Below are positions 1-64,000 of a stretch of 64,000 bases of DNA, one piece after another (the first letter of the stretch is position 1; every line of letters starts with the position of its first letter). Source of the DNA: Microcoleus sp. AS-A8 (GTDB taxonomy: Bacteria > Cyanobacteriota > Cyanobacteriia > Cyanobacteriales > Coleofasciculaceae); contig JAMPKV010000004.1 of assembly GCA_039962225.1 (NCBI GenBank), positions 62,001 through 126,000 of the forward strand, given 5' to 3'. Position numbers and translations under genes: made by a program. The notes under the pieces are model-generated. The model was not told where the DNA came from and did not search any database. It worked only from the letters and a program-made list of their open reading frames with translations.

Positions 1-693
1 TCCTTTACTATTCTCAGTTTAGCTAACTTCGGCAGAATCCCCAGGCGCTCAAAAGATGCGACGAACACAATAAATGATGGTTAGATCTGAAAGTCTCGAA
101 TCCCCTGAGTTCATCCTCTCTTTTCCGCCTCAGGAGAGAAGTCTTGTATACGAACACATCCCTGAATAGATAACTCAATCAGCTGCCATTGTAATCAGCC
201 TAAGGTTACAATCAAGCTTTAATACTACTTGACTGTTGTGGGCTACCGATTGGAGGTGGATAAAAATAGACGACAAATCTACATGACCTTAACCCAAAAA
301 GAATTTGCCAAGTTTTGATAAACACTCAATAGGCAAGTTTGTCAGTTTTATGAAGATTAACAGAAATATAACATTTTCAAAAAAGATTAATTCAAACTTT
401 TATTAGTCGTTCCAATAAACTTTTCCGCAAGTAAAAATCTTGAGGAATAACATAACATAGAAAAAATCATGCATATTAAGAGTCAATCCATCTATATTTT
501 GTTCACCAATCCTCTGAAAAAAAACTTGAACATTTCCAAGATGCGTTAGTCGAGTTGGTGCCCATGCTCATACTGCCAAAGCAGCCAGTATCACTTCTTT
601 TCGACTCTCCCGTTAATTCCAAAAACGGTGTCATGCGAAGGGTTAAAAGTCTACTTATTTCGGATGCAACTAAAGGGAATAACCAACATAACA
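1..693. other. Left flank without a recognisable gene
   Basis: AT-rich sequence upstream of the large sensor kinase. I find no convincing ORF, RNA gene or repeat. The only open frame, on the minus strand at 503-694, has no recognisable content. The last 100 bases presumably carry the promoter and leader of the kinase gene, but I could not assign -35/-10 boxes with confidence. Confidence 0.5.
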
Positions 694-3600
694 ATGGAAG
701 CCGAATCGTTTAAAGTCCTTTTGGTTGAGGGCAACCTCCAAGAAGCTGCACGTTTTGAAAAGTTCTTATCACAAGCCCGAAGGATAAGCTTTGAGCGGAC
801 TCATGCTCAGCGGCTTGATCAGGCGCTTAAGCTCTTGGAGCGAAACAGATTTGATGTCATTCTATTAAACCTCTCTTTGCCCGATAGTCAGGGGATGGAG
901 GCTGTAGTGAGCGTCCGTGCCAAAGCATCCCTCACACCCATTGTTGTGGTGACCGATCTTGAGCATGAAGGTCTAGCCATGAAGGCCATAACCTCCAGTG
1001 ATCAGGAGTATTTGATCAAAGAAGAAGTGAACAGCCCTTTGCTGGTTTACGTTCTGCGCTATGCCATTGAGCGCCACCAAGCTCAGATTGCCCTGGCCAA
1101 GTCGCAGCAACAAATGGTCAGCATTGTAGAAAGTATTAGCGATGCCTTCTTTGCCTTAAATCACCAATGGCAGTTTACTTACATCAACGGGCAAGCCGCA
1201 CAGCTTTTCGATAAAACCCCTGATGAACTCCTCGGTAAAACCTTGTGGGATGAGCTTCCCGAACACGCTAACTCCATTTGCTTTGAGCAATATCACAAGG
1301 TAGTAAACGAGCAGGTTTGTGTCATATTTGAACAATTTTGTTCCCATCGTAACCTCTCCTATGAAGTCCGAGCCTACCCCTCTCCAGACGGACTCTACGC
1401 TTATCTCCACATTCGCGAGACTTGTGGCGAGGTTCGCTTACGCCAGCAGGTTGAGCAAGCACTAGAACGAGAGCGCCAGCAATTGCGGGAGATTATTGCC
1501 AATGCTCCCGTTGCCATCGCCATGTTCGATACACAGATGCGCTGTCTGGTGCATTCTCACAAGTGGTCAATGGATTACGGCTTAGAAGGACAGTCCATGA
1601 TGGGTCGGACGCTGTGTGAGGTTTTTTCCGACTTTCCACACCGCTGGCAGGCTGTGGTGCAACGCGCGTTAAACGGTGAAGTCTTGTCCCAGCCGGAAGA
1701 TAAGTGGGAACGAGAAGATGGTTCCACTCTCTACCTCCGTTGGGCCGTTCAACCTTGGTCTACCCCCGAAGGCTCCGTGGGGGGTGTGGTGATTGCTACC
1801 GACCGAATCAACGAGTTGGTAGAAGCCAGAGAAGCGGCATTAGAAAACTCGCGACTCAAATCCCAATTTCTCGCCAATATGAGTCACGAAATCCGCACCC
1901 CCATGAATGGGGTGTTGGGGATGACCGAATTGCTGGCAAAAACAGACCTTAATCCTGAACAAGTAGACTTTGTGCAGACGCTACGCGTCAGTGCCGAGAA
2001 TTTGCTGACGCTGCTCAACGACATTCTCGACTTTTCCAAACTGGAAGCCAGTGAAATGCGTCTGGAGATTCAAGAATTTGACTTAAACCGCTGCATAGAA
2101 GATGTTGCGGATTTATTGGCAACCGCAGCTCAGAGCAAAGGGTTAGAATTAGCCGTTTTAATTGATAATAATGTGCCGCGACAGTTACTGGGGGATGCTC
2201 ATCGACTGCGGCAGATTTTGATGAATTTGGTTGGGAATGCGATCAAATTTACGTTTGCGGGAGAAGTGGTGATTCAAGTGTCCTTAGAATTTGAGACTTC
2301 GACCTATTCTGAACTACGATTTTCCGTAACGGATACAGGGATCGGCATTGCACCCGCAGACCAAAAGAAGCTGTTTCAATCCTTTTCCCAAGTGGATACT
2401 TCCAGCACGCGGCAGCATGGAGGTAGCGGCTTAGGCTTAGCCATTTGTAAGCAGTTGGTAGAACTGATGGGGGGTGAAATCGGCGTTGCCAGTCGAGGGG
2501 GAGCTTTCGTGGCGGGGCGGTGGTCGGTGAAAGTGGCTTCACAGCAGGGAAAAAAGAGCAGGAAATCTGCCGTTTTCCTGCCGAGAGGAGCCGAAACACC
2601 AGAGAAACCGGAGAAATTTTTCCCACCCTGTGTACTAGCGTGCCCTGCTGAGCTTCCTAAAATCACGCCTCCAACCCTACCATCCCCGCTCCCCCTATCC
2701 TCCTGTCCCAAGCAGGGGTCAACTTTCTGGTTCACCTTACCACTGGTGAAACAAGCGAGTAATCTAGCTACGCCACCACCCGCTCTTGATTTGGTTGGGT
2801 TGAAATTGTTAATTGTCAGTGGTAACGCCACCATTCGGAAAGTGGTGCATTCTCTGGCAATCTTTTGGGGAATGGATGTCTTGGAAGCGTCCAGTTGTGA
2901 AGAAGCTGTCACGGTTTGGCGATCTGTTGAGCGCAAAAACCAGTTTATTGATGTCGCAATTTTTGACTTGAACTTGCTAGACAGGGAAAGCGAAAGTGTC
3001 AGAGCGGCTTTGGCTTTAGTGCTTCAAACCCAGAGTGCCAGTCAGGCTGCGACTGATTTAACCCGTAACACTGGCACAAACGCCTGGGAGTCGGTTAATT
3101 TACCCGGTTCTAGTCACACAACAGGGCTACATAGCTCAACAAAGTGGTTGCTGATGAACTCGGTGCAAGAGCGATCGCTGGCGTTACGTCTGATGGATTT
3201 GGGGTTTAGTGGGTGTATCACCAAGCCCTTGAAAGCCTCTAAGCTATTGGGTTGTCTCAGGCAGGTTTTGATGCCCTTGGATGAGTTGAAGCATCCGAGT
3301 CAGGTTACTGTGCTTCAACCGCCCTTACTAACGCCAAAGAGCGTATCCTACCGCTCAAAGGTGAAAATTTTGTTGGTAGAAGATACTCCGACTAACCAAA
3401 AAGTTGTACTCAATCAATTGAAAATGTTGGGTTATGAGGCCGATTGTGTAGTTAACGGCAGACAAGCACTCGACTTGCTAACGCGGTGTCTCAGCTTAGC
3501 TGGGACTGGCGAGCAAAAACTGTTGGCAGGGGAAGACAGTGAAATGGATGCTCTAGTGATGGCGTCCCAGTGGGATGAAGTCCGAATCGGAGAATTTCCT

Positions 3601-4449
3601 CACGTCACGCCCGAACTGGGCGTCGATAACACTCCGATTGTTGCGAATGCTTGGCGAACGCTCCGTACTGCCCCTTTGGAGCCATCACGAACAGCTGTTC
3701 GTTCGCTGATGCCGTCATCTGCTTCCCCCTATGACATTATCCTGATGGACTGTCAGATGCCTATTATGGATGGTTACGAAGCCACCCACCACTTGCGTGC
3801 CTTTGAAGGTGCATCGCGTCGAACAGTCGTGATTGCGATGACAGCAAATGCTTTGGTAGGCGATCGCGAAAAGTGTCTGGCGGCAGACATGGATGACTAC
3901 ATCAGCAAACCCGTAAGGCTAGAAGAATTGGAACAAGTGTTAGAGCGTTGGCTACCGCCGCGAGTCAAGGAATTAGCCAGTTTAGGAATCAAAGAGCCAG
4001 AATTCCCATCCGGGCACTTGAGCATTGCCACGACTCAAAACTCACCACCATTGACTCCCAACGTTTATCACCTCTCTAGTCCCTTAACAATTCCCCCATC
4101 CGTTGCCAAACATGCCAATGAAGTACCTGTCGATTTAGAGCGTTTGTCAGAACTCTCTAGAGGAGATACGGAATTTCTGAAAGAACTTTTACAAGTCTTT
4201 TTAGAAGATGCACTCGTTTACTTGGAAGAATTAAAGAATGCCCTTGCAGTAGGAGATTGTACCACTTTGGCTCGTCGCGCCCACCAACTCAAAGGTTCAA
4301 GTGCAACGGTAGCCATCTATAAGATGCCAGAAATCGCCGCTGAGTTAGAGCGTCAGGCTGAAAACAATCAGCTTTTGGGAGCTTCGGAGCTGCTCGTTGA
4401 ATTAGATGAGATTCTAGAGTGTATTCAAGCCTTCATCAGTGAGGGTTAG
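694..4449 (+). CDS. Hybrid sensor histidine kinase with pseudo-receiver, PAS, HisKA/HATPase, two receivers and Hpt
   Basis: A cytoplasmic multi-step phosphorelay kinase of about 1251 residues. Order of domains: N-terminal receiver-like domain (about 5-120), two PAS-like regions (about 145-390), HisKA with the MSHEIRTP box (His398), HATPase with the N, G1 and G2 boxes, a receiver with FDLNLLD, a C-terminal receiver whose acceptor is Asp1019 (ILMDCQMP), and an Hpt domain with His1197 in RAHQLKG. No membrane segment is seen. In the first receiver the phospho-acceptor is Asn (LLNLSLPDS) and the acidic pocket reads VEGN rather than VEDN, so it is probably not phosphorylated. About 70 residues of low-complexity Pro/Lys-rich sequence split the ATPase domain before [10 protein letters not shown], and about 75 residues are inserted in the last receiver. 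An upstream GTG at 628 is in frame, but homology begins at [11 protein letters not shown], so the ATG at 694 is preferred. Confidence 0.85.
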
Positions 4450-4548
4450 GATGCATCATCGTTGATGGGAGTTTAAGCTCATGAGATTATGATTAAACAT
4501 ATTCTTGGTTCATATAAAACGCTCAAAAAGACGTATCGATCATAGAAA

Positions 4549-5379
4549 ATGACTCAACCCATCTGTTACCTTAATGGGAAATATGTTCCATTCGATCAGG
4601 CTTGCCTGCCCCTTAATGATTTAGGCATTGTCCGAGGGTATGGAGTCTTTGATTTTCTCCGCACTTATAACGCAGTACCCTTTAAACTCACAGAACATGT
4701 TCAAAGGCTGCAAAATTCAGCGAAATTAATTGGCTTGAGTTTACCGTGGTCAACCGCAGAAATCGAAGAGATCACGCAAAATACACTCACACACAATCAT
4801 CTCCCTGAAGCTAACATTCGGATTGTCGTGACGGGTGGAGCTTCCGCTGACTTTATTACACCTCTCGGTCAACCAAGTCTAATGGTGATTGTCACTCCTG
4901 TTTCTAAATATCCCCAGGAATATTATGAACAAGGCATAAAAGTGATCACTGTACCCATAGAGCGGTTCATTCCTAAAGCCAAAAGCCTGAATTATATCTC
5001 GGCGATTGGGGCACTCCAACAAGCCAAACAAACGAATGCAGTTGAAGCACTCTATATGAATTCGCAGGGGGATGTATTGGAAGGAACAACTACAAATTTC
5101 TTTGTTTTTCGAGGCTCTCAACTCATTACACCGAAAGAAGGTATTTTGAATGGGATCACAAGAGATGTGATTTTGGAACTGGCTAAAGATAGATTTGAAA
5201 TCGTTGAACAATCGATTGCTTACAGCCAGTTAAATCATTGTGATGAAGCGTTTATCACCTCTTCCACTAAAGAGATAATGCCCGTCGTTCAAATTGATGA
5301 GTTATATATCTCGCAAGGTAAACCAGGAGAAAACACTCAAAGTTTAATGCATTTATTTCATAAGTATACGAAAGGCTGA
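4549..5379 (+). CDS. Aminotransferase class IV (PLP-dependent)
   Basis: A 276-residue fold-type IV PLP enzyme of the branched-chain/D-amino-acid transaminase and 4-amino-4-deoxychorismate lyase superfamily. The N-terminal YLNGKYVPFDQA and GYGVFDFLRTY segments are typical. The central KSLNYISAIGALQQAK region is expected to hold the catalytic Lys, and LEGTTTNFFVF with GILNGITRDVILELA is the conserved cofactor-phosphate side. Length is normal for the family. The substrate cannot be decided from the sequence; an ilvE-like or D-alanine aminotransferase role is possible. It follows the kinase by 99 bp and may be transcribed separately. Confidence 0.85.
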   Translation: MTQPICYLNGKYVPFDQACLPLNDLGIVRGYGVFDFLRTYNAVPFKLTEHVQRLQNSAKLIGLSLPWSTAEIEEITQNTLTHNHLPEANIRIVVTGGASADFITPLGQPSLMVIVTPVSKYPQEYYEQGIKVITVPIERFIPKAKSLNYISAIGALQQAKQTNAVEALYMNSQGDVLEGTTTNFFVFRGSQLITPKEGILNGITRDVILELAKDRFEIVEQSIAYSQLNHCDEAFITSSTKEIMPVVQIDELYISQGKPGENTQSLMHLFHKYTKG

Positions 5380-5442
5380 TGTGGGGTTTTCTCTATTAAC
5401 CCAAGCCCTAGGGATAGGCATCGCATGATTGCCCCCAAGACT

Positions 5443-6261
5443 TTATTGTGTTGAGATAAACCAATCGATCAGTTTTCGAGCAATACTCAGTTTAGGAGGA
5501 AGCAACGGCAAATTGTGTTTGCTAAACCAGGCCGCATCTGACAATTCTTCAGGTTCGATCACAATTTCACCACTGGCATAGGTGGCAGTGAATCCAATCA
5601 TCAGGGAGTTGGGAAACGGCCAGGGTTGTGAGCCAAAATAACGAATGTCTTTAATCTCAATCCCCACTTCTTCACGTACCTCTCGCACCACTGTCTCTTC
5701 CAAGGATTCTCCCGGTTCCACAAATCCAGCGATTAAAGCATACATCCCGGCTGGCAACCGGGGGGCACGAGCCAATAAGATCTCTTCACCACGACAAATG
5801 AGCACAATAATCGCAGGCGAGAGGCGAGGATAATTAACGAATCCACACTTGGGGCAACGCTTGGCACGCTCATTGGGTAATTGAGTGGTTGGCGTGGCGC
5901 AGTGTCCGCAGTACTGGTGGGTACGATCCCACTCTACGATTTGAATAGCACGACCACTGAGTACAAACAAGTCTTCGTCTAACGTTCCGTACAATTCGCG
6001 CAGTCCCCGCAAAGCCATGCCATCAAGTAGACTGACATCTTGGGGTAGTTGTGCCGAGTAACAAGGCTGAGCATCCAAGGTGCCGAGAAATTGGGTTCGC
6101 ACGGGTACCAAGCCAATCTCTGCGAGGTTGATCAGGTTGGGAATTTCGCTGATTGTTCCTTCCAGGCGAACTAAGAGCTGATTGCCGACAAAGGCGAACC
6201 ACCAAGCGGGTTCAGATTGTACTGCCGGTGGCGCAATGGCAGGGATGAAGATTCGATGCAT
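5443..6261 (-). CDS. nudC: NAD(+) diphosphatase, NudC family Nudix hydrolase
   Basis: A 272-residue Nudix hydrolase. It has the zinc ribbon (YCGHCATPT and RCPKCGFVNYPRLSPA), followed by the Nudix box from GFVEPGESLEETVVREVREEVG, and then a segment ending SLMIGFTATY that resembles the SQPWPFPNSLM signature of NudC. Members cleave NADH/NAD+ to NMN(H) and AMP, and in bacteria also remove NAD caps from RNA. It is convergent with the aminotransferase gene. The family assignment is firm; RNA decapping here is inferred from the family. Confidence 0.93.
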   Translation of the reverse strand: MHRIFIPAIAPPAVQSEPAWWFAFVGNQLLVRLEGTISEIPNLINLAEIGLVPVRTQFLGTLDAQPCYSAQLPQDVSLLDGMALRGLRELYGTLDEDLFVLSGRAIQIVEWDRTHQYCGHCATPTTQLPNERAKRCPKCGFVNYPRLSPAIIVLICRGEEILLARAPRLPAGMYALIAGFVEPGESLEETVVREVREEVGIEIKDIRYFGSQPWPFPNSLMIGFTATYASGEIVIEPEELSDAAWFSKHNLPLLPPKLSIARKLIDWFISTQ

Positions 6262-6458
6262 ATCAATAGAGTGCGTTCGTGTAGCGTGCCGCAGATCGTC
6301 GCCTTGATCGTATCATTGCGATCGCCATCTTCTAAGGGACTTCTTCAGTAGCCCAGAATGTCCTTTCCGCTCACGGCAAGACATCGCGTTGCTCTATCAC
6401 CGTAAATACCCTGGCATGATGATTAAGGATGTTGTTTAAAGCAGGGGGAACTTAAATT

Positions 6459-6695
6459 ATGCGGTGTGCCATTATTAGTCGTGCGGGGCAAGTCTTGGCT
6501 AGGGGAAGCCTGGTTCTTCACAAAGGCGATGAGGGTGAATTGCGCTTGGATTTGCAAACCGATGGAGGAAGGCTGATCGAGGGTGGAATCATTGAGCCGG
6601 ATGGAGATATGACATCAGCCAGTGAACGGTTATTTAGTCGGTTCTTAGAAGTCTGGGGTATGAGCGATTTGACGTTGACTGTCACAGTCCGATAA
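6459..6695 (+). CDS. Small conserved-looking hypothetical protein
   Basis: A 78-residue acidic protein with no signal peptide or membrane segment. It starts at an ATG after an A/G-rich leader (GGGGGAAC about 10 nt upstream). The balanced composition and good start make it more likely a gene than chance. I do not recognise a domain and no function is proposed. Confidence 0.55.
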   Translation: MRCAIISRAGQVLARGSLVLHKGDEGELRLDLQTDGGRLIEGGIIEPDGDMTSASERLFSRFLEVWGMSDLTLTVTVR

Positions 6696-6975
6696 GCGAT
6701 CGCTTTTGGCACCACTGTGTTGGTAAGCGAATAATATTAGTTTTAAACAAAGAAAACGCTGAACACAATTGCTATTGGAGAATTCTCTAGGCCAAAAACC
6801 GGATTGATTAAAACCGTGCGATTGCCTTGTTGGTGCCGCAGGTGATCACTTTCCTACAGATCGGTTGTTTTTCTGGGACAGATACTCCACCCATCCCCAA
6901 TAGGGTTTACCAATAAATTAGGCTAAAATCTGCTCAAACCCAGTATTCAGCTATATACGTGGTGGGGGGAAGCAA

Positions 6976-7503
6976 ATGGTTCGTCTAAAAGGTTTGTTGG
7001 TTGGAGTAACGGCCATGATGTTGGGGGGTGTCGCGACTGTCGCCGGTCTTGGAGCAACCACACAACCAGCATCCGCTCAGGCGGCCTATGGCAGTTATGT
7101 GGGTGCTGGAGCGACCTTTGGGATTAATGACGGCCCACAGGGCAATGGTCGGCAAATCGGTGGAGTGCTGGCAGTACGCTACAAACTTTTGGAACTTCCT
7201 TTATCTCTGCGAGCACAAGCTTTGATTGGCGCTGGTACCGCTGTTGTGCCTACGATTTCCTATGATGTGCCTCTAAACTGGCAAACCGATGCTTATCTAG
7301 GTGTCGGAGCCGCCTTCGCCAGTGGGGATACACCTTCACCCGTGGGCGATAAGACTAGCTTGGCACTACAACCGGGTGTCGATTACGTCGTCCCGAATAG
7401 CAATACAGTTCTTTTTGGCAATGCGATTATTGCCTTCGACGCCTATCGCAATGGGGGAGGAACAGCCGTTTCCGTTCAAGGCGGCGTGGGTGTGAGATTT
7501 TAA
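6976..7503 (+). CDS. Secreted beta-barrel-like outer-membrane protein, unknown role
   Basis: A 175-residue protein with a clear signal peptide (hydrophobic core LLVGVTAMMLGGVATVAGLGA, cleavage near ASAQA). It is followed by alternating Gly/aromatic strands (AYGSYVGAGATFGI, GGVLAVRYKL, DAYLGVGAAFASG) and ends in an aromatic residue (GVGVRF), as expected for an outer-membrane beta-barrel. A GGGGGAAG ribosome-binding site precedes the ATG. Its 3' end overlaps, on the opposite strand, the 3' extension of the signal peptidase gene. Confidence 0.75.
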   Translation: MVRLKGLLVGVTAMMLGGVATVAGLGATTQPASAQAAYGSYVGAGATFGINDGPQGNGRQIGGVLAVRYKLLELPLSLRAQALIGAGTAVVPTISYDVPLNWQTDAYLGVGAAFASGDTPSPVGDKTSLALQPGVDYVVPNSNTVLFGNAIIAFDAYRNGGGTAVSVQGGVGVRF

Positions 7504-8592
7504 CGAATGACTGATCAAAAGGGACTGAACTCGTTGGGGTGGCCAGTAAATTTTGTAAGCTTTACCCACAATATAGCCTTGTTTTAAAAATCCCCAAATG
7601 TGGGAGTCAAAACTGTTGTTGCGATTGTCACCCATGACAAAGTAAGAGTCAGCCGGCACTACCTGCTGTTCTAATTCATAGATGGGAGGTTCTTCAATAT
7701 AAACTTCTTGTAGCGGTTGGTTGTTGATATAAACGATGCCGTTGGTAATGTGAATCATTTGCCCCGGTTCCCCAATCACGCGCTTAATGAAATATTCTGC
7801 TTCGTTGTTGTTGGACTGATTGTCCAGGCGTTTGGCCGCGTCAGGTACTCGAAAAACGACCATGTCTCCCCGTCGTGGGAAGTAAGGGCTGGATTTGTGG
7901 ACTAAGATTCTGTCTCCTACCTGGAGCGTCGGTAACATAGACTTGCTGGGTATCTCGAAAAGTTCTATTTTTTGCTCAATCCATAGGGGCAGATAGTTAC
8001 TAATGAGTCCAACAACAAGGACGAATAAAGCAATGAGAGTAATTAGATGTGACTTTGCTTTTTTAGGCTTGGGAAAAACCACAAACGCATCGTAACAAGC
8101 GACCGCTGAGATAATAGGAATAAATACAATTAGATGAGAGAAAATATTAGCAAGGCTGGAAAAAATAATAATTAATGACAGGAGAAAACCACCCAAAATG
8201 GCTTTTTCCAAATAAAATTGACCCAGTCCTGGTAAGATTCGAGAGAGGAAAACGGCAAACCAAGGGTCTTTGTTAATTCTGGGAATTTTTTCAGATAACT
8301 GAACATTTAAGTGCCTCCTCGCACAGAAGTAGGCATCAAATAGATTCAAAATATAGATAGCAGTGATGGGGAATAAACAGCTAATCCCAGTCACCGTATT
8401 GCCGTTAGGACTGAATATAGACCAAGCCGCGATCGCAATCAATACCAGTTGACTGCATAGAAATCCTATTCCCCTGACCCTCTCACCGACGTATAACTGT
8501 CCTATACCTGGAAAAAACATCGAAAGATTAACAGCTAACCAGGGTTCGGGGGAAAGTTTGATGCTTTGACCCTCTACAGCAATCAAGGGCAT
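7366..8592 (-). CDS. lepB: Signal peptidase I with an N-terminal multi-pass membrane region
   Basis: A 408-residue protein. The first ~200 residues contain several hydrophobic helices in two similar halves, each with a PGIGQLY or PGLGQFY motif, as in small multi-TM domains fused to cyanobacterial signal peptidases. The catalytic part follows: IPSKSMLPTL with the nucleophile Ser, RRGDMVVF, YFIKRVIGEPG with the general-base Lys, and GDNRNNSFDSHIWG (box E). It cleaves signal peptides on the outer face of the inner membrane. The usual family end (YWPPQRVQSL) is passed by about 50 residues that run antisense into the beta-barrel gene at 6976-7503; this tail is probably acquired or non-functional. 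The start at ATG 8592 has no strong ribosome-binding site. Confidence 0.88.
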   Translation of the reverse strand: MPLIAVEGQSIKLSPEPWLAVNLSMFFPGIGQLYVGERVRGIGFLCSQLVLIAIAAWSIFSPNGNTVTGISCLFPITAIYILNLFDAYFCARRHLNVQLSEKIPRINKDPWFAVFLSRILPGLGQFYLEKAILGGFLLSLIIIFSSLANIFSHLIVFIPIISAVACYDAFVVFPKPKKAKSHLITLIALFVLVVGLISNYLPLWIEQKIELFEIPSKSMLPTLQVGDRILVHKSSPYFPRRGDMVVFRVPDAAKRLDNQSNNNEAEYFIKRVIGEPGQMIHITNGIVYINNQPLQEVYIEEPPIYELEQQVVPADSYFVMGDNRNNSFDSHIWGFLKQGYIVGKAYKIYWPPQRVQSLLISHSLKSHTHAALNGNGCSSPIAIGVEGNNRIAKKNCIAIRDDVIDTRL

Positions 8593-8724
8593 TGTTTTGA
8601 GTTTTAAATCCGTAAACTAGCTCTGGGGGTAGTTTAACTTTAGCAAAACGCTGCAATGCCCGTACTCTCTTATAAGGTCGGCGCTGGGACGCGCTACAAT
8701 CGCAAGATTTAGCGCGGGAGGATG

Positions 8725-9564
8725 TCACCGGATAGACTTTCTCGAAGTCGAGGAACCATTCACAACCTGTAAGCGCTGCGTAACCATTGTCATGCCATCC
8801 TTACGCACCAACACCGCTGACAGCCAATGGTCTTGGGGTTTCGTCGGGGCTTTACCCATCTTAAAAATTCCACCGGCTGGTAGTAAATCCAGCTTAAATT
8901 CACTCGGTTTAGCATAGAGATCGGGCTTAATCGTGTCTTCCAAAGCCCCCCCTAGTAGCAAACTATCCCCCAAAGGTTCCTTGACAATCACATCAAAGCT
9001 AAAAGACTGACCGGGACGCACCTGCTCTGGTAGCTGTACTTCAATATGGGGAGGATTGGTACCGGACATCTGTTGCGTGCGCTCTGCCAAAATTTCCTGC
9101 TGCACAATTTTTTGGTTTTCAATGCGCTGGCGCGATCGCATAGTGGATTCGAGTTTCAGCGTCGTACCATTACTTGGCTTCGTTCCCGTAATATACGTCA
9201 CCGTTTCTGCAACAACTCCATTGCCCTCACTTTTCCAATCCTTGAGTTCTGTACGGTAATTCAACTGGGAGTAGCGCTGCCACAGTTGACTGATCGCTTT
9301 TTCCATGGAACCGCGTGTCAAACCATCGGAATGTTTGAAATTACCACCGTAGAACTGCATCACACCCGGAACATCACGACGATTTGCGGCTGCATCGATT
9401 TGCGTCAACATGTCTTTAAGCTGAGGAGGTGCTGTTTCGGGGCTTTCCGCTTGCACAATCCTGGCCCATCCCATGGTAAGACCTAAACTGAGTACAAACA
9501 ACACTGACCAGCTCACACGGAGAGACTTGGCAAAGGATATCAGGGATTGGGAGCGCTTTTGCAT
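8725..9564 (-). CDS. Exported NTF2-like (SnoaL-type) protein
   Basis: About 279 residues. From the Met chosen here (MQKRSQ), a classical signal peptide with core SWSVLFVLSLGLTMGWA and cleavage near VQAE is followed by an NTF2-like domain (LTQIDAAANRRDVPGVMQFYGGNFKHSDG through KLESTMRSRQRI) and a C-terminal beta-rich domain. Alternative in-frame starts lie at 9585, 9594 and a TTG at 9621. NTF2-like domains serve as enzymes or ligand binders; no catalytic set can be named. Likely periplasmic. Confidence 0.65.
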   Translation of the reverse strand: MQKRSQSLISFAKSLRVSWSVLFVLSLGLTMGWARIVQAESPETAPPQLKDMLTQIDAAANRRDVPGVMQFYGGNFKHSDGLTRGSMEKAISQLWQRYSQLNYRTELKDWKSEGNGVVAETVTYITGTKPSNGTTLKLESTMRSRQRIENQKIVQQEILAERTQQMSGTNPPHIEVQLPEQVRPGQSFSFDVIVKEPLGDSLLLGGALEDTIKPDLYAKPSEFKLDLLPAGGIFKMGKAPTKPQDHWLSAVLVRKDGMTMVTQRLQVVNGSSTSRKSIR

Positions 9565-10058
9565 AGAACTTACTGGATTGTGCATTGAGAGCATACTAGG
9601 GGATAGTTTAATAAACGCCAATTTCGTCTAAATAATTGAAGCTTGGAGGCTCCATTCGTTACTTTATAACTGATTGTCGATCTTAGCTTACTCGTCGAAA
9701 GCCCCACACTCTACCTGTATCTTTACCTGAGAGTAAAGCTACCTACCGGAACAAGCACACTCTTGGCGACTGCACGAATTTGATGAGACCTTTTGTAGGA
9801 ATGATTGAAACCTCGCCCATGAATATATCGAATAATGATTGAGATTCCCGTTCGGCAGAGTAAATTATTGAGGCGTAAGACAGTGGAAGAGCCTAGGGAG
9901 TAAAATTGCCGGATTGGACATTGGGGGAATCGTAGGAAATAGTTTATATAGATATAGATGGTTACACCGTATTCCAGAAGGATACTCAAGTTGCCAATTT
10001 ACAGCTAATCTTTAGATTTTAACGGAAAGTCCAGCCGCCCGTAGGAGAACAAAGAACC
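9565..10058. other. Intergenic region between divergent genes
   Basis: About 490 bases between the divergent NTF2-like gene and murG. It must contain both promoters. The open frame at 9723-9989 (minus) looks random. An AGGAG element at 10044-10048 serves the murG start; nothing else is assignable. Confidence 0.4.
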
Positions 10059-11144
10059 TTGCATCACCCACCCATTCGATTGTTGATTGCTGCCAGTGGC
10101 ACTGGGGGGCATCTATTTCCCGCGATCGCCGTCGCCGATCAGCTACAAGATTATAAAATTGAGTGGCTCGGTGTCCCCGATCGCCTAGAACGAGAGCTAG
10201 TCCCCGCTCAATACCCCCTCCACACAATTCCTGTCGAAGGCTTTCAACAGCGTTTTGGTCTAGGTACACTGCGAATCTTAGGGCGTCTGGTAGCATCCAT
10301 TCTCCAAGTACGACGACTCCTCAAAACCGGTCAATTTGATGGCGTCTTTACAACTGGCGGTTACATTGCAGGACCAGCGATTATTGCCGCACGGATGCTA
10401 GGCTTGCCCGTGATTTTACATGAATCGAACGCCATCCCTGGAAAAGTCACGCGTTGGTTTAGTCCCCTGTGTACTCGTGTTGCTCTAGGGTTTGCCTCAA
10501 CGGCCAAATACCTACCCAAGGTGAAAAGCGTCTATGTGGGGACACCCGTGCGCTCTAGTTTTCAAGAACCTCAGAAGCTGGAATTGCCGATACCTGAAGA
10601 CGTACCCTTGATTGTAGTGGTTGGGGGTTCCCAAGGTGCGATCGCGGTGAATCAACTGGTGCGTCAATGTGCCCCGGCTTGGTTTGAGGCCGGTGCCTGG
10701 ATTGTGCATTTAACCGGTGAGAAAGACCCTGACGCCCAAGCCCTCCAGCATCCTCAATATTTTCCTATGCCCTTTTATCACAATATGGCAGGGCTACTGC
10801 AACGCGCCAATTTGGCCGTTAGCCGCGCTGGTTCGGGTTCATTAACAGAACTGGCGATTACGCAAACTCCTGCTATTTTGATTCCCTATCCATTTGCCGC
10901 GGAAGACCACCAAGCCTTTAATGCCGCCAGTTTTGCCACTACGGGAGCGGCTCTGGTTTTTCGTCAGACGGAACTGACCCCCGAACTGTTGGAAAGCAAG
11001 GTGTTGCATTTACTCCAGTCACCCCAAGTATTGCAGACCATGGCGCAAAAAACGGCGGATCTCGCGGTCGCGGATAGTGGTGAACGCTTAGCCGACTTGG
11101 TGCGTCAGCTTGTGGAGCATAAGTCTAGTGAGCTGAACGCTTAA
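10059..11144 (+). CDS. murG: UDP-GlcNAc:undecaprenyl-PP-MurNAc-pentapeptide GlcNAc transferase
   Basis: A 361-residue GT28 glycosyltransferase that makes lipid II on the inner face of the cytoplasmic membrane. Seen: the N-terminal glycine-rich loop AASGTGGHLFPAIA, the TTGGYIAGPAIIAARMLGLPVILHESNAIPG segment, the second glycine-rich loop VVVGGSQGAIAVNQ, and the donor-site signature SRAGSGSLTELAITQTPAILIPYPFAAEDHQ. Length is normal. The start is TTG at 10059 after TAGGAGAACAAAGAACC. The convergent downstream neighbour is separated by a hairpin at 11217-11235. Confidence 0.96.
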   Translation: MHHPPIRLLIAASGTGGHLFPAIAVADQLQDYKIEWLGVPDRLERELVPAQYPLHTIPVEGFQQRFGLGTLRILGRLVASILQVRRLLKTGQFDGVFTTGGYIAGPAIIAARMLGLPVILHESNAIPGKVTRWFSPLCTRVALGFASTAKYLPKVKSVYVGTPVRSSFQEPQKLELPIPEDVPLIVVVGGSQGAIAVNQLVRQCAPAWFEAGAWIVHLTGEKDPDAQALQHPQYFPMPFYHNMAGLLQRANLAVSRAGSGSLTELAITQTPAILIPYPFAAEDHQAFNAASFATTGAALVFRQTELTPELLESKVLHLLQSPQVLQTMAQKTADLAVADSGERLADLVRQLVEHKSSELNA

Positions 11145-11216
11145 TTAACAAGTGGCACAGTTTACTCGCAGAGTCTAGCAATCATCAGGACTGACCCAAA
11201 TTTGAACCTGTAAGAA

Positions 11217-11235
11217 AGGTGGGCATTGCCCACCT
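11217..11235. terminator. Hairpin between convergent murG and L,D-transpeptidase genes
   Basis: Perfect 8-bp stem AGGTGGGC / GCCCACCT with loop ATT, lying between two convergent gene ends. No clear U-tract follows on either strand, so it may be a processing or stability element rather than an intrinsic terminator. Confidence 0.45.
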
Positions 11236-11277
11236 CTACATGTGTGGTACTCAAACTTGCGCTAGAACGGCTTACCG

Positions 11278-11805
11278 CTATCGGCGAACAACCACAGGTG
11301 TGCCGATAGGTGCCCAGTTATATAACCAACGAGCACTAGCGGTTCGCAAGTTAACACAACCATGACTGACTGGCGTACCAAAGCGGTTATGCCAGTAGGC
11401 ACCATGCAGGGCATAGCCGCCAGAGTAATACATTACGTAAGGAACATTGGGTACGTTGTAGTTTCGACCACGCATTCGAGTTGAGCGGTGCTTGGATTGA
11501 ACGGAAAAAGTGCCAAGACGAGTCGGCGTGCGCCGCTTTCCGGTTGAAACCATGAAAGAGCGAACCTTTTTTCTGCCATTCCAGGCAGTGACTCGCTGAG
11601 CAGAGAGGTCAACTTCAATCCAGCGCCCTCTACGTTGTTGTCGGGCAACGAGGATTTGAGGGTTAGCGCTGAACTGAGTTTCTAAGTTAGTCTTCCCGGC
11701 AAAAGCTGGAAGATCCCAAGTTCCTAACGCCACTAAAGCGAGTGTAGCGCCAAGCGATAACACTTTTGAGTAAAGCGTTTTTGCTGAGAGGCTATACCTT
11801 GTCAT
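11278..11805 (-). CDS. L,D-transpeptidase (YkuD domain)
   Basis: A 175-residue exported protein. A signal peptide (LGATLALVALGTWDLPAFA) is followed by a YkuD domain running from IEVDLSAQRVTAW, with the catalytic HGAYWHNRFGTPVSHGCVNL signature (His, Ser-His-Gly-Cys). Such enzymes form 3-3 cross-links or attach proteins to peptidoglycan in the periplasm. It is among the shorter family members, with the catalytic domain only and no LysM or PG-binding module. Confidence 0.9.
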   Translation of the reverse strand: MTRYSLSAKTLYSKVLSLGATLALVALGTWDLPAFAGKTNLETQFSANPQILVARQQRRGRWIEVDLSAQRVTAWNGRKKVRSFMVSTGKRRTPTRLGTFSVQSKHRSTRMRGRNYNVPNVPYVMYYSGGYALHGAYWHNRFGTPVSHGCVNLRTASARWLYNWAPIGTPVVVRR

Positions 11806-12028
11806 AAGGGCCCACCATACGAAGCTATGAAATTCTCAGAGAGCGAGGCAGCCTCGATATCTAATGAAATGCTTTGGCTAACTCGCTCTCCAGGTCGATC
11901 ATAAAACAGTCTGGGGCTGGTGTCTTCTTTCCTGTTTCTTTCTAGATTGGTTAGTGTCTGTGAAGCTTGCCGTTACCATCAGTTCACTCTCGGATTCTCA
12001 GATATAGCCGCTAAGGCAACTCGATACC

Positions 12029-14077
12029 CTACTCAGCCCCAGGAGAAGTGGGTATGCGCCAAATCTTGACTAAACCTTCTCTCCCGCCACTGACAAGAAT
12101 TTGATTATCAGCACTGAACGCTAAAGAAGCAACTGTGTTGGGATGTCCTCTCAAGGTATCAATTAACTTCCCAGTTTGGAGATTCCAGAGTGTGATGCTG
12201 TTACTCTCGTTGTCTGTTGCTAAAATTTGCCCGGAAGGGCTAATGGCAAAGGCACGGGAAGGACTGTAGGAAGAGAAATGAAGACTGCTAAGAGGCACCG
12301 TGCCGACTAACTTTCCTGTTGGTAAACTCCAGGCATTGATATCGCCCTTTCCATCCGTCCCCATTAGGACTTGTCCATCAGGTGAGACGCGAATGTCACC
12401 AAATGACTGTATAGGTAAAGTGCCTTTGAGCTTCCCTGCCTGCAAGTCCCAAACTCTCACCTCATCCCGGTATTGCTTACTAAAGAGCGTTTTGCCATCA
12501 GGACTAATAGCCAGGGAGAAAAACCCCTGGTATCTATTTTCCGACAAGGTGTGGCGTAATTGCCCCGTGGCTAGATTCCAAACCTTAATTGCATCTTTGC
12601 CATCATTGATACCGCCGCTAATCAAGGTTTGTCCATCAGTACTGAAGACAAGCTGATCAATGCTGCTGCTGTCACCTCCAGAGAGGGTAGTCTTTAGCTG
12701 CCCTGTCTTGAAATTGAATACCTTAATTATCTGGCTGCCACCAGCTCTGACACTGCTAGTAGCAAGAGTTTCTCCATCGGGGCTAGTTGCGATCGCGCAC
12801 CCAAGTATTCCTGTTTTCAGAGTGTAAAGCAATGCTCCAGAATCACGATTCCAAACCTTAACCTCACCATTGTTATTGGCACTACAACTGGCGATTGTCT
12901 GTCCATCAGGGGTAAGGGCAACTGTATAAACTCCCCAACCTTGTTGAGGGGCGTTTTGATGGGCGTTAATAGTACGAAGCAATTGTTCATTTTGAAGAGA
13001 ATCAGAAATCAGAGCCGGTACGCCCCAGATAGTAAGGCTACCATTGCCAGCACTAAAGAGAGTTTGTCCATCTCGGCTCAGGGCAAGCGCTTGGGAACCG
13101 ATGCTGACGGTACGCGATCGCTCTCCTGTTTGAAGGTTCCACAACATAACATCCCCAGAACTAGCGATCAGCGTTTGTCCATCTGGGCTAAAGGCGATCG
13201 TATTAACTGAGTTACCCGATCCAGCTTTCAGGCTATGCACAATCTGCCCTGTCTTCAAACTGCGAATGCGAATCGTATTCCCTTCAATATGCCCCTTTGA
13301 GACATCATCAATCGTGGAACTAGCCACAAATTGTCCATCGGGACTGATAGCAACTGAGTTTACTGAATAACTGAAATAGCCTGGGTAAGGTGAAAAATTA
13401 TCGCTGTAGGTTTGTAGTAACTTCCCTGTTTTGAGATTCCAAATCCTCAACGTTTCATCAACACTACCACTAGCCAGAGTTTCTCCATCTGAACTCAGGG
13501 CAAGGGCTGACACTGACTGTGTATGTCCTGTAAGAGTACGGATTAACGCCCCAGTTTCGAGATTCCACAGCTTGATTGTCTTATCCCAACTCCCACTGGC
13601 GAGAATTGTTCCATCCTGACTAATGGCAACAGTCCTTACAACATCGGAATGTCCAGCAAGGGTACGAATTAACTGCCCTGTGTTGACATCCCACAGTTTG
13701 ATTGTTTTATCTCCACTCCCAGTGACAAGAATTTTTCCATCAGGACTGATGGCAACGTCTGCAACTGGACTGGTGTGCCCCTTCAGGGTACGTAAGAGTT
13801 GTCCCGTCTGAGGATTCCATAGCTGGATACTTGGCTCACCTGTGCTAGCCGTAGCGAGTAGCTGTCCATCTGGGTTAACAGCAACAGCACTAACTCCTCC
13901 CTTGATGCCAGGAATGATACGGATGGGTTGATTTTGTTGCCCAGAATCAGTCAGTGCAGGAGTTGTATTAGTAACCTGTGCCGTGCTTGTCAGTTGTGCG
14001 GCTTCTTGAGAAAGGGAGATTGCTGTTAAAGCCACAGTGGCAGCAACCGTCCACAAGGAGGCTGTTTTCCAAAACAT
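12029..14077 (-). CDS. Exported WD40 repeat protein
   Basis: A 682-residue protein. The N-terminal signal peptide/anchor (LWTVAATVALTAISLS) is followed by at least 12 WD40 blades of the cyanobacterial pattern (VAISPDGK...SGDKTIKLWDVNTGQLIRTLAGH). The most regular blades are in the first third; the middle blades are degenerate. No enzymatic domain is present. It probably forms a double beta-propeller scaffold outside the cytoplasm. It is not related by position to the WD40-ATPase protein at 52-56 kb. Confidence 0.88.
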   Translation of the reverse strand: MFWKTASLWTVAATVALTAISLSQEAAQLTSTAQVTNTTPALTDSGQQNQPIRIIPGIKGGVSAVAVNPDGQLLATASTGEPSIQLWNPQTGQLLRTLKGHTSPVADVAISPDGKILVTGSGDKTIKLWDVNTGQLIRTLAGHSDVVRTVAISQDGTILASGSWDKTIKLWNLETGALIRTLTGHTQSVSALALSSDGETLASGSVDETLRIWNLKTGKLLQTYSDNFSPYPGYFSYSVNSVAISPDGQFVASSTIDDVSKGHIEGNTIRIRSLKTGQIVHSLKAGSGNSVNTIAFSPDGQTLIASSGDVMLWNLQTGERSRTVSIGSQALALSRDGQTLFSAGNGSLTIWGVPALISDSLQNEQLLRTINAHQNAPQQGWGVYTVALTPDGQTIASCSANNNGEVKVWNRDSGALLYTLKTGILGCAIATSPDGETLATSSVRAGGSQIIKVFNFKTGQLKTTLSGGDSSSIDQLVFSTDGQTLISGGINDGKDAIKVWNLATGQLRHTLSENRYQGFFSLAISPDGKTLFSKQYRDEVRVWDLQAGKLKGTLPIQSFGDIRVSPDGQVLMGTDGKGDINAWSLPTGKLVGTVPLSSLHFSSYSPSRAFAISPSGQILATDNESNSITLWNLQTGKLIDTLRGHPNTVASLAFSADNQILVSGGREGLVKIWRIPTSPGAE

Positions 14078-14137
14078 TAAGTTAAGGCGAAGAGGTATCT
14101 CTAACTCAATGACTCGGAGGTTACTCTGTACGTTCCG

Positions 14138-14216
14138 CAGATCGCACTCCCATTTGCAGGGTGAAAGCTAGCCGCATTTTCACACCTCTCGCCCAGTTCT
14201 GTATATAAAATTGAGA
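14138..14216 (+). repeat. Dispersed repeat, copy 1
   Basis: About 79 bases containing CCGCATTTTCAC and CTCTCGCCCAGTTCTGTA, highly similar to 18297-18376. It lies just upstream of the GNAT gene. No coding content is evident. Confidence 0.6.
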
Positions 14217-14227
14217 GAGGGGAGACG

Positions 14228-15061
14228 ATGCAGATGATAGAAGAAGAATTTAGAAGATACGACGAAATTCAGTTACTTTTTGAAGGACTGATTGGGAAAA
14301 ATATTTATTTGCCCAGCCAATTTGTTCCAGAGATGAAAGTTGAACAAACAAAAAATTACGTCTTCATCAATTCTGGCTACAAAACAGATACGTTTAATCT
14401 CGTTATTAGTAAAAAATTCGATAGCGAAGACGGAAGGCGTATTATTGCCGAGGTGTGCGAAGAGTTTAATTCAGCTCGTTTACCAGCAGCTTGGTGGACT
14501 TGTGAAGAATTTCGGGATGCTTATGTCTCTTCAACCTTAGATGAGCATGGATTTATCGAAGATGAAGTGGACATGGGTATGGTTGCGAATCTTGATGATT
14601 TATCCCAAGACATTCAGTACCCGCCTAATCTAAATTTCCGCATGGCAACGTCTTTTGAAGGAATCTCTGAATTTGGAAAGATTATCGCTTCACTTTTTGA
14701 GCAGCCAGATGACTTCGTTATGTCATTTTATCAGCGGGTGGGCGAGTTGGATGATTTGGAGAATCGTCCTTTGAAATTGTTTCTGGGGTATGTCGATAAT
14801 AAGCCTGTTTGTACAAGTTCAATCTTTTTGCTTCGTCAGACAGCAAGCCTCTTCGATATCAGTACGCTTCAAGAATTTAGAAGTCGCGGTTACGGCTCGG
14901 CAATCACACATTACACACTGAGTTATGCCAAGAAATTTGGAGCGCGTTTTGCCACCCTTCAGGCAGCGCCGGATGGTCTAAATATCTACAAGCGAATGGG
15001 CTTTAAGGAAGCTTGCACTTTCCGAATTCACTCAAATAAAAGAAGGGTTCTGGGATATTAA
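14228..15061 (+). CDS. GNAT family N-acetyltransferase
   Basis: A 277-residue protein with a C-terminal GNAT fold: LKLFLGYVDNKPVCTSSIFLL (beta4), DISTLQEFRSRGYGSAITHYTLSYA (acetyl-CoA pyrophosphate loop R-x-x-G-Y-G) and ATLQAAPDGLNIYKRMGFKEACTFRIH. The N-terminal ~130 residues are less conserved and may set substrate choice. The ATG at 14228 follows GGGGAG. The substrate is unknown. Confidence 0.85.
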   Translation: MQMIEEEFRRYDEIQLLFEGLIGKNIYLPSQFVPEMKVEQTKNYVFINSGYKTDTFNLVISKKFDSEDGRRIIAEVCEEFNSARLPAAWWTCEEFRDAYVSSTLDEHGFIEDEVDMGMVANLDDLSQDIQYPPNLNFRMATSFEGISEFGKIIASLFEQPDDFVMSFYQRVGELDDLENRPLKLFLGYVDNKPVCTSSIFLLRQTASLFDISTLQEFRSRGYGSAITHYTLSYAKKFGARFATLQAAPDGLNIYKRMGFKEACTFRIHSNKRRVLGY

Positions 15062-15190
15062 GGAAGTAATGCCTAACACCTTATTGCATTGGACGGACAA
15101 GAGTCTCAGTTATGATGCAAGTATTGTCTGCTGCCAATGAATTCAACCGTTACGATTAGTTCACGCTCAGATACAGTGGAGCTAAGCGCG

Positions 15191-15544
15191 ATGAAAGATA
15201 CTGCCCAGATTACTGGTTTTCATGCTCATATCTACTTCAATACTGCCAGTCGTGAGGCGGCTGCGCGTGTACGCGAAGGATTGGGCGCGTCTTTTGAAGT
15301 GCAACTGGGGCGTTGGCATGACAAACCGATTGGTCCACACCCAAAGGCAATGTATCAAGTTGCGTTCTTACCAGAGCAATTTGGCAAGGTTGTCCCCTGG
15401 TTGATGCTCAATCGTGAGGGTTGGGATATTCTCGTCCATCCCTCAACAGGCGACGATGTGGGAGATCATACCGACCGTTCTCTGTGGTTGGGAGAGAAGT
15501 TAGAGCTTAATATCGAGTCTCTCCGACGGCTTGGGACAACTTAA
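15191..15544 (+). CDS. DOPA 4,5-dioxygenase family protein
   Basis: About 117 residues. The FHAHIYF, GRWHDKPIGPHPKAMYQVAF and WDILVHPSTGDDVGDHTDRSLWLG segments carry the conserved His residues of the DOPA 4,5-dioxygenase-like extradiol family. An upstream in-frame ATG at 15137 would add MNSTVTISSRS, but that stretch lies in a dispersed repeat shared with 11.95 and 18.25 kb. The ATG at 15191 fits family length and is chosen. Substrate in cyanobacteria is unclear. Confidence 0.8.
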   Translation: MKDTAQITGFHAHIYFNTASREAAARVREGLGASFEVQLGRWHDKPIGPHPKAMYQVAFLPEQFGKVVPWLMLNREGWDILVHPSTGDDVGDHTDRSLWLGEKLELNIESLRRLGTT

Positions 15545-16059
15545 CAAGACTATGCAGCCAAAAATGGTTGTGTTCAATGAGGGCATCGGCATGGGCGATC
15601 GCAGTTGACTAACCTTGTTGGTACTGAAATAGTTGGAATTCACAAGAGCAGAGCGATCACCTCCTTACTGTTCAACTCTAGGTCACAACCTCTATGCAGA
15701 CTGAGCCGTTCCTGAATTGGGTGGCATCTGTGGGTAGTCAAGCTGCTTTCTCAGTCGCTACAGGAAGATGTGTGGAAAATTTCAGTAGCCACTCATTTCA
15801 AACGCAAGCTGCTAAACTGACTATCATGGATGTCTATAGAGAAATATTGATTCCGTTGTTGATCCTGCGACGGCGTTATCCAAAGTCAGCTTTACGCTCG
15901 ATCGAATTAATCCGATTGCGATTTGCAGTAAGCGAGAATATATTCTGTAGACATCCTTCACCTATAAGATTTTATAATTAAGCCTCAGTAGAGCTGTTCT
16001 ACAGAATTGGTAACAAGTTTTTAGTCACTAAAGGTGGGTTGCGCGAGTAAAAAAGATTT
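15545..16059 (+). other. Leader region of the reverse transcriptase; inverted repeat 15942-15951 / 15998-16007
   Basis: 515 bases without a convincing protein gene (an open frame at 15694-15981 looks random). ATTCTGTAGA at 15942-15951 is matched by its exact reverse complement at 15998-16007. A smaller hairpin GTAGA-gctgt-TCTAC (15988-16002) overlaps the right arm. Retron msr-msd RNAs are encoded just upstream of the RT, so this is the place to look for one, but I could not fold a complete msr/msd by eye. Confidence 0.4.
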
Positions 16060-17157
16060 ATGCCGGACAGCGATCAGCAGTCAACCCCATCAAAAACTTC
16101 CATCAAACCTGAGCTTCATAAGGAATGCGAGGAACTCCGCAAACAGTTCTTTGCAATGAAAACGCCTAGGGATGTAGCACAGCTTCTAGAAATACCATAC
16201 CAACGACTTGTCTACCACCTATATCAGGTTCCTCTTGAGGAAAGATATCTAACTTTTGAACTGAAGAAGAAGTCAGGAGGCGTTCGTATAGTATCTGCCC
16301 CTGCTAGTGCTTTAAAGCTGATTCAGAAGAAACTGAATCAAGTTCTACAATGTGCGTACCAACCTAAACCTTCAGTTCATGGATTCACTTTTAGCAAGAA
16401 TATTACTACTAACGCTAAGGCACATACAGGAAAAAGATATGTTTTGAATATTGATTTAAAAGACTTTTTTCCTTCTATCAACTTTGGCAGAGTGAGGGGA
16501 ATGTTTATTGCAATGCCGTATTCTTTTAGTCCAGATATAGCAACGATTTTAGCACAAATTTGCTGCTATAACAATCAACTACCCCAAGGAGCACCTAGTT
16601 CACCAATAGTGAGTAATATGGTATGTGCGAAGCTCGATAGCCAACTTCAACAACTGGCTAGAAAACTTAGATGCACTTATACAAGATATGCTGATGATAT
16701 AACCTTCTCGACAACCGTACCAAAATTTCCTAAAGAGTTGGCGTACTTGATAGACATCAATGAGCAGCAAAAACTCGTTTTAGGTGATGGGTTATTGTCA
16801 ATTATTAAAGATAATGGATTTCAAATAAATGAAAAGAAGATTAGATTGCAATCAAAAGATGAGCATCAGGAAGTTACTGGTTTAACAGTCAATCAATTCA
16901 CCAATGTAAATCGCAATTATATTCGTCAAATCAGAGCTATGCTTCATGCCTGGGAAAAGTTTGGACTTGAATTAGCTGAAAGAGAACATCGAATAAAGTA
17001 TTATTTTAAGCAGAAAAGTCCCTACAAGAATATACCTTCATTTAAACAGGTTCTTCGCGGAAAGATTGAGTTTGTTGGAATGGTAAGAGGCAAAGAAGAC
17101 CAAATTTATCAAAAATATTTAAATCATTACTTAAGACTAAATAATCCGGTAATTTGA
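16060..17157 (+). CDS. Retron-type reverse transcriptase
   Basis: A 365-residue RT. Seen: NAKAH (residues 118-122, the retron NAxxH motif), NIDLKDFFPSI with Asp132, LPQGAPSSPIVSN, the catalytic YADD at 210-213 (RYADDITFS), and EVTGLTVNQ near 282 (the VTG motif of retron RTs, which recognises the msr). The length fits a stand-alone retron RT without a fused domain. Retron RTs synthesise a branched RNA-DNA (msDNA) that holds a toxic partner in check until phage triggers it. The next gene begins 31 bp downstream and is the obvious effector candidate. Confidence 0.88.
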   Translation: MPDSDQQSTPSKTSIKPELHKECEELRKQFFAMKTPRDVAQLLEIPYQRLVYHLYQVPLEERYLTFELKKKSGGVRIVSAPASALKLIQKKLNQVLQCAYQPKPSVHGFTFSKNITTNAKAHTGKRYVLNIDLKDFFPSINFGRVRGMFIAMPYSFSPDIATILAQICCYNNQLPQGAPSSPIVSNMVCAKLDSQLQQLARKLRCTYTRYADDITFSTTVPKFPKELAYLIDINEQQKLVLGDGLLSIIKDNGFQINEKKIRLQSKDEHQEVTGLTVNQFTNVNRNYIRQIRAMLHAWEKFGLELAEREHRIKYYFKQKSPYKNIPSFKQVLRGKIEFVGMVRGKEDQIYQKYLNHYLRLNNPVI

Positions 17158-17187
17158 TGTAATTAAAAATTACAGTCTTTTGTAAAA

Positions 17188-18099
17188 ATGACGCAGAATG
17201 ATGATGCGCTTAGGAAAGATATCAATGAGCTAAAGAGTGAAATAATCACTCTGAAAGCTAGCTTTAATAAGTTAATTGTAATACTAAGGATTAATATTCC
17301 TGACCTTCAGGAAATTATACCCATAACTGAGAGTAACGAATCTAGGAAAACTTCTATTTCGATTATAAATTATTCTTCTATCCAATCTCATAAAATAAAA
17401 GAACTTATAAATTCTTGCAACAAAAATTTGAGTAGCTGTAAAGAAAATGGTTTATTTATTGAATTCTGCTCTTCTATTGCAGGATTAATTGAAGACGTTA
17501 TTCGATTTTTTTTGAGAAGGAAGTTTCGTGAACTGCAAAACGGGAATAACGAAGACTTACTAGAAGCCTGCTCATTGCTGGAGAGAGATACATCAAAACC
17601 CTGGAAAATGCCAAAATTGTATATAAGTCGTAATGATGTAATTAGATTTCGTCAGCAATTTGGAGATGAAGATGATACTTATCATCCAGATGGCGATAAG
17701 TATTTATCTTTAAGCAGCTTAGAAAAAGCACCATCGATATTTATGTTTGAATTATGCTTTATCTTACTATTTAGAGATAATTTCCATCAACAAAAAAAAG
17801 ATTTTTCCTATTCAGGGTACATGAAGATAATGAAAAATAATAGACAAATAATTTCTGCTGCTACTCAAAGACAACCCAGAAAATTAGCCAATTCTTCTAG
17901 TAATTTAAATATGGAGTATTACTATCGTCTTAACAACGTAAGAAAATTCCGAAATATATATGAACATAATAAAAACAACAAAAGCAAGCAAGAGGAAGAA
18001 ATCAGAGAGCTTAAGGATTATATAAAAATAGATTTGGATAACTATGATGGCATAATAAAAGCGGTTCAATGGCTGTTATTTCAATTGGATTATCCTTAG
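17188..18099 (+). CDS. Putative HEPN-like effector paired with the retron RT
   Basis: A 303-residue, Lys/Asn-rich, mostly helical protein. The first ~35 residues look like a coiled coil (DINELKSEIITLKASFNKL). Near the C-terminus VRKFRNIYEHNK contains R255-x4-H260, the Rx4-6H signature of HEPN ribonucleases, in a context (conserved R/N before H) seen in HEPN toxins. No other domain is recognised. It is strongly AT-rich compared with its neighbours, like the RT, which suggests joint acquisition. It sits directly downstream of the RT and is probably co-transcribed. The nuclease role is inference from one motif and the position. Confidence 0.6.
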   Translation: MTQNDDALRKDINELKSEIITLKASFNKLIVILRINIPDLQEIIPITESNESRKTSISIINYSSIQSHKIKELINSCNKNLSSCKENGLFIEFCSSIAGLIEDVIRFFLRRKFRELQNGNNEDLLEACSLLERDTSKPWKMPKLYISRNDVIRFRQQFGDEDDTYHPDGDKYLSLSSLEKAPSIFMFELCFILLFRDNFHQQKKDFSYSGYMKIMKNNRQIISAATQRQPRKLANSSSNLNMEYYYRLNNVRKFRNIYEHNKNNKSKQEEEIRELKDYIKIDLDNYDGIIKAVQWLLFQLDYP

Positions 18100-18490
18100 A
18101 ACCACGAAGAAAAGATAAATGCAATTTTACATTTTTCATAGTTGCAAAGCTACTGAATATTTTATACAGAACAAAACTTTTGATAGCGATTAAGACGCCT
18201 AGTTCAAGCTTTGGGTATACATTGTAGATTGTCTGCTGTCGGTAAACTGTTCCGTTACGACCAGCTCATTCGTTAGATGCAGTAAGAAAACCAAGGGCGA
18301 TCGCACTCCCATTCGCCGAGTGAAGGCTAACCGCATTTTCACGCCTCTCGCCCAGTTCTGTAGCTAAATTGAGAGCGATCGCCCCACGCTGAATGTAACT
18401 GTTGATGAAATACAACGCGCTCCTTTGAAGTACCTTGTGATAAATCAATCCGACCGGATTTCAGTGTGCTTGACATTCATCCCTAACTCA
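18100..18490. other. Intergenic region with dispersed repeat copy 2 (18297-18376)
   Basis: No gene seen. 18297-18376 repeats 14138-14216 (CCGCATTTTCAC, CTCTCGCCCAGTTCTGTA). 18231-18272 resembles the start region of the DOPA-dioxygenase-like locus (CCGTTACGA..AG.TCA). The RT-effector pair thus lies between two copies of the same short repeat. Confidence 0.5.
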
Positions 18491-18937
18491 TTAAACAGAA
18501 TCGGCATTACGCAGATTTTCTCGAACTTCCATTAAAATCAGCCCCAATTGATTTTTGCCACTGCCGTCTTTGCCACAGCCCCAATAATAATCGACAGGAG
18601 AATTTTCAACGATTGGTTCATCGTTGGTGGAAAGTAAGATTTCGCGAATGTCGGCATGGGTTTCAAATTTACGTAAAACGGCTTTCCGCATAATGTCGTC
18701 TTTGACTTGTTCCCAATCTGGACGCAGAGGGCGTTTTCGTTCACGCCCCATTTTCGCCGCATCTCTTGCTGTTTTCACCTCCCGAATTTGGTCAGCGTGA
18801 AGTGTTCCGGCAAACTTTTGGGCTTGAAAATAGTGCTCGCTGGTAGGCCAATAAACGCCATCCAACTCGAATCCATGGGGCGAAAAATTGGAAAAACAAC
18901 CGTAGCGATCGCGAGTACCGTAGAAGTAAATCGTCAT
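18491..18937 (-). CDS. NADAR domain protein (YbiA-like)
   Basis: A 148-residue NADAR family protein. Seen: FSNFSPHGFELDGVYWPTSEHYFQAQKF at the N-terminus, KMGRERKRPLRPDWE in the middle, and the C-terminal NSPVDYYWGCGKDGSGKNQLGLILMEVR signature. Relatives hydrolyse N-glycosidic bonds in riboflavin-pathway intermediates or remove ADP-ribose from nucleic acids. Length is normal and complete. Confidence 0.92.
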   Translation of the reverse strand: MTIYFYGTRDRYGCFSNFSPHGFELDGVYWPTSEHYFQAQKFAGTLHADQIREVKTARDAAKMGRERKRPLRPDWEQVKDDIMRKAVLRKFETHADIREILLSTNDEPIVENSPVDYYWGCGKDGSGKNQLGLILMEVRENLRNADSV

Positions 18938-19102
18938 CTTTTGGTCGTTAGGGCGATTGTGTTTTCTAGTCTACTCATTGCGGGGAATTGATCTCCCTTC
19001 CTTTGAGGCTTCGGGTGGGGTAATAGTAAGTGGCGACCAAATCTTAAATTAGCCAAGACCCAGAACAAGGTTAATATTGAGCCAAGCTAGCTCTGATTGA
19101 CG

Positions 19103-21121
19103 ATGGTATCTGCCTCAACTTCCTTCTCTGACATTCAGAATCATTGGGCACGCTTATTCATCGAAGCCTTAGCCCAACGTGGCCTTGTTAGCGGGTTTCC
19201 TAACGGAACGTTTCGCCCCAACAACTCCATGACTCGTGTTGAGTTTGCGGCTATTATTGCCAAAGCCTTTACGAGACCTTCAAAGCGGCAGTATGTTGGC
19301 TTTGTCGATGTGCCTCCCAGCCACTGGGCTGCCACTGCCATTCGCAAAGCTTACGAAACCGGGTTTATTAGCGGCTTTCCCGATAAGCACTTCCGCCTAA
19401 ACGATAGAATTTCTAGGGTGCAGGTTTTAGTGTCCCTAGTCAGTGGCTTAGAGATGGCCTCGAAGGTCAAATCTGACCTGATAGCAGGACTTCCCGTGAT
19501 TTACCAAGATGCGGCGGCAATTCCTAGCTATGCCAACGATGATGTAGCGATCGCCACTCGTGCGGGAATTGTGGCAAACTATCCCAATATCAAGTTACTC
19601 GGCCCCAATGTTGCAGCAACCCGTGCCGATGTCGCGGCGTTTGTCTATCAAGCTTTAGTGTATCTGGGTGAAGCTCCTCCAATCCAATCTAACTATATTG
19701 TGGTTCCCCCACAACCCGGTGTTCCCCTTTATCCGACGGTTACCTTGAGTCATCGCCGGGAATTCCGAGGCGTGTGGGTGACAACGGTGTGGAACAGTGA
19801 TTGGCCTTCCAAGCCGGGGCTTCCGGTTGAACAACAAAAATCTGAACTGCTTAACATCCTAAACCGGATACAAGCGCTAAATTTCAACGCCCTAATTTTA
19901 CAGGTACGACCGGAAGGGGATGCCCTGTACGCCTCTCAATTAGAACCTTGGAGTGGTTGGCTGACAGGAACTCAGGGGAAAGCACCCTCACCCTTTTATG
20001 ACCCTTTGGAGTTTGCGATCGCAGAATGCCACAAGCGTAACATTGAACTCCATGCTTGGTTCAATCCCTACCGCGCCAAAACAAATGCCAAACCAGGTGG
20101 CACGGTTCGCCCTCACATCACCATCACCAATCCCCAATACGTTTACACCTGGGGCAATCAGTTGTGGATGGACCCAGGCGCACAAGTCATTCAAGACAGG
20201 GCTTACAATGTAATGCTCGATGTAGTGCGCCGCTATGACGTGGATGGCATTCACCTGGATGATTATTTTTATCCCTATCCCATCCAAGGAAAGTCGTTCC
20301 CCGACAGCAAAACCTACTCCGCCTATAAATCCGCTGGCGGTAAACTCAGCTTGGGCGACTGGCGGCGGGACAATGTGAATAAAATGGTTCAGCGCTTATG
20401 GGCAGGGATTAAGGCCACAAAACCCCATGTCAAGTTTGGTATTAGCCCCTTTGGCATTTACCGCCCCGGACAACCACCTCAGAGTACTGGACTAGATGCG
20501 TATAGTGTGCTATATGCGGATGCGAAGAAATGGTTGGAACAAGGCTGGGTGGATTATCTAGCGCCGCAACTCTACTGGAAGATTAACCAAAAAGGCCAGA
20601 GTTATCCCGTGTTGCTGAAGTGGTGGACGGATATTAACGCTAAGAAACGACACATTTATGCGGGTAACAATCTAGGGCAGTTGGATGGCAAGAGTTGGAA
20701 GCTTCCAGAGATTAACAAGCAAGTTGAACTCACGCGCAACCTGTATGAGAAGTCCTCACTGGGGAATATCTTCTTCAGTATGAGTGCTTTCACGGAAAAT
20801 CGTCAGGGCATCTATAACAGCTTCAAGTCTTCGCTGTATGCCAAACCCGCACTAGTACCGGCGATGGCATGGCGAGATAGCTTACCCCCCTTCCCGCCAG
20901 TGGGACTAGTCGCGAAGAACCGCCAACTGTCTTGGAAGGCGGCTGATAATCAGGATGTTCGTGCTTGGACGCTTTATAAGCAGAGTGCTGGTAAATGGAC
21001 GCTTGAGCGAATTTTACCGACGGCGACAAGGGTAGCAACGGTTGAACCGGGAACCTATGCCTTGTGTGCAGTGGATAGGATGGCGAATGAAAGTGCGGGA
21101 GTGGTTGTTACAGTGAGTTGA
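19103..21121 (+). CDS. SLH-domain protein with family 10-like glycosidase (GHL10/DUF187)
   Basis: About 672 residues. Three SLH repeats (FSDIQNHWARLFIEALAQRG; FVDVPPSHWAATAIRKAYETG; YQDAAAIPSYANDDVAIATRAG) attach the protein to the cell envelope. A GHL10 TIM-barrel follows, from EFRGVWVTTVWNSDWPS through ALILQVRPEGDALYAS, ELHAWFNPYRAK and VDGIHLDDYFYPYP to YLAPQLYWKI. The last ~80 residues form a beta-rich module. Such enzymes are thought to act on peptidoglycan or envelope glycans. No signal peptide is visible at the start used (ATG 19103; an in-frame TTG lies at 19097), which is unusual for an SLH protein. Confidence 0.88.
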   Translation: MVSASTSFSDIQNHWARLFIEALAQRGLVSGFPNGTFRPNNSMTRVEFAAIIAKAFTRPSKRQYVGFVDVPPSHWAATAIRKAYETGFISGFPDKHFRLNDRISRVQVLVSLVSGLEMASKVKSDLIAGLPVIYQDAAAIPSYANDDVAIATRAGIVANYPNIKLLGPNVAATRADVAAFVYQALVYLGEAPPIQSNYIVVPPQPGVPLYPTVTLSHRREFRGVWVTTVWNSDWPSKPGLPVEQQKSELLNILNRIQALNFNALILQVRPEGDALYASQLEPWSGWLTGTQGKAPSPFYDPLEFAIAECHKRNIELHAWFNPYRAKTNAKPGGTVRPHITITNPQYVYTWGNQLWMDPGAQVIQDRAYNVMLDVVRRYDVDGIHLDDYFYPYPIQGKSFPDSKTYSAYKSAGGKLSLGDWRRDNVNKMVQRLWAGIKATKPHVKFGISPFGIYRPGQPPQSTGLDAYSVLYADAKKWLEQGWVDYLAPQLYWKINQKGQSYPVLLKWWTDINAKKRHIYAGNNLGQLDGKSWKLPEINKQVELTRNLYEKSSLGNIFFSMSAFTENRQGIYNSFKSSLYAKPALVPAMAWRDSLPPFPPVGLVAKNRQLSWKAADNQDVRAWTLYKQSAGKWTLERILPTATRVATVEPGTYALCAVDRMANESAGVVVTVS

Positions 21122-21364
21122 TAATAATTCGCCTTCTTCACCTTAATTAGGGTCTTAATATCTATGTTTTTTCCCGTTTAATTGGGAATAGACCGCGATC
21201 GCGTCAGCCTGCGGTCGGCATATCCGCTAATACTTTTTCGCCTTTGTTCGGTTATGTCTACTTTCGATATCTTTCTGTTGAGCCTTTGTGTTTTAGGAGT
21301 TGGGAAAAGGCGCTCGCACAATTGATCGATTTCTTCAGTTCATCTGCGAGCGAATGCCTCTTTC

Positions 21365-22753
21365 TCAGGACAATTGGCAACCGTAGTTGTACACTTCTTC
21401 TTCGCCCGAACGGTCGATAATCGCCCAATGGACTGTGTTGAGTTCAGGAATTTGTAACATAAATATCCAGTTAGCTTCTATGCTTTCCCCTTTTGTGGGG
21501 AGCATCGGTGTCTGTGGGGTACACAGGGTAATTTTAGTGGTGGGTTTTCGCAGATAGTGGTAAGCCGAGGGTACGTGATCGCCATTAAAATAGGCGTATG
21601 GCACACCCACAGCAGCAGCATTATCTGCGATCGCGTCTACAGCAGAGCCTTCTTCTGTGTTGTCACCTTCAAAACTATCGTATGCCAAAGTTAATGCTTC
21701 CTCAAAAGTTACCTGACCGCCTAAAGCTTGTTGTGCCTTAATCGCTTCTGGAGCTGCCTCTAGGATCAGATTGTCATAGCCAAGGGATTTTGTCAGATTA
21801 GATAACTTCTGACTGTGCTCAGTATAAGCATAGCTAGACATCAAATTTCCCTGAGCATCATACAGCCGTCCCTCATTTGAAGAGTTATTCCAAACAGAGC
21901 GTTTGCTACCGAAAGAGAAGCCGCCTGACTCTGGATGCACCTCGTTAGTATAAACTCGACACTCAGCTCCTTTTTTTAATACTGTCCCTGTGGGAAAAGA
22001 GAATTCCTGATTGCAATTTATGCCTTGAATTTTCCAGCCTGATATATCTATATCAACCAGACTCTCGTTGACAATAGCGATATATTCGTCCGCCTCTGTG
22101 GATTTAACACTTCCATCTGAAAAAATTCTGCTTATCCTGACGTGGGGTGTCGCCTTTGATAGATCGAGTATTGCATACAACCCTTCTCCATCAGGACTAG
22201 AAACGAGAATTTGATTGGCTTGCTCGTCAGGTTGAAAATCTATAATTGAACTGCCATTGCGTTGATAGAGAAATTTAACTCCAGCAAAAATCGGATGCTC
22301 GTTATTAATGGGTTGATTTCCTGAAATCCCGTTATAGCCCTCTTTAAACTGTAAACCCAATTCGCAAAGAAACCAGTTAAATTCATACCCTGTAGCATAG
22401 TCTTCATCTTCCGTATCGGCAGCTAAGTAAACGTTCCCTCCGGCGTTAACCAAATCTCTGAGTATATCGTCATAAATAGTTGTTTCATGTGTAAAGATCG
22501 CATCCACATTTTCTGGGATATCATATCCTACAGTCCATATATGACCAGCTTTAGTCATTGTCTTTGCTAAAGCAGATTCCGATTCGCGTCGATCCGGGTC
22601 AGAGTAAGAATGAAACTTGCCTGGACGACCGCCCGTGAACCAATTAGCAATATTTTTGGCAAAAATTGCCGCGTCAGGAGATTTTTCAAATCCGAGGTTA
22701 CTTAAAGTTGAAGCATCATTAGCGAGAATTATTTTGCCTAATTTTTTGTTCAT
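21365..22753 (-). CDS. Lamin-tail domain protein with N-terminal DUF4350-like region
   Basis: A 462-residue protein. Residues ~1-190 resemble a glutamine-amidotransferase-like fold (KKLGKIILANDASTLSNLGF, LRDLVNAGGNVYLAADTED). Residues ~215-320 are a lamin-tail (LTD) domain (EYIAIVNESLVDIDISGWKIQ, FPTGTVLKKGAECRVYTNE). The C-terminal part (~335-462) is unassigned. LTDs in bacteria are extracellular or nuclease-associated beta-sandwiches, but no signal peptide is seen. No function is proposed. Confidence 0.65.
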   Translation of the reverse strand: MNKKLGKIILANDASTLSNLGFEKSPDAAIFAKNIANWFTGGRPGKFHSYSDPDRRESESALAKTMTKAGHIWTVGYDIPENVDAIFTHETTIYDDILRDLVNAGGNVYLAADTEDEDYATGYEFNWFLCELGLQFKEGYNGISGNQPINNEHPIFAGVKFLYQRNGSSIIDFQPDEQANQILVSSPDGEGLYAILDLSKATPHVRISRIFSDGSVKSTEADEYIAIVNESLVDIDISGWKIQGINCNQEFSFPTGTVLKKGAECRVYTNEVHPESGGFSFGSKRSVWNNSSNEGRLYDAQGNLMSSYAYTEHSQKLSNLTKSLGYDNLILEAAPEAIKAQQALGGQVTFEEALTLAYDSFEGDNTEEGSAVDAIADNAAAVGVPYAYFNGDHVPSAYHYLRKPTTKITLCTPQTPMLPTKGESIEANWIFMLQIPELNTVHWAIIDRSGEEEVYNYGCQLS

Positions 22754-22934
22754 TTGAGCGGCTCCTAAGTTTTTTAAAATAGCAAAGCAGTTGAGTTTTC
22801 CTTAGAGGTTTAAACGAAGTTCGAGAGTTAGGGAGGATTAGAGCGATCGCATTAATAATCAAATGCGATCGCATCAAATTTTTCTGTAAAAAACTTATCT
22901 GTGAGCGGGAGTAGCTGTCACAGTAAGTTGAGTT

Positions 22935-24356
22935 CTAAACCAATTTTTTGATATCACCGTAAGCGCGGTAGAAGCCACCGCGTGCCGACTCACGCACCTC
23001 TTGAACCAGATAGCGATCGCCTTCTTTCCGAATATCCTTGGGAAACTGTACATTCCAACTGGGGTTGTATCCAGGCGAGACAGTGCGGACTCTCAATTTA
23101 CCCCCCTCCCGGAAGCACTCCACAATTACCCCTTGCGTCGTGTCGGAAGTCGTTTCCAACGTTGTCGACGGGGCTGCCCCCTCTCCTTTGGGGGCTTTAA
23201 TAATAGTTGCTTGGGGAACTGTACCCGCTTGGGCGGCAGCAATAGCCGCGTCACTGGCATCAATACAGGCTAAAGAACCATCGGTTGTCACAATATAAAC
23301 ACGCTGATCAAAAAACTGCATGGAAAACGCCGAACCACAACCTGTACCCAGTTTCCACAGCCGTTCACCTGCCTGATTAAAGCAATAAATCGAAGAACTG
23401 TTATCTCCGGCGAAGACATATTTGCCATCACTAGCCGTAGCGCAGGAGTAAACCGCAGCATCACAGGAGTAAACGGGGCCTACTTCACCCTTCTTACTAA
23501 AACAATAAACCTTCTTATCACTCGTGCCCGCATACACAAATGAGGCTTCCTGCCAACCAAAGAGAACACTTCCCTTCGTCTTTTGATGCCACAGCATCCG
23601 ACCCTCTTTGGCATCATACATGGTCACACCTGCACTGTGACCGTGATAGACCCCCGCATCATCACAGCGTACCATCCAACCACTCTGACCTTGGCTCAAA
23701 CGAGTCCACTGAGATTCATCATCATGATCAATCGTTGTTACGCCACCATTAGCGTCAGAAACGCCTAAGACGCCATCGTGGATATCCAACCAGAAGATAT
23801 CCACATTTTCATCAATTTTATAAGCGAGTCGCGGTAACTTGCCTGTGAGGTCGTAGACGTTGCCGTCATCGCACCCTGCGTAAATCCAAACATCATCAGC
23901 CACCAGACATTTGACACCATCGGGGAGTTTAAACTGATTGAGAACTTGTCCTTGAGGATTAAAGGCAAAAACTTTACCGGCTTGGTTACCTACCCAACAC
24001 CGTTCAGCATCAATAAAGATGCCAAAAGCGGATGAACCGGAGGCAAATTTCCAGAGGATGGGGGCTTGTTTTGCCGTTGAGGTAGTACTGGTGACTTGGC
24101 GGCGCGTCACCGGACGCTTCTGGCGCACACCAATGACGGCGTGTTCATAGCCTTTTTTCAGCTTTTCGTTGATTTTCTTCGTGGCGTCAGCTTTCGCCTT
24201 CTCAGAGGTAGGGTAAGTTTTGCTCTGAGTCTGTCCTGAATCACCAATTCGACCGTAGCGGATGGTAACTTGGGTATCGTTGATGGTGACTTCATAGAAT
24301 TTGTGGGAGCTGCCCTCGGTTTGGGACAGTTCTAAATAGGTCTTTTCTTCAGCCAT
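22935..24356 (-). CDS. WGR domain protein with PQQ-like beta-propeller
   Basis: A 473-residue protein. An N-terminal WGR domain (HKFYEVTINDTQVTIRYGRIGDSGQTQ...KTYPTSEKAKADATKKINEKLKKGY) is followed by a beta-propeller of repeated strands (CWVGNQAGKVFAFNPQGQVLNQF, VYAGTSDKKVYCFSKKGE) and a C-terminal ~70-residue beta-rich tail (GKLRVRTVSPGYNPSWNVQFP). WGR domains bind nucleic acid ends in PARPs and occur in bacterial MolR-like proteins. Function unknown. The neighbouring lamin-tail gene, 181 bp downstream on the same strand, may be related. Confidence 0.85.
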   Translation of the reverse strand: MAEEKTYLELSQTEGSSHKFYEVTINDTQVTIRYGRIGDSGQTQSKTYPTSEKAKADATKKINEKLKKGYEHAVIGVRQKRPVTRRQVTSTTSTAKQAPILWKFASGSSAFGIFIDAERCWVGNQAGKVFAFNPQGQVLNQFKLPDGVKCLVADDVWIYAGCDDGNVYDLTGKLPRLAYKIDENVDIFWLDIHDGVLGVSDANGGVTTIDHDDESQWTRLSQGQSGWMVRCDDAGVYHGHSAGVTMYDAKEGRMLWHQKTKGSVLFGWQEASFVYAGTSDKKVYCFSKKGEVGPVYSCDAAVYSCATASDGKYVFAGDNSSSIYCFNQAGERLWKLGTGCGSAFSMQFFDQRVYIVTTDGSLACIDASDAAIAAAQAGTVPQATIIKAPKGEGAAPSTTLETTSDTTQGVIVECFREGGKLRVRTVSPGYNPSWNVQFPKDIRKEGDRYLVQEVRESARGGFYRAYGDIKKLV

Positions 24357-24595
24357 TACCCGACTCCCTCGCTTTTGCCTACGGTTGGTCTATTCCTAGC
24401 AACGGTTTTAGCAAATTGCGCTCTTTAATGGGAAGTTGGAGTAATATCTACTCTTCTTCTTTGTGTTAAGAAAATTAGCTAAATTTTAATCTTAATTGCA
24501 AAACTCCCAGCAACTGAAAAGCCAACAGAGAAGTGATGGTAGGTTGTAAAACTGTAACTCGCTGTTTTAACAACCTCACAGATAGATTACACACG

Positions 24596-24772
24596 ATGTA
24601 CAACAAAAATTCTCATAAAGACTGGCTGGGAGCAGCTGTAACAGCCGGATTAGGGGCTGGGATCGTCACATCTTTTGCTGTCAGCCAAGGGCAGCACCCC
24701 TTGATGGCTTTAGCTATTACAGGTTTTTCGGTGCTGGTTGCTCTGTTGTGCACTGAGTTAGGACTGATTTAA
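24596..24772 (+). CDS. Small two-helix membrane protein
   Basis: 58 residues from the ATG at 24596. Two hydrophobic stretches (WLGAAVTAGLGAGIVTSFAVS and LMALAITGFSVLVALLCTELGL) suggest a helical hairpin in the membrane. An in-frame upstream start at 24533 is less likely. Not a family I recognise. Confidence 0.5.
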   Translation: MYNKNSHKDWLGAAVTAGLGAGIVTSFAVSQGQHPLMALAITGFSVLVALLCTELGLI

Positions 24773-24847
24773 ACAGCGTATCCTAACCCATCTTGGGCAG
24801 AACTCCTACGAGATTTCAGGACATTTTAAAGTTAAAGATTTGTACCA

Positions 24848-24874
24848 TTAGCCCAGACTCCATGTCTGGGCTAA
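24848..24874. terminator. Hairpin between convergent genes
   Basis: Perfect 11-bp stem TTAGCCCAGAC / GTCTGGGCTAA with loop TCCAT, lying between the ends of the small membrane protein gene and the SH3-like gene. It is likely a transcript-end structure for one or both; a long U-tract is absent. Confidence 0.55.
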
Positions 24875-24947
24875 GTTATTGGATTACAAGAGACAGAACA
24901 GAACCTAAAGGTTTCTAATCGGAAAGATGCTGCCAATGCCTCATAGC

Positions 24948-25589
24948 CTACTCCTGAAAACAAGCGACAAGATTGATATCTCCTCTAGCAGGAATCCCAT
25001 TAGACATCCATCCCACACTAGGCTCGGCAAGTTTACTCCACTCGCGTCCCATGCCATCTGTGATAAATTCTGGAGGATTGGAAAGCGTGACGCGATCGCC
25101 AAAAAAGACTGTACTAACTTGGCTAGAACTTATGTCGGGTGTCTCACGCACCGCCACACCCTCAACACCTTCATAAATCACTTGGCGGCAAAGATTTCGC
25201 CTTGCAGGCAGAGTGGAGACTTCACCACAACGTTTGAGGTCTTTGGTCTGGACAAATCCGCTGATGGGAGAACTAACAGCAATCCACCCATCTCTCCCAC
25301 CTCCCTCTGCCAGGATCACTTGTTCGTTCGACTGTATAGCTCTGATTCGATTGGTGGTTGAACGCTCTTGGTAGATAAATGTCGATCTCGCTGCTGCCCG
25401 ACACTCTCCTCTTCGCTGCGCCAGTTGAACATTGTTCCTCTTGACCAAGAGCATGGCTTCTGATCCAAGCCTTCTGTTGTCTGTCGCGGTGCTGGTCAAA
25501 ACAGTGGCGGTAGCCTTCATACCTCCCACAGTGCTTAATACTACAGCGAACAGAGCAATAGGTCTGCCCCAGTGGCTCATCCGTTTCAT
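24948..25589 (-). CDS. Exported SH3-like domain protein
   Basis: About 213 residues. From the chosen start (MKRMSHWGRP) a signal peptide (PIALFAVVLSTVGGMKATA) is followed by two SH3-like segments: STTNRIRAIQSNEQVILAEGGGRDGWIAVSSPISGFVQTKDLKRC and GVAVRETPDISSSQVSTVFFGDRVTLS...VGWMSNGI. Bacterial SH3b domains bind cell-wall peptides. GGGGGG about 8 nt upstream supports the start; upstream in-frame Met codons exist to 25646. Four Cys could form disulfides. Confidence 0.7.
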   Translation of the reverse strand: MKRMSHWGRPIALFAVVLSTVGGMKATATVLTSTATDNRRLGSEAMLLVKRNNVQLAQRRGECRAAARSTFIYQERSTTNRIRAIQSNEQVILAEGGGRDGWIAVSSPISGFVQTKDLKRCGEVSTLPARRNLCRQVIYEGVEGVAVRETPDISSSQVSTVFFGDRVTLSNPPEFITDGMGREWSKLAEPSVGWMSNGIPARGDINLVACFQE

Positions 25590-25808
25590 ACCGTTAACCC
25601 CCCACATCATTTTGTCAGTCTTTTTGTCAAACACCAGACCGAACAAAAACTGTATAAATTCTATTATTTATTGAAGCATATTTCACGATTCAATCAGTCG
25701 CTCAGACTCATTTTTCATTTCATGAATAGAGTATAAACAGTACTAAACCAATCCGCTAAAATAAAATCTTCCTTGATAAACTAATGACCAAAAATTACCT
25801 AAATCAAT

Positions 25809-26999
25809 ATGGAGACACTCACGTATTTTCATCTGGCATTAGCCTATGAAGCAACAACAGACGTAACTGAGCTTTTGATTCAGGACAGTCTGAAAATTTT
25901 GGATTGGTGGAAGCGGCAAAAGCTGGTCATGCAGGGTCGGATTTATTGGCTCTCCTTGCTGGTCATTCTCGGTATTTTAGGGATGGCAGGTGAGGCACTA
26001 GCTCAAAGGACTATTCAATTAGGGGATCGCAACCCACAGGTAACATTCATTCAAAATCGTTTACAGCAGCTAGGATATCTTGAACGCCCGGCGGACGGTA
26101 TCTTTGATCAAGCGACTCAAGAGGCAGTCATCCGATTCCAGCGCGATAAGAGACTCAATCCCGATGGCGTTGTGGGCGAACAAACTGAGTCGGCACTATT
26201 TGAAGAATTTAACCGCCAAACCGACATTTCCAGTCGGGATTTTAGTGTTAGTAATCGTTCAAATAGAGTCTTGAAACAAGGCGATCGCGGAGCGGATGTT
26301 ACTGCCCTTCAACGGCGTTTGAGGGAACTAGGATATTTCAATGGACAGCTAACGGGATATTTTGGTCGAACCACTCAAGAAGCTGTGAGCCGATTCCAGC
26401 AAGCCTACCTGATACAGCCGGATGGAATTGTTGGCTCTGACACTAGGTCAGCCTTATTCGGCTCAGGTACTGGCACATCCCAATTTTTTCAAAACGATTC
26501 ACTCAGCTTACCGCCTCCGCCCCCGCTTTCGGGGAGTTCTATGTCTGGGAGATTCAACCCCATTCCTTCTATACAAGTATTACGCTTGGGCGATCGCGGC
26601 TCAGAAGTGACGAATCTTCAGCAAGAGTTAAGACAAAGAGGCTTTAATCCAGGTCGCGTCGATGGAGTTTATGGTTCGCAAACTCAGGAGGCTGTTCGGC
26701 AGTTTCAGAGAACTCGTGGCTTATTCACTGACGGGATTGCGGGTCGAGAGACGCTGAGCGCTTTAGGAGTAATTTCTCAAGCCAGAAGGAATCGCTACGT
26801 AGTCGTCGTACCCGTTCTTGATGAGAACACGCTGTATCAAGTACGCGATATAGAGGGTTTTGCCAGTGCCTCTTTGACGAACTCGAAACGCGGCAAGTAT
26901 GTTAATGCTGGCTCATTTCCTAACCGTGCCACGGCGGAAAGCCGATCCTATCAATTGCGATCGCAAGGACTTGATGCCAGAGTAGCTTATTTTCCCTAG
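25809..26999 (+). CDS. Peptidoglycan-binding protein with three PG_binding_1 modules
   Basis: A 396-residue protein. After an N-terminal ~40-residue cytosolic segment, a transmembrane or signal segment (IYWLSLLVILGILGMAGEALA) leads to three PG_binding_1 domains (DRNPQVTFIQNRLQQLGYL, DRGADVTALQRRLRELGYF, DRGSEVTNLQQELRQRGF), each ending in a PDGIVG-like turn. A C-terminal SPOR-like segment (RYVVVVPVLDENTLYQVRD...SYQLRSQGLDARVAYFP) follows. The first 15 residues (METLTYFHLALAYE) are nearly identical to those of the next gene, so the two are paralogues. Confidence 0.88.
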   Translation: METLTYFHLALAYEATTDVTELLIQDSLKILDWWKRQKLVMQGRIYWLSLLVILGILGMAGEALAQRTIQLGDRNPQVTFIQNRLQQLGYLERPADGIFDQATQEAVIRFQRDKRLNPDGVVGEQTESALFEEFNRQTDISSRDFSVSNRSNRVLKQGDRGADVTALQRRLRELGYFNGQLTGYFGRTTQEAVSRFQQAYLIQPDGIVGSDTRSALFGSGTGTSQFFQNDSLSLPPPPPLSGSSMSGRFNPIPSIQVLRLGDRGSEVTNLQQELRQRGFNPGRVDGVYGSQTQEAVRQFQRTRGLFTDGIAGRETLSALGVISQARRNRYVVVVPVLDENTLYQVRDIEGFASASLTNSKRGKYVNAGSFPNRATAESRSYQLRSQGLDARVAYFP

Positions 27000-27190
27000 G
27001 TATAGGTCGTAGCATCGCGGCAAGTCTATATTATCCTAAACTAGAGCGTGGCAATCTACAACGGTCATTGCATCTTGCCTGTTCGTTTGATTGGGAATTT
27101 AGAAAAAAATCAGGAAAATCCTGAGGTTAAATTCCCCATACGACCAAACGCTAACGCGTTCGGGTCGAAGTACCCTTTGGAGGCTTCATC

Positions 27191-28444
27191 ATGGAAACCC
27201 TTGCCTATCTTCATCTGGCTTTAGCTAACGAGGAACCGACAGAAACCGATTATGGGGATTTGACTTCATCTTGGGAAAGCTTAAAACAGTTGAGTAGAGG
27301 CGCAATTCATCAGGTCTGGAATCAGCCCAAATTTTCCACCAGTGCCGCTGTCTCTCTACTTTCCTTCAGTATTGCCTTGGGCGTCTTGGGAATCACTCAT
27401 CAGGCATCCGCCGCGGTTCAGGAAGGCGATCAGGGCACTGAGGTCACGGCTGTTCAGCAACGCTTGCAGGAATTGGGCTACTTTAAGGCCAATATCACAG
27501 GATACTTTGGTACTCTGACCAAAGATGCGGTGATTCAATTCCAGCAAGCCAAGGGATTGGAACCCGATGGAATTGTAGGGACAGACACTCTAGTCGCATT
27601 GGGAGGGCAACCTAAACCGGGTGCCAAGCCAGTGAGAGAACTCAGTTCACAGCCACTACCCAGTCCGAAGTCAGTCAAAGTGTCTACGGCACGCAATTTG
27701 CGATTAGGCGATCGCGGTTCTCAGGTGAGTGCCCTTCAAGAGAGTTTAGCCGTAGCCGGGTTTCCGGGCGGTGCCGACGGTATCTTTGATGAAGCAACCC
27801 AAAAGGCGGTCATGCGCTTCCAGCAAACTCAAGGACTCGCACCCGATGGAATTGTCGGGCCGCAAACCTTAGCTGCATTGCCCGTGATCGGCGGACCCAA
27901 TCCTTCCTCACCCCGCAGAAATCCCAGCAATCGTTCAACACCTAGAACAACTAATCGCTCCACATCCAGAGATAGTAGTAATCGCACCACGCCCAGAACA
28001 ACGACCAATCGCTCAACCTCCAGGGATAGCAGTAATCGTTCAACACCTAGAAAAACGACGACCCGCTCAACCTCCAGGGATAGTAGTAATCGTTCAACAC
28101 CTAGAAAAACGACGACCCGCTCAACCTCCAGGGATAGTAGTAATCGCACCACGCCCCGAGCAACGACTACTCGCTCAACCTCCAGCAATAGTAGTAATCG
28201 CGCTACACCCAGCACAACGACCAATCGCCCAACACCCAGAACGACAACCAGTCGATTGAATACAGCCAATGCTACTCTGAGTAACTCGGCTACACAGGCG
28301 CTGCAAAAGCGCTTACAAGAACTGGGCTTTTATCGTGGCGAAATCGACGGGATTTGGGGGCCACAAACCCAATCCGCTGTTGAAGCTGCCCAGCGTTCCT
28401 ATGATGTGAGTGCTGCTGATCTCGAAAAAAGACGCCCTAATTGA
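27191..28444 (+). CDS. Peptidoglycan-binding protein with Ser/Thr/Arg-rich repeat linker
   Basis: A 417-residue paralogue of the preceding gene (METLAYLHLALANE start, membrane segment AAVSLLSFSIALGVLGITHQASA). It has two N-terminal PG_binding_1 domains (DQGTEVTAVQQRLQELGYF, DRGSQVSALQESLAVAGF) and a third at the C-terminus (ATQALQKRLQELGFYRGEIDGIWG). Between them lies a ~110-residue basic linker of repeats such as SNRSTPRKTTTRSTSRDS. The linker probably spans or sticks to the cell wall. A strong terminator hairpin lies 16 bp downstream. Confidence 0.88.
   Translation: METLAYLHLALANEEPTETDYGDLTSSWESLKQLSRGAIHQVWNQPKFSTSAAVSLLSFSIALGVLGITHQASAAVQEGDQGTEVTAVQQRLQELGYFKANITGYFGTLTKDAVIQFQQAKGLEPDGIVGTDTLVALGGQPKPGAKPVRELSSQPLPSPKSVKVSTARNLRLGDRGSQVSALQESLAVAGFPGGADGIFDEATQKAVMRFQQTQGLAPDGIVGPQTLAALPVIGGPNPSSPRRNPSNRSTPRTTNRSTSRDSSNRTTPRTTTNRSTSRDSSNRSTPRKTTTRSTSRDSSNRSTPRKTTTRSTSRDSSNRTTPRATTTRSTSSNSSNRATPSTTTNRPTPRTTTSRLNTANATLSNSATQALQKRLQELGFYRGEIDGIWGPQTQSAVEAAQRSYDVSAADLEKRRPN
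27938..28232 (+). repeat. Tandem coding repeat, Ser/Thr/Arg linker
   Basis: About five copies of a ~57-base unit encoding variants of SNRSTPRKTTTRSTSRDS; two central copies (about 28035-28145) are almost identical at the DNA level, which points to recent unequal duplication. Confidence 0.75.
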
Positions 28445-28459
28445 AACTGAAAAACAAAA

Positions 28460-28483
28460 AGAACCGGCTGAAAAGCCGGTTCT
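28460..28483. terminator. Bidirectional terminator hairpin
   Basis: Perfect 10-bp stem AGAACCGGCT / AGCCGGTTCT with a GAAA loop, between the convergent peptidoglycan-binding and sigC genes. On the minus strand it is followed by TTTTGTTTT, as expected of the sigC terminator. Confidence 0.8.
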
Positions 28484-28519
28484 AAAGCGTTTACAAAAGA
28501 GACAAGATCAACATGCTAC

Positions 28520-29773
28520 TTAAGTAAGAGCTTCCAGATAATCCCGCACACGGTTGCGGCGCTTGGGCTGGCGCAATTTCTGTAAGGCTTTCGCTTCGAT
28601 TTGACGCACACGTTCCCGCGATAGCTCCAGAGCACGACCAATTTCGGCGAGAGAATATGGATGACCATCTCCCAAGCCGAACCGCATCCGAATCACATCG
28701 CGTTCGCGGCTGGTCAGATCTGCCAACAGTTGGTGTAAATCCCGTTGCAGAGCTTCCCGCATCAAGACTTCTTCTGGAGAAGTTTCTTCAGTTTCGAGTA
28801 AATCACCTAATTCAGTGTCTTTTTCTTTGCCCACTTTAATTTCCAAGGAAACAGAGCGAGGCACTCTCAGTAAGACTTCTCGCACTTGCTCTTTGGTCAT
28901 TTCTAACTCCAGAGCAATATCTTCAATGGTGGCTGTGCGACCTTTTTCCTGAGAGATTTTGCGTTGGGCTTTTTTGATTTTGTTGAGTTTTTCGGTAATG
29001 TGGACGGGCAGGCGGATGGTACGGCTTTGAGTGGCGATCGCCCGCGTGATGCCCTGGCGAATCCACCAATAAGCGTATGTACTAAAGCGGTAACCTTTGG
29101 TTGGGTCAAATTTCTCGACCGCCCGCTCTAATCCCAAAGTGCCTTCCTGAATTAAATCGAGGAGTTCCAATCCGCGATTTTGATACTTTTTCGCTACCGA
29201 CACCACGAGGCGTAGGTTAGCTTTAATCATGTGTTCCTTGGCGCGATTGCCCTGGGATTGAATTTGTTCTAGCTCTTTGACCGACAGACCCGCTAATTCG
29301 GCCCAGCGCTGTTTTCCAGCGGCCAATATAGGCTTCAAGTCCGAAACTTCCACACCGGCAGTAGCCGCCCACCGTTCTAAAGAGGGACGGTGACCTAGTT
29401 GAGACACTAGGCGATCATGAGTCTCGATTAGATGGACATAGCGCTCAATTACAGTATCTGATGTCTTGGCAAACTCAGCTCGCAAGTCCAGCATCCGCAT
29501 GTAGCGCTGAACTTTCTGGGCTTCCGAGACTTCCTCATCTCGCCTGAGTAAACGAACTCGACCAATTTCCTGAAGGTATAACCGAACAAGATCCGTGGTA
29601 CGACGGTTGGTAGTTTTGGAGAAACTGGCGGCTTCTGGGCCATCACTCTCCAGGTCAACCAAATCATCTGCTACCGATAGTTCTAGATCTTCGCTTGTAC
29701 CGTTGGACTCATAGCTGTAGGGAAACAGCTCTTGGTCGAATTCTGTGTCGGCATAGAAAGGAGTGGCTGGCAT
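28520..29773 (-). CDS. sigC: Group 2 RNA polymerase sigma factor, SigC type
   Basis: A 417-residue sigma-70 factor. Seen: region 1.2/2.1 (TTDLVRLYLQEIGRVRLLRRDEE), region 2.2-2.4 (MIKANLRLVVSVAKKYQNRGLELLDLIQEG, GYRFSTYAYWWIRQGITRAIA), region 3 (RLPVHITEKLNKIKKAQRKISQEKGR) and region 4 (DVIRMRFGLGDGHPYSLAEIGRALELSRERVRQIE). The N-terminal MPATPFYAD and the spacer between 1.2 and 2 match cyanobacterial SigC as I remember it rather than SigA. SigC serves stationary phase, nitrogen or heat responses depending on species. Confidence 0.85.
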   Translation of the reverse strand: MPATPFYADTEFDQELFPYSYESNGTSEDLELSVADDLVDLESDGPEAASFSKTTNRRTTDLVRLYLQEIGRVRLLRRDEEVSEAQKVQRYMRMLDLRAEFAKTSDTVIERYVHLIETHDRLVSQLGHRPSLERWAATAGVEVSDLKPILAAGKQRWAELAGLSVKELEQIQSQGNRAKEHMIKANLRLVVSVAKKYQNRGLELLDLIQEGTLGLERAVEKFDPTKGYRFSTYAYWWIRQGITRAIATQSRTIRLPVHITEKLNKIKKAQRKISQEKGRTATIEDIALELEMTKEQVREVLLRVPRSVSLEIKVGKEKDTELGDLLETEETSPEEVLMREALQRDLHQLLADLTSRERDVIRMRFGLGDGHPYSLAEIGRALELSRERVRQIEAKALQKLRQPKRRNRVRDYLEALT

Positions 29774-30177
29774 AATAATCTCTTAATTACGACCGATGAC
29801 CGCACCATCATGAAATGTGCGTCACAACTTATTACTAGAGTTCCCACCCTTGATGACCGGAGAACAGCGCTTATATTTTGTTTACCAACAAGGATGACGA
29901 GTTGGGGCTAGCAGTCCTTGCCGATAACTAGTGCTGACGTATCGCTTCAGTCTCAACTACCGCATAAACATTAGGCTTGAGCCTAAAATCTATCTTTGGG
30001 TAGAGTGACTGGGCTTTTCTGTCTCATAGCTCTAGTATAAGCGTCTCACTATTGTTGGAATAGTGACCTTGGTCAAAGGCTATGTTAATCTTCATCACGA
30101 AAGGAGTGGATTCCTGAAAGATTTCTAAATCTTAAGAAATATTTTTCTGAGAAAAACCTCCCTTATCTTTCTGTTTC
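29774..30177. other. Intergenic region upstream of sigC
   Basis: About 400 bases between sigC (start) and gpsA (end), both on the minus strand. It must contain the sigC promoter(s). No RNA gene, repeat or convincing box was found. Confidence 0.4.
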
Positions 30178-31089
30178 TCACTCTGGCTTAGTGTCTCGCA
30201 GCATTAATGCCTCAACAGCCGCTTGCGGCGTCATCTCACCTTTGAGTAAGCGAAACACCTGATAGGTAATGGGCACGGAAACGCCTTGTCGGTTGGCTCG
30301 CTCCAGCAGCACTGGAGTTGTGTTCACCCCTTCTGCTGTGCCTTCGAGTTGCGTCAGAATTTCTGAGAGCGTCTTGCCTTGAGCCAGTTGATAACCGACT
30401 TGATAATTGCGACTGAGTTCGCTGTTGCAGGTTGCCAGTAAGTCTCCCAGCCCGGACAGCCCATAGAAAGTTTCCGCTTGAGCACCCCAATCGGTACCAA
30501 CCCGGATAATTTCAGCGAGTCCACGCGTCAGGAGAGCCGCTTTAGCATTCGTGCCCAACTGCAAGCCATCACAAGTCCCTGATGCGATCGCCATTACATT
30601 TTTTAACGTACCGCCCAGTTCCACACCCAGGGGGTCAGGATTGGTGTAAACGCGAAATTTTGGCGAAGAAAAAGCCTGCTGTACGAACTGAGCCGCCTTC
30701 GTGTTGGTACTGGACACCACCGTAGCCGCCGGGAGTCCCTGTTGAATTTCTTTAGAAAGATTAGGGCCAGACAGCACCACCACTGGATTTGCGGGAAATG
30801 CCTCTTGCCAGATTTGCGAGGGAGTGCGGGTTGTGGCCGGATCTAAGCCTTTAGTCGCGGTGATGAAGATTTGTTCAGAAGGAATTGATAGCCCCTGTAA
30901 TTTTGTTGCCACAGGATTAACACCTGACATGGAGACGGCTGACAAAATGATACTGGCACCCTGTAAGATATCCTCTAACCGTTCTGGGCTACTACGCGAC
31001 CACAAACGGATTTCCTGACCGTTCTGAGACGCGAGGTACCTGAGGGCAGTTCCCCAAACACCGGCTCCGATGATAGCGATTTTAGTCAT
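30178..31089 (-). CDS. gpsA: NAD(P)-dependent glycerol-3-phosphate dehydrogenase
   Basis: 303 residues from the ATG at 31089. Seen: the Rossmann loop IAIIGAGVWGTALRYLA, VVLSGPNLSKEIQQGLPAATVV, the catalytic-Lys segment GVELGGTLKNVMAIASGTCDGLQLGTNAKAALLTRGLAEI, and FYGLSGLGDLLATC. The enzyme reduces dihydroxyacetone phosphate to sn-glycerol-3-phosphate for membrane lipids. An in-frame upstream start at 31185 would translate a repeat-rich spacer and is rejected. It follows lipA on the same strand and may be co-transcribed. Confidence 0.95.
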   Translation of the reverse strand: MTKIAIIGAGVWGTALRYLASQNGQEIRLWSRSSPERLEDILQGASIILSAVSMSGVNPVATKLQGLSIPSEQIFITATKGLDPATTRTPSQIWQEAFPANPVVVLSGPNLSKEIQQGLPAATVVSSTNTKAAQFVQQAFSSPKFRVYTNPDPLGVELGGTLKNVMAIASGTCDGLQLGTNAKAALLTRGLAEIIRVGTDWGAQAETFYGLSGLGDLLATCNSELSRNYQVGYQLAQGKTLSEILTQLEGTAEGVNTTPVLLERANRQGVSVPITYQVFRLLKGEMTPQAAVEALMLRDTKPE

Positions 31090-31188
31090 TGGTTGAAGGT
31101 TGAATGTTAGAACGTTGAATGTTGGAAGATTGAAACTTTGGTAGACAACCTGTAACTTATTAACCTGCAACCTGCTAACCTTCAACCT
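31090..31188. repeat. Degenerate short tandem repeat between lipA and gpsA
   Basis: The 99-base spacer is built of degenerate short units (TTGAAGG, TTGAATG, TTGGAAG on the plus strand and related AACCTGC/AACCTTC units), like the short tandemly repeated sequences of cyanobacterial intergenic DNA. Left and right halves are partly complementary, so the transcript could fold between lipA and gpsA. Confidence 0.5.
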
Positions 31189-32076
31189 TTATCGAGGGTA
31201 ACGCTGCATTAATTCCCGAACTTGCTCGGCGTGATAAGAACTGCGGGTGAGGGGAGAGGAGACAACTTGCAAAAAGCCCAAGGATTCACCATACTCTCTC
31301 CAAGCATCAAACTGAGCGGGTGTGATGAAATCAGCAATGTTTAAGTGCTTTTGGCTGGGCTGGAGATATTGCCCGATGGTGAGGATATCGCAGTTCACCC
31401 CACGCAAATCTTGCATCACTTGGCGGATTTCGCTATCGGTTTCTCCCAATCCCACCATTAAGCCAGATTTTGTATAAATCCAGGGAGCGACCTCATGGGT
31501 TCGCTGCAAAAGTTCAAGCGATCGCTGATAATTGCCTTGAGGGCGTACCCGCCGATAAAGGCGAGGTATCGTTTCCGTATTGTGGTTGAGTACCTCTGGC
31601 TTAGCTTGGCAAAGGGTTTTTAGGGCATCCCAGTTACCACAAAGATCGGGAATTAAAACCTCAATCGTGGTTTGAGGGGAGACGGAACGAATCCCTTCAA
31701 TGCATTGCACAAACTGGGAGATGCCGCCATCGGGTAAGTCATCCCGATTGACAGAGGTGATGACCACATGGTTCAATCCCATACGCCGCACGGCTTCTGC
31801 CAAACGGGTTGGTTCCGTAGGGTCAAGGGCTTTAGGCTTTTTTTCAAAGTCAATATCACAGTACGGACAGGCACGCGTGCAAGCCGGCCCCATAATCAAG
31901 AAGGTGGCGGTGCCCGCCTTGAAGCATTCTCCAATGTTGGGGCAAGAGGCTTCTTCACAAACCGTATTCAGCGCTAAATCACGCAAAATTTCTTTAACAT
32001 TACCGACTCGTTCCCATTGAGGCGCTTTGACACGCAACCATTCTGGTTTAACGACCACTCCCAGCCCAGCTCCCAC
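31189..32076 (-). CDS. lipA: Lipoyl synthase
   Basis: A 295-residue radical SAM enzyme. The auxiliary-cluster motif is [12 protein letters not shown] and the radical SAM motif is [11 protein letters not shown] (CX3CX2C). [33 protein letters not shown] and the C-terminal RSSYHAE (Ser ligand of the auxiliary cluster) complete the family signature. It inserts sulfur at C6 and C8 of octanoyl-lipoyl domains. The start is GTG at 32076. The CAST insertion lies upstream of it, across the tRNA gene. Confidence 0.96.
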
Positions 32077-32161
32077 TGAAGTTACAGTGATTATCCTAGC
32101 AAGCTGAAGGCTGATTGCCGATACAATGTGATACCATAGGTGAGTTACGGCTATAACTTAT

Positions 32162-32235
<74 letters not shown>

Positions 32236-32247
32236 TTATAACAGTGA

Positions 32248-32360
32248 TGTAAATTCACAAATTAAACGTCGCTGTTAACAAATTGATGTCGTTTTTAACA
32301 AATTGACGTCGCTGTTAACGGCGACTCTTCATCTAGGCAACTGTTAACAAATTGTTGTCG
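32248..32360 (+). repeat. Transposon end with four TnsB-site-like repeats
   Basis: Consensus AACAAATT...GTCG occurs at 32257-32271 (terminal copy, preceded by TGTAAATTC), 32277-32291, 32297-32311 and 32346-32360. The first three are spaced by 20 bp and the last is separated by a further 49 bp. The arrangement matches long and short TnsB-binding sites at V-K CAST ends. Confidence 0.88.
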
Positions 32361-32439
32361 CTAGACTTCTGAACGTGGAATATTAACTAAGAAAGTTACC
32401 ATCTCATCCTGTTGAGAAGGTTTACCTCTATCAGAATAA

Positions 32440-32470
32440 TCCCGAACGAAGTGCGCCTTTCAACCCTCCC
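32440..32470 (-). ncRNA. Delocalised homing crRNA (short repeat plus tRNA-matching spacer)
   Basis: On the minus strand GGGAGGGTTGAAAG (32470-32457) copies the 3' end of the array repeat and is followed by a spacer whose first 17 nt equal part of the neighbouring tRNA-Pro gene; the match stops at 32440. It is separated from the array by 30 bases. Delocalised crRNAs of this design are known to guide V-K CASTs to tRNA genes. The mismatch after 17 nt also keeps the total match short. Confidence 0.9.
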
Positions 32471-32500
32471 TAAAAATCTCTGAAAATAACGTAAGGCAGA

Positions 32501-32682
32501 CTATCAACCCACCCTATGACGGGAGGGTTGATGAAACATGAGTGTGTTTTTGTCAGCGGCTATCACACGATCGCTTTCAACCCACCCTATGACGGGAGGG
32601 TTGATGAAACCTTTCTCCTTCTCTAACTCTCACAATTCCCTCGAACTTTCAACCCACCCTATTACGGGAGGGTTGATGAAAC
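32501..32682 (-). CRISPR. Three-repeat V-K CRISPR array
   Basis: Repeats of 37 bases at 32646-32682, 32574-32610 and 32501-32537 (minus strand: GTTTCATCAACCCTCCCG... GGGTGGGTTGAAAG). Spacers are 35 bases (32611-32645) and 36 bases (32538-32573). Transcription runs leftward from the tracrRNA side. The last repeat (32501-32537) has a changed 3' end (GATAG instead of GAAAG), typical of a terminal repeat; the leader-proximal repeat has one change in its centre. No cas1/cas2 is present in the window, so the array is probably static. I could not identify targets of the two spacers. Confidence 0.93.
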
Positions 32683-32879
32683 CGCGCCCGCTGAAACCCT
32701 TGTCTACACAAGCTGACAAATACATTTTTGTCGGCTGATTTTAAAATCCTCATTTCAGCTCTTTCTCCCAAGAGAATACTGATGAAAGTAAAAGTCTTAA
32801 ACCAAGACTAGGCAAGAGTTCTGAACAATTGACGGCTCCTCCGGGATTTTGCCCCCGCTTTGATCCGTCAGAAAAATAA

Positions 32880-33238
32880 AAAATAAATAGGGAGGGTTCC
32901 CCCGACGAAGGGGGTGATTCAGTAGCCACCACAGCGTCCGCCCCCTTGTTGCCAAGGAAACGCCCGCACCCCTGTTGCCAAGGGCTGGTGCAAGTCATGC
33001 ATTACTCCTTATTGCTGGGAGCGCACCTCTGTTACGCTGTATCATTCAGAGATAAGATTATCTGACTTAGATAACACAGGTAAGATTCCCGTCTGGACAA
33101 AGGACTCAATAGACGGCAGCATCAGGAGTGGGCAGCTACCAGGGTCAGAAAGCAAAACGGTTTTCCAACCGTCAAACTAACCCAGATTTTTCACCGTACA
33201 GAGGCTCCAAAGAGCATAAACGGCGGCGCTGTTAATTT
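32880..33238 (-). ncRNA. Cas12k tracrRNA
   Basis: The minus strand of this region follows the Scytonema CAST tracrRNA closely: AACAGCGCCGCC near the 5' end, GGGTTAGTTTGAC, TTTCTGACCCTGGTAGCTGC, GGTGCGCTCCCAGCAATAAG, GGTGGCTACTGAATCACC and the CACCCCCTTCGTCGGGGG hairpin. AACCCTCCC at 32890-32898 is the anti-repeat that pairs with GGGTGGGTT of the crRNA. A T-rich stretch follows. Ends are estimated to within ~10 bases. Compared with the Scytonema RNA, the middle part carries an extra ~60-80 bases of hairpins (around 33010-33110 and 32930-32990). Confidence 0.92.
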
Positions 33239-33271
33239 CACTTATTAAATTGTCAAGGTTCAGCAAATTTC

Positions 33272-35194
33272 CTAGTTCACGGAAGTAATGCGGGTGCTGT
33301 AGGCACTAAGCGCTAAATCTCGCGCTTTTTCCTGTGGACTGCCTCGAATCGATTGTTGCCCGACTTCAATAGCAATTCCGGTTTTGGCAGCAAGGCTTTG
33401 AATGCTTTCAATTAATCTGCCGTAGCTCCAACGGTGAACGCTGACACGATACTGCTTGGCATACTCTTGCTGACCTTTCTTGTAGTTGGGAACTTTTTGC
33501 TCGGCTCTAGCTTGAACTTCACTGCTCAGGATTTCCCGTATATCACCGAGCTTGGGCAGAACAATACTGCCAGCTTGATAAGTTTTAGCGATCGCAACAA
33601 TCGCAAGAGCCAGCAGTCTGTCTACATACTGCCCTAACTCAGATTCCTTAAACTGATTGGGTTCGTGCTGTTTCTGAGCTTTGTGACGTTCGTGGGAGTG
33701 ACGTGATGAGAGCTGTCGCTGGCGGTTCAGGAGCTTATAGTTTTCACCGAGTAGCTGTTTGACACTGCGATAGGTTAGAACTTCGCCCTGTTGAGCATCC
33801 ACCACGGCTACTGTCGCTGGCTTTTCCAGACCGAGGCTAACACCGATGAGGATTGAGGGTTGACCTTGATACAAAGGCTTACTGGGACGTGGGAAGGGCG
33901 TATTAATGCGATCGAGTGTTGATTGCTTGCGTTTGACAAAAGCTTGCTGTTTATCGTCAAGCTCCCCCTTATCTTTTGTGTTAGTCAAGATTTTGGCAAT
34001 TTCAGCCGCTTTTTCGCTCTTGACCTGTTGAGTTCCCTGTGATGTCAACAGACGGGTATCCATAGAACAGTAGAGAATTAGACGATGTATGTTCCACATC
34101 AAGCCTTTCCCCTGACGTTCTTGCCAACAAATCCGTCCCGCTCTTAGGGTGAATAAGCTGCTGGAGTGTTGGTTTTTGCTGTCACGCTTGGTTTGCTGGT
34201 CTTCTAGAAAGCGTTGGAACAAATGAAGTTGACGTTGGTCGCACCATACCTCAAAGCTGTGCTTGCCCAAGCTATTGAAGCGAACGCAGATGCGCCCTTG
34301 GTCATTCTTGAACCAAATCATATCTTCACTACTTTCATAAGCCACAGGAAATGGCACAAAACTAGATTTTCTCAATAGTGCTGCCTGCCAAGCTTTTGCC
34401 TCATCTTCATCTTTAGGAACGTTGTAGATAGCCGTTTCTAATGCCTCTAGCCACTGCTCTCCAGTCAAATCTCGACCTTTGGGTATGCGACTTTTCAGTT
34501 GTTCTTTGAGGCGTTCAATTTCTATCTCTTTTGCACGCCGTCTAGTAGCAAATTTTTCTGGGTCTTCCTCAACTTCGCTGACCTGACAGTCATTTTTGAG
34601 GAGGTAGGCAAGAGAACAACGGTTGAGCGGGTCTGTACTATTTTCGTAGGCATCAAATAGAAGACTGAATAGTCTACGAGGTGCTTTATCAGCTTTGCCT
34701 TTTTTAGTCTTCTTACCCTTTTTACTGTCAGTCGGCTGATTGTGATTGAGGTCAGATGGGGTAACAAGTTGGGTCAGGAGTTCGGTAGCTTTAGCACGAA
34801 TCACATCCAGGCTAAAGTTACAGTCTTTCTCCAGTTCATCATCACTTTTGAGCATCGAAAGCCAGCGTTCTTTTCCGGATATTTGCCGCTGTCGTCGTTG
34901 CTGTAGGGCAAACCAAGATTTGTAGATGTAGTCTACAAGAGTAATGGCGGAATAGTAGAAACGACCCGGTTGACCGCTAAATCGAAGGTCGGTTTTGAGG
35001 GAGTTACACAGTGTTTTAACTAATCCAATAGGTAGCTTTCCTTTTTGTATCCATCCCTCTAGGTCAGGGTGCTTTCCTATCTGCTCCAACAATTCGTTAA
35101 TCAGCGGTGTATTTTTCTGAGTCATCAATTCCCACAGATGGCGGAGGGTTTCTTCCTTAGCAACCAGACGACATTGAATGGTGATAACACTCAT
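33272..35194 (-). CDS. cas12k: Cas12k effector (type V-K, nuclease-inactive)
   Basis: 640 residues, equal to the 639 of the Scytonema protein and collinear with it: ITIQCRLVAKEETLRHLWELM at the N-terminus, KTDLRFSGQPGRFYYSAITLVDYIYKSW, RFLEDQQTKRDSKNQHSSSLFTLR, QPSILIGVSLGLEKPATVAVVDAQ (RuvC-I, with the catalytic Asp missing as in all Cas12k), ERHKAQK, GSIVLPKLGDIRE (RuvC-II) and YRVSVHRWSYGRLIESIQSLAAKTGI. It binds tracrRNA-crRNA, recognises NGTN PAMs and recruits TniQ and TnsC. It lies just upstream of the tracrRNA and array. A TATCAGCTA box overlaps the region 6-14 nt before its ATG (see 35200-35208). Confidence 0.98.
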   Translation of the reverse strand: MSVITIQCRLVAKEETLRHLWELMTQKNTPLINELLEQIGKHPDLEGWIQKGKLPIGLVKTLCNSLKTDLRFSGQPGRFYYSAITLVDYIYKSWFALQQRRQRQISGKERWLSMLKSDDELEKDCNFSLDVIRAKATELLTQLVTPSDLNHNQPTDSKKGKKTKKGKADKAPRRLFSLLFDAYENSTDPLNRCSLAYLLKNDCQVSEVEEDPEKFATRRRAKEIEIERLKEQLKSRIPKGRDLTGEQWLEALETAIYNVPKDEDEAKAWQAALLRKSSFVPFPVAYESSEDMIWFKNDQGRICVRFNSLGKHSFEVWCDQRQLHLFQRFLEDQQTKRDSKNQHSSSLFTLRAGRICWQERQGKGLMWNIHRLILYCSMDTRLLTSQGTQQVKSEKAAEIAKILTNTKDKGELDDKQQAFVKRKQSTLDRINTPFPRPSKPLYQGQPSILIGVSLGLEKPATVAVVDAQQGEVLTYRSVKQLLGENYKLLNRQRQLSSRHSHERHKAQKQHEPNQFKESELGQYVDRLLALAIVAIAKTYQAGSIVLPKLGDIREILSSEVQARAEQKVPNYKKGQQEYAKQYRVSVHRWSYGRLIESIQSLAAKTGIAIEVGQQSIRGSPQEKARDLALSAYSTRITSVN

Positions 35195-35627
35195 GGAATT
35201 AGCTGATACTTTCTGTGGATTAAGAAGTATGGGTTGATAGCGCGATCGCTAATATCAATCGCTTAACATCAGGTCTGTTAAATCAGATGGTCTATAACCA
35301 AATCTTGATTTTGCTATTCAATTTAATTTTTATCTGATGAATTGATTCTATAAGATTCTAGCTATTGGAAAACATTAAAAAATATATTGTTTTTGCTAGC
35401 TATGCTTTCCTATTCAATAAGAAAAAGTTCGATAAATAACTTTTTAAAAAGCGATGATTATCGAAAATTTGTCTGCTCTTCATCCTTGAGGAATGGATAA
35501 GCTCTGCCGGAGCGATCGCAAATTGGACTCAGGTTTTAGCTGTCTAACCGTTAGACAGGTAACACCTGCTACTGTTGTTGAGGAAAGCATATCAACACCG
35601 AGAAGCCTGGATTTACCTCCTGCCTCA
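35195..35627. promoter_or_regulatory. cas12k upstream region with TATCAGCTA box and a 19-bp palindrome
   Basis: AT-rich spacer between cas12k and the nuclease-like gene. 35200-35208 (minus strand TATCAGCTA) repeats the core of the direct repeats in front of the ribbon-helix-helix gene (37575-37607). CTGTCTAACCGTTAGACAG at 35540-35558 is a copy of the palindrome that recurs in the element. No MerR-type (CvkR-like) gene is found here, although such a regulator is known near cas12k in other V-K elements. Confidence 0.5.
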
Positions 35628-36206
35628 TCAGTAAGAGGACTTAGCCCTACTTACAAGCCTCTTCATGTGGATATTTTTAAACTTTCGTCTTTTCTTTTGT
35701 TCTTTTTCCAAACAGTGAGCTAAGTAAGTTAGAACCTCACTTGAGGGTTTGAGATAGATTTCTTCAGCATAGGTGGCAACCACATTCGGATATTCCTCGG
35801 TTACGGCTGTCTGTAACTCTCTTATGGCAAACCCTTGCATGATTAAGACAAAGTTTTTTCCAGCACGTATCCTTTGAGCCGGAGCGATCGCCCAATCTGC
35901 CGTTACATCAAGACGCAAGACGGCAAAAGCAATTTTATAACCTTCTGCTAATTTCTTTTCCCAGTCCTGGAAATCCTTTTGATATAGCCAGACGGTATCT
36001 GTTGTCGTTGACTTGACCTCAATTGAGAAGTTGCTCAAGCTGGGGTGATTCCAAATATCAATATCGACCCCCTGAGACAAATGATTTTTGACTCGAAAAT
36101 CCAAGCGACAGAAGGTAATGGCTAGTAGCGTTTGGAAAATTTTGCCAGCGTTTTTGGGATGTACAGAACGTATGGTTTGTAGTTGAAAACCTGCGAGTCC
36201 TTTCAA
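35628..36206 (-). CDS. Putative PD-(D/E)xK-fold nuclease
   Basis: A 192-residue protein. NAGKIFQTLLAITFCRLDF is followed by GVDIDIWNHPSLSNFSIEVKSTTTD: an Asp-x-Asp then Glu-Val-Lys (E-x-K), the arrangement of the restriction-endonuclease-like core. The rest (DVTADWAIAPAQRIRAGKNFVLI) is consistent with that fold. It starts at a TTG. A role in DNA protection or control of the element is possible; the assignment rests on the motif only. The last ~20 residues overlap a sequence with no homologous look. Confidence 0.5.
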   Translation of the reverse strand: MKGLAGFQLQTIRSVHPKNAGKIFQTLLAITFCRLDFRVKNHLSQGVDIDIWNHPSLSNFSIEVKSTTTDTVWLYQKDFQDWEKKLAEGYKIAFAVLRLDVTADWAIAPAQRIRAGKNFVLIMQGFAIRELQTAVTEEYPNVVATYAEEIYLKPSSEVLTYLAHCLEKEQKKRRKFKNIHMKRLVSRAKSSY

Positions 36207-36432
36207 CGGTCTTCTTCACCTGGATATCTGAACTTGATTAACTGTCGTTACTCTAATCCAGGCTTGATGGTGAAAAATATAGAGTTTTGCTCTTGCTATT
36301 TAACTTGACTTCTGCTATTCATAACAACTTGTTTTTGATTAACTGACTGCTCAATTGTTAGATAACTACTATTGTTCTAAATCAATTTGAACATCGTTGC
36401 TAGAGAGCGTGTAGTCTTTCTCTTGTTTTCTA

Positions 36433-36729
36433 CTACTGCTCACAAGACAAACGGTTCAAAAATGTCTGTGGGATGTCCTCATAAAACTCCAGAAATAAAT
36501 CTGCCAGTGCTAGATACCATTTGTGGTAGTGCTTGGGAGCTTGGTAGTGGCGTCCTCGCCCAAACCACCGCGTAACTGTGGTGATGTCACAGTGGCATAG
36601 CTGCGCCATCTGAGTGTAAGTTACTCCCCATTTTGAGGAGAATTGCCGAGGGGTCATTTCCAGTCGGCAGTTGGCAAACAGCTCTATTAGGCGCAATTCA
36701 CGCTCACCAAGGGGACGGGGATGAGTCAT
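36433..36729 (-). CDS. Helix-turn-helix protein
   Basis: 98 residues from the ATG at 36729, which overlaps the upstream stop codon as ATGA. The sequence RQFSSKWGVTYTQMAQLCHCDITTVTRWFGRGRHYQAP is a helix-turn-helix with recognition helix around DITTVTRWF. Translational coupling to the preceding gene suggests a functional pair. Probably a DNA-binding regulator; targets unknown. Confidence 0.7.
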   Translation of the reverse strand: MTHPRPLGERELRLIELFANCRLEMTPRQFSSKWGVTYTQMAQLCHCDITTVTRWFGRGRHYQAPKHYHKWYLALADLFLEFYEDIPQTFLNRLSCEQ

Positions 36730-37271
36730 ACTGTCTCGTCCTGGATGATTGGTTGCAAGTCTTCCTCCCATGCTGTGGTAGCAACTAACCAAGTAGCGCT
36801 GCAACTGTCTGTGTCAAGCCATAAGATGTAATGCCACATCCAACAGCAGCGATGAGGGGCATAGTTGTAGAAGCGCCCGATTACTACTCCTGATTCTCCC
36901 TCGCTAGTAGGAGAAACTAAGCGGAGTTTATCCCCGTACAAGAACTGAGGTGGCAGCGCTCCATTAGGAAAGTCTTCAGGCAACTCAACGGAGTGAGCAA
37001 ATTCAAGGTTGATGGGGCAATGGAACACATTTAAGTTGCCCTGGCGGATGGCGTTAAAGTAACTGGCAATCAGTTTGCCGTTTAGCGTCTGGGTTAATTG
37101 CCCGATGAGTATTGCGGCTAGGCTCTCTAGCTCTTGTTCTTCCAGATTCATGGATGTGGCATCAAGGTCAGCATCTGAGTAGTTGCTGAGTCGGGAGAGC
37201 AGTTGTGTAATGCCAAAATCCTCTAAGGCTTGCTGGTAGCTGTCTGGGGAAGATTGTGTGTTAGTCATCAC
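36726..37271 (-). CDS. Hypothetical protein coupled to the HTH gene
   Basis: A 181-residue acidic soluble protein. The C-terminal half (PQFLYGDKLRLVSPTSEGESGVVIGRFYNYAPHRCCWMWHYILWLD) looks like a small beta-barrel domain. The stop codon overlaps the start of the HTH gene. I do not recognise the family. Confidence 0.6.
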   Translation of the reverse strand: MMTNTQSSPDSYQQALEDFGITQLLSRLSNYSDADLDATSMNLEEQELESLAAILIGQLTQTLNGKLIASYFNAIRQGNLNVFHCPINLEFAHSVELPEDFPNGALPPQFLYGDKLRLVSPTSEGESGVVIGRFYNYAPHRCCWMWHYILWLDTDSCSATWLVATTAWEEDLQPIIQDETV

Positions 37272-37633
37272 AGAAAGTATTTAAACAGCAGTTGAGAAAA
37301 AGCCGCCCTCTGCAAGGAATGAACAGTAGGGGAGTTGAGTAGGTACTCTTACGCCTGTATCGATTTGGTCAGTATGGGGTAGCGGTTTCCACTTAATGCG
37401 ATCGCCCAATGGGCGCTAGCGAAGCTAATCGCCATACAGAAATTTGGGCATGGCTGTGCCATGTGAAAAGTCAGCGGGAAGCCTGACCGATGGCGGCGGT
37501 TCATCCAGACTAATTAGAGGCAAGTTGAGACTCACGGTTAGAGGAGGGTTAAGTCAATCTTCCTGTCAAAGTAGCATATCAGCTACTAATAAGCTACATA
37601 TCAGCTAAAGATATTAACAGGAGAGAGGCTCAA
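37272..37633. promoter_or_regulatory. Upstream region of the ribbon-helix-helix gene with direct repeats
   Basis: CATATCAGCTA occurs at 37575-37585 and again at 37597-37607, 22 bp apart (two helical turns), about 30 bases before the GTG start. Ribbon-helix-helix repressors commonly bind such short spaced repeats at their own promoter. The rest of the 360-base spacer shows nothing assignable. Confidence 0.5.
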
Positions 37634-37858
37634 GTGTACGATCAAGGCGGTTTGGATGAAATGGAACTTGTGAGCAAAAGAGTTTTCCTAACTCTGCCTG
37701 ATTTGGTTTATGAAAAGTTGGAGCGGTGGGCGAACTATCAAGGAAGACCCGTCGCCAATTTAGCTGCGTACATTGTGGAGAAGGCTATGGAGGAAGCAGA
37801 GGCAGAAGGTAAGATTCCGCCACCACCAAAAAAGCAACCTCCAGCCGAGAAAGGCTAG
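37634..37858 (+). CDS. Ribbon-helix-helix (Arc/CopG-like) DNA-binding protein
   Basis: A 74-residue protein. KRVFLTLPDLVYEKLERWANYQGRPVANLAAYIVEKAMEEAEAEG has the beta-strand (RVFLTL) and two helices of the RHH fold, followed by a Pro/Lys tail. The GTG start follows AGGAGAGAGG; an ATG nine codons in is an alternative. Possible autoregulator, and possibly a regulator of cas12k given the shared box at 35200-35208. It reads toward hsdM but is 235 bp away. Confidence 0.75.
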   Translation: MYDQGGLDEMELVSKRVFLTLPDLVYEKLERWANYQGRPVANLAAYIVEKAMEEAEAEGKIPPPPKKQPPAEKG

Positions 37859-38093
37859 AGATTGGGGGAGTAATGCGCTGACATCTCTGATTGAGGAAAC
37901 GCTGAGTAACCGCGACCGGGCGCTTGGGAAGCTGGCGGCGGATGCTGAAATGTCTGTGGAACGGATTAACGAGTAGCTGGAAAGCGATCGCCTTCATTAA
38001 CACTTGCGAGAGAACCTTAGAAGCTTTGAGTGGTAGGTTAGTCTGTTTGAGTAAGTGGAAGAACACTGGAAAGCAAGTTGATTAAGAGAATAG

Positions 38094-40223
38094 ATGGCTA
38101 ATTGGGTAAAAACTAGACCTCTGCGACGGATGACTCAGGCGGAACTCGATCGCTGGTTGGAGGATGCTGCTGATATTTTGCGGGGGAATGTCGATCACTC
38201 GGAGTTTCGCGGTTATGTATTTGCGCTGCTGTTTTATAAGCGCATCAGCGATGTGTACTTGGAAGAGGTTGAGAAACTGACCGAGGAATTGGGTGATGAG
38301 GATTTAGCCCGCGATCCTAAGATGCACAATTTTATCGTGCCAGAGGGTTTTTTGTGGACTGACCCTACTGATGATAGTAAAAGTGTAGCTCGGACAACAT
38401 CAGTGAAATTGGGCAAGGCACTCAATGACGCAATGGAAGCTATCGAGGTAGCGAATAAGCCTAAGTTTGACAGAATTTTGACGACGATTGATTTCAATGA
38501 CTACAGTCGGGTACCAAAAGATAAACTGGTTTCTTTAATTAACCACTTTAGCAAGCACTCTCTCCGCCGAGATAATGTCCCTGATGATTTGTTTGGCAAT
38601 GCTTATGAATACTTAATTCGAGATTTTGCTAGTAAAGCAGGTAAGAGTAGCGGGGAGTTTTACACTCCAAAAGAAATAGCCTTTCTCCTAGCTGAGATAT
38701 TGGAACCTGCACCAGGAGATAGTATTTGTGATTGGGCTAGCGGTTCGGGAGGATTATTACTGCAATGTTGTAATTATGTCAAAAAGCACGGAGGCAACCC
38801 TAATCAGCTTTTTCTCTACGCTCAAGAAAGCAATCTGACAACTTATAACATTTCGCGACTGAACCTAATTCTGCATGGGGTTAGGAGTTTAGACAATATT
38901 CGACAGGGGGATAGTTTACGCACTCCATTGCATCTGGATGAGCAGGGTAAACTGATGCAGTTTAAGCGGATTGTGATGAATCCGCCTTTTTCGCTGAAGG
39001 ATTGGGGATACAGCGATTTTGAAAATAAGGATACCAAGGAAGTTAGCGACTCCTATGATCGCATGGTCTTTGGAATGCCGCCTCGCGATAATGGTGACTA
39101 TGCCTGGTTGCAGCACGTTGTTAAGTCTCTGAAAGATGACGGCAAGGCAATTATTGTCATGTCTCAAGGTGTGCTGTTTCGTGGTCAACCTGAACAAACA
39201 GAGGAAGAGGACGGATAAAACCAGAAGGCTGATGCTGAGTACTTGATCCGCAAGGGATTCATTAACCAGGATTTGATTGAGTGTATTGTCGTTTTGCCTC
39301 CCAAGCTGTTTTACGGTAATAGCGTCCCTGGTTGTCTGATTTTGCTGAACAAGTCGAAAGCGCAGGATCGTCAGGGCAAGATTTTGATGATTTGGGCTTC
39401 GCGAAATTTTCAATCAGCTAATCCGCAAAACTTACTCCGTCCTTCTGATTTAATGCGGATTTTGGTTCCTTGGCGAGCTTTTGGCGATTTGGCTAAGGCG
39501 CAGCAACTTGTAGGCGAACATGAACAGCAATTAATTGCAGCCGTAGAAGCGGAACGAACAACCCGACTACAAGAAATAGCTGCTGCTTACGATCCAGTTT
39601 TGGAACCTCTGCCAGATTTGAAAAAAGAACTGACTGATTTAGAAGGGGCTGATTATGATGCCTGGGTTGAACAGTTATCAGCAGATGATGCCTATTTTGG
39701 TGAGCTTTCATTTTTAGTATCAGAAATCAAGCGGTTGGAAAGGGTTATAGCAAGCACAAAAGGTGAAGAGAAGAAGATTCGCCAAGAAAAACTAAAGCTA
39801 TTTAAGGCAGAACACAGGGAAAAAATTAAAGCTATCAATAAACAAATTAAAAGCAGGCTTACGCAGGTAAAACGCGACATAAAAGAATTAAGTAAATTGA
39901 CAACATTACGAGACTTGGAAGTTGTTAATGTTAATAATCATTCTGATCGGGAAGTAACTCACCTTCAGGAAGCTGCTGTTGATTTGCTGCGAATTTGTTC
40001 AGAGCAAGTTGAGGCGAGGCGTTATTTCACAGTAGTTGAGCGTCCTGAGCTTGAGGAAAATGAATTTAACCTGAATCTTCCCCGTTATGTAGATACTTTT
40101 GAATCTGAAGAAACAATTGAACTATCAGTTGCAATCAAGGAATTAGAAGAAGCAGACAACAAGCAAATCGTGGCGATGGAAGATTTAAAAAGGCTACTGA
40201 AAAAATTATCTTTGGATGAATGA
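38094..40223 (+). pseudogene. hsdM: Type I restriction methyltransferase subunit HsdM, interrupted by an in-frame TAA
   Basis: One continuous reading frame of 709 codons broken by TAA at 39216-39218. Before the stop: HsdM N-terminal helices (LRGNVDHSEFRGYVFALLFYKRISDVYLEE), the AdoMet region (GEFYTPKEIAFLLAEIL, ICDWASGSGGLLLQCC) and the catalytic NPPF (IVMNPPFSLKDWG). After it the frame continues at once with NQKADAEYLIRKGFINQDLIECIVVLPPKLFYGNSVPGCLILL, which is normal HsdM. So a single base change (for example AAA to TAA) can explain the break. A TTG at 39243 might restart the C-terminal part. Readthrough or a two-part protein cannot be excluded. The remaining operon is intact. Confidence 0.88.
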
Positions 40224-41526
40224 TATGGATTCAAACAATTATCAATTTAAAAAAAATAAACTTCGTAATATTTGCAAATACAACACGGGTAAAACTCCAA
40301 CAAAAGAATGGTATGCCAATAAAGGTAATACAAAAATAATTAAATTTAGAGATATTAAGGAAGATGGATCTATCTGTTATGAAAATGATGAAGATGGCTG
40401 GGTAAAAGAGGAGTATTCGGAATGTAGCCAATTAATTGATATAGAGGAAAAAATGATTTTACTTACTTCCTCTGCTCATTCTTCTGAGCATATAGGAAAA
40501 AAAATAACGTTAGTAAAAGAAATACCTAAAGCAGCCAGAAGATACTGCTATGTAGGAGAAATAACTGGAATAAAATCGAATAGCGAAGATGTCTCAATTG
40601 ATTGGATATTTTATTATCTTCAAAGCTCAAAAGGATTAGCAGAAATAGCCAAGATGGTCGAAGGGATGCACCTTAACCCTCGTCCCTTTGGTCAAATTAA
40701 TGTTTTATATCCACCCAAAGAAGTTCAACCGCACATTTTATCGTGTATTCAGTCAGTAGATGAAGTTATAGCTAAAACAAAAGAAAAAATAGTAGCTATT
40801 CAAAGACTGAAACAAACTGTATTAAAGCAAATTTTTGCACAGGGTATTCCTGGAAGACATAAAGAATTCAATTCTACAAAAATAGGAAAAATACCTAAAG
40901 AGTGGCAGGTAGCAACACTTATGTCCCACTGTGGCGACTATTCATGTGTGAGAACAGGGCCATTTGGAGCGCAACTACTGCCAGATGTTTTTGATAAATC
41001 AGGCGTAAGAATGGTAAATATCACGGACATTGGTGAGGGTAGTTTAGACTTTTCTACAGAAGCATATCTTAAAGAAGATATTGCTAATAGTTTAGTAGAT
41101 TATCAGCTTCAAACGGGGGATTTAGTTTTTTCTAGAGTTGCATCAGTAGGTCGAGTTGCTTTAATTTGTGACTATCATCTTCCATTGATTATGTCCTCAA
41201 ATTGTATTCGCCTTCGTCCAGGAGAGGTATTCAATTCAACATTTTTAATGCTTAGTCTTATATATGCTGAGGGTGTTGCTAGACAAGTAGTAGCAGCATC
41301 TACAGGTGGAGCCAGACCAATTGTTACTCCTCGTTTACTTCGTAGACTACTAATTCCTAAGCCAGATATTGAGGAACAAAATCAAATAATTGAAATAATT
41401 GAAAATGTTAATAATTCCATCAAAACGTTAATAGAACAAATGGAAACATTAAATAAGCTCAAGCGATCGCTGCTACAAAACCTTCTTACTGGCAAAGTTC
41501 GTGTAAATCTGGATGGTGGAATATGA
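40216..41526 (+). CDS. hsdS: Type I restriction specificity subunit HsdS
   Basis: A 436-residue protein with two target-recognition domains: one from KLRNICKYNTGKTPTKEWYAN and one from KIGKIPKEWQVATLMSHCGDYSCVRTGPFGAQLL. Each is followed by a coiled-coil conserved region (VIAKTKEKIVAIQRLKQTVLKQIFAQG; IKTLIEQMETLNKLKRSLLQNLLTGKVRV). It sets the DNA sequence recognised by the complex. It overlaps hsdM by 8 bp and hsdR by 4 bp (ATGA), so translation is coupled. Confidence 0.93.
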   Translation: MNDMDSNNYQFKKNKLRNICKYNTGKTPTKEWYANKGNTKIIKFRDIKEDGSICYENDEDGWVKEEYSECSQLIDIEEKMILLTSSAHSSEHIGKKITLVKEIPKAARRYCYVGEITGIKSNSEDVSIDWIFYYLQSSKGLAEIAKMVEGMHLNPRPFGQINVLYPPKEVQPHILSCIQSVDEVIAKTKEKIVAIQRLKQTVLKQIFAQGIPGRHKEFNSTKIGKIPKEWQVATLMSHCGDYSCVRTGPFGAQLLPDVFDKSGVRMVNITDIGEGSLDFSTEAYLKEDIANSLVDYQLQTGDLVFSRVASVGRVALICDYHLPLIMSSNCIRLRPGEVFNSTFLMLSLIYAEGVARQVVAASTGGARPIVTPRLLRRLLIPKPDIEEQNQIIEIIENVNNSIKTLIEQMETLNKLKRSLLQNLLTGKVRVNLDGGI

Positions 41527-44500
41527 CATTCAACGAAGATACAACGGTTGAAAAAGAACTTATCGAAACTCTCCAGCTACCAGAATTAAGCTGGCGTTAC
41601 GAAAATCGAGATAGCGTCTCTCAAAAATATCGCCCAACTAATAAAGAAAGTGAAGTTCTGTTAGTTCCCATTTTACGCGACAAGCTCAAAGCCCTAAATC
41701 CCCACGTGATTACCAATGATGAACGGGCAAACATGGTGATTGACAAACTGCAAAGACTGACTGATAACCAAGAATGGATCAAATGGCTGCGAAACGAAAA
41801 GACAGAGAAATTTGCAGCCGATGAAAACAATGAGAATATCACTCTCATAGATTATGATGACGACCCTCTAAATAATAATGATTTTTTAGTCGCCAATCAG
41901 TTTCGGATTGAAGGGAATAACCCACGAAGACCCGACATTATACTATTTATTAACGGTATTCCTGTCGTCGATATTGAAGCCAAGACCTCTAGCCGAGGAA
42001 AGGTTGATTGGCAAGAAGGTGTTAAACAAATTAGAGAAGACTACGTTACAGATATACCGCAACTTTACTATTCCAATGCTTTCTGTATTGCAGTCAATGA
42101 AACCAGGATGAAATATGGCGTTCCTGGTACAAGGTCACAAGATTGGCAGCAGTGGCGCGATCCATCTCCTCATAATCACATTTCCACCTTCGATGAAATG
42201 AAGTGTTCCCTGTATGGGCTATGCGATCGCAGCAACTTACTGGATTTAATTCGTAACTTTATTGTTTTTGAAGTTGATAAAGGTAAAACAGTCAAAAAAA
42301 TTGCGCGTTATCAACAGTATCGTGCTGCTAATCTAATTGTAGAACGGGCAACTAATCCTAGCTTACCAACTAGCCAGCGTCGGGGTGTAGTTTGGCATAC
42401 CCAAGGATCAGGTAAAAGCTTAACAATTTTGTTTGCTGCTAAAAAACTCTGGCATCACCCACAACTAAACCAACCCACTATCCTGATTATCATAGACAGA
42501 GAGCAACTTCAAGACCAAACTATCGGGCAGTTTTATTCTACAAACACTGAAAATTGTGTTCCTGCGGGTGATATTCCTGACTTACAGGCAAAGCTGAGAG
42601 AAGATCATCGCGGTGTAATCATTACTATCATTAACAAATTTAGCGGTATGCAGGAAAGAAACCTGCGCTCAAACATTATTGTTTTAGCAGATGAGGCACA
42701 TCGTACTCAGTACGGCGATTTAGGCGACTTTATGCGACGAGCCATTCCTAACGCCTCTCGCTTTGGCTTAACTGGTACACCACTAGAACTCAATGACCGT
42801 AATACCGCTCAAACTTTCGGCAAAGAGGAAAGCGAGGGTGAATTCGAGCGGTACATGGATAAATACGGGCTTGCCGAAGCAATTCGCGATCAAGCAACTG
42901 TACCAATTCACCTAGAACCACGATTAACAAAGTTGAAACTTTGGGGTAAAGCACTCGACAACAAATTTGAGGAATTATTTGGCGATCGCAGCGAACAGGA
43001 AAAAGCTCGACTGAAGAAAGAGGGATCGAAGCTGAAAAATGTGCTTCTCCACCCGCAGCGTCTCGAACAGATTACCAAAGACATTGCTGACCATTTCCAA
43101 CAAAAAATCCAACCCAACCGATTTAAGGCAATGCTAGTTTGTGAAGATAAAGAAACTTGTGCTGTTTATAAAGCAGCCCTTGATAAATTGCTTGGAGCAG
43201 AAGCTTCTCTAGTAATTGTTTCTGAAGACCCCAAGAGAGATAAAGAAATTGTTAAATTGCACTATTTGGGAGAAGCAACTCGGAAAAAGGCAATTGAAGA
43301 TTTTAAGAAACCAAAGCCTACCGACCCAGAAGAACTCAATAATCAAGCCAACCGATTTAAGCGAGTAGAAATTCTGATTGTTTGCGATATGCTACTCACG
43401 GGATTTGATGCGCCAATTGTCCAGGTGATGTATTTGGATAAAGGACTTAAAGCACATACGCTGTTACAAGCGATCGCTCGTGTCAATCGACCCTATAACG
43501 AATTGAAACAGCATGGTTTGATTGTAGATTACTATGGAATATTTGAGAAATTAAATGAAGCACTTAATGATTTCGATCGCAAGGAAATAGGAAAAGTTGT
43601 CTTTCCTTATAAGAAATTTATTAACCAATTTAAGGCAACTATCGAAAATCTCACAAATCTCTTCCCAGATGTTGATCGAGCGGGTAGTTATAATTCCTTA
43701 ATAGAGGTGTTAGTTTTCCTAAATGAGAATGAAAAAGCAAAAGAGCAATTTGAATTAGGCTTTCGTAATGCTCGAATTCTTTATGAAGCAATACAAACTG
43801 ATGAATGCCCTTACTCTTATAGAAAAGAATATAAATGGTTGTGCAAGCTATACACAATTTACAGAAAAAAGTTTTATCCAAAAGAACCATTTGAAATCGA
43901 TAAAGAAGATGGAGCTAAAACAGTTGATTTAGTTAGAGAATCAATCGATGTTGAAGAGATTCAAAAACATTTCCCTACTTATGTATTAGATGCTAATTAT
44001 CTTACACAAATTAAAGATATAGAACTCGATGCCAAGGCTTTGGAAATTGAGGCAAGACTAGCGGCAGAGTTAACAATTCGCCTAGATGAAGATGAAGATT
44101 TAAGACCTTTAAGTCAAAGATTACAACAAATTATCGACCAAAAACGGGATAAAACGATAAAAGGAATAGCTCAGTTAGAAGAACTAGAGTTAGAAAAAAT
44201 TAATCGCTTAAAGGAACTAGAAGAATTAGCCAGACAAACTATAGAAGTAATAGAACAAAGACAGCGACCAATCAATGATTCTATTATTAATCTAGTGAAA
44301 AAGCGACTTCCCAATATTGCCGACGAGCAAGCGATTGCAGTCGCAAATGCAATTGTGAACAAAGCAGAAACTCTCTGTTTCCCCGATTGGTTTAAGCAAG
44401 CGCACATGGATACAGAATTATATCGAGAATTTACCCGCTTACTTAATGCTAAATTTAAAAATTTAGGATTGCATGGTAAAGGTAAAGACTTTATAGACTC

Positions 44501-44540
44501 CTGTATTAGACTCCTGAAAAAGGTACGTTTCTGTGGTTAA
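41523..44540 (+). CDS. hsdR: Type I restriction endonuclease subunit HsdR
   Basis: A 1005-residue translocase-nuclease. The N-terminal nuclease domain has PDIILFINGIPVVDIEAKTS (D...ExK). The motor has Walker A HTQGSGKSLTILFAAKKL, the DEAH box LADEAHRTQYG, FGLTGTPL and the C-terminal RecA motif VEILIVCDMLLTGFDAPIVQVMYLDKGLKAHTLLQAIARVNRPY. The C-terminal helical region binds the methylase core. Length is normal and no defect is seen. Without a working HsdM it should be unable to load on DNA. Confidence 0.95.
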   Translation: MTFNEDTTVEKELIETLQLPELSWRYENRDSVSQKYRPTNKESEVLLVPILRDKLKALNPHVITNDERANMVIDKLQRLTDNQEWIKWLRNEKTEKFAADENNENITLIDYDDDPLNNNDFLVANQFRIEGNNPRRPDIILFINGIPVVDIEAKTSSRGKVDWQEGVKQIREDYVTDIPQLYYSNAFCIAVNETRMKYGVPGTRSQDWQQWRDPSPHNHISTFDEMKCSLYGLCDRSNLLDLIRNFIVFEVDKGKTVKKIARYQQYRAANLIVERATNPSLPTSQRRGVVWHTQGSGKSLTILFAAKKLWHHPQLNQPTILIIIDREQLQDQTIGQFYSTNTENCVPAGDIPDLQAKLREDHRGVIITIINKFSGMQERNLRSNIIVLADEAHRTQYGDLGDFMRRAIPNASRFGLTGTPLELNDRNTAQTFGKEESEGEFERYMDKYGLAEAIRDQATVPIHLEPRLTKLKLWGKALDNKFEELFGDRSEQEKARLKKEGSKLKNVLLHPQRLEQITKDIADHFQQKIQPNRFKAMLVCEDKETCAVYKAALDKLLGAEASLVIVSEDPKRDKEIVKLHYLGEATRKKAIEDFKKPKPTDPEELNNQANRFKRVEILIVCDMLLTGFDAPIVQVMYLDKGLKAHTLLQAIARVNRPYNELKQHGLIVDYYGIFEKLNEALNDFDRKEIGKVVFPYKKFINQFKATIENLTNLFPDVDRAGSYNSLIEVLVFLNENEKAKEQFELGFRNARILYEAIQTDECPYSYRKEYKWLCKLYTIYRKKFYPKEPFEIDKEDGAKTVDLVRESIDVEEIQKHFPTYVLDANYLTQIKDIELDAKALEIEARLAAELTIRLDEDEDLRPLSQRLQQIIDQKRDKTIKGIAQLEELELEKINRLKELEELARQTIEVIEQRQRPINDSIINLVKKRLPNIADEQAIAVANAIVNKAETLCFPDWFKQAHMDTELYREFTRLLNAKFKNLGLHGKGKDFIDSCIRLLKKVRFCG

Positions 44541-45318
44541 ACTGAAATCACCAGAAAAGCAGCAATACAATCTCCCTAACTACTCTATCCGCGAAAGTCA
44601 AAGAGCCAAACATTTGCGCCTTAAGGTATCTATTGAAAATGGTGTAGAGGTAATTGTTCCCAAAGGCTTTGACCAAAGCCGCATCCCTGGCATTCTTCAA
44701 AAAAAACAGGTTTGGTTAGAGACAGCAGTCAAACGAATTGATGAACGGCGGCAGTTTTTTACATCAACGGTATCTAATTCTCTACCAGAGTCTATCTCAT
44801 TGGTAGCGATCGCAGAAGATTGGAAGGTCGAATATCATCAAACCTCAGCATCAAGAGTAGTTATAACCGAAAAGCCAGGTAGGCAGCTATTAGTACGGGG
44901 TAAGGTTAACGATGTAGATGCCTGTAAGCTAGCCTTTCGTCGCTGGATTTCTCGAAAAGCGCACAATCATTTAGTGCCTTGGCTGAAAGAAGTAAGCCAG
45001 ATAAATAATCTGCCCTTTGAGAAAACTCTCATCAAAGGACAAAAAACTCGTTGGGCTAGTTGTTCTCAGCACAAGACAATCAGCCTCAACTATAAACTCC
45101 TGTTTCTTCCCGCTTCTCTGGTGCATTACGTCTTTATTCATGAGTTATGCCATACCGCTCAATTGAATCATTCACGAAAATTTTGGGCTTTAGTGAACGA
45201 AAAAGAACCAAATTATAAGCAATTAAACGCTGAACTGCGAGAAGCTTGGCGCACCGTACCTTTATGGGTAGAACCACAATCGTCATTACCCAAAATCCCA
45301 ACGTGCGATTGCATCTAA
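44533..45318 (+). CDS. YgjP-like zinc metallopeptidase of the type I RM operon
   Basis: A 261-residue protein. The N-terminal beta domain (YSIRESQRAKHLRLKVSIENGVEVIVPKGF) precedes the catalytic HELCHTAQLNHSRKFW (HExxH plus a third His). It overlaps hsdR by 8 bases, starting at GTG. Genes of this family (DUF45/M48-like) are frequent fourth members of type I RM operons; a role in HsdR turnover is a plausible inference from that association. Confidence 0.9.
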   Translation: MVKLKSPEKQQYNLPNYSIRESQRAKHLRLKVSIENGVEVIVPKGFDQSRIPGILQKKQVWLETAVKRIDERRQFFTSTVSNSLPESISLVAIAEDWKVEYHQTSASRVVITEKPGRQLLVRGKVNDVDACKLAFRRWISRKAHNHLVPWLKEVSQINNLPFEKTLIKGQKTRWASCSQHKTISLNYKLLFLPASLVHYVFIHELCHTAQLNHSRKFWALVNEKEPNYKQLNAELREAWRTVPLWVEPQSSLPKIPTCDCI

Positions 45319-46229
45319 AAACTTCAATATATCTACACAAAGAGAACACCCCCCCTTCTGGCACTCATCTGATGACAAGGCGACTCGGCATGAGATGCGA
45401 TCGCTCATTCATTCCCTCCCAACTTTGACCGCATCGCCTGCCACGCCTCAATCTGCTGCTGTAACTGCTGTTCGGGCGATCGCGAAGCGCTGGTGCAAAG
45501 CAGATCGCACTACTTTTACGACTTGAACCAGAACATAGACAGGCTTTGAACGAGAAGTTAGATAAAAAAGAAGGCGATGTGATTTTTCGGAGTCCAACGG
45601 TTAGACTTTGACAATGATTGAGGAGAGTAGACAATAATACCCTATTTTGTCATATAAAGCTGTATTTTATGCTGTCTAACGGTTAGACACGGGTAGCGTC
45701 TAACCGTTAGACACCGATTTCACTTGATTAAACTGGAAGAGTTTGAGCGGGAAGGGGCGATCGGAGCGGTCAGTGTTAGCGTTCTTTTAGCTGTACAACC
45801 GTTAGACACGTATTTCACTTGATTGAACCGGGTGCTGAAGCGTGGGATGCGATCGCAAACATTAGTCTTCCATACGAATTGGTTCTACTCAGGACGAGGG
45901 CTTGTCAGCGATTTTTGAGGGAATGACGGTTTACGCGAATCATTGATTGACAAGAGCCGTTTGGTAGTAACTACGAAATCTACAAAAAAGCCCAATTAGA
46001 GCTTTCGCTGCAACCAGTACATAGCTGTCCTCCGCTTAGCGATCGCGATTTGTGCCGTGGTTGTCCCAACTAGACCTCAAATTTTATGCATTAGGCGGGT
46101 TCTCTTTGGAAGACTGCTTACTCCCATCTAATTGACTAAGAAGAATAAATTAATAATAAAATTGCGCTTTTGCTCCTTGGCAGTCAGTTGACGGATTGAT
46201 AAAACTGAGTCAGCTAGCTAAGGTAGCCG
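45319..46229. other. Gene-free region with decayed segments and palindromes
   Basis: About 910 bases without an intact gene. 45388-45475 resembles 58150-58240 and on the minus strand encodes the C-terminal peptide end QQLQQQIEAWQAMRSKLGGNE of a lost gene. 45523-45690 repeats 59971-60155. Palindrome copies lie at 45592-45606, 45672-45690, 45698-45714 and 45791-45809. The upstream 100 bases should hold the promoter of the repeat-protein cluster. Confidence 0.65.
45523..45690 (+). repeat. Long direct repeat, copy 1 (partner 59971-60155)
   Basis: Shared features in the same order are TTTTACGACTTGAACCAGAA, CAGGCTTTGAACGAGAAGTT, GGTTAGACTTTGA, GAGAGTAGA, TTTATGCTGTCTAAC. In both copies a frame reads LLRLEPEH.QALNEKLDKKE to a stop at the first palindrome, the probable 3' end of a decayed gene, followed by a promoter-like TTGTCATA segment and a second palindrome. 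Confidence 0.75.
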
Positions 46230-48230
46230 ATGAGCATTGATGATGAACTTCGCGAAATTCGCACAAATATATGGACTTGGGCTAGACGATGTCAGGACAT
46301 AACGCCAACGAAACTCCAAGGTGCAGTATGCAACCCGGATTATGTGAATGATGAAGGACACCCAGAAGGCAGTGGACCTGGTGTTGGAGATTCAGTACTG
46401 TTCAGCGCCATTCTCTGCTACAGCGGAGAATCGTGGGCATGTGAATCAGTCAAAAGGTCGCAGGGAGCTGATGGCAAACTGTGGCGTGCTCCACAGCGGG
46501 TTGAGCGCGATCGCGACTACCCATATATGCAAGATGGAAAGAAGAAAAACCATGCCACTTTCTCCCGTGACCATCTTCTAGGCGTTCTGTTGTGGATGGT
46601 CACAATGAAGAACAATGGACGAGGGAATGAGGCGATCGCGCTGGCAGATAAGTGGTGGAACTGGATCGCAGAAAAACGTCATAGGGAAATTCAAAAAGCA
46701 GTCAATCAGATCGCTGATACCGGGCTTCTGCGTGACCTATTCACCTCTCCTCGATCCACTCTAGATATCATACTGGGCGGTTCTGTTCCCTCAAGATATC
46801 GAATTTGTGATGGTGCAGACGATTATTGCAGCATCAGCCTAATTCCTTATGGACACTGGGGTCGTTTGATGCTAGAAGTTTGGCGTTACATTGGTGCAAC
46901 CACCAGTCTTTCCAAATCCATTGAGGTACCAATATCAATTCCCGGACTGGATCGTTCTTCGTTCTCTTTGGATTTTGACTTGAATGAATACTCAGTCTTG
47001 GACTACAACACCATCTTTCTACAAAATGATTTTGCTGGTCAGACAGGTGGTACTGGATCGGCTTTCCACGATCACTTAAATGTTGTAACTACCCTCATTT
47101 TGAGAACGATGGGAAAGTCGAATGGGCTGGCAGAAGAAACTGTGCAGGCGGTCGCTGGTCGTAATCCAAATCCATTTTTCCTATGGGCAGCGGGTAAACT
47201 TCCCGAAGCAAAAGCGAAAGCCCTAGAACTTTGCCCAAGAGAACAACCAAAGGAGATGACTCAATGGGCGTGGGAACGCGCCTACAGTGAGGAAGCTTGG
47301 AAACAATCATTTGGTTGGGATGCGATCGCAATCATCAATCTTTTGTTGGCTGATTTGACTAGCCTTCCTCATCTCGATCAAGTCGTTTCGCATGTAGATT
47401 CTCATACAGATTTCTCCCCTCGGCTCGATTTTCACAATGACGCAGTCCTTGTGCCTGCTTTAAGTAATCACTTAGATAGCCCTGCTGTTCCTGCTTTAAG
47501 TAATCACTTAGATAGCCCTGCTGTTCCTGCTTTAAGTAATCACTTAGATAGCCCTGCCGTTCCTGCTTTAAGTAATCACTTAGATAGTCCTGCCGTTCCT
47601 GCTGTCAGTAATCACTTAGATAGTCCTGCCGTTCCTGCTGTCAGTGCCCACAGTGACACCCCTGTTATTCCTGCTGTTAGAACCCACGCTGATACACCCG
47701 TCGTTCCTGGTGCGAGAGCGCATGTAGACACCCCCCGTGTAGGACATGGAGATCTACATGGTGACGCTGGACATGGCGATCTACACGGCGATCGGTTTGG
47801 ACTTAAGGTGCATACAGACACACGGGGTGGTGGTCCCCACACCGATATTCGTGGAGTCGCGCATGGCGACGCTCACACCGATACACCTTCGGTAGGACAT
47901 GTGGATGCTCACACGGACACTCCACAAGCCGGACATATTGATGCTCATACCGATACACCTTCAGCAGGACATATTGACGCTCATACCGATACACCTTCGG
48001 CAGGACATATTGACGCTCATACCGATACACCTCCGGCAGGACATATTGACGCTCATACCGATACACCTCCGGCAGGACATATTGACGCTCATACCGATAC
48101 ACCTCCGGCAGGACATATTGACGCTCACACCGATACGCCTGCCGTTCATGGGGATATGCATACAGATGTTGCTGAACACGCCGATTCACACAGTGATGCA
48201 CCTCCCACTCATCTAGATATTTCTTACTGA
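46230..48230 (+). CDS. Protein with C-terminal array of 12-residue His-x-Asp repeats (putative modified precursor)
   Basis: A 666-residue protein in two parts. Residues 1 to ~385 form a soluble domain I do not recognise (CYSGESWACESVKRSQG, FSRDHLLGVLLWMVTM). From ~390 to the end almost every unit has His-x-Asp. Block 1 has eight 12-residue units of the type LSNHLDSPAVPA. A Gly/His linker (GHGDLHGDAGHGDLHGD) follows. Block 2 has eight units ending in AHTDTP, mostly GHIDAHTDTPPA with two HxD each. The tail is HADSHSDAPPTHLDISY. The next three genes, all on the same strand with spacings under 80 bp, look like peptide-modifying enzymes. That makes the repeats candidate core peptides; metal binding is an alternative. 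Confidence 0.75.
   Translation: MSIDDELREIRTNIWTWARRCQDITPTKLQGAVCNPDYVNDEGHPEGSGPGVGDSVLFSAILCYSGESWACESVKRSQGADGKLWRAPQRVERDRDYPYMQDGKKKNHATFSRDHLLGVLLWMVTMKNNGRGNEAIALADKWWNWIAEKRHREIQKAVNQIADTGLLRDLFTSPRSTLDIILGGSVPSRYRICDGADDYCSISLIPYGHWGRLMLEVWRYIGATTSLSKSIEVPISIPGLDRSSFSLDFDLNEYSVLDYNTIFLQNDFAGQTGGTGSAFHDHLNVVTTLILRTMGKSNGLAEETVQAVAGRNPNPFFLWAAGKLPEAKAKALELCPREQPKEMTQWAWERAYSEEAWKQSFGWDAIAIINLLLADLTSLPHLDQVVSHVDSHTDFSPRLDFHNDAVLVPALSNHLDSPAVPALSNHLDSPAVPALSNHLDSPAVPALSNHLDSPAVPAVSNHLDSPAVPAVSAHSDTPVIPAVRTHADTPVVPGARAHVDTPRVGHGDLHGDAGHGDLHGDRFGLKVHTDTRGGGPHTDIRGVAHGDAHTDTPSVGHVDAHTDTPQAGHIDAHTDTPSAGHIDAHTDTPSAGHIDAHTDTPPAGHIDAHTDTPPAGHIDAHTDTPPAGHIDAHTDTPAVHGDMHTDVAEHADSHSDAPPTHLDISY
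47441..48160 (+). repeat. 36-bp tandem repeats encoding His-x-Asp units
   Basis: Two blocks share a 36-bp period. Copies within 47455-47640 and 47930-48140 are identical or differ by one or two bases, so the array has expanded or been homogenised recently. Codon choice is constant between copies. Confidence 0.9.
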
Positions 48231-48308
48231 ACTGTATGAGGTGCAATCTCTATCACTCATCCCTTGGATGTAACAGTTTCCAGGCAATTTTCCATAACAG
48301 AGTAATTC

Positions 48309-49508
48309 ATGAGCGTTGAACTTAGACCATTGGGCGTTAATTGCAATATCGCCTGCCAATACTGCTACCAAAACCCACAACGCGATGCTGGCAATCTGAC
48401 TCAGTCTTATGACCTTGAGTTGATGAAAGCAGCGGTAGAGCGTGAAGGTGGCTCGTTTATCCTCTTTGGTGGGGAACCACTGCTGCTTCCAGAACAGGAT
48501 TTGGAAGCTCTATGGGCGTGGGGATTAGAGAAATATGGTTCAAATGGTATCCAAACCAACGGAACCCTGATCAATGACAATCACATCCGCATGTTCAAGC
48601 AATATCAGGTGCAGGTTGGTATTTCTATTGATGGACCGAGTGAGTTAAATGATGTGAGATGGGCAGGCAGTTTGGAGAGAACTAGACAGCAGACTGCCCA
48701 AGTTGAAGCCGTTATTGAGCGCTTGCTGAAAGAAGGAATTGTACCCAGTCTAATCGTCACACTGCATCGTGGTAATGCCACTCCAGACAAGCTGCCCCTG
48801 ATGCATGATTGGTTCAGATCCTTGGATAGAGCCGGAATTCAATCGGTTAGATTGCACATTCTGCAAGTTGATTACTCACAAATCCAAAACAAGTATGCTT
48901 TGAGTCTCATTGAAAACATTCAAGCACTTCTCAGCTTTGCAGAATTAGAGCAAGAACTGACAACGTTGACTCCAGACGTTTTCAGAGATGTTGAGAATTT
49001 GCTGCTGGCTACTGACAATGAGGCAACCTGTGTATGGCGTGCCTGCGATCCCTACACGACCAGTGCTGTACGCGGTGTAGAAGGTAAGGGGCAGCGTAGT
49101 AACTGCGGACGAACCAACAAAGACGGTATTGATTTCGTTAAGGCGGATTCAGCAGGTTACGAGCGATATTTGGCTCTCTATCACACCCCGCAGGAATATG
49201 GCGGCTGTCAGGGGTGTCGCTTTTTTGTGATGTGTAAGGGGCAGTGTCCGGGTACAGCGATCGCGGGTGATTGGCGAAATCGGACAGAGCATTGTTCCGT
49301 TTGGAAGCAACTGTTTGAGTACCTGGAGCAGCGTTTGTTAGGTCAAGGAAAGACACCCATCTCCCTAGATGCCAACCTGCATTATTTAGAGGAGAACATG
49401 CTGGACGACTGGCAACATGGACTGAACCCTTCGTTAAACACCAAGTTGAATGAGATGCGAGCGATCGCGGCTCAGCAACCCCCCCTAACCTGTGCGCTGG
49501 AGAGTTGA
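48309..49508 (+). CDS. Radical SAM/SPASM-type maturase
   Basis: A 399-residue protein. The radical SAM cluster motif is CNIACQYC (Cys12, 16, 19), followed by GGEPLLLPEQD (binding AdoMet) and GIQTNGTLI. A SPASM-like C-terminal region (CRWACDP-type segment CVWRACDPY, then NCGRTNKDG, CQGCRFFVMCKGQCPG and EHC) should hold auxiliary clusters. This is the architecture of enzymes that crosslink or otherwise modify ribosomal peptides. The start ATG lies 78 bp after the repeat protein. Confidence 0.9.
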   Translation: MSVELRPLGVNCNIACQYCYQNPQRDAGNLTQSYDLELMKAAVEREGGSFILFGGEPLLLPEQDLEALWAWGLEKYGSNGIQTNGTLINDNHIRMFKQYQVQVGISIDGPSELNDVRWAGSLERTRQQTAQVEAVIERLLKEGIVPSLIVTLHRGNATPDKLPLMHDWFRSLDRAGIQSVRLHILQVDYSQIQNKYALSLIENIQALLSFAELEQELTTLTPDVFRDVENLLLATDNEATCVWRACDPYTTSAVRGVEGKGQRSNCGRTNKDGIDFVKADSAGYERYLALYHTPQEYGGCQGCRFFVMCKGQCPGTAIAGDWRNRTEHCSVWKQLFEYLEQRLLGQGKTPISLDANLHYLEENMLDDWQHGLNPSLNTKLNEMRAIAAQQPPLTCALES

Positions 49509-49512
49509 GACG

Positions 49513-51024
49513 ATGCAGAAATTAATTAGCTCCTCCTACGGAATTCAACGTTTGGACTTCCGTTTGCCGGAATTTACTCGCTATGCCTGGACGAGCGATC
49601 ACGCTAGGGAAGTATGGGAGCCACGAGTTCACCGCATCATTGCTGGGTTGCAAGAAGTTGAGTGGCGCTCCATCGTCCTTGGATTGCGATCGTGTGCTTT
49701 GAGAGCTGTTATGCCCGAACAGCTTTGTTCGCTGGCAGCGACGCTAGAATCCTATGGTCTGAAAGTTGAGCCACTACAGGCGATCGCAGTTACAGAAAAC
49801 TACAGTGCCTCAATGCAAGCGCCCCTGGACGGGCAGCAGTTTAGTTACTGGTCAGTTTTAGGTAGACAGGATGATATTCAACAGTTCAAACAAGCATATG
49901 AAGCGAATGACCAACCAGAAATTGGTCGGTTGTTAGGCTACCCTCCTTGCTGTACTGAATTCTTCGCTGATGTCTGGATGCACCAGGATTTTGTTGATAC
50001 AACCTGGGCAATGGCACATAAGACTCAAACGCGGGCAAGTCTCTCTCCAACGGTGATTGAAATTCCTCACGTCTCTCAAAGTAGTATGCTCCTGCGTTGG
50101 TTAGGACCTAGACAGGTGTTTCATCTGCCTTGTCGATTTGATTGCGAGGCAACAGCAGAGCTAGCCAACCGGATGGCTGAAGTCTGGCAGCAAAGTGGGT
50201 TGATTGAGGAATTGAGCTGGCTCAATGAGATGCTTCGATGGCCCGTAGAATGGTCAGCACTGCATGGGATTGCAGAAATTAAAACTCCGGTTGTGAAGAT
50301 TTCTACTCGAACTGATGCAACGGCTGAAAAATATGCTGTTCGTTACCTGGGTGACACGTATCCAAACGAGGGCGCACGAGGGCTTCATTTTCCGTATCAA
50401 CAACCCGCCAAGCGGCTAATCTCCGACAGTCAGCAATTTCGAGATGGGCTTGATAACCCAGTCAAACCCTTTCAAGACTCGTATCTGCTTACGGAATGGT
50501 ACTTCACAGATAATGGCTTTTTCTCAAAATACAGCATGGATTCTGCCCATAAACCTATTCTGGCACTGGCTCGTCAATGCTTACAGGGAGTAGCAGGCAG
50601 GGCGCTCGATCTTGGCTGTGGCAATGGAGTTCTCATGCGGAAAATTTGGCTAGAGCATCAAGAGATTGTTCCGGGAGGAGTAGATGTCGATCCAGCAAAG
50701 ATTGCTCACGCTCAAGAACTGCTGCCCGAATTCGCCAGTCACTTTGGTGTTGCGGATATGTTTGCTTCTGATGCAATCTGGAGTTCCGAACAACTGTATG
50801 CACTGGTGATTTTGATGCTTGGTCGTCTAACTGAGGTTCCCACAGAGAAAGCCAATTGGCTCTTGGAGAAGCTCCAGACTTGTACCCAACAACTGTTAGT
50901 TTATGCCTACGATGACTATTTGCGATCGCACACTTCGTTGAACCAAATGGCAACCGATTTGGGGATTGAGTTGATTGACTATCAGCCGGGTGCAACAGTC
51001 AGTCTGGCAAAAATCAACCTGTAA
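49513..51024 (+). CDS. DUF483-like domain fused to a SAM-dependent methyltransferase
   Basis: About 503 residues. The N-terminal half includes EIGRLLGYPPCCTEFFADVW (GYPPCC at 142-147), the signature of DUF483-like proteins. The C-terminal part is a class I methyltransferase (RALDLGCGNGVLMRKIWLEHQEIVPGGVDVDPAKIAHAQ). The ATG at 49513 is chosen over a GTG at 49492, which would overlap the radical SAM gene. The fusion and position suggest methylation or another tailoring step on the repeat protein. Confidence 0.8.
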   Translation: MQKLISSSYGIQRLDFRLPEFTRYAWTSDHAREVWEPRVHRIIAGLQEVEWRSIVLGLRSCALRAVMPEQLCSLAATLESYGLKVEPLQAIAVTENYSASMQAPLDGQQFSYWSVLGRQDDIQQFKQAYEANDQPEIGRLLGYPPCCTEFFADVWMHQDFVDTTWAMAHKTQTRASLSPTVIEIPHVSQSSMLLRWLGPRQVFHLPCRFDCEATAELANRMAEVWQQSGLIEELSWLNEMLRWPVEWSALHGIAEIKTPVVKISTRTDATAEKYAVRYLGDTYPNEGARGLHFPYQQPAKRLISDSQQFRDGLDNPVKPFQDSYLLTEWYFTDNGFFSKYSMDSAHKPILALARQCLQGVAGRALDLGCGNGVLMRKIWLEHQEIVPGGVDVDPAKIAHAQELLPEFASHFGVADMFASDAIWSSEQLYALVILMLGRLTEVPTEKANWLLEKLQTCTQQLLVYAYDDYLRSHTSLNQMATDLGIELIDYQPGATVSLAKINL

Positions 51025-51056
51025 TTCTTGTTCGTCCACTTTGTTAGTGACTTTCT

Positions 51057-51935
51057 ATGGAAACTGATGTTCAACTCGATCAATCTCATTTCGATGAGAC
51101 GCAAATCAATTGGGAACGAATTGCCGAACCTCAAGATGACCAGTATGATACACAGATTACGCTGGAGTATGCTCAGAGAGCAGGCTATACCCGTCGGGAT
51201 GTGGGGAATTGTCCAACCTTTTTTGACGGTCAAGTAGCGATTCGTCCAGATACAACGATTGTGTTTGCTTTGGATTGTATTCCGGCAGATCCATCTCATC
51301 CGAATGTTAGTAAAGGGAGCGACTTGTTACGTCACTGGTCTACTGTTTACGTTCAGTTCCAACAACTCGTCGATTCAGTTAGCCTCTTTTTCTACACTCC
51401 TCATTCATTTGATTTGGTTGTAGGATCGATCTGCGGTCCCGGTGGCGCTGGGTTTGGCACGATCGCTGCTACTGTTAATCACCATGTTGGATTTGCTGAA
51501 GCGTTGGTACATGAGATGGCTCATCACAAGCTTCAGGCGTTGGGCGTTCAGTTTGAATCAGCAGAACGATTAGTCACAAATCCAGCCGAACAAACATTCA
51601 GAAGCCCAATCCGCTATGATTGTCTGCGCCCGATGACAGCCGTTCTTCATGCTCAGTATTCCTATACTTATGTCTCTGCCCTGGATATCCATATCATTAA
51701 TGCTGGCACTGATGCTGAGCGCGATCGCCAAATTGCAGCAGGCTCACTTGCATGGAATCTCCCCAAATTAGAGTTTGGATTGGATGTAATCGGTAAGTAT
51801 GTCACCGTTGATGAAGCAGGTGCTGACTTTATGAAGGGGTTTTACGCCTGGTCAGAGCGCATCCTCAAAGACGGGTACAGTATTCTCGAAAGGTTCCAAA
51901 TTCCTCCTCTACAATTTGAGCATCCTCTGGTGTAG
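51057..51935 (+). CDS. HExxH-motif protein of the peptide beta-hydroxylase family
   Basis: A 292-residue protein. ALVHEMAHHKLQAL carries His152-Glu153-x-x-His156. Further on FRSPIRYDCLRPMTAVLHAQYSYTYVSALD matches the SPWR...RPL.GVLH...A pattern of the HEXXH domain family found beside radical SAM maturases. Members of that family have been described as alpha-ketoglutarate-dependent peptide beta-hydroxylases. Asp and His, the residues abundant in the repeat protein, are plausible targets. It is the last gene of the cluster, 32 bp after the methyltransferase. Confidence 0.8.
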   Translation: METDVQLDQSHFDETQINWERIAEPQDDQYDTQITLEYAQRAGYTRRDVGNCPTFFDGQVAIRPDTTIVFALDCIPADPSHPNVSKGSDLLRHWSTVYVQFQQLVDSVSLFFYTPHSFDLVVGSICGPGGAGFGTIAATVNHHVGFAEALVHEMAHHKLQALGVQFESAERLVTNPAEQTFRSPIRYDCLRPMTAVLHAQYSYTYVSALDIHIINAGTDAERDRQIAAGSLAWNLPKLEFGLDVIGKYVTVDEAGADFMKGFYAWSERILKDGYSILERFQIPPLQFEHPLV

Positions 51936-52042
51936 CAGGAATTCGATTTACTAGGCTAAGGTGTAGAGTCACATCAGTTGCCTGAGAATAACGGAGGTTT
52001 GAGTTGCTCGTTCTGGCAAGCTAGGGTTTTGGCAAGTGATGG

Positions 52043-52429
52043 TTATTCAGCTTTCTTAGGAAATTCACACTTCACGGTGATTTCCATGTTGCAGGCACCT
52101 TTAGCGTTGGCAATGTAGGGCACTCCGGCTTCGCTGCTGATGTTGACTCCAAATTTCAGGGTGACTTCGCTGACTTCCGCGATCGCAACATTCTTAAAAG
52201 CATTTAGGGTATAGGTGGTGTATGCCCTAATGGTTTGTTCGATCGCTCGAAATGTTTGTGGGACTTGCTTGTGTGGATCGCCGATGAATACCCCACCTCG
52301 TTTAGGCTCTTCACCTCCTGTTGTCGGATTGGTGGGGACAACAACGCCGGGAGTGGTGCTGGTGTTGTCTATGGCTTCAATATAGATGGTGGCTCCGTCT
52401 TCTAGGGTGATTGGGGTAAGTTGTCCCAT
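52043..52429 (-). CDS. Trypco1-like (trypsin-co-occurring) protein
   Basis: A 128-residue protein. PITLEDGATIYIEA at the start and the pattern FRAIEQTIRAYTTYTLNAFKNVAIAEVSEVTLKFGVNISSEAGVPYIANAKGACNMEITVKCEF match Trypco1 domains. These occur next to trypsin, CHAT or other effector modules of NTP-dependent conflict systems. It is the last gene of the minus-strand module with the CHAT and WD40 proteins. Confidence 0.8.
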   Translation of the reverse strand: MGQLTPITLEDGATIYIEAIDNTSTTPGVVVPTNPTTGGEEPKRGGVFIGDPHKQVPQTFRAIEQTIRAYTTYTLNAFKNVAIAEVSEVTLKFGVNISSEAGVPYIANAKGACNMEITVKCEFPKKAE

Positions 52430-52492
52430 AGTCTTGCTTTATACCTCTGCGGTTTTTACTTTAGACAGCCTAATAACTTAGGAATCGCACTC

Positions 52493-55400
52493 TTACTTTT
52501 TGCTGGTGATGCCGCACATTTGCTTTTCACTCTCACTGGCATTTGGATTGTTGGTCAAATAGGCACGTACCCAATCACAGCCTAGCGCCATCAAGCTATC
52601 TAGATCGAAGTTCCACAATTGCACCGTATTGTCACCACCGACACTGGCAAGGGTTTTGCCATCAGGACTGAAAATCACGCTCTTGACAAATCTCTGATGT
52701 CCACTCGGGGTCTTGATTTCCCGCCCGGATGCCACATCCCACAATTGCACCGTATTGTCACGACTTGCAGTAGCAAGGATTCTGCCATCGGGACTGAAAC
52801 TCACGCTCGTTCCACTCAGGGTCTTAATTTCCTGCCGGGATGCCACGTCCCACAATCTCACCGTCTTATCACTGGCAGTGGCAAGGATTTTGCCATCGGG
52901 ACTGAAACTCACGCTCGTTCCACTCAGGGTCTTAATTTCCTGCCGGGATGCCACGTCCCACAATCTCACCGTATTGTCAAGACTAGCACTGGCAAGGATT
53001 TTGCCATCGGGACTGAAACTCACGCTCATGACAGCATTCTGATGTCCATTCAGGGTCTTGATTTCCTGTCCGGATGCCACGTCCCACAATCTCACCGTAT
53101 TGTCACCACCGCCACTGGCAAGGGTTTTGCTATCGGGGCTGAAACTCACGCTCATGACAGCATTCTGATGTCCGCTCAGGGTCTTGATTTCCCGCCCGGA
53201 TGCCACGTCCCACAATCTCACCATATCGTCAAGACTAGCACTGGCAAGCATTTTGCCATCAGGACTGAAAATTACGCTGTTGACAGGAAACTGATGTCCA
53301 CTCAGAGTCTTGATTTCCTGCCGGGATGCCACATCCCACAATCTCACCGTATAGTCATCACTACCACTAGCAAGGGTTTTGCCATCGGGGCTGAAACTCA
53401 CGTTCCTGACCAAATCCTGGTGTCCGCTCAGGGTCTTGATTTCCTGCCGGGATGCCACGTCCCACAATTTCACCGTATAGTCATCACTACCACTAGCAAG
53501 GGTTTTGCCATTGGGACTGAAACTCACGCTCGTGACAGAATCCTGATGTCCACTCAGGGTCTTGATTTCCTGCCCGGATGCCACATCCCACAATCTCACC
53601 GTATTGTCACTACCGCCACTGGCAAGGGTTTTGCCATTGGGACTGAAACTCATGCTCATGACAGAATTTTGATGTCCGCTCAGGGTCTTGATTTCCTGCC
53701 CGGATGCCACGTCCCACAATTTCACCGTCTTGTCCGAACTGGCACTGGCAACAGTTTTGCCATCGGGACTGAAACTCATGCTGATGACAAAATCCTCATG
53801 TCCGCTCAGGGTCTTGATTTCCCGCCCAGATGTCACGTCCCACAATCTCACAGTATTACCATCAATGGCAGTGGCAAGGGTTTTGCCATCGGGACTCAAA
53901 CTCACTATCCAGACATAATCCGCATGTTTATTTAGAGCCTTGATTTCCCGCCCGGATGCCACGTCCCACAATTTCACCGTGTCACCGCTGGCAGTGGCAA
54001 GGGTTTTGCCATCAAGACTGAAACTCACGCTCCTGACAACAGACGGATGCCTACCCAGGGTCTTGATTTCCCGCCCAGATGCCACGTCCCACAATTTCAC
54101 CACATTGTCATCACCAACACTGGCAAGGGTTTTACCATCGGGACTAAAACTCATGAGGGGGACAGAATTCTGATGTCCACTCAGGGTCTTAATCTCCCGC
54201 CCAGATGCCACGTCCCACAATTTCACCACATTGTCATCACTGGCAGTGGCAAGGGTTTTGCCATCAGAACTGAAACTCACGCTATTGACAGGCTTCTGGT
54301 GCTTCTCCAAGCTATTACGCTCTTGTACACCGTACGCGGCTTGCTGCAAAGCAACAGTTGCAACCAATTGTGTGTTATCCACTGCCCTAGCAGATTGATC
54401 AAGTTGTTTCAGTTGGTACGCTGCCTCCAATCCTTTCAGCAGCGCCTTAAATGGTTGTCCGGTTAAAAACAGCTCATTTGAAGTTGCGCTTTTTAAGCGC
54501 ACATCCGCCACTGTCAGTTTCAGGGTTGCCGCAGAAATTTGGATTCCAGCTAGCCAAGCCGCCCCTGCTGCTGCCGCAATTGCCACCCCTGCCACTGCCG
54601 AGGTAATCTTTCTTGTTCGTTTCCCGTGCCGGATGATTTTATCTGTCTCCTGCTGCGCGATTGTCAACCGTTGAGTGGCTGCTCGTTCTTCCGCCAAGGC
54701 AAGCTCCGCCTTTTGGTTCGCCTCGGTTAAAACTCGCTTTGCCTGTTCCTCCGCTTCCAGCTTTTTTTGAATATCTCGCTTATCGAGTTCTTGGCTTTCA
54801 GCAAGAAACTGATAGTCTTGGTCACTCAGGCTTTTTCCTGCTGCCCATGCCTGGGCTTCTTGCAGCGCCTCTCCTCGCAACAGGCGCGACTCATCCTGGC
54901 AATCCGATGCTCTCCAAGCATTGAGCGATTCTGCATAGGGGCGCAGCTCATCGAGTGCTTTATTCAACCAATCTTGGTTAAACACCGTCTCATAAATCCG
55001 GTTATAAATCCTCAGCTTGCCTTCGCGTTTGACTACCAACCCCGTTAGCCGCATTTCCATCTGCTCCGGGCTGTCATCTGCGGCAATTTCTCCCTGCTGC
55101 ACAATCTGCTGATACAACCCCAGCAATCGCCCCGTGCGCTGTTCTCCACTCAGCAACAGCCTGTCTCGAATCGTCTTCAAATGCTCCGGCGTATCCTGCG
55201 CCTCCCAGTTCTCAATTATCCTGGTAAGTACCAAATCTTCAACCCAAGCTGCCTCTTGTTCTGCTGGTGCGGTATCATCCGCACTCAAAATTAGTTTGCA
55301 GACCTTCTGGGTCAAAAACGGCTGTCCACCAGTCCAGTCCAACACTGCCTGCATCAACGCCTGGGGATTGCTCGTCTTTACAGCCAACCCCTGCACCAGT

Positions 55401-56062
55401 GGTTCTACTTCATGCAGTTGAAAGCCCGTTAGCTCAATCGGGCGACCCACATTAAACGGAGTTCGCTGCTTGTCTTGAATGAGGTCAGAAGGCGTAGCAA
55501 CACCAAGTAAGGCAAACGTCAATCGTCCGTAAATAGGCTTGTCTGCCCGTTGGTTGTAACACTCCCGAATCAGTGCAAAAAAGTCATCCAGATTGAACGA
55601 CAGACTGAGAACACTATCAATCTCATCAATAAAGATGACGATATTCTGCGAAATCGATTCCAGCAACACCTCCTCCAGAAAGGTGCCGAACCGCTGCACG
55701 TAAGACAGCAGACTGTTCTCACTCCACCAGGCATTCAAATCAAACGTGCGATGCAGCCGCAAGGGTCGGACAATCCGGTTAATCATGCCCACATACCACT
55801 GCTCCGGCGTCACCTCCGAGGTGCCAATCGCGGTAATATCGATCGCGGCACAGGCAATTCCCTCGGCCTGTAAGCGTTGCATCGTTTGCACTCGCAGACT
55901 GGACTTCCCCATCTGCCGAGAATTCAGTACATAGCAAAACTCTCCGGCTTTCAGAGCACTGTAGAGGTCATCATCCGCTTGCCGCTGCACATAAGTCGGT
56001 GCATCGATGGGAAGACTTCCCCCAACCTGATAGTCAATGGGAAACTCTGCTGCTGTACTCAT
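52493..56062 (-). CDS. AAA-like ATPase with transmembrane segment and C-terminal WD40 propellers
   Basis: 1189 residues from the ATG at 56062, whose A is shared with the upstream stop (TGATG). Residues ~15-370 are an AAA_35-type NTPase (Walker [10 protein letters not shown], Walker [10 protein letters not shown]). A coiled-coil stretch rich in Glu/Ala ([20 protein letters not shown]) follows, then a membrane helix ([21 protein letters not shown]), then about 14 WD40 blades of nearly identical sequence ([35 protein letters not shown]). The similarity between blades shows recent repeat exchange. The likely role is sensing by the propeller and NTP-dependent signalling to the CHAT protein. Confidence 0.92.
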
Positions 56063-57777
56063 CAGGCGACCCCTAGCCGATCTTGAAAGTACTGGCGATA
56101 CAGATCGCACAACGGTACGACATCATTTCCCTGGTAACGAACCAATCCCATGCTGGCAAGCTTAAACGCTTCTGCTGTCTTGATTCGAGTTGGCTCCCTA
56201 ACCGCCAATACCTGCTTAAAGGCACTCAACAAGTTGGTATCTTCCTCCAAGTTATACAGGTGGCGGCGGAGATGCTCTCCATACAGCCATCCCTCTGTTG
56301 GAGCCATCTCGAACAACTGTTCCAACGTCACTTCTCCCTTGGCAATGCGGTACAGCGCCACCCGCAACAGATAGGGATGTCCCCCCATCAGCGCCATCAA
56401 TCGATCAACTTCTAAATCCGACCACTCCAATCCATGCCGCTTCACCAAGTCTTGCACCTGTACCCGATTCAGTTCAGGTAACTCGATTGGCACTCCAACA
56501 TTAAACGGCGATTGGTTGATATTCAAAGGGATATAGACTTCCTTGGAGTGAGTAATCACCAGACGCAGGTTTCTCCAGATGGGATTGCTCTTCGACTCCT
56601 CATGCCAAGAGCGCAGCAACCCAAAAAAGTCACTAGCGATCGCGGGATGTTTGAATAACTCATCCACCTCATCTAGACACAAGGTAAGCGGACCGTTAAT
56701 TTCCGAGAGCAGATACAACTCAAAGTAGTCCGTACACTTGTCATTACTGCCCATTGGACCCTTCCAGTAGTCCTCCAGCTTATCGGGCAGATTCAACTTC
56801 CGGGTAATCCGGGAACAGAACCAGTGCAAGAAACTCTCCAGGCTAGAGAGTACCTGTCCCCCTGCCGATTGCAAGCTCAGAAACGTGGTTCGATACCCCT
56901 GCTCTGTGGCGTGATTCAAAATCCTCAATGTCAGAGAAGACTTTCCCATCTGACGCGGTGCTTTGATCCGAATCAACGCCCCTGGTTTAGCGATCGCTTC
57001 GTAACAGCGAGTTTCGATCGGTGGACGCTCAACATACAGCGTTGACTCCAGGGAAACCTGCCCTTCCGGCTCATCCAAAGAAACGGCTTGAGCTGGGGGA
57101 GCCATCATCGATCGAGTAGTACCTGCCAAGGCTGGCTCTGGTGCTTGGATTGGGCTAGCGGGTTCTGGTGTCTCCGGCAGCGGCAACGATTCTACATCAC
57201 TCTTCTTTTGCATGACTGGAATCAGGTCTTCTGCAATTCCTTCCAGTGCAATGCGGTTACAGCCAAGTTCATAGGCAAACTCTATCGATTCTCCAGCCCC
57301 CAGTGCATCGTAAAAACCAACCGCAAATAATCTGGCAGCGCGGTCTCCAATCGCCTGATTCATGCCAATCACGTAGGGAATGCAGTGAGCGATCGCGATG
57401 GCTTGCACTTCGGAGTAACAGGCATTGAGTACCACACACTCTACCTTGTCAGCAAACAACTTAAACAAGCCTGCTAAGGCTCCAGACTTAACGAGTTGCG
57501 CCTGCCCGATTACATTTTCCCAAACTAAGCCGTTCTCCCCCATTCCATGCCCAGAGAAGTGGACAATTTGCGGCTTATGGTCTAACATTGCCCGTTGCAC
57601 ATCGCTGGGAGACACCGCCCACACCTGCTCAAGCAGAAACTTGTCACGCTTTTGCGATCGCTGCAATCCAGCATCAATCTCTTTCACCTCCTGAGTCAGG
57701 TCAAGGGGTGTTGAATTCTTGGGGTTTGCCGCCAGGAATAGAATTGTCTTTTTCTTACGTGTCGAACTGCTGCCCAT
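56062..57777 (-). CDS. CHAT-domain protease fused to an AAA-like ATPase
   Basis: About 571 residues. The N-terminal CHAT domain has the His in IVHFSGHG and the Cys in VVLNACYS, the caspase-like dyad. After a Pro-rich linker (~200-235) comes an AAA_35 NTPase with Walker [11 protein letters not shown] and Walker [12 protein letters not shown], and a winged-helix C-terminal part. Start is ATG 57777 (TTG 57780 possible). The gene is coupled to the WD40-ATPase by a one-base overlap. Such systems are thought to trigger self-proteolysis or cell death on infection. Confidence 0.9.
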
Positions 57778-57963
57778 CAATCAGACTTAAACCGCGAGGT
57801 ACCGGGAGAGCTTATTTTGCCTACACCAGTATTCCTAGCAATCCGGACATCTTCGGGAACAGGCACGTCAAAGTACATAATTTGTTCATCTTCTCTTAGA
57901 AGATTTGCCCTCTATCAAGGGTGAGATTTTACAATTCATACCGTTGGGCAGATTTCAGCAGCT

Positions 57964-58104
57964 TCACTCGATATCGAAGAAGCGATGCGATCGCACAAGT
58001 GATAGAACCTGCCCAAATTTGGAGTAAGTTACCAAATCGTGAATACTGGTCGGAAACTGAGTTTCACAGTTAGTGCATTTGATTAATAAACGCAACTGGT
58101 GGCG
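57964..58104 (-). pseudogene. tniQ fragment (zinc-finger region)
   Basis: On the minus strand 58104-58052 reads RHQLRLLIKCTNCETQFP, nearly the same as RHQLRLLLKCTNCKRPFP of the intact tniQ at 61.2-61.7 kb. DNA identity is evident (GTTAGTGCATTT, GCAACTGGTGGCGAT in the plus strand). After the first Cys pair the frame diverges and ends at 57964. It is a remnant of a second tniQ copy. Confidence 0.7.
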
Positions 58105-58149
58105 ATGCCGAAGGCGCTTCGCTATGGGACCATCGCGTTTTAGTACTAT

Positions 58150-58240
58150 GAAGAGATGCGATCGCTCCTACACCGTCAATACCTCCCAACTTCGACCGCA
58201 TTGCCTGCCACGCATCAATCTACTGCTGTAGTTGTTGGAT
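58150..58240 (+). repeat. Decayed segment shared with 45388-45475
   Basis: GATGCGATCGCTC, CCTCCCAACTT.GACCGCAT and GCCTGCCACGC.TCAATCT occur in both places. On the minus strand this copy has a stop codon inside the lost frame (LQQ*IDAWQAMRSKLG). It abuts the truncated metallopeptidase gene. Confidence 0.65.
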
Positions 58241-58587
58241 GCGATCGCCTGCGCCCGATTTTAAATACACAGATTGCTGCTTTTGTCAATCGTGTTGGAG
58301 CTTCTCCTCGTTCGGTTCAGGTACGCGAGTTAGGCTACCGTTGGGGTTCATGCGGACAAAAAGGAGATTTATATTTCCACTGGCGAGTGGCGATGCTGCC
58401 GCGAACCATGATTGAGTATGTGGTTGTTCACGAGCTGGTGCATCTGATTGAACCGCATCATACTACTGCGTTCTGGGATAGGGTGGAGCGGATTTTGAGT
58501 GATTGGTGCGATGCTTACGGCGGGCTTCGCCAACGTAAGCAGTGGCTAGCCCAGAATGGGGCAAGTATGACCTTTAGGGATGGATGA
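58156..58587 (+). pseudogene. 5'-truncated YgjP-like metallopeptidase
   Basis: A 143-residue frame. From ~residue 33 (RPILNTQIAAFVNRVGASPRSVQVRELGYRWGSCGQKGDLYFHWRVAMLP) it is a normal YgjP-like catalytic part with VVVHELVHLIEPHHTTAFWDRV (HExxH...H). Its first ~30 codons are instead read from the repeat at 58150-58240, so the N-terminal beta domain has been lost. It is not a copy of the gene at 44.5 kb: the catalytic sequences differ markedly. It is probably the leftover of another RM operon. Confidence 0.7.
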
Positions 58588-59114
58588 AAAGCCCTGAGTC
58601 AGTTTGTAGACGCACTGATTGGTTCTTGCAGCTCTAAGGATCTGACTTTTTTCCGACTTTCTTCTAACTTTTTCCGACTGCCAAGGCGTATGCTGAACAG
58701 TTAGATTGGTTTCAACACAACGAGATGAGGGTTTCAGATGCAATGGTCTTTTGCCGATTGCTCAACAATTGAAAAATTTACAAACCTTTACAAAAGTAGC
58801 TCACTTTTTCTGATCGACAGTCGGATGGGAGGTGGGGTATTCGTTGGTTAGACCAATATTGAAAATATTTCAACATGAGCAAACGCTCCAAGCTAATAGG
58901 GGTGTTAGACAGCTAGTGCGGCTTAATAAATAGTTTGACTGCTTTCAGTTATCGGTTAGGACGTGGCTTCAAAATTATCAGTGGGTGTATCCGACTTTTC
59001 TCTGAACGTTTTCCGCCTGAAAAAGTAGGTATACGGAGATTAGGTTAGCTAGTTAGACTTCGCGAGAGGTCAACTATTTGTTGGTATTTACCATGAACAT
59101 TACAGGAGATAGAA
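58588..59114. other. Gene-free spacer before the alpha/beta hydrolase gene
   Basis: About 530 bases. No ORF or RNA recognised. TCCGACTTTCTTC / TTTTTCCGACTG and GTTAGACAGCTAG (58905-58917) recall half-sites of the element's palindrome. It holds the promoter of the hydrolase gene; AGGAGATAGAA just before 59115 is a strong ribosome-binding site. Confidence 0.4.
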
Positions 59115-59954
59115 ATGAAATTAGGTAAGTTTTTTTTGGGCTACGGTATTGCCAGTACTCTAGCAATTAGTAGCTTATTTCTTTCAAATCCAGTCCAAGT
59201 ACAGGCACAGTCTACTGATGCTTTTATAGTATTTGTAAATGGTAGCGGTGATTGTTGCGCGGAGTACATGAACCAAGCCCTAGATAGATTGCGAAGAGGA
59301 GTAAGAGGGGAGATTTGGACTACATCCTACGCAAATTTTAGAGATGGAAGCAGCACAGTAAAAGCTCCTGTAGTAAATTTATCAGTGAATGCTGATGCTC
59401 TTTTTATCAAAGAGGCTACTGAGAAGATTAATAACCTGCCTTCAAGTAGACCTGTTGTTTTGATTGGACATAGTTACGGCGGTGATTCAATACTAAAGGT
59501 TCTACCTTTTATTACTCGTCGTGTACAACTTGTTGTGGTTATCGATCCTGTTGGAACAGGAGGCTTCCGCAGAGTTGCAACTGAACGTGTAGTCCTACCA
59601 AACGTGGATTACTTTATGAATAGATGGCAGGAAAATGGGCTAACAGGTCAAAATGTGGTTCCTTTTGACAGCAGGATTAGTGGTCAGATTCGCTGTCTCG
59701 CTACTAGGGAATGCGACCAGAGCGCACAAAACCTCGTTAGAAATGCGGATGGTTCTGAAAACAGAGTTGAATGTGGATGGGAGGAAATCACTTGTCCTGG
59801 CTTTCAAGCACCAATACCAGGAATCCGTAGAGGGCGTAGAGGTACAAAAGCCAAGAGAATAGAACACAACTCCATGCCTCAAGATGCCTATATTCAACAT
59901 ACAGTTGTAGAAAAAATCAAAGTAGCGTTGAGGCCATTTGGTGTTCTTAAATAG
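59115..59954 (+). CDS. Exported alpha/beta hydrolase-like protein
   Basis: A 279-residue protein. A signal peptide (FFLGYGIASTLAISSLFLSNP, cleavage near VQAQ) is followed by FIVFVNGSGDCCAEYMNQALDRL (oxyanion side) and VVLIGHSYGGDSI, the nucleophile elbow with Ser120. VVIDPVGTGG would carry the acidic residue. The C-terminal Cys-rich part (CLATRECDQ, CGWEEITCPG) suggests disulfides. Likely a secreted esterase or lipase. It is an isolated gene in the cargo. Confidence 0.7.
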   Translation: MKLGKFFLGYGIASTLAISSLFLSNPVQVQAQSTDAFIVFVNGSGDCCAEYMNQALDRLRRGVRGEIWTTSYANFRDGSSTVKAPVVNLSVNADALFIKEATEKINNLPSSRPVVLIGHSYGGDSILKVLPFITRRVQLVVVIDPVGTGGFRRVATERVVLPNVDYFMNRWQENGLTGQNVVPFDSRISGQIRCLATRECDQSAQNLVRNADGSENRVECGWEEITCPGFQAPIPGIRRGRRGTKAKRIEHNSMPQDAYIQHTVVEKIKVALRPFGVLK

Positions 59955-59970
59955 CAAAAGTAATCTTGAC

Positions 59971-60155
59971 GCTTCAACTTTTACGACTTGAACCAGAACA
60001 TGGACAGGCTTTGAACGAGAAGTTAGACAAAAAAGAAAGCGATGCTATCTTTCGCTGTCTAACGGTTAGACTTTGAAAATGATTGAAGAGAGTAGATAAT
60101 AATAACGTATATTGTCATACAAAGGCTTAATTTATGCTGTCTAACCGTTAGACAG
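59971..60155 (+). repeat. Long direct repeat, copy 2 (partner 45523-45690), with palindromes
   Basis: See 45523-45690. The copy includes the palindromes at 60057-60071 and 60137-60155. The following ~330 bases up to 60482 hold one more palindrome at 60289-60307 and no gene. Confidence 0.75.
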
Positions 60156-60288
60156 CATCTGATTAGGATAGCGATCTGCGATCAACCCAAGGGGAGACGC
60201 CAACCGGAGATGAGAGTGAGGACGAACGCTTTACTCGCAACGCTCTCGCTTTCTTTCTCCCTCTTAGCGAAGTAACAAGTAATCTTAC

Positions 60289-60307
60289 CTGTCTAACGGT
60301 TAGACAC
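60289..60307. promoter_or_regulatory. Palindrome CTGTCTAACGGTTAGACAC
   Basis: One of at least eight copies of a 15-19 bp dyad with core GTCTAAC[C/G]GTTAGAC; the others start near 35540, 45592, 45672, 45698, 45791, 60057 and 60137. All lie inside the CAST and outside genes. It looks like an operator for a dimeric regulator. Confidence 0.55.
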
Positions 60308-60482
60308 TTAAAAGAATTTCCGGCTCAGCAAATAAACCTCAGCATAGACTTACACCTTACCGAGGAATCAAAGGCAACGGTAAATTGGGGTTAAAAGCTT
60401 TAGGTAGGAGAAGCTCCTAAAACTAATCTTAATTGATTTGACTAGGCTTGCGATCGTGTAATTTTTACTCTCATAGTAAAGC

Positions 60483-61160
60483 CTAAATATCTAAATCCTC
60501 TTCCCGCAGTAGACGGGGAGCAGAAATTAAGGTGGCTTGCCATCGCTGCAATCGGGTTTGGTTGCGGTGTACAACATCAAGGCTTTGGTTGTAGTTATCA
60601 ACGATGTAGCGCACCAGTAACCGCTCCAAAAAAGGAAGTGTTAGACAGCTCTGTGTCAAGTCGGCCTGCCAATAATTCACTCCCTCTAACCCTGTATATC
60701 CTTGCAACCCTGAGAAAAAGTGTGTGTTGGATATTCTCAAGAAACGTTCAACAACACCAGCATTTAGAGAGCGATAGTTTTGATGTAGAACCAAGCCTAG
60801 TTGAGTAGCTATTTGCTCTAAGCCAACGAATTTCATATTACCTTCACCTCCAAGAATTAAGTGTTGTGGTATGCCATAAGTTCCCCACTCGCTATGAAGG
60901 TTGTACTCTCGGTTATAGTGTTTAGGCAGAATGGCATGGCGTAGTGCTAGAGCCAACACTTGAAAACTGGGTGGGTCAAAGCCTAAATGAAAGCCCATCA
61001 TACACTCAGAGCCGCTATCCATGATGATTGTCAGCCAAGGGCGACCAACAATCGAACCGTCTGTGTCCTTCAGCAAAACATCTAAGCGGGTATACTCACA
61101 CAGCCAAGAATAATTACTGCACTCTGCTACTTTTAGCCCCTGAAATTGTTCCGAAAACAT
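60483..61160 (-). CDS. Stand-alone TnsB-like RNase H-fold domain lacking catalytic Asp residues
   Basis: A 225-residue protein aligned over its whole length with the catalytic domain of the TnsB at 62.6-64 kb (GRPWLTIIMDS for DRPWLTVIIDS; LALRHAILPKHYNREYNL for LALHHAILPKSYGSEYGL; NAGVVERFLR for DGGIVERFFR). The first catalytic Asp is Glu (CEYTRLD versus CDHTRLD) and the second is lost (ILGGEGN versus YTDGGKD); the Glu in VERF remains. The N-terminal DNA-binding and C-terminal TnsC-binding parts are absent. GGAGG six bases before the ATG is a strong ribosome-binding site, and the frame has no stops. It follows tniQ by 39 bp. Either a decaying duplicate or a repurposed regulator. Confidence 0.85.
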   Translation of the reverse strand: MFSEQFQGLKVAECSNYSWLCEYTRLDVLLKDTDGSIVGRPWLTIIMDSGSECMMGFHLGFDPPSFQVLALALRHAILPKHYNREYNLHSEWGTYGIPQHLILGGEGNMKFVGLEQIATQLGLVLHQNYRSLNAGVVERFLRISNTHFFSGLQGYTGLEGVNYWQADLTQSCLTLPFLERLLVRYIVDNYNQSLDVVHRNQTRLQRWQATLISAPRLLREEDLDI

Positions 61161-61199
61161 ATTATTCCTCCGAAGTGTAATTGCTGTTCGGGCGATCGC

Positions 61200-61715
61200 T
61201 CACTCAACGCGCTGCTGACGCCTAGCCATCGTAGCAAACGGCAGAGAACAACGTGGACATTCCCCTTGCACCCATAATGCAGGAATCGGGAACGGTCTCT
61301 TACAGTTAGTGCATTTTAGTAATAGGCGCAACTGGTGGCGATCGCACTTATAGGCATCCTTGAATTGCCACTCAATCCGATGACAAGGTGACTCCCCATA
61401 GCAAGCACCACATAACTTTATCGGTCTTGGGTTCATCGTTACCCCCTTTGGCTGGAGCATTTGAGCCAACCTGTCAGCATCAACCATCACCACATCTGCC
61501 AATGCCTCCAACTCCTGCCGAGAAGGAAACGGATTGAAATAGAACTTTTCCCACCGTACCAAGACTGCCCCAAGTCCTGCTACCTTACCCAACCCGGAGG
61601 GAGCCGAAAATTTATTACCCTTCGCCCGTCGAAAACGACCGAGAAAGTGACTGATGCTTTCTCCTTCGTAGGGTTCAACTCGATTAAGCCAAAGTTGTGT
61701 TTCCAGCTCATCCAT
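61200..61715 (-). CDS. tniQ: TniQ
   Basis: 171 residues, close to the 167 of the Scytonema protein. It starts at the ATG that shares its A with the tnsC stop (TAATG). Seen: RVEPYEGESISHFLGRFRRAKGNKFSAPSGLGKVAGLGAVLVRWEKFYFNPFPSRQELEALA, KLCGACYGESPCHRIEWQFKDAYKCDRHQLRLLLKCTNCKRPFPIPALWVQGECPRC (zinc sites) at the C-terminus. It joins the Cas12k complex at the target and caps the TnsC filament. A longer in-frame start at 61916 would overlap tnsC and is rejected. Confidence 0.96.
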   Translation of the reverse strand: MDELETQLWLNRVEPYEGESISHFLGRFRRAKGNKFSAPSGLGKVAGLGAVLVRWEKFYFNPFPSRQELEALADVVMVDADRLAQMLQPKGVTMNPRPIKLCGACYGESPCHRIEWQFKDAYKCDRHQLRLLLKCTNCKRPFPIPALWVQGECPRCSLPFATMARRQQRVE

Positions 61716-62554
61716 TACTTCACCGTTCTCGCTACTTGTTTCAACACTTCTGCGTCTAAAGTTTTGTATCCTTTGAGCAGTGAGCGAATCGCTGCCTTGC
61801 GTAGAATCATGTCTAAGCGACCAATCAGTCTTTTGGTTGTTTTCTTCAAAAGCTTGAGCGTTTCGCCTTTGACCAGATTTGAGGCTTCTGACATTCCCAG
61901 AACATCTCGCACCCAAATTCGTGCGATTTGTTGAAACTCCTTATCGTCTAACCTATCCAGCTCATAGCGTTCCAGAAAACGATTTTCAACCTGCTCGTCT
62001 CGCTCAACAACTCTGGTCAGTCGATTGGTAGTACCGACGAGAAGAACAGAGAGTCCCAGATTATCGTCGTCGTAGATGTGCCGCACGTCAGAAAAAGTTT
62101 CCAGCTTCAAATGATTTGCCTCATCAATAATCAACATCTGAGCCTGAAACAACTCAAGCGTGTCGAGCGTCCGTTCGCGTAAGTCTGTGATAGTTCCACT
62201 GGTGGCTCGATGTCCTAGTGCTTTGAGAATTTTGATGAATAAATCTCTTGAACCGCAGTTCTTGGGGACTTGAATATAAACTACAGGCATAACCCGCTTG
62301 CCCTTAGTTTTTGCCTGTTGATTGCAACGGTTAGTGAATGTTTTACAGGTAACGGTCTTGCCACTGCGCGATTCTCCAAGCAATAGCCCCGTCATCCGCG
62401 ATACAAGAAGTTCGTACATCCATGTATGGCATCGTTTGACATGGTCGAGTTCCAAATAAGGCGGACGACTCAACCGCTCAATTTCCGCCTGGATTTCGGG
62501 ACTCAGAGCTTGAAAATCGTCAAATTCCTGAACGCTTGATTTTGCAGTTGTCAT
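61715..62554 (-). CDS. tnsC: TnsC AAA+ regulator
   Basis: 279 residues (276 in Scytonema). Walker A is GESRSGKT (60-67), Walker B is MLIIDEANHLKLE, and the sensor regions are LSVLLVGTTNRLTRV and ENRFLERYELDRLDDKEF. It forms ATP-dependent filaments on DNA between Cas12k-TniQ and TnsB. It starts 9 bases after tnsB with GGGGG as ribosome-binding site. Confidence 0.97.
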   Translation of the reverse strand: MTTAKSSVQEFDDFQALSPEIQAEIERLSRPPYLELDHVKRCHTWMYELLVSRMTGLLLGESRSGKTVTCKTFTNRCNQQAKTKGKRVMPVVYIQVPKNCGSRDLFIKILKALGHRATSGTITDLRERTLDTLELFQAQMLIIDEANHLKLETFSDVRHIYDDDNLGLSVLLVGTTNRLTRVVERDEQVENRFLERYELDRLDDKEFQQIARIWVRDVLGMSEASNLVKGETLKLLKKTTKRLIGRLDMILRKAAIRSLLKGYKTLDAEVLKQVARTVK

Positions 62555-62563
62555 AGATACCCC

Positions 62564-64000
62564 CTAATAGTCCTCAAATAGTTCGTCCATGTACTGGACT
62601 TGATATCTCGGTAGTTCTGCCTCCAATTCTTCCTCAGCTTCCGAATCAGCTTCTTGGGGTTCAACAATCCCGAATTTCTCAGCAACGGACTGTACGGGGT
62701 TGACTAGCTCGTGAGCCGCTTTTCGGCGCTGTTGGCGGTTCCGCTTGATAGTTTTCTCTGTCCATTCCTCCCGCTCAAGCATGGCTTGAATGGTTTCACT
62801 ATTAATTTCCTCACTCGCCTCCCGCAGCCTCTTTTTGATTGCCTGATGTTCTCTCAGAGAAAGCCTTTCAACCTCTAAGCCTTGAGCGTGGGCATAATCG
62901 AGAAACTGCTCCGTGCCGTCCTCATGAACTTGGTAGACGAAGAGGGTTGTAATATCATCCGGGTCGTAGCGTAGAGCAACAACTTTTCCTTCGTGACCTC
63001 TCAGGTGTTCGGCGCGGTATGTGAGGCTTTCAAATTGAATAGTCCCGTATTTTCCAACTCTACGCCGCTCTGCCTTCATTAACGCGATCGCTAAATCCAG
63101 TTCATCGTAAAAGAGAGGCTCAATCATCAACCCAGCTTCCCAACGCTCAAACCGACTTTGGTTTTCAGACCGAGCATCAGTATGCGCGTTGTACTCTTTG
63201 ACGATGTAGCGCACGAGGATAATCTTTAACTCCAGAAGATGTAGACAAGCATCTTTGTCTACATCTTCTGGACGCTCTTGTACATTTGACCCGGTATATC
63301 CTGGTAGATTGCGTAACACTTGGTCATTGAGCGTTCTGAAGAAGCGCTCGACGATGCCGCCGTCAGATGGTCTTCTTCTTAAGGCACAACTAAAACTTAA
63401 CTGAACTGCTACTTGCTCTGTAATGTGAATGGATTGGAAATCTTTACCACCGTCAGTGTAAAAGTAATTAGGTATTCCGTATGTTCCAAATTCTGTGTCG
63501 CCAAGCCCGTATTCGGAACCGTAAGACTTCGGCAAAATGGCATGATGTAAGGCTAGGGTATCGATTTGCGAACTAGGAGCGAAAAATCCCAAGAAAAAAC
63601 CGATCAGGCAGCGAGAGTAGGAGTCGATAATCACTGTTAACCACGGGCGGTCTAAAACCCCGTACTCATCCACTATCCTGATATCGAGACGAGTATGATC
63701 GCACTGCCAAACATCATTACTCCCTTCCACCTCCAGTTCTCGCCCATCGCGGGTCATGTGTGTTAACCGTGACCCTGAGTAGCCAGGACTTCGTGCATTC
63801 CGTTTTCGCTCTTTCCCCTCAATGTATTCATCCAGAATTCGATAAACAGTCTGATGGCTAGGATACTCTTCAGGCTTTAGACCAAGCTGCTTAGCTCTCC
63901 CTTTCACCCTGAGGACTACCTGATTCCGGAGCATCCGTTTGCTACCCTGATTACCCTCCTTGTAAGTTTTAACGATGAACTCTTGCCAGTCAGCACTAAT
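62564..64000 (-). CDS. tnsB: TnsB transposase, 5' end beyond the window
   Basis: The frame stays open to 64000: upstream of the internal ATG at 63934 it reads ADWQEFIVKTYKEGNQGSKR, normal TnsB sequence, so the real start is outside. In the window: helix-turn-helix (PSHQTVYRILDEYIEGK), the catalytic DDE domain (first Asp in WQCDHTRLD, second in YTDGGKDF, Glu in GGIVERFFR), the beta-barrel (KYGTIQFESLTYRAEHLRGHEGKVVALRYDPDDITTLFVY) and the C-terminal tail (QVQYMDELFEDY) that contacts TnsC. It cuts the 3' ends and joins them to target DNA. Confidence 0.97.
   Translation of the reverse strand: MSADWQEFIVKTYKEGNQGSKRMLRNQVVLRVKGRAKQLGLKPEEYPSHQTVYRILDEYIEGKERKRNARSPGYSGSRLTHMTRDGRELEVEGSNDVWQCDHTRLDIRIVDEYGVLDRPWLTVIIDSYSRCLIGFFLGFFAPSSQIDTLALHHAILPKSYGSEYGLGDTEFGTYGIPNYFYTDGGKDFQSIHITEQVAVQLSFSCALRRRPSDGGIVERFFRTLNDQVLRNLPGYTGSNVQERPEDVDKDACLHLLELKIILVRYIVKEYNAHTDARSENQSRFERWEAGLMIEPLFYDELDLAIALMKAERRRVGKYGTIQFESLTYRAEHLRGHEGKVVALRYDPDDITTLFVYQVHEDGTEQFLDYAHAQGLEVERLSLREHQAIKKRLREASEEINSETIQAMLEREEWTEKTIKRNRQQRRKAAHELVNPVQSVAEKFGIVEPQEADSEAEEELEAELPRYQVQYMDELFEDY

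Follow-up and report, generated by a model that had tools for sequence, protein, structure and literature searches.

Known triceptide precursors are short peptides that contain few cores, and radical SAM (rSAM) cyclophane chemistry has so far come from small peptide natural products. His-Xaa-Ser (Hxs) systems contain two rSAM enzymes, HxsD and H-x-S repeats, and a 2024 study of ChlB/ChlH in Nature Chemistry reportedly described fused domains that carry out cyclophane formation and beta-hydroxylation. According to excerpts of PMC11002830, characterised rSAM enzymes crosslink Tyr-Asp, Trp-Asn/Asp, His-Ala and His-Arg at positions i and i+2. PMC12636437 concerns a HEXXH enzyme. A module of an rSAM gene, a DUF483 gene and a third gene has been reported in Thermus phages, and passages of that paper suggested possible DNA modification and placed homologues of the module near deazapurine DNA-modification genes in cyanobacteria (PMC11437467, 2024). 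The original prediction for the operon described here did not recognise the combination, part of which those passages show to have been noted before. Among the open-licence PMC papers listed in our searches, and in passages of PMC11437467, PMC11002830 and PMC12633501, we found no description of HxD tails or of rSAM-modified phage tails.

RESULTS

An HxD-tail protein and three enzymes as CAST cargo

The operon lies in a window of 64,000 nucleotides (the whole stretch of DNA analysed) from Microcoleus sp. AS-A8, and its features are given in Table 1. It was foreseen to be CAST cargo and proved to be so: Cas12k flanks it at one end, a Mu-type transposase with TniQ and TniB/TnsC at the other, and CRISPR repeats are present; the combination of Cas12k with TnsB/TnsC/TniQ identifies a Type V-K CAST. 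A YgjP-like metallopeptidase gene is present ∼0.9 kb upstream of the operon.

Table 1. Positions of the operon and of its carrier in the window
Feature	Position	Strand	Evidence
CRISPR repeats	32574-32682		
Cas12k, one side of CAST	33272..35194	-	968 bits
HxD-tail protein, proposed substrate	46230..48230	+	666 aa, ORF and motif count
N-terminal folded domain, about 380 aa	46230..47369	+	relatives alone on two proteobacterial plasmids
C-terminal tail: 39 H-x-D motifs, about sixteen regular 12-residue units	47370..48230	+	TRF, motif count
Radical SAM enzyme, proposed i to i+2 crosslinker	48309..49508	+	PF04055, 59 bits; CX3CX2C at C12, C16, C19
DUF483-like domain (GYPxCC ... PCxxxC) + class I methyltransferase fusion	49492..51024	+	weak DUF483; PF05175
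aKG-HExxH-type peptide beta-hydroxylase family protein (HEMAH)	51057..51935	+	TIGR04267
TniQ, TniB/TnsC, Mu-type transposase (TnsB position), other CAST side	61200..63934	-	family matches

The tail agrees with the original prediction of at least 16 units of 12 residues, each with one or two HxD. The first motif is at residue 381, and all 39 His residues of the last 287 residues (380–666) are within H-x-D, whereas shuffled tails contained on average 5.44 H-x-D (sd 2.03, maximum 12 in 2000 shuffles). TRF located 36-bp arrays at 47454–47639, 47630–47709 and 47868–48140, and about eight 12-residue units with one HxD are followed by an irregular stretch and then by about eight units with two. The motif codons are mixed (24 CAT and 15 CAC for His, 27 GAT and 12 GAC for Asp).

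The three predicted enzyme types (radical SAM/SPASM, DUF483-like/methyltransferase fusion and HExxH protein) were all recovered, with a weak DUF483 match: PF04467 scored 17.6 bits, below the gathering cutoff of 25 bits, and its scores in relatives were 32.4 (viral locus L029), 26.8 (L022), 24 (L062) and 16.7 bits (L013). The methyltransferase part scored 26.1 bits with PF05175 (cutoff 23) and the HExxH protein 69.6 bits with TIGR04267 (cutoff 40), and H152, E153 and H156 of the latter are invariant in 8 aligned sequences. The fusion ORF has a possible later start, an ATG at 49513. CX3CX2C is present in 76/84 ORFs of the rSAM family defined below, and we take the cysteine pattern of the window enzyme and of its family to be of SPASM type. 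Against solved structures the rSAM profile matched ChlB at 8e-17, with sulfatase-maturating enzymes ranking ahead, and the HExxH profile matched ChlH at 3.5e-4; the HExxH protein by itself gave no useful match when PDB sequences were searched. The window rSAM reached the curated cutoff of none of the NCBIfam models listed and was thus not assigned to a named cyclophane-forming family; its best models were DynA and sulfatase maturase, and the models matched by all seven scanned rSAM members include those of the cyclophane formers YhhB, AmcB and XyeB. Fold searches of the DUF483-like/methyltransferase protein in two libraries were uninformative on the DUF483 domain, because methyltransferases dominated the 50 matches listed.

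The array and the DUF483 gene accompany the rSAM gene

Candidate rSAM loci comprised 61 viral loci and 80 genome loci, the latter being the best 80 of 436. The best 56 viral and 28 genome loci (E ≤ 9e-29) were taken as the rSAM family, and the remaining 57 (5 viral, 52 genome) served as controls. The DUF483 and methyltransferase profiles were built from these same loci, and the counts are not independent, because near-identical loci were retained, as were L059 and L067, which are pieces of a single contig. A DUF483-like ORF was found in 77/84 family loci and an H-x-[D/N] array ORF in 63/84, versus 1/57 and 0/57 in the controls, whose genome loci come from the best 80 of 436. Among the 70 well-flanked family loci the numbers were 69/70 and 57/70, the array being present in 44/46 viral and 13/24 genome loci. 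The strongest array ORF was upstream on the same strand in 60/63 loci and within 1 kb in 55/63, at a median distance from the rSAM of 49 bases as measured between stop-to-stop frames. The HExxH hydroxylase was found in 11/84 loci and a methyltransferase domain in 49/84 DUF483 ORFs; both are optional and not core, although they had originally been framed as part of the set.

Six of the well-flanked genome loci, 24 in all, showed no recognisable substrate (L090–L093, L096 and L099, of which L090, L092 and L099 were read by eye), and the array ORF was absent from two well-flanked viral loci (L014 and L019) and from the Halorussus stretch L007, where the rSAM and a DUF483-like ORF are present. In the reverse direction, the bare pattern (HxDx)4 selected 120 loci in viral contigs, with 24 dense arrays, 20 ‘mid’ arrays (one with rSAM) and 76 sparse ones. 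An rSAM was located within the locus of 15/24 dense arrays and elsewhere in the contig of one more (L181). Among the nine dense arrays with no rSAM in the locus, seven of which were read, L157, L228, L245 and L255 were judged by reading to be simple repeats or wrong-frame, L166 and L226 were classed likewise solely from counts matching L157, and L258 (18.9-kb virus record) and L239 (17.6-kb record) are arrays with no rSAM in the record; these two records may be fragments. Six ‘mid’ arrays were also read, of which L193 has an rSAM elsewhere in its contig and the remaining five appear to be simple repeats or out of frame.

The motif is aromatic-x-(D/N) and is under selection

Across the arrays the motif is an aromatic residue, mainly His and also Tyr, Trp or Phe, two positions before Asp or Asn. 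The residue at D-2 was aromatic in 89%, versus 7–9% at D-1, D-3 and D-4, and E, Q, S and T were preceded by His at two residues' distance in under 1%; the figures for His are partly circular because the array ORFs were chosen for HxD. Y, F and W showed the same +2 preference as His, both in these arrays and in ten chosen as rich in other aromatics. Proline at x was rare (0.2%), and motif spacing is irregular. The claim that the regular reactive residues are His and Asp only thus does not cover the whole family, in which Tyr, Trp or Phe replaces His and Asn replaces Asp. A Fulvivirga relative (L089) carries seven H-x-K at its end, and Lys at i+2 occurs in other rSAM-crosslinked peptides.

When 16 of 19 pairs of relatives (identity above 0.55) were pooled, with three identical pairs and with several pairs sharing a member, amino acid changes were found at 16/568 H and 19/567 D/N positions versus 142/564 x and 377/1896 other positions, and synonymous change was similar. 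Array H and D/N in the relatives are under purifying selection, and x is free. Because the array tracks the rSAM over distant loci, its H and D are under this selection, and it is absent in the 57 control loci, the adjoining enzymes very probably have the HxD tail as their substrate, which supports the original prediction on this point.

The N-terminal domain is probably not a dedicated leader

The N-terminal domain has no Pfam match, and a PDB sequence search with it gave no useful match. Its relatives stand alone on Paraburkholderia and Sinorhizobium plasmids, with signal-peptide-like starts as judged by eye, and no DUF483, HExxH or HxD-array match was found in the 18–19-kb stretches around them. 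In cyanobacteria the domain was found in 2/386 genomes, namely the window's own copy and one short fragment with stop codons. Given this distribution, we rejected it as the defining feature of the system. Relatives of the operon enzymes are paired with quite different scaffolds. The 385-residue part, originally read as the folded leader of a precursor, is therefore probably not a dedicated leader, since its relatives occur alone and the enzymes' relatives use other scaffolds. Homologues without the enzymes, which would have counted against a RiPP, thus exist for the N-terminal part on the two plasmids and, in general, not for the tail.

Relatives lie in phage tail gene clusters

The window set is not a local oddity: it has relatives in phage tail gene clusters. 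Viral contigs carry 56/84 rSAM-family loci, and at those whose neighbours were inspected the array gene is mostly among tail genes. Upstream genes were scanned at four viral-type loci and matched tail families at L095, L063 and L037 and none at L013. Among array proteins scanned with Pfam (L095 and L010) or PHROGs (seven viral proteins), L064 alone matched a family of known function, a virion-protein family hit by its long N-terminal part; L022 gave a weak PHROGs match to a family of unknown function, and a fold search with a viral array protein N-domain gave no PDB match at E ≤ 0.001. A single array protein can have up to about 90 motifs. Some genome loci have short array ORFs of 70–120 aa (L075, L078 and L079), and the arrays of other relatives are located in tail-cluster proteins or in proteins of 900–1600 aa.

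DISCUSSION

Arrays of aromatic-x-(D/N) conform to the i to i+2 rule by which three-residue cyclophane (triceptide) enzymes work, and this leads us to propose that the operon is probably a protein-tail modification cassette, in which each HxD would become a His-Asp cyclophane that is further hydroxylated or methylated in some loci. In our model, the radical SAM/SPASM enzyme would work along the tail and join the imidazole of His to the beta carbon of Asp two residues on, with 2 Da lost per motif for each three-residue cyclophane. The DUF483-like domain, a near-universal partner of the rSAM, may bind the substrate or perform a second step, and the fused methyltransferase (methylation) and the HExxH oxygenase (beta-hydroxylation) would be optional tailoring enzymes of the same residues. 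Such an array of strained small rings would turn the tail into a rod or tether that is stiff and resists proteases. In phages the same cassette would act on tail-tip proteins and in bacteria on large proteins, and the window copy travels as CAST cargo.

It is unlikely, in our estimate, that the enzymes act on the tail by another rSAM reaction, such as oxidation, epimerisation, a different linkage, or aspartimide or ester chemistry that the methyltransferase initiates. Sulfatase maturases and PapB are likewise close to the rSAM, and a methyltransferase domain is present in 42/52 viral and 7/32 other DUF483 ORFs, both of which would suit such reactions; however, the cyclophane rule calls for an aromatic residue two before Asp/Asn, whereas these alternatives do not need one, and the methyltransferase is unlikely to be the core step because no such domain was detected in 10/52 viral and 25/32 other DUF483 ORFs, counting fused domains only. 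His and Asp at high density typically serve as metal ligands, and the tail might be an unmodified or lightly modified metal-binding array for which the enzymes load or protect metal. We regard this as quite improbable, as Tyr, Trp or Phe for His at +2 and Asn for Asp are mostly poor metal ligands and the rSAM linkage would be left unexplained.

There is also a slight chance that the module makes a conventional RiPP, with the tail cleaved from the protein to yield a free bioactive peptide or bacteriocin. The enzyme types are typical of RiPP clusters, but there is no transporter or protease among the four operon genes, and the arrays of relatives are in tail-cluster or 900–1600-aa proteins, the short ORFs aside. 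The suggestion that the rSAM/DUF483 module modifies DNA, as proposed for the Thermus phages, gains from its cyanobacterial homologues near deazapurine DNA-modification genes (passages of PMC11437467), but the linkage to an HxD tail under selection and the resemblance of the rSAM to peptide maturases make it highly improbable, and we rejected it on the linkage between rSAM and array.

Returning to the cyclophane cassette, the operon and its phage relatives point to a little-known chemical stiffening of viral and bacterial proteins. On balance, we lean towards a virus-borne stiffening system in which the rSAM and DUF483 pair would stitch the tail-tip proteins of viruses that infect bacteria, and probably of archaeal ones, by tens of cyclophanes; bacteria would have taken the pair over, perhaps once, for large proteins of their own, one copy would now be CRISPR-transposed, and DUF483 would be a new partner class in radical SAM peptide chemistry. 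The same motif rule, applied tens of times in phage tail-cluster and large bacterial proteins, would then amount to structural protein modification, and DUF483, a family without known function, would gain a testable job. The published Thermus phage module would be re-read as protein rather than DNA modification, and the system could offer genetically encoded, repeat-programmable rigidifying of protein tails.

Comparison with known systems

The window operon belongs to the same module as that of Thermus phages Cumys and phiMa, which have the same rSAM (54% identity between the window and Cumys enzymes) and the same DUF483-like neighbour, and whose third gene carries an HxD array of 54 and 53 HxD, respectively. 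The section of PMC11437467 on these two phages proposes DNA modification and does not mention the repeats. The phages differ from the window in that no HExxH match was found in their 21-kb and 17-kb stretches and a search of their DUF483 ORFs detected no methyltransferase domain. Hxs systems likewise pair a His-based repeat protein with rSAM enzymes, but the motif residue differs; the operon, with one rSAM and H-x-D, is not an Hxs member, and the HxsB model matched 1/7 scanned rSAM members at E ≤ 1e-10, the window enzyme not among them. ChlB and ChlH, with solved structures, are remote homologues of the window rSAM and HExxH protein, and their domains are reportedly fused, whereas the window has separate genes and an additional DUF483-like/methyltransferase protein. 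Finally, the triceptide systems (XncB, OscB, YxdB, HaaB and YhhB) share a SPASM rSAM and an aromatic residue at i with D/N or another residue at i+2, and NCBIfam scans of the rSAM family matched several models of such enzymes. The arrays have the core of triceptides (aromatic-x-X3, where X3 is commonly N, D, K, R or S) and a SPASM-type rSAM adjoins the putative substrate, and the window system differs from triceptides in having tens of motifs in larger proteins, together with a DUF483 partner.

Operon and its mobile setting

The four genes lie where the original prediction had placed them, and the three enzyme types that it named were all identified: a radical SAM protein (rSAM), a DUF483-like/methyltransferase fusion and a protein of the aKG-HExxH family. 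In residues 380–666 of the HxD-tail protein, 39 of 39 His are in H-x-D, compared with 5.4 expected after shuffling, and 36-bp repeat blocks give about sixteen 12-residue units, in agreement with the predicted sixteen or more. Because the operon lies between Cas12k with CRISPR repeats on one side and TniQ, TniB and Mu-type transposase genes on the other, it is CAST cargo, as predicted. A type I restriction system adjoins it within this cargo.

Features of the window and of related loci (L, numbered loci from the scans)
Feature	Positions	Strand	Content
HxD-tail protein, 666 aa	window 46230-48230		39 H-x-D motifs, residue 381 to end
Type I restriction-modification set	window 38094-45318		with YgjP-like metallopeptidase; also CAST cargo
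Second YgjP-like gene	window 58156-58587		partial
Genes beside the operon	window 52043-56110	minus	Trypsin-co-occurring domain 1 protein; large protein, WD40-like repeats by eye; perhaps another cargo system
Cyanobacterial locus G027	L009:8000-18500		rSAM and DUF483-like gene between coiled-coil-like proteins with THDQ repeats; lectin-like piece (by eye); 2144-aa protein; short remnant of the N-terminal domain of the HxD-tail protein
Bacteroidetes locus	L119:1-3811		HExxH and two DUF483-like ORFs next to a different rSAM
Nitrospinaceae locus	L077:1-7952		three consecutive array ORFs, one of them a stand-alone HxD protein of 264 residues
Fulvivirga giant protein beside rSAM	L089:4832-7972		seven H-x-K at end in place of H-x-D
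Examples of rSAM ORFs containing H-x-D	L010:9977-11227; L011:7977-9425; L097:7998-9296

Linkage of the rSAM, the DUF483-like gene and the array

The rSAM search led to two haloarchaeal plasmids and, through one of these, to the Thermus phages Cumys, phiMa and phiLo; in all of them a DUF483-like gene is beside the rSAM. The gene directly upstream in Cumys and phiMa contains 54 and 53 H-x-D, respectively, and the Halorussus stretch showed no array. At E <= 1e-60 the rSAM was present in 2 of the 386 cyanobacterial genomes, including that of the window, so that its prevalence in this phylum is low. The N-terminal domain of the HxD-tail protein was likewise found in 2 of 386 (one again the window's own). 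Two proteobacterial plasmids carry relatives of it that stand alone and begin with signal-peptide-like sequences, and on these grounds the domain was dropped as a marker of the system.

We scanned viral and genome collections with a seven-sequence rSAM alignment (A3), and defined the family as the 84 top-scoring loci (genome side from the best 80 of 436 loci). An ORF counted as an array ORF when it held 6 or more H-x-[D/N] and these took up 60% or more of its His. The original prediction suggested a search for co-occurrence of the four families; counting near-copies, a DUF483-like ORF was present in 77 of the 84 loci, an array ORF in 63 and HExxH in 11. With long enough flanks (70 loci), the numbers for the DUF483-like ORF and the array ORF were 69 and 57. 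These same scans also supplied 57 control loci, whose rSAMs are distant or of other kinds, and there the numbers were 1 and 0. The strongest array ORF was upstream on the same strand in 60 of 63 loci, and within 1 kb in 55.

Among the 13 well-flanked loci lacking an array ORF, 8 of which were read, five (L085, L086, L088, L089, L098) have a large neighbouring protein with a short motif end, H-x-D or, in Fulvivirga (L089), H-x-K. No substrate was recognised in L090–L093, L096 and L099 (of these, L090, L092 and L099 were inspected by eye), and the viral loci L014 and L019 had no array ORF. In the reverse direction, a DNA pattern encoding four consecutive HxDx matched at least 120 loci in viral contigs, some of them the same contigs as in the forward scan; among the matches listed were 24 dense arrays, 15 with an rSAM in the locus and one more with it elsewhere in its contig. 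Two array-bearing viral records, L239 and L258, have no rSAM in the record and are possibly fragments. H-x-D also occurs inside many rSAM ORFs (40 of the 84 family ORFs, taken as whole stop-to-stop frames, hold at least 4 H-x-[D/N]), at the C-terminus in those read, as if the enzyme modified itself.

The conserved unit of the arrays

Removal of copies from 74 array ORFs (14,251 residues) left 70 distinct regions. In these, Asp occupies position +2 from His in 88% of cases and Asn in 8% (n=2276), figures that are partly circular because the regions were chosen by HxD. Less circular is that an aromatic residue stands at D-2 in 89%, compared with 7–9% at D-1, D-3 and D-4, and that Pro makes up 0.2% at the middle residue x and 4.6% overall. 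The less circular observations also include uneven gaps from motif to motif (5, 3, 4, 6, 7) and 309 occurrences of Tyr/Phe/Trp-x-[D/N], where shuffling gives 191 (sd 11.5). Among ten arrays selected for their content of aromatics besides His, D/N stands at +2 from 68 of 95 Tyr, 30 of 47 Phe and 62 of 80 Trp. In 16 pairs of related arrays, amino acid change was 2.8% at His and 3.4% at Asp/Asn, versus 25% at x and 20% at other sites, with similar synonymous change. The conserved entity is the three-residue unit and not the repeat period.

Scaffolds and spread

Arrays are borne on several unrelated scaffolds. One viral scaffold is a domain of 95 residues with a triple GSxWxEG (25 sequences aligned) and an all-beta model (pLDDT 94) that had no PDB match at E <= 0.001; in the other, the array forms the C-terminus of long proteins. 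One bacterial scaffold is a family of proteins of ~900–1600 aa from Myxococcota, Actinomycetota, Nitrospinota, SAR324 and Bacteroidota, eight of them related by BLAST, to which the 2144-aa protein of G027 gave no BLAST match. Small proteins also serve as scaffolds, among them a Tat-signal-like one (L082, by eye), and in the window the array is attached to the 380-aa domain. The Cumys array gene comes after annotated baseplate and collar-fibre genes, tail and baseplate genes precede the same gene set in Halomicrococcus, and in three (L063, L037, L095) of the four loci scanned, genes upstream of the array gene matched PHROGs for tail fibres or host specificity. From gene position, we infer that the array protein is part of virions.

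In a quick rSAM tree, 26 bacterial sequences, including that of the window, grouped together with support next to numerous viral branches, which, with a midpoint root only, fits one take-over by bacteria. Six other 'cell' rows fall among viral branches and may be proviruses, the viral and cell labels following the source collection.

Proposed chemistry and relation to known systems

The Cumys/phiMa module was described as an rSAM and two unknown proteins, one with DUF483; similar loci were noted in prophages and cyanobacteria, DNA modification was suggested, and repeats are unmentioned where that paper treats the module (PMC11437467). New here are the recognition that its third gene encodes an aromatic-x-D/N array, the rule that the motif follows and the selection on it, and these together shift the proposed mechanism away from DNA modification. 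The DUF483-like protein is nearly universal in family loci and is therefore probably a partner in the core step. Its C146, C147, C207 and C211 (numbered from 49513), kept in 49–52 of 52 sequences, could form a metal site. AlphaFold modelled the fusion with high confidence (mean pLDDT 92.5, pTM 0.68), and only the methyltransferase was recognised among the fold matches listed.

All seven scanned family rSAMs matched models of DynA, YhhB, sulfatase maturase, AmcB and XyeB; the window rSAM was below the cutoff of every model listed. Against solved structures, the rSAM profile matched sulfatase maturase best and then ChlB, and a profile of eight HExxH partners matched ChlH. ChlB and ChlH are reportedly the subject of a 2024 Nat Chem study, whose title names cyclophane formation and beta-hydroxylation. 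Characterised three-residue cyclophane enzymes link the ring of an aromatic residue i to the C-beta of residue i+2, with Tyr-Asp, Trp-Asn/Asp, His-Ala and His-Arg pairs known (PMC11002830). Because of this precedent, the cyclophane-enzyme model matches and the ChlB and ChlH profile matches, we propose that a His-Asp cyclophane would be formed at every motif, optionally followed by hydroxylation and methylation.
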